Assembly: GCA_017469935.1 (NCBI GenBank)
Contig: JAFUFL010000015.1
Span: 1 to 40,722 of the forward strand
Direction: 5' to 3'
DNA: 40,722 bases
DNA from: Lachnospiraceae bacterium
Lineage (GTDB): Bacteria; Bacillota; Clostridia; Lachnospirales; Lachnospiraceae
The notes under the pieces are model-generated. The model was not told the origin of the DNA and ran no database searches. It saw only the letters and a program-made list of their open reading frames with translations. The first letter of the stretch is position 1; every line of letters begins with the position of its first letter. The position numbers and the translations under genes were made by a program. Below are positions 1 to 40,722 of the stretch, in pieces.

Positions 1-1
1 C

Positions 2-364
2 TGCCGCAGCGATGTGGGGGTTCTGGGAGGAAGAGTTCTGAGCAGGACCCACAAGGTCATAGGCGGCATGTTCGACGCCCACGGCAAAGTCATGTACGAG
101 GGCTGGGACGAGGCGGAAGGCGGGCCCATGAACCGCGCGCTGTCGGTGCAGAATGCTTTTGCGGTGGATGCGCGCTGCATGCAGGTCCGGCCGGATCTGC
201 GGGGGCTCTATGAGGAGCTTGTGACGGCCCCCGGCGGCGATACGAGCACGGACTGGCAGAGGGACCCGATCGAACTTCGCCGAAGGAGCATTTTGTTCTG
301 CGCGCGTGTCCGCGAGCTGGGATACCTGATCGTGTGGGATCCCTCCTACATAACAGTGATCTGA
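2..364 (+). CDS. Family-2 glycosyltransferase, C-terminal part (5' end outside window)
   Basis: The frame is open from the first bases, so this is the tail of a longer gene. The visible stretch begins DVGVLGGRVLSRTHKV and continues through a GGMFDAHGKVMYEGWDE region, an AVDARCMQVRPDLRGLYEEL segment and an ending ELGYLIVWDPSY. That succession is the usual layout of the C-terminal half of GT-A, family-2 glycosyltransferases that modify cell-surface polysaccharides. An internal GTG at 14 could be taken as a start but lacks a ribosome site and would begin inside the domain. The next gene, 24 bases downstream, is another family-2 enzyme, so both probably belong to one surface-glycan or glycopeptide cluster lying mostly to the left. 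The catalytic part is not visible. Confidence 0.6.
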   Translation, partial: CRSDVGVLGGRVLSRTHKVIGGMFDAHGKVMYEGWDEAEGGPMNRALSVQNAFAVDARCMQVRPDLRGLYEELVTAPGGDTSTDWQRDPIELRRRSILFCARVRELGYLIVWDPSYITVI

Positions 365-388
365 CGCAGGGAGGTTACAGATATCTTA

Positions 389-1420
389 ATGAACAATAAA
401 GTGACATTGATCATTCCGGTGCGCAGGGAGGCGGACAAGCTGGTCCGGTGCATCCGGTCCGTGCAGTCGGGATCTGTGCTGCCGCAGATCATCGTGATGG
501 ACTGCACCGCAGATCCGGAGGCGCTCTCGGCGGCCAGGGAAAGATTTCCCGAGGTGCGATTTTTTGACATGGGAATGAACCCGGGCAGGGCCCACGCGGT
601 CAATACGGGGATCCATATCACCAGGACGCCCTACGTCATGACACTGTCGCCCGGGCTCCTCGTCGGGAAGCACTGCGTGGAACGGCTGAGCGGCGCACTG
701 GACGGGGACGGCGATCTTCTGAGCGCCCAGGCCAAAATATTGTCCGCCGAAGACCCGGACCGCATCAGCGGAGCGGGTTGGCTCCTGGATCTTGAGGCCA
801 ATCCGGTGGTCCGAGGCGCCGGCGGCAAGGCTTCCGACTACAGGAGAAGAGCAGAGATCACGGCCGCGCAGATGGACGCCGCGATCTACCGAATGGAATA
901 TCTGGAAGTGACAGGAATCTTCGACGAGCGCTTCTACGGCCAGCTGGAGGACCTGGACCTGGGGTACAGGGCCGCCCTCGCGGGATTTGCCAATATCTGT
1001 GAGCCCGGGGCAGCCTGCCGGGAGATGGAGAGCGAGGCGGTCAGCAGCTTCTATGAGCAGCTGCGGATCGGCAACATGGAGTATTTCCGGTATAAATACG
1101 GGATGAAAGGCCTGCGGCTCCCCGGCCGGAAGGAAGATCCGGCGCAGAAAGCCGCCGTGGAGAGGGGCAGGATGCTCTGCTTCCAGGCGGAGATGGAGCT
1201 CATGGAGCGGCAGGAACTGGGCATGTCGGTGACCAAGCAGACGCTCCCCGAGGAGTTCTACATGCAGACGCAGGCGGACGGCCCGCGCGGCGTCTATCCC
1301 CTCTACTTGGGAGAAAGGGCGGAGAAACCGGCTGTGCCGGGGCTCGAGGCGCTTAAGGACTACGGCCTGAGGCTGGCGGGCACGGCGGAAAAGATCCGGG
1401 GGATTCTCGGATTGCAATGA
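389..1420 (+). CDS. Family-2 glycosyltransferase
   Basis: A 343-residue protein with a GT-A fold signature. It begins NKVTLIIPVRREADKLVRCI, the nucleotide-binding first strand and helix. It then shows an IIVMDCTAD segment where such enzymes carry the first acidic donor-binding residue, an AVNTGI helix, a YVMTLSPGLLV segment in place of the usual DxD strand, and an EDLDLGYRAALAGF motif near residues 190-205, typical of the acceptor/base region. The canonical DxD is not clear (LSPG instead), so activity may be altered. GGAGGT lies about 12 bases before the ATG. It likely transfers a sugar from a nucleotide-sugar donor in the cytoplasm; the acceptor cannot be told. The C-terminal 120 residues do not match anything I recognise. 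Confidence 0.7.
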   Translation: MNNKVTLIIPVRREADKLVRCIRSVQSGSVLPQIIVMDCTADPEALSAARERFPEVRFFDMGMNPGRAHAVNTGIHITRTPYVMTLSPGLLVGKHCVERLSGALDGDGDLLSAQAKILSAEDPDRISGAGWLLDLEANPVVRGAGGKASDYRRRAEITAAQMDAAIYRMEYLEVTGIFDERFYGQLEDLDLGYRAALAGFANICEPGAACREMESEAVSSFYEQLRIGNMEYFRYKYGMKGLRLPGRKEDPAQKAAVERGRMLCFQAEMELMERQELGMSVTKQTLPEEFYMQTQADGPRGVYPLYLGERAEKPAVPGLEALKDYGLRLAGTAEKIRGILGLQ

Positions 1421-1510
1421 CAGCGGCGCGCAATGCGTGCAGTGAATTTTTAGTAAATTCGGATAAAAGTCTCACATTATCCGGGGGCCTTCCACAGGGG
1501 GCCGAAACGA

Positions 1511-1539
1511 TTGTAAATGGAATCGGATAATGATATGAT
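1511..1539 (+). promoter_or_regulatory. Putative sigma-A promoter for the coiled-coil gene at 1582
   Basis: TTGTAA (1511-1516) and TATGAT (1534-1539) are separated by 17 bases, with AT-rich sequence following and the gene start 43 bases downstream. It lies in the only sizeable gap between 1420 and 1582. Confidence 0.5.
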
Positions 1540-1581
1540 TGGTGGGACAGGTTTCTATTTTGAAATACAAAGAGGTAAAGA

Positions 1582-2241
1582 ATGAGCAGTTCATCCTCAG
1601 CATGGAATTACAGCAATACCGTGCCCAAGGTCGACTTTAACAATCCTGACGAGATGATCAGGGCCAACGGCGCGGCGGAAGCGGCTCAGACCGACCGCCT
1701 CAAGGCAGAGGTGGAAGATTACGCGCAGGTCGTGAGCGAACTTCGCGAGCTTTATGAGAAGAATAACGAACTGGTGCAGAAGCTCCAGTTCATGAACAGA
1801 AACGCCACGGAAGGCGTCAGGACCCTCCTTGAGGACAACAACCGGCAGATCAGTGAGAAGCTGGCGGAGCTCGAGGCGTGGGACCACAAGGCTTTCGAGA
1901 GTGAGATGCGGGCGGCCATCAGCGATGCCAGAGAGCAGATCGTCGGATCGATCCGGGAGTCCTCGGGAGCCGCACAGGACCTCTTCCAGGAGGCAAATGA
2001 GTTTAATCACAGGGACAATGTGCGTGTCTATCGAAACGTGCAGGCGTCCATGATCGCCGAGCTCAGGGGGCAGACGCAGGAGCTGAACGAGAAGCTCGAC
2101 ATCATCCAGAAGCAGTCCGAGCCGGACAAGTCCCAAGCCACCGTGCAGAAGGTCTCGATCGGCCTTCTCATCGCGATCGCGGCGGTGCAGCTCCTCGAGG
2201 GAGCGGGCCTGATCGCGCTTCTGATGGGCATGGTACATTGA
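1582..2241 (+). CDS. Coiled-coil protein with C-terminal membrane anchor, function unknown
   Basis: 219 residues, not recognised as a named family. A polar N-terminus rich in serine is followed by a long stretch (about residues 35-175) of heptad-like, charged, Leu/Ala/Glu-rich sequence with almost no glycine or proline, i.e. an extended coiled coil. The last about 30 residues form one hydrophobic segment (VSIGLLIAIAAVQLLEGAGL onward) with only a few residues after it. That is a tail-anchored layout, with the helical rod in the cytoplasm. AGAGGT precedes the ATG. The stop overlaps the TTG start of the flavin reductase-like gene, suggesting translational coupling. Possible roles such as septum or membrane organisation are guesses only. 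Confidence 0.65.
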   Translation: MSSSSSAWNYSNTVPKVDFNNPDEMIRANGAAEAAQTDRLKAEVEDYAQVVSELRELYEKNNELVQKLQFMNRNATEGVRTLLEDNNRQISEKLAELEAWDHKAFESEMRAAISDAREQIVGSIRESSGAAQDLFQEANEFNHRDNVRVYRNVQASMIAELRGQTQELNEKLDIIQKQSEPDKSQATVQKVSIGLLIAIAAVQLLEGAGLIALLMGMVH

Positions 2242-2957
2242 GCGCCGGAAGATTCCGGGGAGCGAAGGAAGCGCCCAAGAGAAGAAAGGCCGAAAGGCCT
2301 GCGGCATCCGTCCCGGGGACCAGGCAGAACTGGAGAGCTTCCAACATGCTCTATCCGGTGCCGGCAGTCCTGATCGGATGCAGGGACAAAGAGGGAAAGG
2401 ACAACCTGATGACGGCCGCCTGGGCAGGCACGATCTGCAGCGATCCCGTCATGGTGTCCGTATCGATCCGCAAGGAGCGATTTTCCCACGCCATAATTGA
2501 AAGTACAGGTGAATTTACGATCAGTCTGACGACCCGGTCGCTCGCAAGAGCCACAGATTACTGCGGCGTGCGGTCGGGAAGGAACACTGATAAGTTCAGA
2601 GAAATGAAGCTCACGCCTTTGGAATCCGTCAGGATCGGCGCGCCGGGAGTGGCCCAGAGTCCTGTGGTCCTCGAGTGCAAAGTGAAACAGATTCTGAGGC
2701 TGGGCAGCCACGACATGTTCATAGCGGAAGTTGTGAATGTGAGCGTGGACGAGCGATATCTCGACGAAAACGGAAAGCTGGAACTGGAGAAAGCGGACCT
2801 GATCGCGTACTCGCACGGGCAATATTTTGCACTGGGGGACAAGATCGGGAAATTCGGGTATTCAGTCCGCAGAAAACCGGAGACGGCGGGATCCGGAAGT
2901 TCGGGCGAAGGCGGCAAGAGGCGCCCCGCCGCGAAAGGAGCTTCCGGAAAAAATTAA
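2238..2957 (+). CDS. Flavin reductase-like (flavoredoxin family) protein
   Basis: 239 residues. From about residue 30 it matches the flavin-reductase-like split-barrel domain that binds FMN: NWRASNMLYPVPAVLIGC, MTAAWAGTICSDPVMVSVSI, FTISLTTRSLA, then CKVKQILRLGSHDMFIAEV and YFALGDKIGKFGYS near the end. Proteins of this family are FMN-containing oxidoreductases or electron carriers. The start used is TTG 2238, overlapping the previous stop. An ATG at 2346 with GGAG 7 bases upstream is an alternative, but it would remove the NW residues usually kept just before the NMLYP motif. The first 30 residues and the last 30 are basic, low in conserved content and probably disordered. Confidence 0.75.
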   Translation: MSAGRFRGAKEAPKRRKAERPAASVPGTRQNWRASNMLYPVPAVLIGCRDKEGKDNLMTAAWAGTICSDPVMVSVSIRKERFSHAIIESTGEFTISLTTRSLARATDYCGVRSGRNTDKFREMKLTPLESVRIGAPGVAQSPVVLECKVKQILRLGSHDMFIAEVVNVSVDERYLDENGKLELEKADLIAYSHGQYFALGDKIGKFGYSVRRKPETAGSGSSGEGGKRRPAAKGASGKN

Positions 2958-3001
2958 CAAAAATCGGCTTGCAGCAGTCCGGAAGCGGGTCAAATCTCCG
3001 A

Positions 3002-3030
3002 TTGACATTTCCTGTCGTCGGTACTATTAT
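3002..3030 (+). promoter_or_regulatory. Near-consensus sigma-A promoter of murA
   Basis: TTGACA (3002-3007), a 17-base spacer and TATTAT (3025-3030). One mismatch to consensus in twelve positions. It lies 38 bases before the murA start codon. Confidence 0.85.
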
Positions 3031-3068
3031 CCTGGTACTGCAAAAAAGCGATTACAACGAGGGACGGT

Positions 3069-4364
3069 ATGGAACATTATATAGTGAAGGGAGGAAACTC
3101 CCTGTCCGGAGAAGTGGAGATTGCCGGAGCCAAGAACGCAGCGCTTGCGATCCTGGCGGCTTCGATCATGACCAATGAGACCGTTACGGTGGAAAATGTG
3201 CCGGATGTCAGCGACATCCGCGCTATTTTAAAGACCATCGAGGTGATCGGCGGCCACGTGGAGAAGATCGATCGCCACACATTCCGGATCAATGGCTCGG
3301 CTATCAGCAAGGATACGCCTGTGGACAACGATTACGTCAGAAAGATCAGAGGGTCTTACTATCTGATCGGTTCTCTTCTCGGCAAGTACAAGAGGGCCAG
3401 CGTGGCGCTCCCGGGCGGATGCAACATCGGCCTGCGCCCCATCGACCAGCACATCAAGGGCTTCCGCGCACTGGGAGCGACCGTGAGGCTGGCGTCGGGA
3501 CGTGTGGACGCGAGGGCTGAGAGGCTGACCGGATCCCATATTTACATGGACGTAGTATCTGTCGGCGCCACGATCAACATCATCATGGCAGCCGTTATGG
3601 CAGAGGGAAATACGACGATCGAGAACGCAGCCAAGGAGCCCCACGTGGTTGACCTCGCCAACTTCCTCAACAGCATGGGAGCGAGGATCAAGGGCGCCGG
3701 AACGGATGTGATCCGCATCAAGGGCGTCAGCAGCCTGCACGGGACCACTTATTCGATCATCCCGGACCAGATCGAGGCGGGAACATTCATGTTCGCGGCG
3801 GCGGCCACCAGAGGCGATGTGACGATCAAGAATGTCATCCCCAAGCACCTGGAATCCCTGACCGCCAAGCTCCTTGAGATCGGCTGTCAGGTCGAGGAGT
3901 CGGACGACATGGTGCGCGTTGTGGCCACCAAGAGACTCGGCCGCACGAATGTCAAAACATTGCCTTATCCCGGTTTTCCCACCGATATGCAGCCGCAGAT
4001 CACCGTTGTTCTGGGGCTGAGCAGAGGAATCAGCATAGTCACCGAGAGTATTTTCGAGAACCGCTTCAAGTATGTGGATGAGCTCACGAAGATGGGCGCC
4101 AGCATCACGGTGGAGGGCAACACGGCCATCATCGACGGCGTGGAGCAGTACACCGGAGCAGTGCTCAGTTCTCCTGACCTGCGCGCGGGCGCGGCGCTTG
4201 TGATCGCAGCCCTCGCGGCGGACGATTACAGCGAGATCCGGGACATCAAGTTCATCGAGAGAGGCTACGAGGACTTCCCGGAGAAGCTCCGCAAGATCGG
4301 CGCGCACATCGAGAAGATCGATACGGAAGAGGACAAGAAGAGATTTATGTTCCGCGTCGGGTAA
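3069..4364 (+). CDS. murA: UDP-N-acetylglucosamine 1-carboxyvinyltransferase (MurA)
   Basis: 431 residues, full family length. It transfers enolpyruvate from phosphoenolpyruvate to UDP-GlcNAc, the first committed step of peptidoglycan synthesis, in the cytoplasm. Visible hallmarks are the N-terminal SLSGEVEIAGAKNAALAI region, the catalytic-loop cysteine (about residue 118) in LPGGCNIGLRPIDQHIKGF, the substrate-binding PDQIEAGTF motif and the FPTDMQPQ motif. The cysteine is present, so the fosfomycin-sensitive type is expected. It is transcribed from its own strong promoter at 3002-3030. Firmicutes often have two murA copies; which paralogue this is cannot be told from one window. Confidence 0.96.
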   Translation: MEHYIVKGGNSLSGEVEIAGAKNAALAILAASIMTNETVTVENVPDVSDIRAILKTIEVIGGHVEKIDRHTFRINGSAISKDTPVDNDYVRKIRGSYYLIGSLLGKYKRASVALPGGCNIGLRPIDQHIKGFRALGATVRLASGRVDARAERLTGSHIYMDVVSVGATINIIMAAVMAEGNTTIENAAKEPHVVDLANFLNSMGARIKGAGTDVIRIKGVSSLHGTTYSIIPDQIEAGTFMFAAAATRGDVTIKNVIPKHLESLTAKLLEIGCQVEESDDMVRVVATKRLGRTNVKTLPYPGFPTDMQPQITVVLGLSRGISIVTESIFENRFKYVDELTKMGASITVEGNTAIIDGVEQYTGAVLSSPDLRAGAALVIAALAADDYSEIRDIKFIERGYEDFPEKLRKIGAHIEKIDTEEDKKRFMFRVG

Positions 4365-4371
4365 GTTGGGA

Positions 4372-4400
4372 TTTACAGATTCCGCCGGACGGTATATAAT
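4372..4400 (+). promoter_or_regulatory. Promoter of the FMN riboswitch-ribU transcript
   Basis: TTTACA (4372-4377), a 17-base spacer and a perfect TATAAT (4395-4400), starting 8 bases after the murA stop. Transcription would begin about 50 bases before the riboswitch aptamer. Confidence 0.85.
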
Positions 4401-4455
4401 TGTTCGATGTAAGGACCACGGATGTGGTCGGCAACAACTTAATAACCACGATGTT

Positions 4456-4563
4456 TTTCGGGGCAGGGTGAAATTCCCTACTGGCGGTAAAGTCCGCGAC
4501 CCGCTTCGGCGGCTGACTCGGTGAAACTCCGGGACCAACAGTATAGTCTGGATGGAAGAACAA
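4456..4563 (+). ncRNA. FMN riboswitch (RFN element)
   Basis: The conserved aptamer blocks occur in order: GGGGCAGGGTGAAATTCCC, a GGCGGTAAAGTCCGCGACCCG arm, a GACTCGGTGAAACTCCGG arm, ACCAACAGTATAGTCTGGA and GATGGAAGAA. These are the family's near-invariant sequences around its six-way junction. FMN binding in this family favours transcription termination or masks the ribosome site. Here a terminator hairpin lies at 4632-4664 before ribU, so transcriptional control of riboflavin uptake is expected. Confidence 0.95.
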
Positions 4564-4631
4564 ACTTCTGGTATTGTGCAAGAGAAAGTGGAACTTTGAT
4601 TTCCGTTTTCTTTTGGCGTCGGATGTAAGGA

Positions 4632-4664
4632 AAGCCCCGTGTGCGTATGCGCGCGGGGCTTTTT
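4632..4664 (+). terminator. Rho-independent terminator of the FMN riboswitch expression platform
   Basis: AAGCCCCG pairs with CGGGGCTT across a GTGC/GCGC-rich loop and is followed at once by TTTT. It lies between the aptamer and ribU, where the FMN-dependent on/off switch is expected. Confidence 0.85.
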
Positions 4665-4744
4665 GCGGCTTATGGACCACAGCTTTCTGACACTGCACCC
4701 GGAAAGTTTGGAAAAGAATTACTGTCATTTAAGGAGGTAAAAAA

Positions 4745-5500
4745 ATGAACGGATTCTTTGAAGCAGTTAAGGAAAATGCGAGCTTTGTGGGTGTGTGCAT
4801 GATCACGGTGATCGCCGTCACGCTGATCGCCTATGCGTCCGAGAAACTGGCCAAACGCAGAAACGGGGATACGGACCGCGTGCTGGCCACCAGAAAAATT
4901 GTCATGATCGGCATGTTCGGGGCCATCTCCGGCATCCTTTACTGCTTTGACTTCGGTATTCCGATCGCGCCCTCTTTCTATAAGCTGGACTTCAGCGAGC
5001 TCCCCGCACTGATCGCAGGATTCGCGTTCGGCCCGGTGGCGGGCGTCCTGGTGGAGTTCGTCAAGCAGCTCGTCAAGCTCCTGCTCAAGTCGACTTCGAC
5101 GGCCTTTGTCGGCGACTTGGCCAACTACCTGATCGGCTGCATGCTGGTGCTCCCTGCGTCCATCATCTATCAGTTCCATAAATCAAAACACAGCGCTTTG
5201 ATCGGCTGCGTCGTCGGAACGATCGTCATGACGATTTTCGGAACCTGGTTCAACGCCGTCTATCTGCTGCCCACCTTCTCCAGGCTCTTCGGCATGCCGC
5301 TGGATGCGATCCTGGGCATGGGCGCGGCTATTAATCCCAGAGTCACGAACCTGACAAATTTCGTGATCCTGATGGTGGCGCCGATCAACATCATCAAGGG
5401 AACCGGCATTTCCGCGCTGACCATGCTGATCTATAAGAAGATCAGCCCGATCATCAAGTACGGAAATTCCGAGCTGCAGAGTGTAAAAGCAGCCGAATAA
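4745..5500 (+). CDS. ribU: Riboflavin ECF transporter S component (RibU)
   Basis: 251 residues with about six hydrophobic segments. Motifs typical of ECF S components include RKIVMIGMFGAISGILYCFD, an FGIPIAPSFYKLDFSELPAL segment and AFGPVAGVLVEFVKQLVKLL, which holds the glycine-rich and acidic pattern of RibU. RibU is the membrane protein that captures riboflavin and works with a shared energising module (two ATPases and a T component) encoded elsewhere. Control by the upstream FMN riboswitch settles the substrate. AAGGAGGT lies 6 bases before the ATG. An additional hydrophobic N-terminal segment of about 45 residues makes it longer than most RibU proteins. A terminator follows at 5515-5556, so the gene is a single-cistron unit. 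Confidence 0.92.
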   Translation: MNGFFEAVKENASFVGVCMITVIAVTLIAYASEKLAKRRNGDTDRVLATRKIVMIGMFGAISGILYCFDFGIPIAPSFYKLDFSELPALIAGFAFGPVAGVLVEFVKQLVKLLLKSTSTAFVGDLANYLIGCMLVLPASIIYQFHKSKHSALIGCVVGTIVMTIFGTWFNAVYLLPTFSRLFGMPLDAILGMGAAINPRVTNLTNFVILMVAPINIIKGTGISALTMLIYKKISPIIKYGNSELQSVKAAE

Positions 5501-5514
5501 CTCAGTGCATTATT

Positions 5515-5556
5515 GCAGACCGAACGCCGCAGTATGCGGCGGGCGGTCTGTTTTTG
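5515..5556 (+). terminator. Rho-independent terminator after ribU
   Basis: CAGACCG (5516-5522) pairs with CGGTCTG (5544-5550), enclosing a second GCCGC/GCGGC stem, and is followed by TTTTTGT. Confidence 0.88.
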
Positions 5557-5588
5557 TGTCCTTGTTTTAAAGAAGCATTTGTGGAATA

Positions 5589-6071
5589 ATGGTGTCTATG
5601 AATACGCAAATGATTAAATCAATTAAAGAGACCTCCGGCATGGAGGAAACGGCAAATTATGCCTATGAGATGGCGTCGAAGGCACAGCCCGGTCAGGTCT
5701 ACGCACTGATTGGAGACCTTGGCGTGGGCAAAACGGTCTTTACCAAGGGATTTGCGAGAGGACTGGGGATCGAGGAGCCTGTGAGCTCTCCGACTTTCAC
5801 TATTTTGCAGATTTATGAGGAGGGGCGCCTGCCTCTGTACCACTTCGATGTCTACCGGATCGAAGAGCCCGAAGAGATGGAAGAGGTCGGGTTTGATGAC
5901 TATATTTACGGCGACGGCGTCTGCCTGATCGAGTGGGCGAACCGGATCGAGGAGATCCTGCCGGAGGAGACGATCTATATCGTGATCGAAAAGGATCTGG
6001 AGAAGGGGATGGACTACAGAAAGATCACAGTGGTCCGGCCTGAGGAAAAAAGAGGCATATGCCTCTTTTAA
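5589..6071 (+). CDS. tsaE: tRNA t6A biosynthesis ATPase TsaE
   Basis: 160 residues. The Walker A loop GDLGVGKTVF is near residue 42, followed by the family motifs SSPTFTILQIYE, YHFDVYRI and LIEWANRI. TsaE is the ATPase that works with TsaB and TsaD to put threonylcarbamoyl on A37 of ANN-decoding tRNAs. The start is uncertain: ATG 5589 sits inside a possible -10 element (TTGTTT 5562-5567, 17-base spacer, AATAAT 5585-5590), and none of ATG 5589, 5598 or 5610 has a good ribosome site. If that promoter is real, 5598 would be almost leaderless. The stop codon follows directly on a 22-base perfect palindrome. tsaB comes 104 bases downstream. Confidence 0.93.
   Translation: MVSMNTQMIKSIKETSGMEETANYAYEMASKAQPGQVYALIGDLGVGKTVFTKGFARGLGIEEPVSSPTFTILQIYEEGRLPLYHFDVYRIEEPEEMEEVGFDDYIYGDGVCLIEWANRIEEILPEETIYIVIEKDLEKGMDYRKITVVRPEEKRGICLF
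6048..6069. terminator. 22-base perfect palindrome at the tsaE 3' end
   Basis: AAAAGAGGCAT followed by its exact complement, ending in a TTTT run. It overlaps the last codons of tsaE. A-run, GC core and T-run give it the shape of a terminator working in both directions, though the stem has no free loop and would open at the centre. Confidence 0.5.
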
Positions 6072-6073
6072 AA

Positions 6074-6106
6074 CCCTTCTTCGGTGGAATATCCACCGAA
6101 GAAGGG
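6074..6106. other. Strong hairpin between tsaE and tsaB
   Basis: CCCTTCTTCGGTGG (6074-6087) and its exact complement (6093-6106) give a 14-bp perfect stem with a 5-base loop (AATAT). No T-run follows on the + strand, so it is more likely an mRNA processing or stabilising structure than a classical terminator. It lies 5 bases beyond the palindrome at 6048-6069. Confidence 0.7.
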
Positions 6107-6175
6107 ATTCAGAAAAGGGTATAGCCGATTAAAAAAGACATAAGATAAAGAAACATTAGGAAAGAGATACAGGTA

Positions 6176-6898
6176 ATGAAAATTCTTGCAATAGAAGCTT
6201 CAGGACCGGTGGCAGGGTGCGCCCTGTGGGAGGACGGAACGCTGACGGCGGAGTACAGCGTCCAGTATAAGAAAAAGCACTCCCAGAGCCTGGTCCCGAT
6301 GCTGGAGGAAATGAAAGAGATGGTCGATCTTGAGCTGTCAAGCATCGACTTTATTGCCGTCACGTCCGGCCCCGGGTCTTTCACGGGACTCAGGATCGGA
6401 GCGGCGACCGTCAAGGGACTCGGACTGGCGCTCGACAAGCCGGTGCTGCCCGTCCCGACGGTGGACTCGCTGGCCTGCAACCTGTACGGGACGGACCGGG
6501 TGATCTGCCCGCTGATGGACGCCCGCAGGCAGCAGGTCTACACGGGAATCTATGAAAACAGAGACGGCCTCAATGTTTTGCGCCCTCAGTGCGTGACGGC
6601 GCTGGCGGACATCGCGGAGGAGCTGAACGGTCTCGGCAGAGAAGTTGTTTTCCTGGGAGACGGAGTGCCCGTAAATGAAAAGGCGCTGGCTGAGCTCATG
6701 AAAGTGCCGTATCTGCTCGCGCCCGCGCATCTGAGCAGACAGAGAGCGGCCGCGACGGCAGTCAGGGCGGCACAGATCTATGCGGAAAAGGGCGAAGCGG
6801 CGCTGGTGTCCTCGGACGATTTCAGGCCGGAGTATCTGCGGATTCCCCAGGCGGAGCGCGAGCGCGGGGACAAGCGCAACTACAAGGTGTTCGTGTGA
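6176..6898 (+). CDS. tsaB: tRNA t6A biosynthesis protein TsaB
   Basis: 240 residues of the ASKHA-fold TsaB family: MKILAIEASGPVAGCALWED at the N-terminus, then DFIAVTSGPGSFTGLRIGAATVKGLGLAL, and a PVPTVDSLAC segment. TsaB is the scaffold subunit that pairs with TsaD in the threonylcarbamoyltransferase complex; it lacks its own catalytic metal site. Its stop TGA overlaps the ATG at 6898 of the next reading frame, so rimI is translationally coupled or read from its better start downstream. Confidence 0.94.
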   Translation: MKILAIEASGPVAGCALWEDGTLTAEYSVQYKKKHSQSLVPMLEEMKEMVDLELSSIDFIAVTSGPGSFTGLRIGAATVKGLGLALDKPVLPVPTVDSLACNLYGTDRVICPLMDARRQQVYTGIYENRDGLNVLRPQCVTALADIAEELNGLGREVVFLGDGVPVNEKALAELMKVPYLLAPAHLSRQRAAATAVRAAQIYAEKGEAALVSSDDFRPEYLRIPQAERERGDKRNYKVFV

Positions 6899-6959
6899 TG
6901 CGGGAACTTGAAAACGGACAGAGCCTGACCGGGGGAGTCGGCGCCGCCGGCCGCCGCTC

Positions 6960-6966
6960 GGAGGAG
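6960..6966 (+). promoter_or_regulatory. Shine-Dalgarno that decides the rimI start
   Basis: GGAGGAG ends 6 bases before the ATG at 6973. This favours the 157-residue product over starts at 6895/6898, which have no ribosome site. Confidence 0.65.
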
Positions 6967-6972
6967 ACCGAG

Positions 6973-7446
6973 ATGCGGAAACCCGAAGAAATTGTGATTC
7001 GCCCGATGACGCCGGAGGATATCGAGAACGTACTGGTCGTGGAGAGGGCGTGTTTCTCCGACCCCTGGTCGGCGGAAGTCTTTTCGGCGACGCTCCTTCT
7101 GCCGTACGCCCACTACTACGTGGCGGAGATCGCGGAAGAAGGCGGCAGCCGGAGAATCATCGGGGAGTGCGGCGTGAGAGATATCGTCGGAGAAGGGGAG
7201 ATCACCAACGTGGCGGTCCACCCGGACTGGCAGGGATTTGGCGTCGCGACCAGGATGCTGGGCACTGTTTTAGCCCGGTCTGTGGAAGAAGGAATGACGG
7301 CGTTCACTCTGGAAGTGAGGGCGGGCAACAGGCCGGCCATAGCGCTGTATGAAAAATACGGGTTTCGCACGGAGGGGATCCGTGCCGGTTTTTACGAAAA
7401 GCCGGTGGAAGACGCCCTCATTATGTGGCGCAGAAACGCGAAATGA
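6973..7446 (+). CDS. rimI: Ribosomal protein S18 alanine N-acetyltransferase-like GNAT (RimI)
   Basis: 157 residues from the preferred ATG at 6973; the frame is open from 6895 at the tsaB stop. This is a GNAT acetyltransferase: IVIRPMTPEDIENVLVVE and CFSDPWS at the N-terminus, EITNVAVHPDWQGFGVATRM (the acetyl-CoA pyrophosphate loop is QGFGVA), ARAGNRPAIALYEKYGF-type helix (here VRAGNRPAIALYEKYGF) and FYEKPVEDALIMWR at the end, all as in RimI. RimI acetylates the N-terminal alanine of ribosomal protein S18. Standing between tsaB and tsaD is its usual place in Firmicutes. Confidence 0.88.
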   Translation: MRKPEEIVIRPMTPEDIENVLVVERACFSDPWSAEVFSATLLLPYAHYYVAEIAEEGGSRRIIGECGVRDIVGEGEITNVAVHPDWQGFGVATRMLGTVLARSVEEGMTAFTLEVRAGNRPAIALYEKYGFRTEGIRAGFYEKPVEDALIMWRRNAK

Positions 7447-7540
7447 TGCACACGCGCGCAGAAAGGAAGATGCTGCCATTGGCAGCCCGCACGCGGCGCG
7501 GCGGCTCGCTTCACGAGCCTAAACAATTTAAGAGGTTTTT

Positions 7541-8473
7541 ATGATTGATGTTTGTCTACTGGGATCGGGCGGAATGATGCCCCTTCCTTATCGCTTTCTC
7601 ACTTCCCTGATGGTGCGCTATAATGGCAGGAGCATCCTGATCGACTGCGGGGAAGGGACGCAGGTGGCGCTCAAGCGCAAGGGGTGGAGCCCCAAGCCCA
7701 TCGACGTGATCCTTTTCACGCACTATCACGCGGATCACATCAGCGGACTCCCGGGACTGCTCCTCACAATGGGCAACGCGGAGCGGACGGAGCCCGTCCT
7801 GATGGTGGGGGCCAAGGGCCTTGAAAGAGTGGTGAATTCGCTCAGGGTCATCGCGCCCGAGCTTCCCTTTGAGATCCGGTTCAAGGAACTCCGGGAGCCG
7901 GAGGAGTCCTTTAAGCTCCCCGGCGACAAGGATTTTACCATTCACGCCTACCGCGTGAACCACAACGTGACCTGCTACTGCTACGCCATGACGCTGGAGA
8001 GAGCGGGCAAGTTCGACGTCAAACGCGCGATGGCGCTGGACCTTCCCAAGCCCTACTGGGGAAGGCTCCAAAGAGGCGAAACTATTGAGACGGAAAACGG
8101 ACTGCTGACGCCGGACATGGTCCTGGGAGCCCCGCGCAAGGGCCTCAAGGTCGGCTACTGCACAGACACCCGCCCCTGCGAAGGCGCCGTGAAGGCGGCG
8201 GAAGGCGCGGACCTCTTCATCTGCGAGGGCATGTACGGCGAAGAGGACAAAATAGCGAAGGCGAAAGAGCACAAGCACATGACATTCTGCGAGGCGGCGC
8301 AGATCGCGAGAAAGGCAAAACCGGCCAGATTATGGCTCACGCACTACAGTCCGTCGCTGACCCATCCGGATGAATTCATGCCGGCCGTTCGGAAAATCTT
8401 CCCCGCGGCGGCGCCGGGCAAGGACGGAAAGAGCGCGGAGCTTCTATTTGAACAAGAGGAAGAAGATGGATAA
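7541..8473 (+). CDS. rnz: Ribonuclease Z-type metallo-beta-lactamase nuclease
   Basis: 310 residues. The zinc-binding motif [15 protein letters not shown] is near residues 65-80, preceded by [16 protein letters not shown], which is characteristic of tRNase Z. Later metal ligands appear in GYCTDTRP and in [10 protein letters not shown] near the C-terminus. RNase Z removes the 3' trailer from tRNA precursors lacking an encoded CCA. The usual HxHxDH motif is HYHADH, intact. AAGAGGT precedes the ATG. The stop overlaps the tsaD start (8466), so the two are coupled. A distant relative such as a general metal-dependent hydrolase is possible but less likely. Confidence 0.85.
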
Positions 8474-9488
8474 GGATATTGCTATTTTGGCTATAGAATC
8501 TAGCTGTGACGAGACAGCCGCTTCTGTAGTGGTGAACGGGAGGGATGTGCGCTCCAACGTGATCTCCTCCCAGATCGACATACACACACTGTACGGCGGC
8601 GTGGTGCCGGAGATCGCTTCGAGAAAGCACACGGAGCGGATCAACCAGGTGGTGCGCGCGGGCCTGTCCGAGGCGGGAATGACGCTGGCGGACATGGATG
8701 CCATCGCCGTGACTTACGGGCCCGGGCTGGTGGGACCGCTCCTGATCGGGGTGTCCGAGGCCAAGGCGCTCAGTTTCGCGACGGGGATCCCGCTGATCGG
8801 CGTGCACCACATCGAGGGGCATATCAGCGCCAACTACATTGCCAACAAGGACCTGGAGCCGCCTTTCGCCTGCCTGGTGGTCTCCGGAGGACACACGCAC
8901 CTGGTCCTTGTCAAGGACTATGGCGAGTATGAGATCCTGGGGAGGACCCAGGACGACGCGGCGGGCGAAGCTTTCGACAAGGTGGCGAGAGAGATCGGGC
9001 TGGGGTACCCGGGAGGTCCCAAGATCGACAAGGTCTCCAAAGAGGGAAATCCCGCGGCCATCGACTTCCCCAGAGGGAAAGTGGCCGGTTCGCGCTACGA
9101 CTTCAGCTTCAGCGGCATGAAGTCCTCGGTGCTCAACTATCTCAACACCTGCAAGATGAAGAACATCCGGATCTCGGTGCCGGATGTGGCGGCCTCCTTC
9201 CAGCAGGCGGTGGTCGACGTGCTGGTCTCCCACGCCATGTGGGCGGTGGACGAGTTCCATCTGACCAAGTTCGCACTGGCCGGCGGCGTGGCCTCCAACA
9301 GTGCGCTCAGAGCGGCCATGGAAAAAGCCTGTGCCGAAAGAAATGTGGAATTCTTCTGTCCGCCTCCGATCCTGTGCACGGACAACGCGGCCATGATCGG
9401 GAGCGCAGCATACTACGAATACATAAAAGGAGTCCGAAGCGGCCTGGATCTTAATGCAAAGCCCGGGCTTAGATTGGGGGAGAGATGA
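8466..9488 (+). CDS. tsaD: tRNA N6-adenosine threonylcarbamoyltransferase TsaD
   Basis: 340 residues from ATG 8466, with GAGGAAG just upstream; the frame is open further left but that part overlaps rnz and is not conserved. The family's landmarks are all present: [44 protein letters not shown], the metal-binding histidines in [50 protein letters not shown] and [14 protein letters not shown]. It is the catalytic subunit that transfers threonylcarbamoyl to A37. Its stop overlaps the ispD start by four bases. Confidence 0.96.
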
Positions 9489-10318
9489 CAGGAAAAGTCA
9501 GAAAAGAACTGATCCATAATAATCAGACCCATAATAATCAGCCCCGAAATAATCAGATACAGCATAATCATACCGACGGGGAACAGAGGACAAAGGCGCG
9601 CGCCGACCGGTGCACAGCCATCCTCCTGGCAGCCGGCAAGGGACTGCGCATGGGCGGCAAGACCCGCAAACAGTTCATGGACGTCAGCGGAATGCCCCTC
9701 TTTACGTATTCCCTGCAGACCATGGACACTTGCGATATCATAACGGATATTGTGATCACGGTGCCGGAAGGCGATCAGGAGTACTGCAGGGAGACGATCG
9801 ACATCTGCGGGCTTGGCGGAAAGGTCCGCAAGATCGTGGTCGGCGGGCGCGAGAGGTGCTTCTCCGTGCATAACGCCCTGCAGGCGGTGGACTGGCCCTG
9901 CGATTATGCTTTTATTCACGATACGGCCCGTCCTTTCATCGAGGAGTCGACCATGGAGAGACTCTACGACGAGGTCCGCATCAACAAAGCCTGCGTCGCG
10001 GCCGTTCCCTCCAAGGACACGGTCAAAATATCGGATACCGAAGGCTTCGTCGTGCAGACGCCCAAGCGAATGAACGTCTGGATCGTGCAGACGCCGCAGG
10101 TATTTGACTTTGAGCTCATCAAGACGGCCCACGAGAAAATGGTGGAGCAGTACGACGAGCTGCTGAAAAAGGGCGTCATCATCACGGACGACGCCATGGT
10201 GGCGGAGACCTTTACCGGAAACAAGGTCAAGCTGGTAATGGCTTCTTACCGAAACATCAAGGTGACCTCTCCGGAGGATCTGGTCACCGTATTTGCCTAC
10301 ATGAAAGAGAAGAAGTGA
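9485..10318 (+). CDS. ispD: 2-C-methyl-D-erythritol 4-phosphate cytidylyltransferase (IspD) with repeat N-terminus
   Basis: 277 residues; usual IspD proteins are about 230. The enzyme makes CDP-methylerythritol in the non-mevalonate isoprenoid pathway. The catalytic domain begins near residue 38 with [20 protein letters not shown] (CTP-binding loop) and continues with [29 protein letters not shown] and [12 protein letters not shown]. The extra N-terminus (about residues 10-36) is a hydrophilic Asn/Gln/His stretch encoded by four copies of a 15-base repeat. No alternative start lies between the repeats and the domain with a better ribosome site, so the extension may be translated. ATG overlaps the tsaD stop. 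Confidence 0.93.
9515..9574 (+). repeat. Four tandem 15-base repeats in the ispD 5' end
   Basis: Units start at 9515, 9530, 9545 and 9560. The first two are CATAATAATCAGACC and CATAATAATCAGCCC; the third and fourth are degenerate. The period is a whole number of codons, encoding His-Asn-Asn-Gln-type pentads. Confidence 0.85.
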
Positions 10319-10338
10319 GCAGCTGAAAGCGAGGCAGT

Positions 10339-13300
10339 ATGGCATTTACACATCTGCACGTCCACACGGAGTATTCGCTGCTGGACGGCTCCAATAAGAT
10401 TAAAGAATATGTAAAGCGCGTCAAGGAACTCGGTATGGACAGCGCGGCGATTACCGATCACGGCGTCATGTACGGCGTGATCGATTTTTATAAAGCCTGC
10501 AAAGAGGCCGGGATCAAACCCATCATCGGCTGCGAGGTCTACGTGGCGCCCGGATCGAGGTTCGACAGGGAGCAGGGGGCGGGCGACGACCGCTACTATC
10601 ACCTGATCCTTCTGGCGGAGAACAACAAGGGCTACGCCAACCTGATGAAAATCGTGAGCCGCTCCTTCACGGAAGGGTACTATTACAAGCCCCGAGTCGA
10701 TGAGGAGCTTCTGCGCGAGTTCCATGAGGGGATCATCGCGTCCAGCGCCTGTCTGGCCGGCGAGATCGCCAGGAACATAGTCAGGGACGACCTGCAGGCC
10801 GCGGACAAGGCGGCCCTCAAATATCTGGATATCTTCGGACAGGGCAATTTCTTCCTGGAGCTGCAGGACCACGGATACCAGGACCAGCAGAAGGTGAACA
10901 TGGCGCTCATGGCCATGAGCAGGCGCCTGCGGATCCCCCTGATCGCGACGAATGACATCCACTATACGTACGCCGATGACGTGGAGGCGCACGATATTTT
11001 GCTGTGTATTCAGACGGGAAAGAAGCTGTCCGATGAGAACCGGATGCGCTATCCCGGCGGGCAGTTCTTCGTAAAAAGCGAGTCGGAGATGCGCGCCCTG
11101 TTTCCCTATGCGCAGGAAGCGCTGAACAACACGCACAAGATCGCGGACCGCTGCAACGTGGAGATCGAGTTCGGCGTCACCAAGCTCCCGCACTTCGAGG
11201 TGCCGGAAGGGTACGACTCCTGGACTTATCTGAACAAGCTCTGCGACGACGGCATGAAGGAGCGGTACCCGGACGACGACGGGACCCTCAGGCAGAGGCT
11301 GGAGTACGAGCTGAACACGATCCGCCAGATGGGGTACGTGGACTACTTCCTGATCGTCTGGGATTACATCAATTTCTCGCGGGAGCACGACATCATGGTC
11401 GGCCCCGGAAGAGGGAGCGCGGCGGGAAGCATAGTCGCCTACTGCCTGCACATCACGGACATCGATCCCATCAAATATAACCTCCTGTTCGAGCGATTCC
11501 TGAACCCGGAGCGCGTCTCCATGCCCGATATCGACGTGGACTTCGGCTTCGAGCGAAGGGGCGAAGTCATCGACTATGTCACGAACAAGTACGGGCGGGA
11601 TAAGGTCACGCAGATCATCACGTTCGGAACGCTGGCGGCCAAGGGCGTGATCCGGGACGTGGGGCGCGTTATGGACCTGCCTTACGGATTTGTGGATTCC
11701 ATCTCCAAGATGGTGCCCGCAGAGCTCAATATGACGCTGGACAAGGCCCTGGGGCAGAATCCGGAGCTGAGAAAGGCCTATGAAGAGGACGAGCGGATCG
11801 GAAAGCTCATCGACATGAGCCGGAAGCTGGAGGGACTGCCCAGGCACAGCTCCGTCCACGCGGCGGGCGTCGTCATCTGCTCGGAACCGGCGGAGGACCT
11901 GGTGCCCCTCGCCAGAGCGGCGGACGGATCGGTCACCACGCAGTTCACCATGACGACCATAGAGGAGCTGGGCCTTCTGAAAATGGACTTTCTGGGGCTG
12001 CGCACGCTCACGGTCATCCAGAACGCCGTAAACATGGCAAACCGCTCCATTGCGGAGGCGGGCGGCGTCTATCCCTCCTATGAGCCCTCCCTGGGCGGAG
12101 ACAGAGCGCGCGTGACGGAAAATCCCATCGGCTATCCCGTAAATCTGGCGAATCTCGATTACGCGGATCCGGCCGTATACACCTCGATCTCGACAGGCAG
12201 GACGGACGGCGTCTTCCAGCTTGAGTCCGGCGGCATGCAGGGATTCATGAAGGAACTTCACCCTGAGAGCTTCGAGGACATCATCGCGGGGATCTCGCTC
12301 TACCGGCCGGGGCCTATGGATTTCATTCCCAAGTACATATACGGAAAGAAAAACCCCGACAAGATCACCTATGACGCGAAGGAACTTGTCCCTATTCTTG
12401 AGCCCACATATGGGTGTATTGTGTATCAGGAGCAGGTCATGCAGATCGTGCGGGACCTCGGCGGCTACACGCTGGGGCGGAGCGACCTGGTGCGCCGCGC
12501 CATGTCCAAAAAGAAGCAGAAAGTCATGGAGCAGGAGCGCAAAAACTTCATCTACGGCAATCCCGAGGAGGGCGTGCCCGGGTGCGTTTCCAAGGGGATC
12601 GACGCCGCGGTGGCTTCCCATATCTATGACACAATGATGGACTTTGCCAAGTACGCCTTCAATAAGTCGCACGCGGCGTGCTACGCTGTGGTCGCCTACC
12701 AGACGGCCTGGCTGAAGTACTACTATCCCACGGAGTTCATGGCGGCCCTGATGACTTCCGTCATTGATTTTCCCAACAAGGTGGCGGGCTATATTTTGAC
12801 CTGCAGGAGTATGGGAATAAAGCTTCTGCCCCCGGACATCAACGAGGGAGAGGCGGGATTTTCGGTATCGGGCGGCGCCATCCGCTACGGACTGACCGCC
12901 ATCAAGGGCGTGGGACGGCCCGTGATCGACGCGGTGATCCGCGAGAGAAAGGAGCGGGGACCCTTCCGCGACCTGCACGACTTTTTGTCGCGCATGATCC
13001 TGGGAGAGCGCGAAGTCAACAAGAGGGTCATCGAGAACTTCATCAAGGCCGGCGCGCTGGACTGCCTGGGGGCGACCCGCAAGCAGCTGATGAGCGTCTA
13101 CATGCGGATGATGGACGATCTTGTGAGCTCCCGCAAGAACGATATGGCGGGGCAGATGTCGCTCTTCGACTTCGCGGACGAGGAGGACAAGCAGGACTAT
13201 GTCATCGCCATGCCCGACATAGGGGAGTATCCGACGGAGCTCAAGCTGGCGTTCGAGAAAGAGGTCCTCGGCATCTATGTCAGCGGCCATCCGCTGGAGG

Positions 13301-13872
13301 ACTACATGGGCCTGTGGAAGAGCCACATCACCAACCGCGTCTCCGATTTCCTCCTGGACGAGGAGACGAATACGACCAGGGTGCAGGACGGAAACAGAGC
13401 CGTGATCGGAGGCATGATCTCCGGCAAAAAAGTGAAATACACCAAGAACAACAAAGTCATGGCGTTTCTGGACGTGGAAGACATGACCGGCACTATGGAA
13501 GTCATCGTCTTTCCGAACACTTATGAGAAGGAGAGCGAGAAGCTCATAGAAGACGGCAAAGTATTCCTGAGCGGCAGAGTCTCCCTGGAAGAGGAGCGGG
13601 ACGGCAAGCTGATCTGCGAGAAAGTCATTCCTTTCGACGCGGTGCCCAGAAAGCTCTGGGTCCGCTTTGCGAATATGGACGACTACAGACAGGGAGCGGC
13701 GGACCTGCGCCGGATCATCGACGAGCACGGCGGACGGGACAAAGTAGTGATCTATATAGACAATCCCCGCCTGCGCAAGGAGCTCCCCGCCGGGCAGGGC
13801 GTACGGGCCGACGAGGCTCTTGTCAGAACGCTTTCGGCGCGCTTTGGCGAGAAGAATGTTATTCTGGCCTGA
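10339..13872 (+). CDS. dnaE: DNA polymerase III alpha subunit (DnaE)
   Basis: 1,177 residues. Domains in order: an N-terminal PHP domain (FTHLHVHTEYSLLDG, AITDHGVMYG, SSACLAGEIA); the polymerase core with GPGRGSAAGSIVAYCL and the catalytic aspartates in MPDIDVDFGFERR (about residues 395-405); RPGPMDFIPKYIYGKKNP; a helix-hairpin-helix region; and a C-terminal OB fold (VIGGMISGKKVKYTKNNKVM). It is the lagging-strand-type replicative polymerase of Firmicutes, expected beside a separate PolC. An insertion of roughly 35 residues near 570-605, before the VFQLESGGM motif, is longer than in relatives I know. The 3' end, including the stop, is partly duplicated downstream. Confidence 0.96.
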   Translation: MAFTHLHVHTEYSLLDGSNKIKEYVKRVKELGMDSAAITDHGVMYGVIDFYKACKEAGIKPIIGCEVYVAPGSRFDREQGAGDDRYYHLILLAENNKGYANLMKIVSRSFTEGYYYKPRVDEELLREFHEGIIASSACLAGEIARNIVRDDLQAADKAALKYLDIFGQGNFFLELQDHGYQDQQKVNMALMAMSRRLRIPLIATNDIHYTYADDVEAHDILLCIQTGKKLSDENRMRYPGGQFFVKSESEMRALFPYAQEALNNTHKIADRCNVEIEFGVTKLPHFEVPEGYDSWTYLNKLCDDGMKERYPDDDGTLRQRLEYELNTIRQMGYVDYFLIVWDYINFSREHDIMVGPGRGSAAGSIVAYCLHITDIDPIKYNLLFERFLNPERVSMPDIDVDFGFERRGEVIDYVTNKYGRDKVTQIITFGTLAAKGVIRDVGRVMDLPYGFVDSISKMVPAELNMTLDKALGQNPELRKAYEEDERIGKLIDMSRKLEGLPRHSSVHAAGVVICSEPAEDLVPLARAADGSVTTQFTMTTIEELGLLKMDFLGLRTLTVIQNAVNMANRSIAEAGGVYPSYEPSLGGDRARVTENPIGYPVNLANLDYADPAVYTSISTGRTDGVFQLESGGMQGFMKELHPESFEDIIAGISLYRPGPMDFIPKYIYGKKNPDKITYDAKELVPILEPTYGCIVYQEQVMQIVRDLGGYTLGRSDLVRRAMSKKKQKVMEQERKNFIYGNPEEGVPGCVSKGIDAAVASHIYDTMMDFAKYAFNKSHAACYAVVAYQTAWLKYYYPTEFMAALMTSVIDFPNKVAGYILTCRSMGIKLLPPDINEGEAGFSVSGGAIRYGLTAIKGVGRPVIDAVIRERKERGPFRDLHDFLSRMILGEREVNKRVIENFIKAGALDCLGATRKQLMSVYMRMMDDLVSSRKNDMAGQMSLFDFADEEDKQDYVIAMPDIGEYPTELKLAFEKEVLGIYVSGHPLEDYMGLWKSHITNRVSDFLLDEETNTTRVQDGNRAVIGGMISGKKVKYTKNNKVMAFLDVEDMTGTMEVIVFPNTYEKESEKLIEDGKVFLSGRVSLEEERDGKLICEKVIPFDAVPRKLWVRFANMDDYRQGAADLRRIIDEHGGRDKVVIYIDNPRLRKELPAGQGVRADEALVRTLSARFGEKNVILA

Positions 13873-13920
13873 GTAACGTTCGGCGCGCTTTGGTGAGAAG
13901 AATGTATCTTCACCTGAGCA
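13827..13920 (+). repeat. Duplicated 3' end of dnaE
   Basis: The last about 46 bases of dnaE including its TGA recur directly after it. TTCGGCGCGCTTTGG begins at 13833 and again at 13879, and both copies continue GAGAAGAATGT and end near CCTGAG. The second copy has diverged by substitutions and small indels. Confidence 0.85.
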
Positions 13921-13927
13921 AGACTAA

Positions 13928-13961
13928 TTGCATTGAAAGTGATAATGGGATAAAATAATAA
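13928..13961 (+). promoter_or_regulatory. Promoter region of pfkA
   Basis: Two overlapping solutions exist: TTGCAT (13928-13933), 17 bases, TAAAAT (13951-13956); or TTGAAA (13933-13938), 17 bases, TAATAA (13956-13961). Either places the start of transcription near 13963-13970, on an operator-like palindrome GACAATTTGTC (13963-13973). Confidence 0.65.
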
Positions 13962-14009
13962 GGACAATTTGTCTTTTATTGAATTCTTGAGGATGCGGAG
14001 GCACCGACT

Positions 14010-14978
14010 ATGGCTAAAGAAATCAAAAAAATTGGCGTATTGACCAGCGGAGGAGACTCGCCGGGCATGAATGCGGCGATCCGAGCGGTTGCCAGGGAAG
14101 CTATGTACAATAAGTGCAAAGTAATCGGAATTCAGAGAGGATACAAGGGACTTCTGAATGAAGAGTTCAAGGAAATGAAGTCCGTCGACGTATCCGGCAT
14201 CATTCAGCAGGGCGGAACTATTCTCGGTACAGCAAGATGCCCCGAATTTAAGGAAGAAGAAGTACAGCAGAAGGCTGCGGATATCTGCAGAGCACACGGA
14301 ATTGACGGAATCGTTGTCATCGGCGGCGACGGCTCTTACCGCGGCGCGCAGGCTCTTTCCCGTCACGGCATCAACACGATCGGTATTCCCGGCACAATCG
14401 ACCTTGACATCACCTGCACGGACTACACGATCGGTTTTGATACAGCTGTCAACACCGCTATGGAAGCGATCGACAAGGTCAAGGATACTTCTTCCTCTCA
14501 CGAGAGATGCAGTATCATCGAGGTCATGGGCCGCCATGCGGGCTATATCGCACTCTGGTGCGGTGTCGCCAACGGCGCGGAAGACATTCTGCTTCCCGAG
14601 AAATATGACTATGACGAGCAGAAGATTGTCGATCACATCATCTTCAACAGACGGCTCGGCAAGAAGCACCACCTGATCATCAACGCGGAAGGCATCGGTC
14701 ACTCCACTTCCATGGCGAGAAGGATCGAGGCCGCGACCGGCGTCGAGACCCGCGCGACGATCCTGGGCTACATGCAGAGAGGCGGATCTCCCACATGTAA
14801 GGACCGTTACTACGCATCCGTAATGGGCGCGTATGCATCGGACATTCTGGTACAGGGAAAGACAAACCGCGTAATCTGCTACAGAAACGGCCAGTTTGTC
14901 GACCTGGACATCGAGGAAGCGCTCGCAATGACCAAGAATATCTCCGAATACGAGTACCAGATCAGCCAGCGCATCTGA
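14010..14978 (+). CDS. pfkA: ATP-dependent 6-phosphofructokinase (PfkA)
   Basis: 322 residues, standard length. It phosphorylates fructose 6-phosphate in glycolysis. GVLTSGGDSPGMNAAIRA forms the ATP-binding start; GGDGSYRGAQ carries the glycine typical of ATP-using rather than pyrophosphate-using enzymes; GTIDLDITCTDYTIGF holds the catalytic aspartates; SSHERCSIIEVMGRHAGYIA and GYMQRGGSPTCKDR complete the active site. The classical TIDND motif reads TIDLD here; both aspartates are kept and only the middle asparagine is changed, which I believe is common in this bacterial family. It has its own promoter and terminator, so it is a single-gene unit. Confidence 0.95.
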   Translation: MAKEIKKIGVLTSGGDSPGMNAAIRAVAREAMYNKCKVIGIQRGYKGLLNEEFKEMKSVDVSGIIQQGGTILGTARCPEFKEEEVQQKAADICRAHGIDGIVVIGGDGSYRGAQALSRHGINTIGIPGTIDLDITCTDYTIGFDTAVNTAMEAIDKVKDTSSSHERCSIIEVMGRHAGYIALWCGVANGAEDILLPEKYDYDEQKIVDHIIFNRRLGKKHHLIINAEGIGHSTSMARRIEAATGVETRATILGYMQRGGSPTCKDRYYASVMGAYASDILVQGKTNRVICYRNGQFVDLDIEEALAMTKNISEYEYQISQRI

Positions 14979-14999
14979 TCTTTTAACATGCAGCATTTG

Positions 15000-15033
15000 C
15001 AGGCCGGGCGAGAAGTCGCCCGGCCTGTTTTTT
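15000..15033 (+). terminator. Rho-independent terminator after pfkA
   Basis: CAGGCCGGGCG (15000-15010) pairs perfectly with CGCCCGGCCTG (15017-15027) across a 6-base loop and is followed by TTTTTT. Confidence 0.93.
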
Positions 15034-15085
15034 GGAAGCCGCACCTGACATACCGGAATTAACAATTTTGATAACAGAGGGAAGT

Positions 15086-15880
15086 ATGATAGAGAAAATT
15101 ACATCAGCGACAAATCCCAGAATAAAAAGGCTGACAGCCCTGCGCAAAAAGGCAAAGAGCAGAAGAGAGGAACAGGCCTTCATAATAGAAGGGGAACGTC
15201 TCTACAGAGATACTCCGAGAGAGTTTCTGAAAGAAATCTATATGACGGAAGAGTTTCTTGAACAGAAGCTCGGCGGGGCCGCGCAGGAGAACATCACGAT
15301 CATCACTCCCCAGATCATGCAGAAAATCTCTGATACGGACACTCCTCAGGGAGTGCTCTGCGTTGCGAAGATGCCTTCTTATGACAGAGAAGATTTGCTG
15401 GGCGACGAGAAGAAAGGAAATCCTCTTCTGCTGATTCTTGAGAACATACAGGACCCCGGAAATCTCGGGACCATGATGCGGACGGCAGAGGCGGCCGGCG
15501 TAACAGGCGTCCTGATGAGCCGGGATACAGTGGACCTCTTCAATCCCAAGACAGTAAGGGCGACCATGAGCGCAATTTTCCGTGTTCCGTTCCTGTATAC
15601 CGATGACCTGGTCGGGGAGATTAAGAGGCTTCAGACAGAAAACGGCATTGCCGTGTATGCGGCGCACCTGCGGGCGAGTAAGCCATACGATGAGGCTGAT
15701 TGTACAGGAGCCTGTGCTTTTCTGATCGGAAATGAGGGGAACGGATTGACCGATGAAGCCGCAGACGCGGCGACGGCGCGCGTTCACATTCCCATGCAGG
15801 GAAACATTGAGTCTCTCAATGCGGCGATGGCGGCGGGAATCCTACTGTTCGAGGGAGCCAGGCAGAGAAGAAAAAGCTGA
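15086..15880 (+). CDS. TrmH/SpoU-family RNA 2'-O-methyltransferase
   Basis: 264 residues from ATG 15086, preceded by GAGGGAAG; the frame is open from 15032 but that would begin inside the pfkA terminator. An N-terminal substrate-binding domain (ITSATNPRIKRLTALRKKAK, AFIIEGERLY) is followed by the trefoil-knot methyltransferase: ILENIQDPGNLGTMMRTAEA, FNPKTVRATMSAIFRVPF, LIGNEGNGLTDEAADAA and VHIPMQGNIESLNAAMAAGI, all SAM-binding motifs of the SPOUT superfamily. It likely methylates a ribose in 23S rRNA, as RlmB-like relatives do; the exact nucleotide cannot be told. Confidence 0.9.
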   Translation: MIEKITSATNPRIKRLTALRKKAKSRREEQAFIIEGERLYRDTPREFLKEIYMTEEFLEQKLGGAAQENITIITPQIMQKISDTDTPQGVLCVAKMPSYDREDLLGDEKKGNPLLLILENIQDPGNLGTMMRTAEAAGVTGVLMSRDTVDLFNPKTVRATMSAIFRVPFLYTDDLVGEIKRLQTENGIAVYAAHLRASKPYDEADCTGACAFLIGNEGNGLTDEAADAATARVHIPMQGNIESLNAAMAAGILLFEGARQRRKS

Positions 15881-15945
15881 GCTGCGGGCTCCAAAAGATT
15901 CTATGATTGCGGATTCCATATGGACATTCTTCACAAGAATCTGAC

Positions 15946-15973
15946 TTGCAAGTTCGTTTGTATATGCTATATT
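15946..15973 (+). promoter_or_regulatory. Putative promoter of the nfeD-SPFH pair
   Basis: TTGCAA (15946-15951), a 16-base spacer and TATATT (15968-15973), with a TG one base before the -10 (extended -10). It lies in the 206-base gap before nfeD; the rest of that gap shows no other feature. Confidence 0.55.
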
Positions 15974-16070
15974 GTAAATATTCAGCAAGAATATCGGTTA
16001 GCCGTGAAATGCCTGCTGAATGATTCGAGATATGAAAGGATGCACTTAACCGGACGATTTGTCTATGGCC

Positions 16071-16078
16071 AAAGGAGG
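16071..16078 (+). promoter_or_regulatory. Shine-Dalgarno that decides the nfeD start
   Basis: AAAGGAGG lies 8 bases before TTG 16087. It overlaps the GTG at 16078, ruling that codon out, and lies too far from ATG 16099. Confidence 0.7.
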
Positions 16079-16086
16079 TGGTTTTA

Positions 16087-16551
16087 TTGTCACTTAGTAT
16101 GACACAATTCTGGCTGATCGCCATAGCACTGCTTTTGCTTATAGAGTTTGCGACATCGACGCTGACGACGATCTGGTTTGCCGGAGGGTCGCTGCTCGCA
16201 CTCTTGTGCGCAGTGGTGGGCGGACCGGTATGGCTGCAGGTGGCAGTGTTTCTTGTCGGATCCACAGTTCTGTTACTGCTGACAAGGCCCATAGCCGTCA
16301 AAATATTGCACAAAGGGACCGTCGCAACGAATGCGGACAGCCTGATCGGGCAGGAAGCCGTTGTCACACAGAAGATCGACAACCTGCACAGCACGGGAGC
16401 AGTAAAGATCAACGGACAGGAGTGGACGGCCCGCTCTGTTGTCCAGGAGCATGTGATCGACGTAGATGAGGTCGTCATGGTAAGGGCGATCGAGGGCGTC
16501 AAGCTGATCGTGGGAAAACGGATCGACAGCCCGGGTGCTTCTGTGGACTAA
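16087..16551 (+). CDS. NfeD-family membrane protein
   Basis: 154 residues from a TTG start. The N-terminal half holds two to three membrane segments (FWLIAIALLLLIEFATSTLT; IWFAGGSLLALLCAVVGG; LQVAVFLVGSTVLLLL). The C-terminal half is a small beta-barrel (OB-type) domain: LIGQEAVVTQKIDNLHSTGA, VKINGQEWTARS, VIDVDEVVMVRAIEGVKLIV. This is the short NfeD form, which works beside an SPFH/stomatin partner in membrane microdomains; that partner is the next gene. The 3' end with its stop is duplicated downstream. Confidence 0.88.
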   Translation: MSLSMTQFWLIAIALLLLIEFATSTLTTIWFAGGSLLALLCAVVGGPVWLQVAVFLVGSTVLLLLTRPIAVKILHKGTVATNADSLIGQEAVVTQKIDNLHSTGAVKINGQEWTARSVVQEHVIDVDEVVMVRAIEGVKLIVGKRIDSPGASVD

Positions 16552-16632
16552 TGTAACCGGAAAACGGACCGACAGCCCGGGTGCTTCTGTGGACTAATGT
16601 AACCGGAAAACGGATCGGCAGCCCTGAGACGT
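16513..16632 (+). repeat. Tandem 46-base repeat at the nfeD 3' end
   Basis: Copies begin at 16513 and 16559, with a partial third at 16605. The period is exactly 46 bases; copies one and two differ by about one base. Each complete unit contains the last codons of nfeD, its TAA stop and a TGTAACC tail. Confidence 0.93.
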
Positions 16633-16715
16633 CCGAAGAATAACTGAAAACCCCGCCACCACAGGCGGCTGGCATATAAAAATCATTCATTTAAGAAAGA
16701 AAAGAGGTAATAATT

Positions 16716-17660
16716 ATGCCCGGATTTTTTGCAATTGGTTTACTTATCGTAGTTGCACTGTTTATCGCTGTATCCTGCATTAAGATCGTGCCGCAGGCAC
16801 ATGCTTATGTTATTGAGCGCCTGGGCGCTTACAGCGCGACATGGAGCGTAGGCCTGCACTTCAAGGTGCCTTTTATTGAGAGAGTTGCGAGAAGAGTCAA
16901 CCTCAAGGAACAGGTTGTGGACTTCCCGCCCCAGCCCGTTATCACAAAGGATAACGTAACCATGCAGATCGACTCCATCGTCTTCTTCCAGATCACGGAC
17001 GCCAAACTGTTTACATACGGCGTAGAGAATCCGATCATGGCGATCGAGAACCTGACTGCCACCACACTGAGAAACATCATCGGTGACATGGAACTGGATG
17101 AAACACTGACATCCCGTGAGATCATCAACACCAAGATGAGAGCATCTCTGGACGTAGCTACCGACCCTTGGGGCATCAAGGTCACCCGTGTCGAGCTCAA
17201 GAACATCACTCCTCCCACCGCGATCCGCGAGGCAATGGAGAAGCAGATGAAGGCAGAGCGTGAGAGACGTGAGTCCATCCTGAAGGCAGAAGGTGAGAAG
17301 AAGTCGGCCATCCTTGTCGCAGAAGGTAAGAAGGAATCCCTGATCCTGCAGGCGGAAGCTGACAAGAGAGCGACCATCCTCGCAGCAGAAGCGGAGAAAG
17401 AGAAGATGATCCAGGAGGCGGCAGGCCGCAGTGAGGCAATCCGCCAGGTGCAGCAGGCTAACGCAGACGGTATCCGCATGATCCGTGAGGCGGGCGCCGA
17501 CGAAGCCGTTCTCAGAATCAAGAGCCTTGAGGCCTTCACACAGGCGGCGAACGGCAAGGCCACCAAGATCATCATTCCCTCTGAAATTCAGGGAATCGCG
17601 GGTCTGGCCGCATCCGTCAAGGAACTGATCAAGGAAGACGGAACCGCCGGACAGAACTGA
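16716..17660 (+). CDS. SPFH/stomatin-family membrane protein (QmcA-like)
   Basis: 314 residues. One N-terminal membrane segment (FFAIGLLIVVALFIAVSCIK) is followed by the SPFH domain: IVPQAHAYVIERLGAY, GLHFKVPFIERVARRVNLKE, VITKDNVTMQIDSIVFFQI, RNIIGDMELDETLTSRE, GIKVTRVELKNITPP. After that comes a long charged helix with repeating AEGEK/AEADK/AEAEK units (about residues 185-240), an oligomerising coiled coil. The end is a TKIIIPSEIQGIAGLAASVK segment as in QmcA/slipin. It is thought to form membrane-bound scaffolds with the NfeD partner encoded upstream. AGAGGT precedes the ATG. Confidence 0.92.
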   Translation: MPGFFAIGLLIVVALFIAVSCIKIVPQAHAYVIERLGAYSATWSVGLHFKVPFIERVARRVNLKEQVVDFPPQPVITKDNVTMQIDSIVFFQITDAKLFTYGVENPIMAIENLTATTLRNIIGDMELDETLTSREIINTKMRASLDVATDPWGIKVTRVELKNITPPTAIREAMEKQMKAERERRESILKAEGEKKSAILVAEGKKESLILQAEADKRATILAAEAEKEKMIQEAAGRSEAIRQVQQANADGIRMIREAGADEAVLRIKSLEAFTQAANGKATKIIIPSEIQGIAGLAASVKELIKEDGTAGQN

Positions 17661-17754
17661 TCGGGGGTAAAACCACCGGAAAGAACTGATCAGGGAATAA
17701 CGGAACCGCCGGACAGAACTGATCGGGGATAAAAACCACCGGAAAGAACTGATA
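17639..17754 (+). repeat. Compound tandem repeat at the SPFH gene 3' end
   Basis: Four related units of about 31 bases carry the core CACCGGAAAGAACTGAT or CGCCGGACAGAACTGATC, with CCGG-core positions 17644, 17673, 17706 and 17736. Units one and three match each other best, as do two and four, so a 62-base block appears duplicated. The first unit holds the final codons and TGA stop of the SPFH gene. Confidence 0.88.
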
Positions 17755-17767
17755 CATCAGCTTCGCA

Positions 17768-17805
17768 CGGCGAGCCGGCCTGCTTCGGCAGGTACCGGCT
17801 CGCCG
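17768..17805. other. Very stable UUCG-capped hairpin upstream of argF
   Basis: CGGCGAGCCGG (17768-17778) pairs with CCGGCTCGCCG (17795-17805). Inside, CCTGC pairs with GCAGG around a TTCG tetraloop closed by C-G. Sixteen base pairs with one 2-base bulge. No T-run follows on the + strand, so it may be a transcript-end or mRNA-protecting structure, or a leader element of argF. Confidence 0.75.
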
Positions 17806-17843
17806 ATAAGTATTGGACGATATTTTGAAAGGATTTTAGACCG

Positions 17844-18833
17844 ATGGCTGTGAATCTTAAAGGAAGAGACTTTTTGAAACTGCTGGATTTCAGCGAGGAG
17901 GAGATCACCTATTTCCTGGACCTTGCTGCCGATCTCAAGGATAAGAAGAAGAAGGGCATCCCCCACAGGATCTGCGAGGGCAAGAACATCGCCCTGATCT
18001 TCGAGAAGACCAGTACCAGGACGCGCTGCTCTTTTGAAGTGGCGGGGCACGACCTGGGCATGGGAACGACTTATCTGGATCCTTCGGGGTCGCAGATCGG
18101 CAAGAAGGAGAGCATCGCGGACACCGCGCGCGTGCTGGCCGGCATGTACGACGGCATCGAGTACCGCGGGTACGGGCAGGAGATCGTCGAGGAGCTGGCA
18201 AAATACAGCAAAGTCCCCGTCTGGAACGGCCTCACCAATGAGTTTCATCCCACGCAGATGCTGGCGGACATGCTCACCATCAGGGAGCATTTCGGCTATG
18301 TGAAGGGGATTAAGCTCAGCTTCTTCGGAGACTGCCGCTACAACATGGCCAACAGCTGGATGGTGGCGGGTGCCAAGATGGGAATGCACATCACGCTGTG
18401 CGCCAACAAAAAGTATTTTCCCGATGAAGAGCTGGTCAAGACCTGCAGGGAGATCGCGGCCGAAAGCGGCGGAAGCATCACTCTGACAGAGGATGCGAGA
18501 GAAGGCGCCAAGGGCGCGGACGTCCTGTACACCGACGTATGGGTATCCATGGGAGAGCCCATGGAAGCCTGGGCGGAGAGAATTCAGGAGATGAAGCCTT
18601 ACCAGGTCACAAAGGAACTGATGGATCTGGCCGGAGAAAAGGCTGTGTTCATGCACTGCCTGCCCGCTTTCCACGACCAGGGAACCGGGATCGGAAGACA
18701 GATCTTCAAGGAGTTCGGCATGGCGGAGCTCGAAGTGACGCATGAGGTCTTTGAGGGACCGCAGTCGGTGGTATTTGAAGAGGCCGAGAACCGCATGCAC
18801 ACCATAAAGGCCGTGATGGCAGCAACACTGTAA
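17844..18833 (+). CDS. argF: Ornithine carbamoyltransferase
   Basis: 329 residues, standard length. It makes citrulline from ornithine and carbamoyl phosphate. The carbamoyl-phosphate site STRTR is at residues 57-61; the family motifs [42 protein letters not shown] and the catalytic HCLPAF near residue 271 are all present. AAAGGA precedes the ATG. The anabolic and catabolic (arcB) forms cannot be separated by these motifs; no arginine deiminase or carbamate kinase genes are adjacent, so I use argF. birA begins 18 bases after its stop. Confidence 0.93.
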
Positions 18834-18851
18834 AGAACACACAAGAACACA

Positions 18852-19985
18852 ATGGACAGAAAACAGGAAGTATTGCGGCAGCTGCGGGAAACCGGGAGCT
18901 ACGTATCCGGGCAGCAGCTCTGTGAGACGCTCGGCGTCTCCAGGACGGCGGTCTGGAAGATTATAAAAAAACTGAAAGAGGAAGGCTATCCGATCGAGGC
19001 GGTGACCAATAAGGGGTACCGCCTTCTTTCTGTGGAAGGGAAAGACCTCTTTAACAAAGAAGAGCTGGAGAGGAGACTCCAGACGCGCTGGGCGGGGCGT
19101 CCCATGATCTTCTCCGAGGAGACCGGCTCCACCAATGCGGACATATTCCGGCTGTCGGAGCAGGACTATCCGCAGGGAACGCTGGCTGTGACATCCAAGC
19201 AGACCGCCGGCAAAGGAAGAAGAGGGCGCACCTGGATCTCGCCACCCGACGTCAATGTCTACATGAGTATCCTGCTGCGGCCCGACTTTAAGCCTGAGAC
19301 AGCGCCCATGCTGACATTGGTCATGGCGCTGGCCGTGCACAGGGCCTGCGAGGAACTGTATGGAGGAAAAGGCGATGGCCAGCCGGCCGATAATAGCGCC
19401 GAGCTGCCGGGTGGTGACGGAAAGGCGTTCGCCGGCGCAGAGGCATCCAGTGGCGGCGCCGGCCAGCCGGCCGACGGCACAGAGCCGTGCCGGTTCGGCA
19501 TCAAGTGGCCCAACGACATCGTGGTCAGCGCGCGGGATGGGAGCTGGCGCAAGATCTGCGGTATTTTGACAGAGATGCGCATGGAAGAAAAGGAAATCCG
19601 GGACATCGTGATCGGAATCGGGATCAACGTGAACCAGGCGGAGTTCCCGGAAGAGATCCGCGAAACGGCCGGATCGCTGGCACTGGCGCTGGGACATCCC
19701 GTGAGCAGAGCGGATCTGACCGCGGAGGTGTGGAAATATTTTGAGGAATATTACGAAGTGTTCGAGCAGGCGCGGGGCCTGTCGCCTCTTCGGGAAGTTT
19801 ACGAGCGCGCGCTGGTAAACCGGGGCAAAAAAGTGAGAGTCCTGGACCCTGAATCTCCCTACGAGGGAGTCGCGCTGGGGATCAACGAAGAAGGAGAACT
19901 GCTGGTAAAGCCGGATGACGGCTCGGAAGTCAGGCAGGTCGGGACCGGAGAGGTCTCGGTCCGGGGCGTGATGGGGTATGTGTGA
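18852..19985 (+). CDS. birA: Bifunctional biotin ligase/biotin operon repressor (BirA)
   Basis: 377 residues; most relatives are about 320-330. The N-terminal winged helix (VLRQLRETGSYVSGQQLCET, GVSRTAVWKIIKKLKEEGYP) binds DNA. The ligase domain has SEETGSTNADIFR, GKGRRGRTWISPP (the biotinyl-AMP loop), FGIKWPNDIVV near residue 217 and IGIGINVNQ, then a C-terminal SH3-like cap. It attaches biotin to carboxylase carrier proteins and, with the winged helix, represses biotin genes. An extra about 45 residues rich in Gly, Ala and Pro sits just before the KWPND motif and is flanked by a 14-base direct repeat at DNA level. Confidence 0.92.
   Translation: MDRKQEVLRQLRETGSYVSGQQLCETLGVSRTAVWKIIKKLKEEGYPIEAVTNKGYRLLSVEGKDLFNKEELERRLQTRWAGRPMIFSEETGSTNADIFRLSEQDYPQGTLAVTSKQTAGKGRRGRTWISPPDVNVYMSILLRPDFKPETAPMLTLVMALAVHRACEELYGGKGDGQPADNSAELPGGDGKAFAGAEASSGGAGQPADGTEPCRFGIKWPNDIVVSARDGSWRKICGILTEMRMEEKEIRDIVIGIGINVNQAEFPEEIRETAGSLALALGHPVSRADLTAEVWKYFEEYYEVFEQARGLSPLREVYERALVNRGKKVRVLDPESPYEGVALGINEEGELLVKPDDGSEVRQVGTGEVSVRGVMGYV
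19377..19474 (+). repeat. 14-base direct repeats flanking the insertion in birA
   Basis: GGCCAGCCGGCCGA occurs at 19377-19390 and 19461-19474, 84 bases apart (28 codons, in frame), around the low-complexity insertion of BirA. Confidence 0.8.
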
Positions 19986-20087
19986 GCGGAGGCAGCAGAC
20001 GACGAGCTGCCTGAAGCGCGCGGCGCATTGCCGATCGCGCGGTGACGCGCATAGATGACCGGAAAGAAACGGAGATAAACGGGAAGA

Positions 20088-20492
20088 ATGAGCGACAACA
20101 TATTAGAACAAATGAATGAAAATGTGGATGCGGACCGCTTCCGCGTCGTGCTCTGCGGGGCCAACGCATACGAGAAGAAGTACTATTTTAACAACAAATT
20201 CGACAAGATCCCGGAGAATATAAAGGAAGAACTGCATATTATCTGTGTGCTCTTTACGGAAGAAGTGGGCGGAATTTTCACGATCGGCTTTACGCCTTAC
20301 GGAGAAGTGGAGATGGATACGCAGAAGGAAGAGGAAGACCTTCTGTACGACGAGATCGGCGCAGAGCTTCTGATGAAGGAGATCCGCAGGAAGAAGGCGG
20401 ACATGTTCAAAGCGCTGTCCATCTTTTTCAAGGTCACTTTCCTGCACCAGAACGCCGCGGAGCTGCTCGAGCAGGACGACGAAGAGGAATAA
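20088..20492 (+). CDS. Small conserved protein of unknown function
   Basis: 134 residues, acidic, without membrane segments. RFRVVLCGANAYEKKYYFN near the start is followed by HIICVLFTEEVGGIFTIGFT and a DEIGAELLMKEIRRKKADMF helix, ending in an acidic tail. I recall similar short proteins beside dus genes in Lachnospiraceae, perhaps filed as DUF6145, but I cannot verify that. It lies 14 bases before dus and is probably cotranscribed with it. AACGGGAAGAATG gives only a modest ribosome site. Confidence 0.7.
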   Translation: MSDNILEQMNENVDADRFRVVLCGANAYEKKYYFNNKFDKIPENIKEELHIICVLFTEEVGGIFTIGFTPYGEVEMDTQKEEEDLLYDEIGAELLMKEIRRKKADMFKALSIFFKVTFLHQNAAELLEQDDEEE

Positions 20493-20506
20493 GGAGCCGG
20501 ATCACA

Positions 20507-21496
20507 GTGGAAGAAAACAGATATGCATCCCCGTTTCAGATCGGGAATGTGACGATTCCCAACAGAACAGTTTTTGCACCCATGGCAGGCGTTTCTGACC
20601 TGCCATTTCGTCTGCTCTGCCATGAGCAGGGCGCGGGCCTGGTGTGCATGGAGATGATCAGCGCCAAGGCGATCACTTTCAGAAGCCGCAGGACGGGCGA
20701 GCTCTGGGAGACCGATCCGGAGGAGAAGCCCGTATCGCTCCAGATCTTCGGCCATGAGCCGGATGTGATGGGCGAGGCCTGCCGGATCCTTGAGGAGCAG
20801 ACTTTTGACATACTGGACATCAACATGGGATGTCCGGTGCCCAAAATAGTGGGCAACCAGGAGGGATCGGCGCTCATGCGGGACCCCGGCCTGATCGAGA
20901 AAGTCGTGCGGGCCTGCGTGGAGAACACGAGCCGGCCGGTGACCGTGAAGATGCGGCGCGGGTTTGACGCGGACCACATCAACGCGGTCGAGTGCGCGCT
21001 GGCAGCCCAGGAGGGCGGAGCCTCCGCCGTGGCGGTCCACGGAAGGACCAGGGAGCAGATGTACAGCGGAACGGCCGACTGGTCGACCATTGCGGATGTC
21101 AAAAAAGCGCTTGCCATACCCGTGATCGGCAACGGCGACGTCGTCGACGGGCCCAGTGCAAAGAGAATGATGGATGAGACCGGGTGCGACGCGGTCATGA
21201 TCGCCAGAGCGGCGCAGGGAAATCCCTGGATCTTCAAAGAAGTGAACGCCTACCTGGAGAGAGGCGCCATCCTGGAGAGACCGCCGAGGAGGGACATTGT
21301 CAGGATGATTCTGCGGCACGCGGACATGCTGTGCGAGTGCAAGGGCGAGAAAGTGGGCATGCGCGAGATGAGAGGGCATGTGCACAATTACCTGAGCGGT
21401 TTTCCCGGCGCTTCAAGAGTGCGCGGGAAAGTCAATTCCATTACGACGAAAGCGGAGCTGCAGGCTCTTTTGGCAAAGGAATATCCGTACGCGTAA
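20507..21496 (+). CDS. dus: tRNA-dihydrouridine synthase (DusB-like)
   Basis: 329 residues from GTG 20507, with AAGGAG 10 bases upstream. This is an FMN-dependent TIM barrel that reduces uridines in tRNA D-loops. Visible: NRTVFAPMAGVSDLPFRLLC (FMN site), SLQIFGHEPDVMGEA, the catalytic cysteine in DINMGCPVPKIVGNQEGSAL, VTVKMRRGFD, AVHGRTREQMYSGTADW, VIGNGDVVDGPSAKRMM and DAVMIARAAQGNPWIFKEV, followed by the small helical domain. Near lysS and greA is a frequent location in Firmicutes. Confidence 0.93.
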   Translation: MEENRYASPFQIGNVTIPNRTVFAPMAGVSDLPFRLLCHEQGAGLVCMEMISAKAITFRSRRTGELWETDPEEKPVSLQIFGHEPDVMGEACRILEEQTFDILDINMGCPVPKIVGNQEGSALMRDPGLIEKVVRACVENTSRPVTVKMRRGFDADHINAVECALAAQEGGASAVAVHGRTREQMYSGTADWSTIADVKKALAIPVIGNGDVVDGPSAKRMMDETGCDAVMIARAAQGNPWIFKEVNAYLERGAILERPPRRDIVRMILRHADMLCECKGEKVGMREMRGHVHNYLSGFPGASRVRGKVNSITTKAELQALLAKEYPYA

Positions 21497-21545
21497 GAAG
21501 AGCCGGAGAAGAAGCGCCGGAAGAACGCATAAGGCGGTAAAATGA

Positions 21546-21575
21546 TTGACAATAATACCGATACTCTTGTATAAT
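21546..21575 (+). promoter_or_regulatory. Promoter of greA (and lysS)
   Basis: Perfect TTGACA (21546-21551) and perfect TATAAT (21570-21575) with an 18-base spacer, 68 bases before greA. Confidence 0.9.
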
Positions 21576-21643
21576 TCAGTGTCAATGGAAAAAACCGGAA
21601 AACGGTTTCATTAGTATAGAAAAAGTGTAGTTGGGAGCAGAAA

Positions 21644-22129
21644 ATGGAAGAGAAAAAGAATATTTTGACAAGAGAAGGCCTCAAAAGATATGAGGATGAA
21701 CTTCACGAACTCAAGGTAGTCAGAAGAAAAGAAGTTGCGCAGAAGATCAAGGAAGCAAGAGAGCAGGGCGACCTGTCCGAGAACGCCGAGTACGATGCGG
21801 CCAAGGACGAGCAGAGAGACATCGAGGCCAGGATCGAAGAGCTTGAGAAGATCCTCAAGAACGTCGAAGTCGTGGATGACGAAGATGTCACTGCAGACAG
21901 AGTTATGATCGGCAGCAGTGTCAAGATTTATGACGTCGAGTTTGACGAAGAGCTGTCCTATAAGATCGTCGGTTCCACAGAGGCAAACAGCATCAAGGGC
22001 AAGATCTCCAATGAGTCTCCCGTGGGCAAGGCTCTGATCGGTGCGCATGTCGGAGATGTCGTGACCGTGCATTCTCCCGCAGGTGAGAGCCAGTACAAGG
22101 TCCTCGAGATCACAGCTCCCAACAGATAA
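21644..22129 (+). CDS. greA: Transcription elongation factor GreA
   Basis: 161 residues, the standard length. The N-terminal coiled-coil finger (LTREGLKRYEDELHELKVVR, AREQGDLSENAEYDAAKDEQ) carries the acidic tip DLSENAEYDAAKDEQ that enters the RNA polymerase channel. The C-terminal FKBP-like domain has VKIYDVEFDEELSYKIVGST and SPVGKALIGAHVGDVV. GreA stimulates cleavage of backtracked RNA. It has a strong promoter and a GAGCAGAAAATG start; lysS follows 75 bases later, a pairing typical of Clostridia. Confidence 0.96.
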   Translation: MEEKKNILTREGLKRYEDELHELKVVRRKEVAQKIKEAREQGDLSENAEYDAAKDEQRDIEARIEELEKILKNVEVVDDEDVTADRVMIGSSVKIYDVEFDEELSYKIVGSTEANSIKGKISNESPVGKALIGAHVGDVVTVHSPAGESQYKVLEITAPNR

Positions 22130-22204
22130 ATTAATGAAAGGCTGCTCGCTCTGCGAGCCCTGTGTACGGGGCACGCTCAGCGGGCTGTATTACGGAGGAA
22201 GAAA

Positions 22205-23695
22205 GTGGCACAGAATAATCAGCAGAAAGTACAGGACGTTTCTCAGCTCGAGAAGGTCAGAAGAGAGAAGCTCGCGGAGCTGCAGGCGGCGGGAAAGGAT
22301 CCCTTTCAGATCGTAAAATATGACCAGACTCATCACAGTGCGCAGATCAAGAGTGATTTTGACGAACTGGAAAATGAGACTGTTTCCATCGCCGGCCGCA
22401 TGATGTTCAAGCGCGTCATGGGCAAGGCCTCGTTCTGCAACGTGCAGGACAAGGAAGGCCGCATCCAGGTCTATGTAGCAAGAGATGATCTGGGCGAGGA
22501 GGCCTACAAGGAATTCAAGCGCATGGATATCGGCGATATCATCGGCGTCAAGGGCTTTGTCTTCAAGACCAAGACCGGCGAGATCTCCGTGCATGCCAAG
22601 GAGCTGACACTGCTGTCCAAGTCCCTTTCTCCCCTTCCGGAGAAGTTCCACGGACTGCAGGACGTCGACATGAGATACCGCCAGAGATACGTGGATCTCA
22701 TCATGAACGAGGAGTCCAAGGAGACTTTTATCAAGAGATCCAAGATCATCAGCGAGATCAGGAAATTCCTGGACGGCCGCGGATTCATGGAAGTCGAGAC
22801 CCCTATGCTTGTCTCCAACGCGGGCGGCGCGGCGGCTCGTCCCTTCGAGACGCATTTCAACGCCCTGAACGAGGATGTCAAGCTCCGCATTTCCCTTGAG
22901 CTCTACCTCAAGAGACTGATCATCGGCGGACTTGAGAGAGTCTATGAGATCGGCCGCGTGTTCAGAAATGAAGGCGTAGATACAAGGCACAACCCTGAGT
23001 TTACCCTCATGGAGCTGTACCAGGCTTATACCGACTACTACGGAATGATGGAACTGACCGAGAGCATGTTCCGCTATCTGGCGGAGAAGGTCTGCGGCAC
23101 AACAACCATCGTTTACGGCGACAAGGAAATCGATCTGGGCAAGCCTTTCAGAAAGCTCACCATGATCGACGCCATTAAGGAGCAGACCGGGATCGACTTT
23201 GATCAGGTCGCTACAACGGAGGAAGCTAAGAAGATCGCGGATGAGCATCACGTTGAATACGAGGATCGCCACGTCAAGGGCGATATCGTGAACCTCTTCT
23301 TCGACGAGTTCTGCGAGGACAAGATGATCCAGCCTACTTTCATCATGGATCATCCGATCGAGATCAGCCCGCTGACCAAGAAAAAGCCCGACGATCCGAC
23401 TAAGGTTGAGAGATTCGAGCTCTACATCAACGGCTGGGAGATGTGCAACGCTTATTCCGAGCTCAATGATCCCATCGATCAGAGAGAGAGATTTGCGGCG
23501 CAGGATGCACTGGCGGAGGCCGGTGACGACGAGGCGCAGCACACGGATGAGGATTTCCTGCATGCGATGGAGATCGGTATGCCTCCTACGGGCGGTATCG
23601 GATATGGTATTGACCGTCTTACCATGCTGCTGACTAACAGTGCGGCGATTCGTGATGTATTGCTGTTCCCGACAATGAAGACTGTTAAAGATTGA
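22205..23695 (+). CDS. lysS: Lysyl-tRNA synthetase, class II
   Basis: 496 residues from GTG 22205 with GGAGGAAG 4 bases upstream. The N-terminal OB fold binds the anticodon (VSIAGRMMFKRVMGKASFCN). The class II core shows motif 1 around FLDGRGFMEVETPMLVSNAGG, motif 2 FRNEGVDTRHNPEFTLME and motif 3 GGIGYGIDRLTMLL. It charges tRNA-Lys. It is the last gene of the GC-rich core region; base composition drops right after its stop. No T-box leader is visible in the 75 bases between greA and lysS. Confidence 0.97.
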   Translation: MAQNNQQKVQDVSQLEKVRREKLAELQAAGKDPFQIVKYDQTHHSAQIKSDFDELENETVSIAGRMMFKRVMGKASFCNVQDKEGRIQVYVARDDLGEEAYKEFKRMDIGDIIGVKGFVFKTKTGEISVHAKELTLLSKSLSPLPEKFHGLQDVDMRYRQRYVDLIMNEESKETFIKRSKIISEIRKFLDGRGFMEVETPMLVSNAGGAAARPFETHFNALNEDVKLRISLELYLKRLIIGGLERVYEIGRVFRNEGVDTRHNPEFTLMELYQAYTDYYGMMELTESMFRYLAEKVCGTTTIVYGDKEIDLGKPFRKLTMIDAIKEQTGIDFDQVATTEEAKKIADEHHVEYEDRHVKGDIVNLFFDEFCEDKMIQPTFIMDHPIEISPLTKKKPDDPTKVERFELYINGWEMCNAYSELNDPIDQRERFAAQDALAEAGDDEAQHTDEDFLHAMEIGMPPTGGIGYGIDRLTMLLTNSAAIRDVLLFPTMKTVKD

Positions 23696-23734
23696 TTACA
23701 AGATATAGTGTATCAGAACGGTAACAAACCACTA

Positions 23735-23740
23735 TATAAT
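23735..23740 (+). promoter_or_regulatory. Possible -10 box upstream of the partition operon
   Basis: A perfect TATAAT stands 40 bases after lysS, but no convincing -35 lies 16-18 bases before it, so an activator would be needed if it is real. Confidence 0.35.
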
Positions 23741-23768
23741 GTGTTCGATGAACGACTAAGCTCGGCCG

Positions 23769-23813
23769 GTACATATTTAGTACATAAAAATTTTGCCCTC
23801 ATATTGGTACATA
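23769..23813 (+). repeat. Three GTACATA repeats upstream of parA
   Basis: GTACATA at 23769-23775, 23780-23786 and 23807-23813, between the TATAAT and the leader hairpin. The spacings (11 and 27 bases) suggest protein-binding sites, possibly for autoregulation of the partition operon. Confidence 0.45.
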
Positions 23814-23865
23814 TGGGCTGATACGGATAGAAATCGCATAACGATTGTAGAAGAACACAATCCGC

Positions 23866-23912
23866 AGAGAGATATTTTCCAAAACATATTGGAAGATATC
23901 TCTCTTTATTTT
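23866..23912 (+). terminator. Hairpin plus T-run in the parA leader
   Basis: A 17-bp stem with one G-T pair: AGAGAGATATTTTCCAA (23866-23882) pairs with TTGGAAGATATCTCTCT (23889-23905). Loop of six bases, then TTATTTTTG. It could end lysS transcripts or act as an attenuator in the leader of parA, whose start is about 55 bases further on. Confidence 0.78.
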
Positions 23913-23966
23913 TGCCTTTGTTATTGTCACCCGCAGCCAACAACAGATTTCAGGAAGGAGCAGCAA

Positions 23967-24803
23967 ATGGGCAAAGTAATATGTATAGCAAATCAGAAAG
24001 GCGGTGTCGGCAAGACGACCACATGCGTCAACCTTGGCATTGCTCTTGCTATGGCCGGAAAGAGAGTCTGCCTGATCGACTCAGATCCACAGGGAAGTCT
24101 GACAGAGAGTCTCGGCTATCGCAATCCGGATGAAATGGAAAACACTCTTGCAGATGTATTGAAGGCGGAAATGGAACCTGACGACAAATTGTCGGGAAGT
24201 GACTACGTGGAAGAGCCGGTTTGCGACAATTTGTCGCGAACTCTCGAAAATACAATATTACATCATGTGGAGGGTGTGGACCTGCTCCCCGGCAACATTG
24301 AGCTGGCAGGAGTAGAAGTGTCTATGGTGAATCTGATGAGCCGGGAGCTTTTACTCAAAACGGCGATCAGCAAGATCCGGAACGATTACGACTATATCAT
24401 CATTGACTGCATGCCTTCCCTGGGAATGCTGACGATCAATGCGCTTGCTGCCGCCGATACTGTGATTATACCCGTACAGGCCGCGTATTTGCCGGCTAAA
24501 GGCCTTGAACAGTTTCTGATGACAGTCAGTAAGGTTCGCAGACAGATCAACCGAAAACTCAGAATAGAAGGGATCCTGCTCTCTATGGTCGACTGTCGGA
24601 CAAATTTCGCAAAGGAAATCATTGCACTGATCTACGAGACCTATGGCAGTCATATAAAAATCTTTCAGACACAGATTCCGCTGTCAGTTAGAGCGGCTGA
24701 GTCGAGCGCCTCCGGGATCAGTATTTTTTCACACGACTCAAAGGGAAAGGTTGCGGCAGCGTACCGCGAACTGACGCAGGAGGTCATGAAAGATGGCAGG
24801 TAA
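23967..24803 (+). CDS. parA: ParA-family partition ATPase
   Basis: 278 residues from ATG 23967, with AAGGAGC upstream. The frame is open to the left but that stretch covers the leader hairpin and is not conserved. The deviant Walker A KGGVGKTTT is at residues 11-19, LIDSDPQGSLTESLGY near 38, DYIIIDCMPSLGMLTINALA near 125 and VIIPVQAAYLPAKGLEQFL near 150. This is a Soj/ParA-type ATPase that moves ParB-bound DNA over the nucleoid. Two 13-base palindromes lie inside the gene in a variable segment (residues 72-90). It overlaps parB by 11 bases. Confidence 0.93.
   Translation: MGKVICIANQKGGVGKTTTCVNLGIALAMAGKRVCLIDSDPQGSLTESLGYRNPDEMENTLADVLKAEMEPDDKLSGSDYVEEPVCDNLSRTLENTILHHVEGVDLLPGNIELAGVEVSMVNLMSRELLLKTAISKIRNDYDYIIIDCMPSLGMLTINALAAADTVIIPVQAAYLPAKGLEQFLMTVSKVRRQINRKLRIEGILLSMVDCRTNFAKEIIALIYETYGSHIKIFQTQIPLSVRAAESSASGISIFSHDSKGKVAAAYRELTQEVMKDGR
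24182..24236. repeat. Twin 13-base palindromes inside parA (candidate ParB sites)
   Basis: CGACAAATTGTCG (24182-24194) and CGACAATTTGTCG (24224-24236) are palindromes that differ only in the central base. They sit 42 bases apart start to start, about four helix turns, on the same face of the DNA. The second extends to 15 bases (GCGACAATTTGTCGC). Confidence 0.8.
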
Positions 24804-25683
24804 GGCGACGAAAACAACGAAACCGGACATTAAATTAAACTCATACGAGTCCCTTTTTGGTGACAGGCCTGATTATGGGGAAGCGACAGAGCTGCCCATT
24901 AAGGAGCTGCATGACTATAAGCAGCATCCATTCCGGGTCATTGACGATGAAGACATGCTGGAACTGGTCCAGAGCATCAAAGACAAAGGCATTCTTGTTC
25001 CGCTGACTGTCCGCCCTGTGCCGGAGGGAGACTATGAGATCATCTCCGGCCATAGGAGAAAGCATGCGGCTGAAATTGCCGGTCTCACAACGGTCCCCGC
25101 TATCATTAGGGATCTGTCCGATGAAGATGCGGTGGATATCATGATCTACAGCAATATCCAGCGCACCAATATTTTGCCCAGCGAGAAAGCAAATGCATAC
25201 CGTCTGCAGATGGAAATCATGAAGCACCAGGGAAAGAAGGGCTCTTCGACTCCGAACGAAGTGGGGAAGAAATATGGTGATAATGCGAGAAAAGTGCAGA
25301 GATTAGTACGACTCACATATCTGCTGCCGGAACTGCTGGAACTTGTGGATAGAAAGAAGCTGGCCGTGCATGCAGGCTATTGGATCAGCTTCCTTGGCGA
25401 CACAGAGCAGGAATGTGTTTTAAAAGCATATCAGCTCTATGGAAAGCTGCCGTCCGGCAGCGCCGCGCAGCATCTAAGGGAGCAGTATGAGGATCATGTG
25501 CTTACAAAGGACAAAATCGAGGAGCTGATACTCGGTGAGAGTCCCAGAAGAAGAGTGATTCTGAAGATGAGTCGGATCAACAGAATCTTTTCACCGGACT
25601 ATGATTCCGAGCAGATTGAGGAAATCATTTATCGACTCCTGGAACACTGGAGCGAAGAGAAGGGGCAGGAACAGTCAGAATAA
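24793..25683 (+). CDS. parB: ParB-family partition protein
   Basis: 296 residues. The N-terminal ParB/Spo0J domain has ELPIKELHDYKQHPFRVIDD, MLELVQSIKDKGILVPLTVR and ISGHRRKHAAEIAGLTTVPA, where GHRRKHA replaces the common GERRxRA CTP-binding box. YSNIQRTNILPSEKANAYRL follows, then a central helix-turn-helix region (KYGDNARKVQRLVRLTYLLP). ParB binds centromere-like sites and, with ParA, segregates the replicon. It overlaps parA, the hallmark of a par operon. The stop abuts the first ATG of repA. Confidence 0.9.
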   Translation: MAGKATKTTKPDIKLNSYESLFGDRPDYGEATELPIKELHDYKQHPFRVIDDEDMLELVQSIKDKGILVPLTVRPVPEGDYEIISGHRRKHAAEIAGLTTVPAIIRDLSDEDAVDIMIYSNIQRTNILPSEKANAYRLQMEIMKHQGKKGSSTPNEVGKKYGDNARKVQRLVRLTYLLPELLELVDRKKLAVHAGYWISFLGDTEQECVLKAYQLYGKLPSGSAAQHLREQYEDHVLTKDKIEELILGESPRRRVILKMSRINRIFSPDYDSEQIEEIIYRLLEHWSEEKGQEQSE

Positions 25684-25701
25684 ATGATGAAAGGTAATAC
25701 C

Positions 25702-26763
25702 ATGAGTCAGACAGCAGTATTTGATTATTATTACGGCATGCAGGCTGAGGCATACAGCTTTTATCGAATCCCGAAGGTTCTGTTTTCAGATCCTTTCTTC
25801 AAGAAAGTTTCCTGCGAAGCTAAGGTACTTTATGGCCTTATGTTGGACCGTATGTCCTTGTCTGTGAAGAATAAGTGGTTCGATGATCAGGGGCGCGTCT
25901 ACATCAATTTCACAATAGAAGATGCCTGTGAGCTGCTTGGCTGCTGCAGACAGACTGCTGTCAAGCTTATGGCGGAGCTGGATACACAGAAGGGTATAGG
26001 GCTGATTGAGAAGAAACGACTCGGCCTTGGGAAGGCAAATATCATTTATGTCAAGAACTTCCTGCTCAGGGAAGAAGGCTCTGAATGCCCTGAAAAGCAC
26101 TTAAATACACAGAAGTCCAAAAATCATACTTCTGGAAGTCCAAAAAACAGAATTCAGGAAGTCCAGAAATCAGACTTCAGGAAATCTAAGAATCATACTT
26201 CAAGAAGTTCAAAACCCATAACTCAAGAAGTCTATAAAACAGACGGAAATAATAATGATAAGAGTAATACTGATTCTAACGAGACGAAAGAGAATGAGAC
26301 AATCATATCTGATCTATCGATCCGGGACAGAAGGAAGAGATTCGGCGTGAAGGAATCGGTCAACTACTATGCATATCAGAGTTTGATCAAGGAAAACATT
26401 GATTACGACACATTATGCAGGACACATCCGGTTGAAAACGTAGAGGGAATCGTCTCATTGATGACAGATACCGTGTGTTCTTCGCGTCATGAAATCAGGA
26501 TCGGAGGAGATAATAAGCCTGCAGCTGTTGTAAAGAGCAGGCTTCTTGGGCTGGACTATTCACATATCGAATATGTAATGGAGTGCATGAACAAGAACAC
26601 TACAAAGATCCATGATATCAAGCAGTACCTGCTCACAGCTTTATACAACGCACCGACTACTATCGGACACTATTATTCGGCTGAGGCGAATTACGATCTG
26701 TACGGGGCAGTAAAAGTGCCCGAGGAAGAGAAAGAGGACGATGAATATGCGGCACCAAACTGA
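25702..26763 (+). CDS. repA: RepA_N-family replication initiator protein
   Basis: 353 residues from ATG 25702, which has AAAGGT 8 bases upstream; ATGs at 25684 and 25687 are alternatives. The N-terminal about 120 residues match the RepA_N DNA-binding domain: EAYSFYRIPKVLFSDPFFKK, SCEAKVLYGLMLDRMSLS, FTIEDACELLGCCRQTAVKL and KANIIYVKNF. The middle is a hydrophilic Ser/Asn/Lys stretch encoded by six 23-base DNA repeats. The C-terminal part (YYAYQSLIKENIDYDTLCRT; CMNKNTTKIHDIKQYLLTALY) is typical of initiators from Clostridia plasmids and conjugative elements. It follows parB directly, forming a par-rep operon on an element next to chromosomal lysS. Confidence 0.88.
   Translation: MSQTAVFDYYYGMQAEAYSFYRIPKVLFSDPFFKKVSCEAKVLYGLMLDRMSLSVKNKWFDDQGRVYINFTIEDACELLGCCRQTAVKLMAELDTQKGIGLIEKKRLGLGKANIIYVKNFLLREEGSECPEKHLNTQKSKNHTSGSPKNRIQEVQKSDFRKSKNHTSRSSKPITQEVYKTDGNNNDKSNTDSNETKENETIISDLSIRDRRKRFGVKESVNYYAYQSLIKENIDYDTLCRTHPVENVEGIVSLMTDTVCSSRHEIRIGGDNKPAAVVKSRLLGLDYSHIEYVMECMNKNTTKIHDIKQYLLTALYNAPTTIGHYYSAEANYDLYGAVKVPEEEKEDDEYAAPN
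26112..26249 (+). repeat. Six tandem 23-base iterons inside repA (candidate replication origin)
   Basis: Units begin at 26112, 26135, 26158, 26181, 26204 and 26227, a strict 23-base period. The first three begin GAAGTCCA and the rest are variants. Most units read GAAGTC at the start and ACTTC or near variants at the end, forming a small inverted repeat in each. Because 23 is not a multiple of three, the protein repeats only every third unit (KSKNHTS recurs 69 bases apart), so the repeat is kept at DNA level. Confidence 0.92.
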
Positions 26764-26814
26764 CCATGACAGTGATAACAGTAAGACTATTAAAGCAGGA
26801 GGAGACACAACAAG

Positions 26815-27291
26815 ATGAGCAAAGCAGAAGAAATGAAACTTGAAAGAAAAAAGAGAAAAGATGCCGTTGACAAAATGACTGCGGTTGTCTTTACAGAGAT
26901 TCAAAAACGGCTCAGAAAATGTCAGAACATAGTTGGCATAACGATCCAGACAGGACCCAATGGGCACCACCGGTATTTTACGGTCAGGCAGTATAAAGAA
27001 AAGGTGGCCATCAATATTTACAACGACGGCAATGTGGATGCCGTGCTGGAAGAAATGGTTTATGGAGAGGTCAGCATTCCGCTTATCCGGTATAAGGAAG
27101 TGAATGACATCGACGGTGCGATCATACAGCTGAAGGACTACGTATCGGTCTTTTTCAAGGCACTCCTCGAAGGAGGCATGCACGAGTTCCTTGCTTTCAT
27201 AAGCGGATGTGACATTGAAAGTGAATGGAAGGCAGCTTATGGCAGTTATATAGAGTACCTTGCAGAATGCAGAAGACATAGACGAACCTGA
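26815..27291 (+). CDS. Hypothetical protein of the par-rep operon
   Basis: 158 residues, not recognised. A lysine-rich N-terminal helix (EEMKLERKKRKDAVDKMTAV) is followed by a mixed alpha/beta segment with TIQTGPNGHHRYFTVRQYKE, NIYNDGNVDAVLEEMVYGEV and FLAFISGCDIESEWKAAYGS. No signal peptide or membrane segment. AGGAGGAGACACAACAAG lies before the ATG (GGAGG 12 bases upstream). It sits 51 bases after repA and probably belongs to the same transcript. Confidence 0.65.
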   Translation: MSKAEEMKLERKKRKDAVDKMTAVVFTEIQKRLRKCQNIVGITIQTGPNGHHRYFTVRQYKEKVAINIYNDGNVDAVLEEMVYGEVSIPLIRYKEVNDIDGAIIQLKDYVSVFFKALLEGGMHEFLAFISGCDIESEWKAAYGSYIEYLAECRRHRRT

Positions 27292-27321
27292 TGTATGACG
27301 GAAAGGAGGACAGAATCTCAT

Positions 27322-27489
27322 ATGCGTTCCCTGATTAAAACTTGTATTTTCACCATAATAGGAATCATTGTGGTTGGAGTATGTATAGAATGTTTTGGCG
27401 GAGCCATCGAAGTGGTTATAGAATTACTTCTGTATTTACTCTGCCTGGGATTTCTGGCTGCCGGCTTTATCTTCGGAGCACGGGTGTAG
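27322..27489 (+). CDS. Small membrane protein
   Basis: 55 residues from ATG 27322 (AAAGGAGG 12 bases upstream); an in-frame ATG at 27295 would add nine polar residues. Two hydrophobic stretches, TCIFTIIGIIVVGVCIECF and IELLLYLLCLGFLAAGFIF, make up nearly the whole protein. Last gene before a terminator-like hairpin at 27523-27551. No family recognised. Confidence 0.55.
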   Translation: MRSLIKTCIFTIIGIIVVGVCIECFGGAIEVVIELLLYLLCLGFLAAGFIFGARV

Positions 27490-27522
27490 ATGCACTCTGA
27501 TCATATAAACATTTCATCATAA

Positions 27523-27551
27523 GGCCGCCGGAGCATATGGATCCGGCGGCC
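27523..27551. terminator. Hairpin ending the par-rep operon
   Basis: GGCCGCCGGA (27523-27532) pairs perfectly with TCCGGCGGCC (27542-27551) across a 9-base loop. Downstream sequence is only mildly T-containing (CTATTC), so termination may be weak. Confidence 0.65.
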
Positions 27552-28320
27552 CTATTCAAATATCACGTCAGCAGATCTTATAAAAAAGATTATCCGCTAT
27601 ATCCAACATAAGACAAGAAAAATGGAGTAAGAAAAACACGTACTGAGATGAGACAGAGCATGGAACAAGAGAGTCCTGAGCTTGCCTCCTATTAATCGTC
27701 TTCCGAGCGAATCTAAGCCGCTCCTTTACATATAACGAGGAAACACAAGAATTACGGAACAAATAGAATCTTTCGTTTGAGTCAGAACGAGGGATACAAA
27801 AGACAACTTACGTATGGCACCGCTTAGCCGAATAATAGCGGCGTGATGCTCCAACGACATAAGGAGCCGAAACAAACCACAATGTGATTATTGCGCGCAC
27901 CGGCCCCGGTGAAAAAAGTGTAAGGATCGCATGGTGGGAGTCGCTGCAGGACTGACCATCCGCAGAGCTCGATGGGGCAACTAATTGCTGCCATTCAAAA
28001 CGGAAACACCCAGCCTTCTTTTTTTCACAACAAGCTTAGAGAATAACCAGTTTAGACAGCTTAAACACGGTTTAGTGTGAAAATAACCGGTGGTTGCGGA
28101 TTCAGAAAATAACCGTTTAAGGTCAGGTGTATTGTCAGGCATAAGCTGATCCGGTGGATTTTGCCGGAGAGTGAGGCCAGCGTGTACGCTATTGCAGGAT
28201 AAAACATGCAAGGGCGGCCCTGACGCGACAATTCATGAAAGACGTACCCGGTCTATAAAAGGGTGAGGGCATCTTAACAGTAATAGACAGACATATCGCA
28301 AGGAAAAAAGGGGGAGAAGT
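27552..28320. other. Non-coding stretch between the par-rep operon and the tyrosine recombinase
   Basis: About 770 bases without a convincing gene. It holds a CACCGG-CC-CCGGTG hairpin followed by AAAAAAG (near 27900-27920), a T8 run near 28017-28026, and three AATAACC repeats (28042, 28082, 28108). A TTCATG/TATAAA pair (28232-28237, 28254-28259, 16-base spacer) is a weak candidate promoter for the recombinase. The composition changes within the stretch. Attachment or regulatory sites for the recombinase are plausible here, but I see no decisive one. Confidence 0.5.
28042..28114 (+). repeat. Three AATAACC repeats upstream of the recombinase
   Basis: AATAACCAGTTT (28042), AATAACCGGTGG (28082) and AATAACCGTTTA (28108), all on the + strand, spaced 40 and 26 bases. 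They could be arm-type binding sites of the recombinase, or simply chance. Confidence 0.4.
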
Positions 28321-29313
28321 ATGCCCAGAAACAGGAACAGCCTGAAATATGAATTAAAAAGACTTGCTTTACAGAATACAGAAAACGAAAAGAACAACCG
28401 CACAAGAGTGATGTACAAGCGCTGCATCAATCAATTCACGGCTTGGGCAAAAGAGAGAAATTGTAAATATGTGGAAGACATCACAAAGGACATGATCCAG
28501 GAATACGAAGAATTCTTGGAAGAGCACCCAAAGTCCTATTCGGCGGCAACGATCCACACTTACCTGGCACCGATCTGTGTTGCTGCCGGTGTTCCGATGG
28601 AGGAAATCAGAAAGCCGAAGAGATTATCCGGAAATATTTCCCGCAGCCGACGTGCCAACAAGATACGCTTGAAGGAAAAGAATCTTCAGGGATTACAAGA
28701 GGAGAATAATCCAAAATATGCCCGCGTGGTAGCTCTTGAGAAAGCTGCGGGAATCCGACGGGCGGAGCTTGCAAAGCTGTGCGGGGAGGACCTGGACTTT
28801 CGTGACGGTGACTGCTTCATCGTTGTCCGGCGCGGTAAGGGCGGAAAAAGACAGGAGCAATATATACTTCCTCAAGACGTCGATATAGTACGCGCAATCT
28901 TCCAAAGTGTCGGAGCTGAAGAAAAAGTGTTCTCGAAAGAGGAGATGAACAACAAAATCGACTTTCACGGCATGAGAGCAGCGCATGCCAGAAGGTGCTA
29001 CGAGTATTATGTGGAGCGAATTGAAACAGATCAGAGTTTTGCATTTGACATGAGAATCAAATTGATGGAGCGCTGGCTTGAAGCGCATGAAACATTATGC
29101 TTTTCGGATAGAAGAACATGGTCACGGCAGAGGAGCCTTTTCGAGCAGGAAATGGATTATCGCCCTTATAAACTGCGCGGGGACAATCTGTCCAAAGCGT
29201 TGGCATCCGGATCACCGACAGAGTATAACCGCCTGGCGCTGATGTGCGTGTCGGTGCTGCATTTGTCTCACTGGAGGCTGGATGTTACGGTGACGAATTA
29301 TGTTGTGATGTGA
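28321..29313 (+). CDS. Tyrosine recombinase/integrase
   Basis: 330 residues. A SAM-like N-terminal DNA-binding domain (MYKRCINQFTAWAKE, ITKDMIQEYEEFLEE) precedes the catalytic domain. Active-site residues can be placed: Arg146 in AAGIRRAEL, Lys176 in RRGKGGKRQ, His216/Arg219 in DFHGMRAAHARR, His317 in LHLSHWRLDV and the nucleophile Tyr327 in TVTNYV. About 95 residues separate the H-x-x-R motif from the last histidine, longer than in most integrases. AAGGGGGAGAAG precedes the ATG. It probably mediates integration, excision or dimer resolution of the element carrying parA-parB-repA. Confidence 0.83.
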   Translation: MPRNRNSLKYELKRLALQNTENEKNNRTRVMYKRCINQFTAWAKERNCKYVEDITKDMIQEYEEFLEEHPKSYSAATIHTYLAPICVAAGVPMEEIRKPKRLSGNISRSRRANKIRLKEKNLQGLQEENNPKYARVVALEKAAGIRRAELAKLCGEDLDFRDGDCFIVVRRGKGGKRQEQYILPQDVDIVRAIFQSVGAEEKVFSKEEMNNKIDFHGMRAAHARRCYEYYVERIETDQSFAFDMRIKLMERWLEAHETLCFSDRRTWSRQRSLFEQEMDYRPYKLRGDNLSKALASGSPTEYNRLALMCVSVLHLSHWRLDVTVTNYVVM

Positions 29314-29645
29314 TAGATTAAGGAAGTATACAAAGAGAGGAGTAATGAAAACAGAACAAAAAATGCTACGGGGACCAATGCGTATGCGATAGTACCTACG
29401 CGTGCTTTCTTTTTGGCGTAATATTTGACGACATACTTGTTTACAGTGGGTTCTGTTGCAATCACTAATTGTTGGTGATGATCCAGAATCCCTTTGTTAT
29501 TCATGGCCCAAAACTCGGCCAAGTACCTTGAGCCGATAATCTTATCATGGAATACACTTCTATTTGGGGCTATAATGATAATGCCGAATTACGAATTTAT
29601 GGAGGACACTATGCCTCTAGGGTAGTGTAAAAGAAGGAGTCTGTA
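29314..29645. other. Gap between the recombinase and the defence-like cassette
   Basis: 332 bases. It holds a 15-codon reading frame from ATG 29345 with a very good ribosome site (AGAGAGGAG) that stops at 29392, a 27-codon frame from 29547 to 29630 without one, and a TATAAT at 29571-29576 lacking a good -35. On the minus strand a 68-codon frame (29504 down to 29298) would encode a polar start and one hydrophobic segment, without a ribosome site. None is convincing as a gene; the short frames look like remnants. Confidence 0.45.
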
Positions 29646-29697
29646 ATGGATGCGCATAAAGCCTTAATAACAAATATTTTTAATAATTCGACTTTTA
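29646..29697 (+). other. Displaced start of the GmrSD-type gene (+1 frameshift)
   Basis: ATG 29646 has AAGGAG 8 bases upstream and encodes MDAHKALITNIFNNSTF, the expected N-terminus of a DUF262 protein. The continuing frame VEVPFFQRSYVW starts at 29698, one base out of register, after a TTTTA run. Confidence 0.75.
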
Positions 29698-31365
29698 GTG
29701 GAAGTGCCGTTCTTCCAGCGCTCTTATGTTTGGAAAGAAGACTTGTGGGCGCGTCTTCTGGAAGACATGGAATATGTAGTTAAAGCGAGAAAACCACACT
29801 TTTTGGGATCCATCATTTTAAAAGAAGGCCGGAAGCCAGTCATCGGCGATAATTTTTCTGCCTGCAAAACAGTTGTTGATGGGCAGCAGCGACTTACTAC
29901 CTTTTTGATTTTCCTTAAGGTCCTTTGTATGAAGCTGAATCAAACGGTAATGTTTGATTATCAGTTCAGGATTATGGGGCAGTCTATTGCACTTCGGCAT
30001 GGGAAAAATGACATAGATGCTTTTGAAAAAGTTATGGCAACTACAAGTGCGGAGATGATAGAAAATCCCGCACCGGGCTCTAGGATAATCGAGGCATTCA
30101 ACTATTTTGTTAAGAATATTGTTGAAACAAAACTGGATATAATGACAATTCTCATGAATACTCAGTTTGTTCAAATTGACCTTGATGCAGATGAGGATGA
30201 ACAGCAGATTTTTGATACCATTAATTCTCTTGGAGTAAATTTGACTACATCGGAACTGCTGAAGAACTATTTCTTCAGTAGAGAAACGGTTAACGAATAC
30301 GAAAAACGCTGGGAAGCTGTATTTGAGAAGGATGAAGAGACCAGAACCTACTGGGATACAGAAATCGAAGCCGGACGAGTTAAAAGAGCTTTGATCGACA
30401 TCTTCTTTGACTCCTATTTTCAAATCTTTATTCAAGACAAGCAGTACAGTATATCAAATGAAGATAAGATCATGTATGCAAGGGTTGATAAGCTCGCACT
30501 TTCTTACCAGCACTTCATCAACAAATACTGCAAGGGGGATAAGAATAAAGTTCTTGGTCCAATGAAAGACTATGCATTTTGTTTTATGCAAACATTCAAA
30601 CCGGATTATTGTGCCCAGAATACCCCATCCAACTTTGGCATAGAGCGCCTCAACATTGTCATTTTCGGTTTGAAAACTACAACGCTGATTCCATACGTTC
30701 TGTATGTGGCAAAAAACGTATTTGATGAAAACGAGCGCAACAAGATTTATGGAATTCTTGAAAGTTATATAATGCGTCGCATTGTTATACATGCAACTAC
30801 AAAGAACTATAATAATTTGTTTATTTCATTGATTCTCAATACCGTGCTTGATGCTGACGGATTGATTGCACGTTTAAAGAGCAATAATGATGCAACAACG
30901 TTTATTCCCTCTGATGAGGAATTAAAGTCTGGATTTGAGAAATCGAAACTTGTGAATCTTCATTCCAGGGGAATAATCTATTTAATCGAAAGTAGAGAGC
31001 GCCCCGAGCATAGCTCAACAGCGTTGCTTGGCTTTGACAATTACAGCTTAGAGCATTTAATGCCAAAAAAATGGAGAAACAACTGGCCCGCATGTGCGAC
31101 GGAAGAAGAAGCAGCTAACAGAGACTCGATGCTTTTGACACTTGGAAACCTTGCAATTATTCCTCAATCTTTGAATGCTTCTATAAGGGATGCAAATTGG
31201 AAAATAAAAAAAGAAGGTAAGGGAAAGAAGCCCGGACTGGCTATCTGTGCAGCAGGACTAATAACGATGTACGATGTTTTACAGAAAGGTGATTGGACGG
31301 AAGATGATATTCAAGCCAGAGCAGAGACACTCTATAGTCAAGCAGCATCTATTTGGTCTCTCTAA
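29698..31365 (+). CDS. DUF262/DUF1524 (GmrSD-type) protein, 5' end frameshifted
   Basis: 555 residues in the main frame. The N-terminal DUF262 domain has VPFFQRSYVWKEDLWARLLE and the signature VVDGQQRLTTFLIFLKVL (DGQQR near residues 61-65), which in GmrS/BrxU-like proteins binds and hydrolyses nucleotide. A C-terminal DUF1524 region carries SLEHLMPKKWRNNWP near residue 450, an HNH-type nuclease motif; TLGNLAIIPQSLN follows as usual. Such proteins are type IV-like restriction enzymes against modified phage DNA or parts of larger defence systems. The ribosome site and first 17 codons lie one frame away (29646-29697). From GTG 29698 alone there is no ribosome site, so expression may be lost or need frameshifting. 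Confidence 0.82.
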   Translation: MEVPFFQRSYVWKEDLWARLLEDMEYVVKARKPHFLGSIILKEGRKPVIGDNFSACKTVVDGQQRLTTFLIFLKVLCMKLNQTVMFDYQFRIMGQSIALRHGKNDIDAFEKVMATTSAEMIENPAPGSRIIEAFNYFVKNIVETKLDIMTILMNTQFVQIDLDADEDEQQIFDTINSLGVNLTTSELLKNYFFSRETVNEYEKRWEAVFEKDEETRTYWDTEIEAGRVKRALIDIFFDSYFQIFIQDKQYSISNEDKIMYARVDKLALSYQHFINKYCKGDKNKVLGPMKDYAFCFMQTFKPDYCAQNTPSNFGIERLNIVIFGLKTTTLIPYVLYVAKNVFDENERNKIYGILESYIMRRIVIHATTKNYNNLFISLILNTVLDADGLIARLKSNNDATTFIPSDEELKSGFEKSKLVNLHSRGIIYLIESRERPEHSSTALLGFDNYSLEHLMPKKWRNNWPACATEEEAANRDSMLLTLGNLAIIPQSLNASIRDANWKIKKEGKGKKPGLAICAAGLITMYDVLQKGDWTEDDIQARAETLYSQAASIWSL

Positions 31366-31419
31366 GGCCTAAGAGACACGTGGCATTCTTGTTGATTATA
31401 CGGACACTGGGGGAAGAAG

Positions 31420-34400
31420 ATGGTAGTAAACGATTTGAAATTTTTTACGAACGAACCTGAGCGCGATTTGTATAGTCGCTTTTCTAAGATTCTTAAGAGC
31501 AACACACAGTTCTTTGATATACTTGTTGGATATTTCAGGACGAGTGGCTTTTTTAAGCTATACCCGGCAATGGAAGACGTCGAGAAAATTCGAATTCTTG
31601 TAGGCCTTAATGTCGATAAGAAGACAGTAGATATTATTGACATTGCAGATCAGCTTACTCTGAAGGAGGCACGTGAGAAGTTCGCGAAGGGTGTTGAAGA
31701 AGAATTTGAGAAAACAGAAACATCTTCGAAAGTGGAACAGGGTGTTTATAAATTCATTGAGTGGCTGAAGTCTGGCAAAATGGAAATGCGTATGTACGTG
31801 GATGCACCAATTCATGCAAAAGTGTACATTATGCGCAAAGATCAGAATAAGGCTGATTATTATGGAAGTGTTATCACCGGCTCCAGTAATTTTTCGGAAG
31901 CAGGTCTTCAAAATAACCTTGAATTCAATGTTGAGCTTAAGGACAGCGCTGATGTTAAATTTGCATTAGGACGCTTTGAAGAGCTTTGGAAAGACGGTAT
32001 TCCGATTCAAGACGCTTATGTTGATGCGATTGAAAAGAAAACCTGGCTAAGAAACGATATAACACCTTATGAAATATACCTAAAGACACTGTACGAATTC
32101 TTCCGTGAAGAGATAAATGCCGATAAAGATGTCTTGGCAAATAACCTCCTTCCCCCAGGGTATATGCAGCTGCAATACCAGCTCGATGCGGTGGTTCAAG
32201 CAAAAAAGGTGCTTCAGGCTTATAATGGCGTTTTTATTTCAGATGTCGTAGGTCTTGGAAAAACATATATCTGCGCTATGTTAGCGAAGAGTCTCGGCAA
32301 GGGCAAGAAGCTGATTATCTGTCCTCCGGTTCTGGTTTCCTACTGGGAAGAAGTCCTTTTGGAATTTGACGTGTCTGCAAAGGTTGTGTCATTGGGAAAA
32401 CTGGATAGCGTAATTGGCGGCAGAATTGATTACGAATATGTTTTTGTCGATGAAGCACATCGCTTCCGCAATGCCGGGACAGATAGTTTTAGCAAGCTGC
32501 ATGAAATCTGCTATGGGAAGAAGGTGGTCCTGGTTTCAGCAACTCCCATCAACAATTATACAAGCGACATTGAAAATCAGATATATCTGTTTCAGCCGAA
32601 GCATAATAGCAACATTGTTGGAGTAAAAAACCTTGAAGGTTTCTTCGCATCCCTTAACGGCAAGCTGAAGGGGCTTGAAAAAGGGTCGGCTGACTATATG
32701 GATCAGATTCGGAAAAACTCTGAGGAAATTCGCGATAGGTTGCTCCGGCACATCATGATCCGTAGAACAAGAACTGAGATTCAACAGTATTATCGTGATG
32801 ATCTCGAGCGTCAAGGGCTTACATTCCCTAAGCTTGGTGCTCCTGAGAAAATTATTTATGAATTTGATGAAGTAACAGATAGTATCTTTACAGAAACCAT
32901 TGCCGCCATCAAAGATTTTACTTATGCAAGATATAAGCCACTGACATATCTCAAGGATACAAAGCAGTTCGCACAACAACTGACCGCTCAGCATAACATG
33001 GGCGGATTTATGAAAGGAATTCTTGTAAAGCGGCTGGAAAGTAGTTTCTATGCGTTTCGTATGACGCTGTCAAGATTCATCGATTCTTATCAGCGATTTA
33101 TCGACATGCTCAATAACGTGGGTGAAGTCTGGATTAGTAAGAAAGTAAATGTATATGATCTTTTGGATGCGGGTGAAATAGACCAGCTTATGAAAATGGT
33201 AGAAGAGGAGAACGGATACCATTTTAAGAAGTCGGACTTTAAATCAAGTTTTATTATTGACTTGAATAAAGATTTGTCAAAACTAAAATATCTAAGGGAT
33301 TTATGGGAATCGATTACAATTGATCCCAAATTTGACACTTTTGTTGACGAACTTGAGAACAATAAAAAGCTCCTCGGAAATAAAAAGATCATATTCACAG
33401 AATCAAAAGAAACTGCTGAATACCTGGAGACTAAATTGCGCCCGATTTATGGTAAGCGGGTAGTCGCTTATTCCGGAATGAGCGGCGCAAAACTAAAAGC
33501 TGACATAGAGGATAGTTTTAATCCGAAGTATGCTAATAAAGAAAACGACAGGTACGATGTCCTTATCACTACAGATGTGCTGGCAGAGGGTATCAACCTG
33601 CATCGTTCGAATGCACTGATCAATTATGATCTGCCCTGGAACCCCACAAGGATAATGCAGCGTGTCGGCCGCATTAATCGTGTCGGGACAGAGCACCAGC
33701 AAATTTATGTTTTTAACTTTTTCCCAACAGCTCAGTCCAACAAACATATGCCACTAAAAGATCGTATTCTTGAGAAGCTTCAATCCTTCCATGATACGCT
33801 GGGAGAGGACTATAAATACTTATCCGATGAAGAAGTTGTGAGTTCACAGAAATTGTTCGAGGATCTGACTTCCAGCCTGGACCAGGAGGAAGAGAGTACC
33901 AGTCCGGAACTGGCATATTTGGCTGTGATCAGGCAAATCAGAGATAACGATAAGGCGTTATTTGAGCGGATCAAGAGACTTCCTAAGAAATCTAAGACCG
34001 GCAGATACAGTAATCGCGTTAAAAAAGCGGCAACAATCACATTTATCCGGAAGGGTGCCCTAAAGGACTTCTTTATTACCGGGGAAAAGACTGAGCAGAT
34101 ATCTTTTATGGATGCTGTCAGGTATTTGGAGTGCGAGCCGGATGAGCAGCGCATAAATGTGGGAACCAACTACTATAGTCACTATGATGCAAACAATGCA
34201 GCATTCGATGAAGCCTTAACTGAGGAAGACGTGATAGAAGTTGGAAAGGCGCCCCTTCGAGGCAATGATCTGAAAGTTGTCCGAATTCTACGCGCAATGA
34301 AAAATGAGCCTACTCTTACTGAAGATCAGGAAGAAGTACTTTCTAGATTGATTAAGGCATACGAAAACGGTGATATTCCGCAGAATATAACAAAGAATAT

Positions 34401-34566
34401 TGTTAAGGAACTGAAGAATATGGATGATCTTGGAACGGCTTACTTTACAATTACCAACCTTGTTCCAGATCAGTACCTTTATGAGAGAAAGGACGCCATT
34501 CTTCACACAGTTGGAGAAAAACAAGTAATTTTGTCCTGCTACCTGAAGGAGAAAACAAATGAATGA
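31420..34566 (+). CDS. PLD-nuclease/SNF2-helicase fusion, anti-phage type
   Basis: 1,048 residues. Residues 1-190 form a phospholipase D-like domain with one HxK motif (IHAKVYI, 132-134) and GSSNFSEAGLQNNLEF (154-169), as in PLD nucleases that dimerise to cut DNA. Residues 240-800 are a SNF2-type superfamily 2 ATPase: DVVGLGKTYICAM (Walker A 278-282), VFVDEAHRFRN (DEAH 344-347), LVSATPINN, then ITTDVLAEGINLHRSNAL and MQRVGRINRVGT of the second lobe. The C-terminal about 200 residues are unassigned. GGGGGAAGAAG precedes the ATG. It overlaps the methyltransferase gene by 8 bases. The layout suggests a translocating nuclease guided by the partner methylase. Confidence 0.85.
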   Translation: MVVNDLKFFTNEPERDLYSRFSKILKSNTQFFDILVGYFRTSGFFKLYPAMEDVEKIRILVGLNVDKKTVDIIDIADQLTLKEAREKFAKGVEEEFEKTETSSKVEQGVYKFIEWLKSGKMEMRMYVDAPIHAKVYIMRKDQNKADYYGSVITGSSNFSEAGLQNNLEFNVELKDSADVKFALGRFEELWKDGIPIQDAYVDAIEKKTWLRNDITPYEIYLKTLYEFFREEINADKDVLANNLLPPGYMQLQYQLDAVVQAKKVLQAYNGVFISDVVGLGKTYICAMLAKSLGKGKKLIICPPVLVSYWEEVLLEFDVSAKVVSLGKLDSVIGGRIDYEYVFVDEAHRFRNAGTDSFSKLHEICYGKKVVLVSATPINNYTSDIENQIYLFQPKHNSNIVGVKNLEGFFASLNGKLKGLEKGSADYMDQIRKNSEEIRDRLLRHIMIRRTRTEIQQYYRDDLERQGLTFPKLGAPEKIIYEFDEVTDSIFTETIAAIKDFTYARYKPLTYLKDTKQFAQQLTAQHNMGGFMKGILVKRLESSFYAFRMTLSRFIDSYQRFIDMLNNVGEVWISKKVNVYDLLDAGEIDQLMKMVEEENGYHFKKSDFKSSFIIDLNKDLSKLKYLRDLWESITIDPKFDTFVDELENNKKLLGNKKIIFTESKETAEYLETKLRPIYGKRVVAYSGMSGAKLKADIEDSFNPKYANKENDRYDVLITTDVLAEGINLHRSNALINYDLPWNPTRIMQRVGRINRVGTEHQQIYVFNFFPTAQSNKHMPLKDRILEKLQSFHDTLGEDYKYLSDEEVVSSQKLFEDLTSSLDQEEESTSPELAYLAVIRQIRDNDKALFERIKRLPKKSKTGRYSNRVKKAATITFIRKGALKDFFITGEKTEQISFMDAVRYLECEPDEQRINVGTNYYSHYDANNAAFDEALTEEDVIEVGKAPLRGNDLKVVRILRAMKNEPTLTEDQEEVLSRLIKAYENGDIPQNITKNIVKELKNMDDLGTAYFTITNLVPDQYLYERKDAILHTVGEKQVILSCYLKEKTNE

Positions 34567-36274
34567 GCAAAAGCGTAAAATATTTGAGGCGACATTAACA
34601 GAGGCTTTTGACCATGATCGTTATGTGCAATTTCTCAGAGAGTTGCTGGATAACATGCGGCTCGTAGCGCCTAATCGCGAAGTGAAGCCTTGGAATACTT
34701 TCTCTGCGGCGGTTGATCATTATCGACATATCGGAAACTATATTGGAGAAGATAATAATAAGGTTGCTCTCTTTTCTGTATGCTTGAAGAATGATAAGAA
34801 TCTTGAAAATGCAAGAAGCATGCAAAGAGCGTTTGTAAAAACGCTTTTGGAGAGCGGTGATTGCGCCGGTGCACTGGTGGCTTTTTATACAAGTGGAGAG
34901 TTGGATAAATGGCGTCTATCCTTAGTCAGAATGGATTACGAATTCTCGAAAGGAAAGCTTAGCGAGAAGCTTACTCCTGCAAAGAGATTTTCGTATCTGG
35001 TCGGTAAGGGTGAGCCCTGCCATACTGCACAGGAACGACTTTATCCGATTTTTGTTGAGGATAATGCTGACCCGAGCCTTGACGAGCTAGAAGAAGCCTT
35101 CAGCGTTGAAGCGGTAACGAAAGATTTCTTTGACCAATATCGCGAGAAATACCTGGTTCTGAAGGAATATTTGGATCAGACTCCGGAATTTACGGCGGAA
35201 GCGGAATCCAGAGGATTTGACAGCGAGCAGTTTGCCAAAAAGCTTATGGGCCAGATTGTATTTCTGTATTTCATACAGAAAAAAGGGTGGCTTGGAGTAA
35301 ATGCTTTCCCTTTTAAACTGACGGAACGACAGTATAAAGACGGGTTTTATAAAACCGGGCGAAAGCCAAAAGAGCTGATGCCGTATGTGTATAAGCTGGC
35401 GAAGGATGGTAATTATTATCGTGACAACAACGCTCTGCTATCACTTTCGCCTGAAGACGAGACAGTTTTATCAACCTTAGTAAAAGGAGATGCATGGGGA
35501 AGTGGTCCCAAAAATTTCATGCGTCAGATTTTTGATGCTTGCGAAAAGGCAGGACGTAACTATTTTGACGACTGCCTTGAGCCACTTTTCTATACCGGAC
35601 TGAATCAGAACAGGGGTGAGAATGCATTTTTCCCTCCGCTTCACAGAAGAATTCCGTTCTTGAATGGTGGCTTATTTGAGGAAATGGAGGGTTATGACTG
35701 GAAAAACAATGATTTCAGTATACCCAATTCGTTATTTTCTAATGCAGATGAAAAGGGGAAAAGGGATGCCGATGGTATTCTTGATGTTTTTGATCGGTAT
35801 AACTTCACAATGGCTGAGGATGAGCCGATGGAACGAGAAGTTGCTATTGATCCTGAGATGCTCGGAAAGGTCTTCGAAAATCTATTGGATGTTACTGACA
35901 GAAAATCAAAGGGGGCATTCTATACGCCGCGTGAAATTGTCCATTATATGTGTCAGGAGAGCCTAATAAACTATCTGAGCGGCAGGACGGGTATTCCTGA
36001 AGAAGATATCCGTAAATTCGTTCTTTATGGAGAATACTTCCGGGATGAAGATACTAGGAAAACAATATTCGTAAAGGGCGAAAACGGAAGCAAAGGGCAC
36101 ATGGAATTCGATAAAGAAAAAGCATTCGAGATTCCAGAGACTATCTTTAGCTACAAGAAAAATGTGAATAGACTTCAAGAGATTGATAATTACCTTGCAA
36201 ACGTTAAAGTTGCAGAAAGCAAGACGCAAAATTTGATACAAATTAACGATTGCCCTCTCAGGGGTGTCGCATAG
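34559..36274 (+). pseudogene. Type IIG-like restriction/methyltransferase, truncated before SAM motif I
   Basis: 571 residues; relatives run to about 1,000 or more. The N-terminal region (REVKPWNTFSAAVDHYRHI, KVALFSVCLKNDKNLENARS, DKWRLSLVRMDYEF) and the helical middle (KLMGQIVFLYFIQKKGWLGV; FLNGGLFEEMEGYDW; DPEMLGKVFENLL) match Eco57I/PglX-like enzymes. KGAFYTPREIVHYM (451-464) is the segment that normally leads to the SAM-binding motif. In relatives ANVKVA is followed at once by DPAxGSG; here it runs into ESKTQNLIQ and stops after 19 residues. Motif I and the catalytic NPPY are therefore missing and not found downstream. As it stands it cannot methylate DNA. Confidence 0.8.
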
Positions 36275-36320
36275 GGGTTAGGGGTGTCGGTTTTACAGAC
36301 CGGCGCGTTTTTGTATATAG
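36215..36320. other. Junction between the truncated methyltransferase and following DNA
   Basis: Homology to the methyltransferase stops near 36215. The next 100 bases hold two direct copies of AGGGGTGTCG (36260-36269 and 36280-36289) and a GCGCGTTTTTG stretch. It looks like a recombination or insertion scar, and may be the edge of another mobile element. Confidence 0.5.
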
Positions 36321-36331
36321 GGGATGTAGTT

Positions 36332-36520
36332 ATGGCAACGATTACAAAGAAGCAGATGGAGGAATATGAACGTCTGCGCCGGGATCGGGACAATGGACGT
36401 GTGCTTACACCAGACGGCCTGCGGCTCATCTGTGCGGCGTATGAAAATGATCCTGAGAAGATCGGCATCCACATGTTAGAAATGCTGGCGAAGTTCAGGA
36501 ATGAAGGTATAATTGACTAA
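36332..36520 (+). CDS. Small hypothetical protein
   Basis: 62 residues from ATG 36332 with GGGGAT upstream; the frame is open from 36284 but that would start inside the junction repeats. Soluble, charged, mostly helical: KKQMEEYERLRRDRDNGRVL, then TPDGLRLICAAYENDPEKIG. Resembles small proteins I associate with integrative elements of Clostridia, without known function. Confidence 0.6.
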   Translation: MATITKKQMEEYERLRRDRDNGRVLTPDGLRLICAAYENDPEKIGIHMLEMLAKFRNEGIID

Positions 36521-36547
36521 ATCGGGATTGATCATGGAGGTAACTTT

Positions 36548-36841
36548 ATGTGGATGGTATTAGGAATAAGTGCAATAGTTTTTACTGTTCTGAATTTGGT
36601 TTGGACATTTAATAACAAAAACGCTAAATGGTTTAGGTTTGCGGGTCTTGCATTAACGGCACTGACTTTATGCGCTTTTTATGCCGATGGAGCAGGCAGA
36701 GTTGTAGCAGAAGATTGGGGAGGCTTAATGGATATTATGCCAACAATGAATAAAGCTTTATGGGGGTGTACCGTCATTTCAATTCTACTTAATTCGGTTT
36801 CTTTATGGAGGTTGCAACAATCTCTATATTTTTTTGTTTAA
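36548..36841 (+). CDS. Small multi-span membrane protein
   Basis: 97 residues with three hydrophobic stretches: MVLGISAIVFTVLNLVWTF, FAGLALTALTLCAFYADGAG, and a C-terminal LWGCTVISILLNSVSLW. A perfect GGAGGT lies 8 bases before the ATG. No family name recognised. It follows the preceding small gene by 27 bases and ends in a poly-T stretch read as FF. Confidence 0.65.
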   Translation: MWMVLGISAIVFTVLNLVWTFNNKNAKWFRFAGLALTALTLCAFYADGAGRVVAEDWGGLMDIMPTMNKALWGCTVISILLNSVSLWRLQQSLYFFV

Positions 36842-36870
36842 AAAAGATACGAAAAAGGATTGAATAGCTG

Positions 36871-36901
36871 TTGACTCTGACGTTAGGTAATAGTTTATAG
36901 T
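36871..36901 (+). promoter_or_regulatory. MerR-type promoter with 19-base spacer
   Basis: TTGACT (36871-36876) and TATAGT (36896-36901) are 19 bases apart, the over-long spacing that MerR activators correct by untwisting DNA. An imperfect dyad (ACTCTGACGT at 36874-36883 against AGGTAATAGT at 36885-36894, 7 of 10 positions) covers the spacer. The operon it drives ends in a merR gene. Confidence 0.75.
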
Positions 36902-36937
36902 TGACTATAGCATGAACGAGACGCATAGGAGGTCAGG

Positions 36938-37843
36938 ATGAAAGTCAACAGAGTATATTCACCAGATATTTATAAAAAGATAATGCTGGCTGATTCAGAT
37001 AAAAAAGATGATATTTATCGCTATGATATGATGATGCCATTCCAAGGAAAATGGGATTGTTATCATATACCCCTTAAACCAAAGTTCCCAGGTGGATATG
37101 ATATCATTATGGCCAACAATAGATTAGGGATAATGGCGCCATCTGATGTGGACAGCGACATTGCAGAGCAGATAGAGCAATTGGAGAATCAGGAGATGTG
37201 GGAGTCTTGCAATAGGGCCATAGAAGAAGCTCTTACCAGATTTGAAAATCAGGGAATAGAGCTAAAGGTACAAGAATATCTTTTCACAATTCTTCTGGCA
37301 AACCCCCAGAATGCTTATACAATCATGAACGAAGGATATTGTGGTGATGGAGGAATCCCTGGATACATTATGGGATGGCTCGTTCCTTCAAAAGAGACCA
37401 TCAAAAGACTTCCAGCCGCCCTTACACATGAGACTAATCATAATATCAGATACCAGTACATTAAGTGGACTAACGATATAAATCTTGGTGAGATGATTGT
37501 GAGTGAAGGATTAGCAGAGAACTTCGCCACAACAGTCTTTGGTGAAGAACTTCTTGGACCATGGGTCACCAAGACAGACATGGAGCTAATGCCCCTTATA
37601 AAAGAAATTATCTACGATGGTATCGAAGTAACTGGTTTTGACAATATCACATCATATCTTTACGGCGATGAAATGGCTAGGATTCAGCATTTTCCGGAAG
37701 TGGGGCTTCCATATTGTGCAGGATATGCTATAGGCTATTACTTGATAAAGTACTATTTAGAAAAGACAGGGGTTCCTATAGAAAAGGCAACGATACTTCC
37801 AGCAGCTGAGATTTTGAATGAAGTAAAGGAATTTTGGAAATGA
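36938..37843 (+). CDS. DUF2268-type putative zinc metalloprotease
   Basis: 301 residues. The zinc site HExxH is in ALTHETNHNIRYQY near residue 168, with the downstream acidic ligand in MIVSEGLAENFAT about 25 residues later, as in DUF2268 proteins. CGDGGIPGYIMGWLVPSKET precedes it and YCAGYAIGYYLIKYYLEKTG closes the domain. No signal peptide, so probably cytoplasmic; its substrate is unknown. AGGAGGT precedes the ATG. The stop overlaps the ATG of the merR gene, so the two are co-made under a MerR-type promoter. Confidence 0.82.
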   Translation: MKVNRVYSPDIYKKIMLADSDKKDDIYRYDMMMPFQGKWDCYHIPLKPKFPGGYDIIMANNRLGIMAPSDVDSDIAEQIEQLENQEMWESCNRAIEEALTRFENQGIELKVQEYLFTILLANPQNAYTIMNEGYCGDGGIPGYIMGWLVPSKETIKRLPAALTHETNHNIRYQYIKWTNDINLGEMIVSEGLAENFATTVFGEELLGPWVTKTDMELMPLIKEIIYDGIEVTGFDNITSYLYGDEMARIQHFPEVGLPYCAGYAIGYYLIKYYLEKTGVPIEKATILPAAEILNEVKEFWK

Positions 37844-38574
37844 AAAAGCTGACAGTGAATGAGGTAAGCAAATTAACTGGGGTGAGTATACGTACCCTGC
37901 AGTATTATGACAAAATTGGACTATTAAAGCCAACAGAATACACAAAGGCTGGATATAGGTTGTATGATGATGCTGCATTAGAGACATTACAACAGATTTT
38001 ATTGTTTCGCGAGCTAGAATTTCCGCTTAAAGATATAAAAGATATCGTCACCAGTTCCGGTTTTGACAAGAATAAAGCATTACAGCAGCAAATAGAACTT
38101 CTGGAATTAAAGAAAGAGCACATAGACAATCTAATAAGCATGTGCCGTGGTTTGCAACTTAGGGGAACCAAACATGTGGATTTCACTGCATTTGATGCAA
38201 GTAAGCTTGATGAATACGCTAAACGTGCGAAAGAACAATGGGGAGAAACACCTGAGTTTAAGGAATTTGAAGAAAAGGATAAAAACCGAACAAAGACTGA
38301 TGAGCAAAGGATGATGGCTAACTTCATGAGGATTTTTGAAAAGTTCGGAAGGATGAAGGAAATGAATCCGGCATCAGTAGAAGTGCAGGAGCAGGTGAAA
38401 AAGCTACAGAGTTTTATTAGTGATCATTTTTATAAGTGTTCTAATGAAATGCTTTTTGGACTTGGCAAGATGTATGATGGTGGGGGAGATTTTACCAATA
38501 ATATCGATAAGATGGGTGGTGAAGGAACTGCTGAGTTTATATTCAGAGCAATAAAAATCTATTGTGGGAGATAG
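37840..38574 (+). CDS. MerR-family regulator with TipA-S-like effector domain
   Basis: 244 residues from ATG 37840, which overlaps the preceding stop. The winged-helix MerR domain is clear: LTVNEVSKLTGVSIRTLQYY, DKIGLLKPTEYTKAGYRLYD, ELEFPLKDIKDIVTS. A long linker helix is followed by a TipAS-type domain: EYAKRAKEQWGETPEFKEFE, then FMRIFEKFGRMKEMNP and a helical globin-like end. TipAS domains bind multiple antibiotics or peptides and activate transcription. It very likely controls its own operon through the 19-base-spacer promoter at 36871-36901. Confidence 0.9.
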   Translation: MKKLTVNEVSKLTGVSIRTLQYYDKIGLLKPTEYTKAGYRLYDDAALETLQQILLFRELEFPLKDIKDIVTSSGFDKNKALQQQIELLELKKEHIDNLISMCRGLQLRGTKHVDFTAFDASKLDEYAKRAKEQWGETPEFKEFEEKDKNRTKTDEQRMMANFMRIFEKFGRMKEMNPASVEVQEQVKKLQSFISDHFYKCSNEMLFGLGKMYDGGGDFTNNIDKMGGEGTAEFIFRAIKIYCGR

Positions 38575-38649
38575 CAGTTATCTCGGAATATAATATTGAT
38601 TTCTTTATTCAAAGGAAAAGAATAAATTCCAGTTTATGGGGATAGAACT

Positions 38650-39012
38650 ATGAATAAGTTCAAAACAGAAAACTACTACAGGGAGCTTAACAAAGACAGT
38701 CTGTGTTCCTGTGATTACTGCAGAAACTATTATAAAGAGGTCAAAGCAGCATATTCGGAATTATCAGATCATCTGGCAGGAATGGGAGTCGACATTGAGA
38801 AGCCATTCGAAACAATACCTCTTGAACCATACGAAGGAAATATTGAATATATTGCTGTCCAATACATCGTAATTGGGAATGCCGCAGATTTTAAGAGCGA
38901 AGATGTTTATGGAGTTCATATCAGCATTGCAGACTCACATCCCATGACAGATATTGACGAAGAACACTATGTTATTGTGATAACGCCTATAAGATTGAAA
39001 TGGGCTGTATAG
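38650..39012 (+). CDS. Hypothetical protein
   Basis: 120 residues with a CSCDYCRNYYKEVKAAY start (two Cys-x-x-Cys-like pairs that might bind metal) and ENTIPLEPYEGN-like middle (here ETIPLEPYEGNIEYIAVQYI), ending in VHISIADSHPMTDIDEEHYV. Similar proteins are common in Lachnospiraceae, function unknown. GGGGATAG precedes the ATG. Confidence 0.65.
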   Translation: MNKFKTENYYRELNKDSLCSCDYCRNYYKEVKAAYSELSDHLAGMGVDIEKPFETIPLEPYEGNIEYIAVQYIVIGNAADFKSEDVYGVHISIADSHPMTDIDEEHYVIVITPIRLKWAV

Positions 39013-39040
39013 ACAAATCGGGATTTGAGGAGGTAAGAAA

Positions 39041-39934
39041 ATGCAGAAATGCTCACGGATAATCGCTGGATTTCTTACTGTTCTAATCATTGTTTCACTA
39101 ACCGCCTGTTCTGCAGGCAATGAGAATCCAGCCGCTAAGACCGAATCAGATGAAGCGGTGCTGTCTGACCTTACGGTATACAGTTACACATGGCGGATGG
39201 CAGAATTCCTCGATGATTCATCTTATGATGAATACATGCATGATGACGGTCAGCGGTTTCAGAGTCTTATGTCTTTTACTGAAAAACTGCGGTCTTCGGA
39301 GGAACTTGCATTTACACCATATACAAGCAATCTTGTTGAACTGCTCAATCTTACGGTTCCGGATCAATGCATGGTTAATTACGGAACAGAATTTGCAGAA
39401 GAATCCGGTTATGAGATCAATGGTGAACCTGCGGCAGCAGCAGAAGCCCTGCAGGTTACTGATAACTTGTTTGATCTGTTTCCTTTGCAGATTGCAGAAG
39501 GCCGCGGATTCAGCGACGATGATTATGACTATCTGAATAAAGGGAGAATTCCTGTAATTCTCGGAGCGGCATACAAAGACACATTATCAATTGGAGATAC
39601 GTTTGAAGGATATTATATTTTTGAACGGTTCACCTTTGAAGTAATAGGTTTTGCGGAAGGCGGAAGAGTTTTTTACAGCAGTCCCGACAGCAGGCCGGTT
39701 CCATATGACCGATATATCATTATGCCTTTTGCTTCTGTATGTGAAGATTCTGAAATGGGTAGAATCATATTGTTGCAGCAGCTTTGCGGACTGATCACAG
39801 ACGAGAACGGAAAAAATCATGCATTAAAGCAGGTGAATGAATGGCTTGCTGAGACCGGTCTGAAGGATTGGGCTGACCAGATCAGAATTACGGAAGACAG
39901 CTTAGAGACGATACTCCAGTATTATTTAAACTGA
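39041..39934 (+). CDS. Lipoprotein with MacB-like extracytoplasmic domain
   Basis: 297 residues. A signal peptide (IIAGFLTVLIIVSL) ends in the lipobox LTAC at Cys23, so the protein is expected to be lipid-anchored outside the membrane. The mature part has VTDNLFDLFPLQIAEGRGFS, IPVILGAAYKDTLSIGDTF and YIFERFTFEVIGFAEGGRVF. This pattern is typical of the periplasmic core domain of MacB/FtsX-type ABC permeases, but the four permease helices are absent. It may be a free-standing sensor or a remnant. A GAGGAGGT site lies 6 bases before the ATG. No ABC transporter genes are adjacent in the window. Confidence 0.7.
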   Translation: MQKCSRIIAGFLTVLIIVSLTACSAGNENPAAKTESDEAVLSDLTVYSYTWRMAEFLDDSSYDEYMHDDGQRFQSLMSFTEKLRSSEELAFTPYTSNLVELLNLTVPDQCMVNYGTEFAEESGYEINGEPAAAAEALQVTDNLFDLFPLQIAEGRGFSDDDYDYLNKGRIPVILGAAYKDTLSIGDTFEGYYIFERFTFEVIGFAEGGRVFYSSPDSRPVPYDRYIIMPFASVCEDSEMGRIILLQQLCGLITDENGKNHALKQVNEWLAETGLKDWADQIRITEDSLETILQYYLN

Positions 39935-40006
39935 CCTCCTCAAACTCAGCATAGCTGGCAATCTCGAATGCTGATTGCTCAAATTCCAGTTTCACGAAAT
40001 CAAAAT

Positions 40007-40045
40007 AGCTCCCGGCCACCGGTGAAAATCCGATGATCGGGAGCT
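40007..40045. terminator. Hairpin between convergent genes
   Basis: AGCTCCCG (40007-40014) pairs with CGGGAGCT (40038-40045). On the minus strand the stem is followed by ATTTTG, so it probably ends the serine recombinase transcript. Confidence 0.6.
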
Positions 40046-40062
40046 TGATTTATGTCCGGGTG

Positions 40063-40722
40063 TCAGGCTTTTACTTCCTGCCCGTTCTTGAAGGTAAACC
40101 GGATGTCGTCCTCGGCATAGACCGTGACGTAGTCCACCAGCCCGTGCCAAGTTTTCAGCGTGAATTCAGGCAGCTGATCCGGCAGCCTTTCAAAGGCCTT
40201 CAGAAAGGCTTCGTAGTTGGCACGTTGGGTCTGTTTCTGGCTGATCTCCTCGGTGACTTCCTCAAGGCGAGCCTTGGTCTTGTCGAAACGCTGCGTCAGG
40301 GCGTCGTACCGCTTCTGGTATTCGGCCTGATCCAGAGCAACGTGGGCGTTTTCGTAAATGCACTGCTGCACCATGTCGGAAACCACCTGCGTTTCCTGCA
40401 GGAGCTCATCGTGCTCAGCCTCAAGCGCTGTGGTGTCAAAGAGGACGGGGATCATGGCGTAGCCGTTTGCGATAACCTCACCCTTCGTCTCCAGCAGCTT
40501 GTTTACCGCCTTAAGGAAGGCGGCCTGAATCTCCTCGTCCGTCAGGTGCGGTGTGCGGCAGGTCTTGTCGCCGTCGTACTTATGGTTGCAGCGCCAGATG
40601 ACCTTCCGGTATTTGCTGTTGGAGTGCCAGACCTTTGAGCCGTACCAGCAGCCGCACTCGCCGCATTTGATCTTGCTGGAGAAGGCGTGGACTCCGCTGT
40701 GGTATTTCTTTCCCTTGCCGCG
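40063..40722 (-). CDS. Large serine recombinase, C-terminal part (5' end outside window)
   Basis: The frame is open from the window edge for 219 codons on the minus strand. It begins with a zinc-ribbon region (FSSKIKCGECGCWYGSKVW, then WRCNHKYDGDKTCRTPHL) typical of the recombinase zinc beta-ribbon domain. A helical region follows with the coiled coil ARLEEVTEEISQKQTQRANY, ending in WHGLVDYVTVYAEDDIRFTF. This is the C-terminal half of TnpX/TndX-type large serine recombinases that move Clostridia transposons and integrative elements. The catalytic resolvase domain lies beyond the window. Its GC content is higher than its neighbours', suggesting a different origin. Confidence 0.85.
   Translation of the reverse strand, partial: RGKGKKYHSGVHAFSSKIKCGECGCWYGSKVWHSNSKYRKVIWRCNHKYDGDKTCRTPHLTDEEIQAAFLKAVNKLLETKGEVIANGYAMIPVLFDTTALEAEHDELLQETQVVSDMVQQCIYENAHVALDQAEYQKRYDALTQRFDKTKARLEEVTEEISQKQTQRANYEAFLKAFERLPDQLPEFTLKTWHGLVDYVTVYAEDDIRFTFKNGQEVKA

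What the first reader, a model, noticed from the sequence alone, without database searches (positions are those of the whole stretch)
26112..26249. Six 23-bp iterons hidden inside the repA coding sequence
Six units with a strict 23-base period lie in the variable middle of repA. 23 is not a multiple of three, so the peptide does not repeat from unit to unit while the DNA does; selection must act on DNA. Most units contain a short inverted repeat (GAAGT...ACTTC). Origins inside the rep gene are known for RepA_N plasmids, so this is probably the replication origin of the element next to lysS, still recognisable at six copies.
Basis: partly seen in the sequence, partly recalled or inferred. Interest (0 to 1): 0.7.

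Follow-up and report, generated by a model that had tools for sequence, protein, structure and literature searches.

The report
Origin-like repeats inside a repA gene
A plasmid-type replication gene in the genome of a bacterium related to rumen and gut Lachnospiraceae carries, inside its own coding sequence, six DNA repeats that its own protein probably binds to start copying the DNA; well-studied plasmids are built the same way, so this is a clear new example rather than a new kind of thing.

Summary
Six units with a strict 23-bp period lie at 26112-26249 inside repA, with 73% self-match at lag 23, reached by 0 of 2000 shuffles. They lie in the predicted disordered linker between the RepA_N DNA-binding domain and the DUF6017 domain.

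In the segment DNA identity (75-83%) exceeds peptide identity (58-67%); [quoted passage not shown] Of 127 distinct RepA_N domains collected, 79 carry a strong 23-bp array (0 of 2460 shuffled linkers score as high at any period), four plasmid genes among them. The consensus unit is a near-dyad, two 9-bp arms converging on AAA. Arm bases covary with the RepA_N recognition helix and not with the rest of the domain.

Best explanation: RepA-binding iterons of an in-gene theta origin, as in pSK41-type RepA_N plasmids, followed by a conserved AT-rich stretch that may be where the DNA opens. Binding and replication were not tested.

A new member of a known kind. Possible extras: the readable helix-iteron correspondence and the 17-, 22- and 24-bp spacing classes.

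The parts
26112..26249 (+). Array of six 23-bp iterons (units at 26112, 26135, 26158, 26181, 26204, 26227); family consensus is a near-dyad of two 9-bp arms around AAA plus 2 bp; probable RepA-binding sites of an in-gene origin
   Evidence: array, chance test; phase versus codon test; family-wide array, dyad and covariation; only match in the genome
26248..26286 (+). AT-rich stretch directly after the array (AAT AAT AAT GAT AAG AGT AAT ACT GAT ...), window version of the conserved AATAATACTGAT-type run; candidate DNA-unwinding region (inference)
   Evidence: in the 60 nt after the array, 71 of 82 Thr codons are ACT (16% ACT in the domains), mean GC 0.295, over 30 loci including the window (not dereplicated)
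25684..26763 (+). repA (likely true start 25702, judged from relatives), RepA_N + linker + DUF6017
25756..25980 (+). RepA_N DNA-binding domain (Pfam match aa 25-99), winged helix; matches the solved Rep-DNA complex 5kbj
25945..25980 (+). Recognition helix (aa 88-99, CRQTAVKLMAEL); its first residues covary with the iteron bases
26362..26700 (+). DUF6017 C-terminal domain (aa 227-339), mostly helical in the model
23967..24803 (+). parA partition ATPase gene (start inferred from the MGKVICIANQKGG N-terminus)
24793..25683 (+). parB partition gene
26815..27291 (+). 158-aa ORF without a Pfam match, conserved in L001 (59% identity)
28321..29313 (+). tyrosine recombinase-like gene, conserved in L001 (65% identity); candidate integrase of the element
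22205..23695 (+). lysS, the neighbour; its 3' side is a recurrent position of par-rep modules

Best explanation
The six units are RepA-binding iterons that form the core of a theta-type replication origin lying inside the repA coding sequence. A RepA dimer would read each near-dyad through its winged-helix recognition helices, with the A-tract in the middle. RepA assembled on the array would help open the neighbouring AT-rich stretch, and the C-terminal domain would recruit the host primosome. The linker peptide is predicted disordered, so the DNA there is free to serve as the origin. Inferred: binding, opening, primosome recruitment and use in this host. Shown by computation: the array, DNA-level constraint on it, family-wide conservation of period and dyad, and covariation of iteron bases with the recognition helix.
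For: Array far above chance. In seven close orthologues, 23-bp phase explains variability (R2 0.31, reached by 9 of 5000 permutations) and codon position does not (R2 0.02, reached by 1303 of 5000). Iteron DNA identity 75-83% exceeds its peptide identity 58-67% (six relatives); the RepA_N domain shows 77-79% DNA and 82-91% peptide (five of those six; L002 not computed). Against L001, dS is 0.19 in the segment and 1.4-3.3 in the measurable flanking parts; against L003, 0.51 and 3.2-4.5. Period 23 at z>3 in 30 of 54 linkers and as best array of score 18 or more in 79 of 127 distinct RepA_N domains, a score reached by 0 of 2460 shuffled linkers; 4 of 6 plasmid rep genes fetched have it. Dyad arms covary between loci, 0 of 5000 re-dealt controls. 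R89, T91, C88, Q90 and V93 rank highest for information on iteron bases; nearest neighbour by the helix predicts 65% of nine variable positions, the rest of the domain 49%, random 49%. A distant blastn of the par-rep region matched two staphylococcal-family plasmids only at window 26167-26274, iterons plus AT-rich stretch (73% identity, E 1e-6). Linker pLDDT below 50 at residues 128-215.
Against: No binding or replication data exist for this RepA. Of the 127 distinct domains, 8 have no array of score 12 or more and 11 have a best period of 15 or 30 bp. One of six plasmid rep genes (L146, Lacticaseibacillus) has no 23-bp array and one (L145) only a weak one. The phase test rests on seven sequences, two of them near-identical (L087, L088), and all relatives share ancestry, so its permutations and those are not strict probabilities. 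The C-terminal domain found no significant structural match, so a DnaD-like role is not confirmed. In the integrated state the array may be unused.
Confidence: 0.86

Rival explanations
1. The repeats are RepA-binding sites that serve regulation (autorepression, handcuffing, incompatibility) and the true origin lies elsewhere.
For: Covariation with the recognition helix speaks for recognition at most, not initiation. In Rep_3 replicons iterons also control copy number (PMC5703833, passages).
Against: The array has no second match in the genome, it is followed by a conserved AT-rich run, and in pSK41 the in-gene boxes correspond to the origin (PMC5703833, section 14).
Confidence: 0.12
2. Relic: the array was an origin, but in this integrated copy it is no longer used and persists only because the insertion is recent.
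For: Units 5 and 6 depart from the consensus. The close relative L001 has parA split over two frames. No second att copy was found and no transfer gene among 14 window proteins scanned.
Against: repA, parB and the recombinase are open and have dN/dS 0.03-0.16 where measurable (the 158-aa ORF and recombinase against L001 only). Orphan repA copies elsewhere (L087, L088) keep all six units in register.
Confidence: 0.2
3. The repeats act in the repA mRNA as a row of hairpins controlling translation or decay.
For: Each unit is an imperfect inverted repeat.
Against: Within loci, departures from the dyad are uncompensated in 270 cases and compensated in 11; changes in the arms go with the protein helix instead. 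In the window's own consensus unit pairs 6 to 8 of the dyad do not pair. No RNA folding was run.
Confidence: 0.04
4. The repeat is a peptide-level linker repeat.
For: SKNHTS recurs every third unit.
Against: Period 23 is not a multiple of three, peptide identity is lower than DNA identity, and codon position does not explain variability. The linker is predicted disordered.
Confidence: 0.01

Closest known systems
RepA_N theta plasmids of the pSK41 / pTZ2162 type (staphylococci)
   Same: RepA_N winged-helix N-terminus (37% identity over the aligned part to 4pql); array centrally within the rep gene, in a linker (PMC5703833, section 14); near-palindromic direct repeats converging on a poly-A tract (PMC7145576 passages). 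Of the two Staphylococcus plasmid rep genes fetched here, L147 shows a 23-bp array; in L145 the 23-bp signal is weak.
   Different: C-terminal domain is DUF6017 by Pfam; six units instead of the four Rep boxes of pSK41; found in an assembled contig next to lysS, not on a plasmid; antisense-RNA control was not looked for.
RepA_N modules of ICEs (Tn5252, Tn1549, TnGBS families)
   Same: A RepA_N gene, with ParA in some of these families, in an integrated element; the lysS 3' end is a known ICE target in streptococci (PMC4701971, passages).
   Different: No relaxase or type IV secretion gene among the 14 window proteins scanned; no att pair found.
Monoglobus pectinilyticus 518-kb circular plasmid (NZ_OY725736.1) repA
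   Same: RepA_N-type repA next to parB, with 5.3 copies of a 23-bp array in the linker; 41% protein identity.
   Different: Extrachromosomal replicon; different arm sequence (consensus GAATCGTGAAAATCACGAGTC).

Membership tests
RepA_N in-gene theta origin (pSK41 type) | RepA_N domain in the initiator | tested here: met
   Pfam PF06970 8e-30; PDB phmmer 4pta 3.2e-20; Foldseek 4pql, 4pt7, 5kbj, 4pta
RepA_N in-gene theta origin (pSK41 type) | Tandem boxes centrally within the rep gene | tested here: met
   26112-26249 between the two domains
RepA_N in-gene theta origin (pSK41 type) | Boxes near-palindromic, converging on a poly-A tract | tested here: met
   Family consensus; individual window units are imperfect
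RepA_N in-gene theta origin (pSK41 type) | Array region encodes a dispensable linker | tested here: inconclusive
   Predicted disordered, pLDDT below 50 at residues 128-215; dispensability needs an experiment
RepA_N in-gene theta origin (pSK41 type) | N-terminal domain binds the boxes | not testable with these tools
   Indirect support only: covariation with the recognition helix
RepA_N in-gene theta origin (pSK41 type) | C-terminal domain resembles DnaD and contacts DnaG | tested here: inconclusive
   C-terminal domain is modelled with fair to high confidence but has no PDB match at E 0.001 or better; DnaG contact not testable
RepA_N in-gene theta origin (pSK41 type) | Autonomous replication from the segment | not testable with these tools
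   Needs a minireplicon
Integrative element at the lysS 3' end | Position next to lysS shared with other elements | tested here: met
   10 of 80 fetched loci; 9 of 32 other genomes with a lysS match, out of 38 others searched; 5 other genomes of the genus
Integrative element at the lysS 3' end | Site-specific recombinase gene | tested here: met
   28321-29313, Pfam Phage_int_SAM_5 and weak NCBIfam Xer matches; conserved in L001. That it acts at lysS is not shown
Integrative element at the lysS 3' end | att direct repeats at both ends | tested here: not met
   No second copy of the lysS 3' end in the contig or genome; the contig ends at 40722, so the far end may be missing
Integrative element at the lysS 3' end | Conjugation genes (needed to call it an ICE) | tested here: not met
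   None among 14 window proteins scanned with Pfam, 11 of them downstream of repA; smaller ORFs were not scanned

The most novel reading that the evidence does not exclude
Across the RepA_N family the initiator and the origin inside its own gene form one co-evolving unit with a readable correspondence: recognition-helix residues 88-93 set the arm bases, the protein clade goes with the spacing (23 bp for most, 17 bp in one Lachnospiraceae group with a shorter wing, 22 or 24 bp in others), and a 15-bp AT-rich repeat after the array is a second, in-gene DNA element (the unwinding site) kept by DNA-level selection. That would let incompatibility groups be predicted from the rep gene alone, in plasmids and in integrated elements.
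Probability: 0.45. Interest if true: 0.55.

Novelty: new member of a known kind. Interest (0 to 1): 0.36.

Why it matters
It shows that a par-rep module sitting beside a chromosomal gene keeps a plasmid-type origin under DNA-level selection inside a gene that is also under protein selection. The site and the reader of the site are in one gene, so the family is a natural data set for protein-DNA specificity. The helix-iteron correspondence makes compatibility between RepA_N elements directly testable.

Tried and rejected
RNA hairpins: rejected because departures from the dyad inside a locus are not compensated (11 compensated against 270 uncompensated). Peptide repeat: rejected by the DNA-over-peptide conservation. 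A second array elsewhere in the genome: no match. Far att site: not found. A C-terminal match to DnaD: not found. The first codon test of the AT-rich stretch was partly circular because the region was chosen by motifs, several of which contain ACT; it was replaced by a test anchored at the array end. The period-15 signal in many linkers appears, from the sequences printed, to be this in-frame AT-rich run and not the iterons. A literal lysS 3'-end insertion boundary for the window was considered and left open: a terminator-like sequence lies between lysS and parA in the window and also downstream of lysS in L098, L099 and L102, in which no parA was found (the L098 and L099 stretches end about 0.8 and 0.2 kb after lysS).

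Rows dropped before counts; 54 linkers kept, i.e. 53 relatives whose ORF has at least 300 aa out of the 80 fetched, plus the window. ORFs under 150 aa and matches covering less than about 85 residues of the domain were dropped, and so were the duplicate or lysS loci L081, L083, L084, L086 and L097-L133; 148 ORFs were kept, with 127 distinct domains; 77 of the 79 arrays were kept (two whose rotated consensus did not start with GA were dropped); 37 of the 87 period-23 domains and 2 of the 10 period-17 domains could not be parsed; linkers of 123 of the 127 were long enough to be shuffled, 20 times each; a best score of 12 or more came up in 111 of 2460 shuffles and 18 or more in none, so single arrays scored 12-17, among them 9 of the 10 with best period 17, are not individually safe.

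No claim is made that the helix-iteron correspondence or the spacing classes are absent from print. The literature searches were made; most subscription papers are not in the library, and one recalled primary paper on the pSK41 initiator was not held. PMC8129170 was looked at by passages and not used.

Full report
OBSERVATION. The window is the whole of contig C9 (40722 bp) of a genome of 111 contigs. Inside repA (25684-26763; the likely true start is 25702) six units with a 23-bp period run from 26112 to 26249. Self-match at lag 23 is 73%. The best of 1000 shuffles of the gene reached 48.7% and the best of 2000 shuffles of the local 250 bp 51.3%, at any period from 10 to 60. A search of the whole genome with the 138 bp found no other match.

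WHERE IT LIES. RepA has a RepA_N domain (aa 25-99, 8e-30) and a DUF6017 domain (aa 227-339, 1.2e-39). The array encodes part of the linker between them. In an AlphaFold2 model built from an alignment of 28 sequences, residues 128-215 of the 353-residue form have pLDDT below 50, while the 10-residue means are mostly 79-94 in the two domains; overall mean pLDDT is 69.5 and pTM 0.42. The array covers about residues 137-183 of that form. The only Foldseek matches at E 0.001 or better are eight RepA_N N-terminal chains, among them the Rep-DNA complex 5kbj. parA and parB precede repA. A 158-aa ORF and a tyrosine recombinase-like gene follow.

DNA OR PEPTIDE. Seven close orthologues keep all six units in register (window, L001, L002, L003, L004, L087, L088). 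Site variability is explained by 23-bp phase (R2 0.31; 9 of 5000 permutations as good) and not by codon position (R2 0.02; 1303 of 5000). The usual third-position excess is seen in the RepA_N domain (mean entropy 0.19, 0.09, 0.88 by codon position) and nearly vanishes in the iterons (0.34, 0.27, 0.44, same six sequences, L002 left out). Against the window, iteron DNA is 75-83% identical but its peptide only 58-67% (six relatives); the domain is 77-79% in DNA and 82-91% in peptide (five relatives). Against L001, dS in the segment is 0.19, compared with 1.4 in parB, 1.8 in the 158-aa ORF, 2.0 in the recombinase and 3.3 in the C-terminal domain, and is not measurable for the N-terminal domain. 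Against L003 it is 0.51, compared with 4.5 in parB and 3.2 in the N-terminal domain, and is not measurable for the C-terminal domain. dN/dS is 1.0 and 0.42 in the segment and 0.03-0.16 elsewhere. The limits are the small number of sequences, their shared ancestry and the near-identity of L087 and L088.

THE FAMILY. One scan of genome contigs returned 80 loci (92 relatives were confirmed, the best 80 kept). In the 54 full-length linkers (53 relatives and the window), period 23 has z above 3 in 30 and period 17 in 17. With more loci taken from whole genomes and six plasmid rep genes, 148 RepA ORFs gave 127 distinct N-terminal domains. Their best array of score 18 or more has period 23 in 79, 15 in 7, 24 in 6, 22 in 2, and 17 and 30 in 1 each. 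At score 12 or more the numbers are 87 (23 bp), 10 (17), 10 (15), 9 (24), 2 (22) and 1 (30), and 8 have none. In 2460 shuffles of 123 of these linkers a score of 18 never came up and 12 came up in 4.5%, so the 17-bp class rests mainly on the z values and the units printed. In 24 loci whose best open frame is little more than the N-terminal domain (L055-L080 without L065 and L067; 123-195 aa), no array was found inside the frame, the best scores being 7.4-11.4 on the slightly stricter scale. Of the six plasmid rep genes, four show a clear 23-bp array (Monoglobus, Anaerococcus, Aerococcus, S. epidermidis), S. equorum a weak one and Lacticaseibacillus none. A distant blastn of the par-rep region against plasmids matched 16 records; in two of them (a Mammaliicoccus and a Staphylococcus plasmid) the only aligned part is window 26167-26274, the end of the array and the AT-rich stretch (73% identity, E 1e-6).

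FORM OF THE UNIT. In 27 dereplicated 23-bp loci the consensus unit is a 21-bp dyad, two 9-bp arms around AAA, plus 2 bp. Complementarity is 0.80 on the dyad, at most 0.37 when slid by 1 to 6 bases, and 0.68 on average (0.75 at most) when arms are re-dealt among loci, 0 of 5000 as high as observed. Within loci, departures from the dyad are uncompensated in 270 cases and compensated in 11. So the arms change together between loci but not unit by unit, as expected for a site read by a protein dimer and not for RNA hairpins. The dyad is not perfect everywhere: pair 6 is complementary in 56% of the 27 loci, and in the window's consensus pairs 6 to 8 are not. Published RepA_N iterons are described in the same terms: semi-palindromic direct repeats converging on a poly-A tract, with 9-bp and 8-bp repeats for pTZ2162 and pSK41 (PMC7145576, passages).

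READER AND SITE. In a first set of 28 dereplicated loci, iteron similarity correlated with N-terminal-domain identity (r 0.60) and, given the C-terminal domain, still 0.47 (0 of 2000 permutations); with the C-terminal domain given the N-terminal it was 0.09. In 77 arrays (effective number about 42) the columns that stand out most from a shuffled control for information on nine variable iteron positions are R89, T91, C88, Q90 and V93, all at or next to the start of the recognition helix. The nearest neighbour by residues 88-99, among sequences under 75% identical, predicts 65% of those positions; the rest of the domain predicts 49%, equal to random neighbours; among 12-residue windows tried along the domain the best are those starting at 81, 84 and 87. 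The shuffles do not keep ancestry; the identity limit is the control for that. This is the strongest computational sign that RepA reads the array. It is not a binding assay.

A SECOND DNA ELEMENT. In the 60 nt after the array of 30 loci (not dereplicated; three, L048-L050, lack the run), 71 of 82 threonine codons are ACT, against 16% in the domains (52% inside the iterons); asparagine and aspartate also lean to AAT and GAT; mean GC is 0.295. The run is AATAATACTGAT-like with a 15-bp period, and similar sequence follows the array in the S. equorum and S. epidermidis plasmid genes. An AT-rich repeat beside iterons suggests the unwinding site; this is inference.

ELEMENT. lysS lies upstream of parA-parB-repA on the same strand, within about 0.3-1.5 kb of parA, in 10 of the 80 fetched loci, some with a repA only 37-41% identical; L021 has lysS before repA-parA-parB. 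In a sample of the family in which every listed genome is of a different genus, 58 of 150 genomes have a repA match. The window's genome and 38 others with a match were then searched for lysS; 33 gave a match, and 9 of the 32 others have repA within about 3 kb on the same contig, a lower bound because one search lists only part of its matches. Some of these genomes are the same as. In the genus, 19 of 61 genomes have a repA match and 50 of 61 a lysS match; five others have the two adjacent, while G173 and G194 have repA on another contig than lysS with no parA or parB nearby. lysS tails differ after a conserved ...LLFPT(M/L)K, and L106 and L107 hold extra copies of the lysS 3' end about 1 kb downstream, as expected of an integration site. 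The lysS 3' end is a known ICE target in streptococci (PMC4701971, passages). For the window itself no second att copy was found and no transfer gene among 14 proteins scanned, so I call it an integrated par-rep element of unresolved type.

VERDICT. RepA-binding iterons of an in-gene theta origin, confidence 0.86; whether still used in this integrated copy is open. Known design (PMC5703833 section 14), hence a new member of a known kind.

Noticed in passing
window 23600-23965; L098-L126, L138: The 3' side of lysS is a recurrent insertion place. lysS C-terminal tails differ after LLFPT(M/L)K, a relative without the element has a 650-aa lysS with a C-terminal tRNA_bind domain (L138), and L106/L107 carry extra copies of the lysS 3' end about 1 kb downstream.
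   Followed up: partly
G000 C44, L085:7809-8720 (minus): The same genome has a second RepA_N gene whose linker carries six in-frame 24-bp repeats, so there the peptide repeats too.
   Followed up: partly
L022-L024, L026, L027, L031-L036, L038, L041-L044, L046, L047, L052: A Lachnospiraceae group of RepA shows a 17-bp period, mostly with an ACCRGT-like core; in the 10 distinct domains with best period 17 the wing is one residue shorter in all 8 that could be parsed, against 1 of 50 parsed for period 23.
   Followed up: partly
L055-L064, L066, L068-L080: Open frames of 123-195 aa that are little more than a RepA_N domain, with no array inside the frame; function unknown.
   Followed up: no
window 29698-36274: Defence-like cargo after the recombinase: a GmrSD-type protein, an HKD+Snf2-type helicase and a 571-aa piece matching type IIG restriction-methylase models of about 1150 aa. 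In the related island L136 the same position holds BREX genes brxA, brxB, brxC and the start of pglX.
   Followed up: partly
L136:5313-6100 (same as L001:2325-3112): parA of the closest lysS-adjacent relative is split over two frames, while its repA array is intact.
   Followed up: no
L087, L088 (G173, G194; wider stretches L135, L134): Orphan repA genes about 72% identical, on other contigs than lysS and without parA or parB nearby, still with six units in register.
   Followed up: partly
window 16513-16624 and 17622-17753: Two near-perfect tandem duplications (46-bp and about 62-bp units) at the ends of two neighbouring ORFs.
   Followed up: no
window 40063-40455: The contig ends next to a minus-strand ORF that looks like the coiled-coil end of a serine recombinase (recalled resemblance; Pfam gave only weak unrelated matches).
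   Followed up: no
window 23696-23830: About 115 bp between lysS and a terminator-like sequence, with TACAT repeats and an ACCACTATATAATGTG inverted repeat, is shared with L100 and L104 and absent from L098, L099 and L102 (read by eye); possible att or parS remnant.
   Followed up: no
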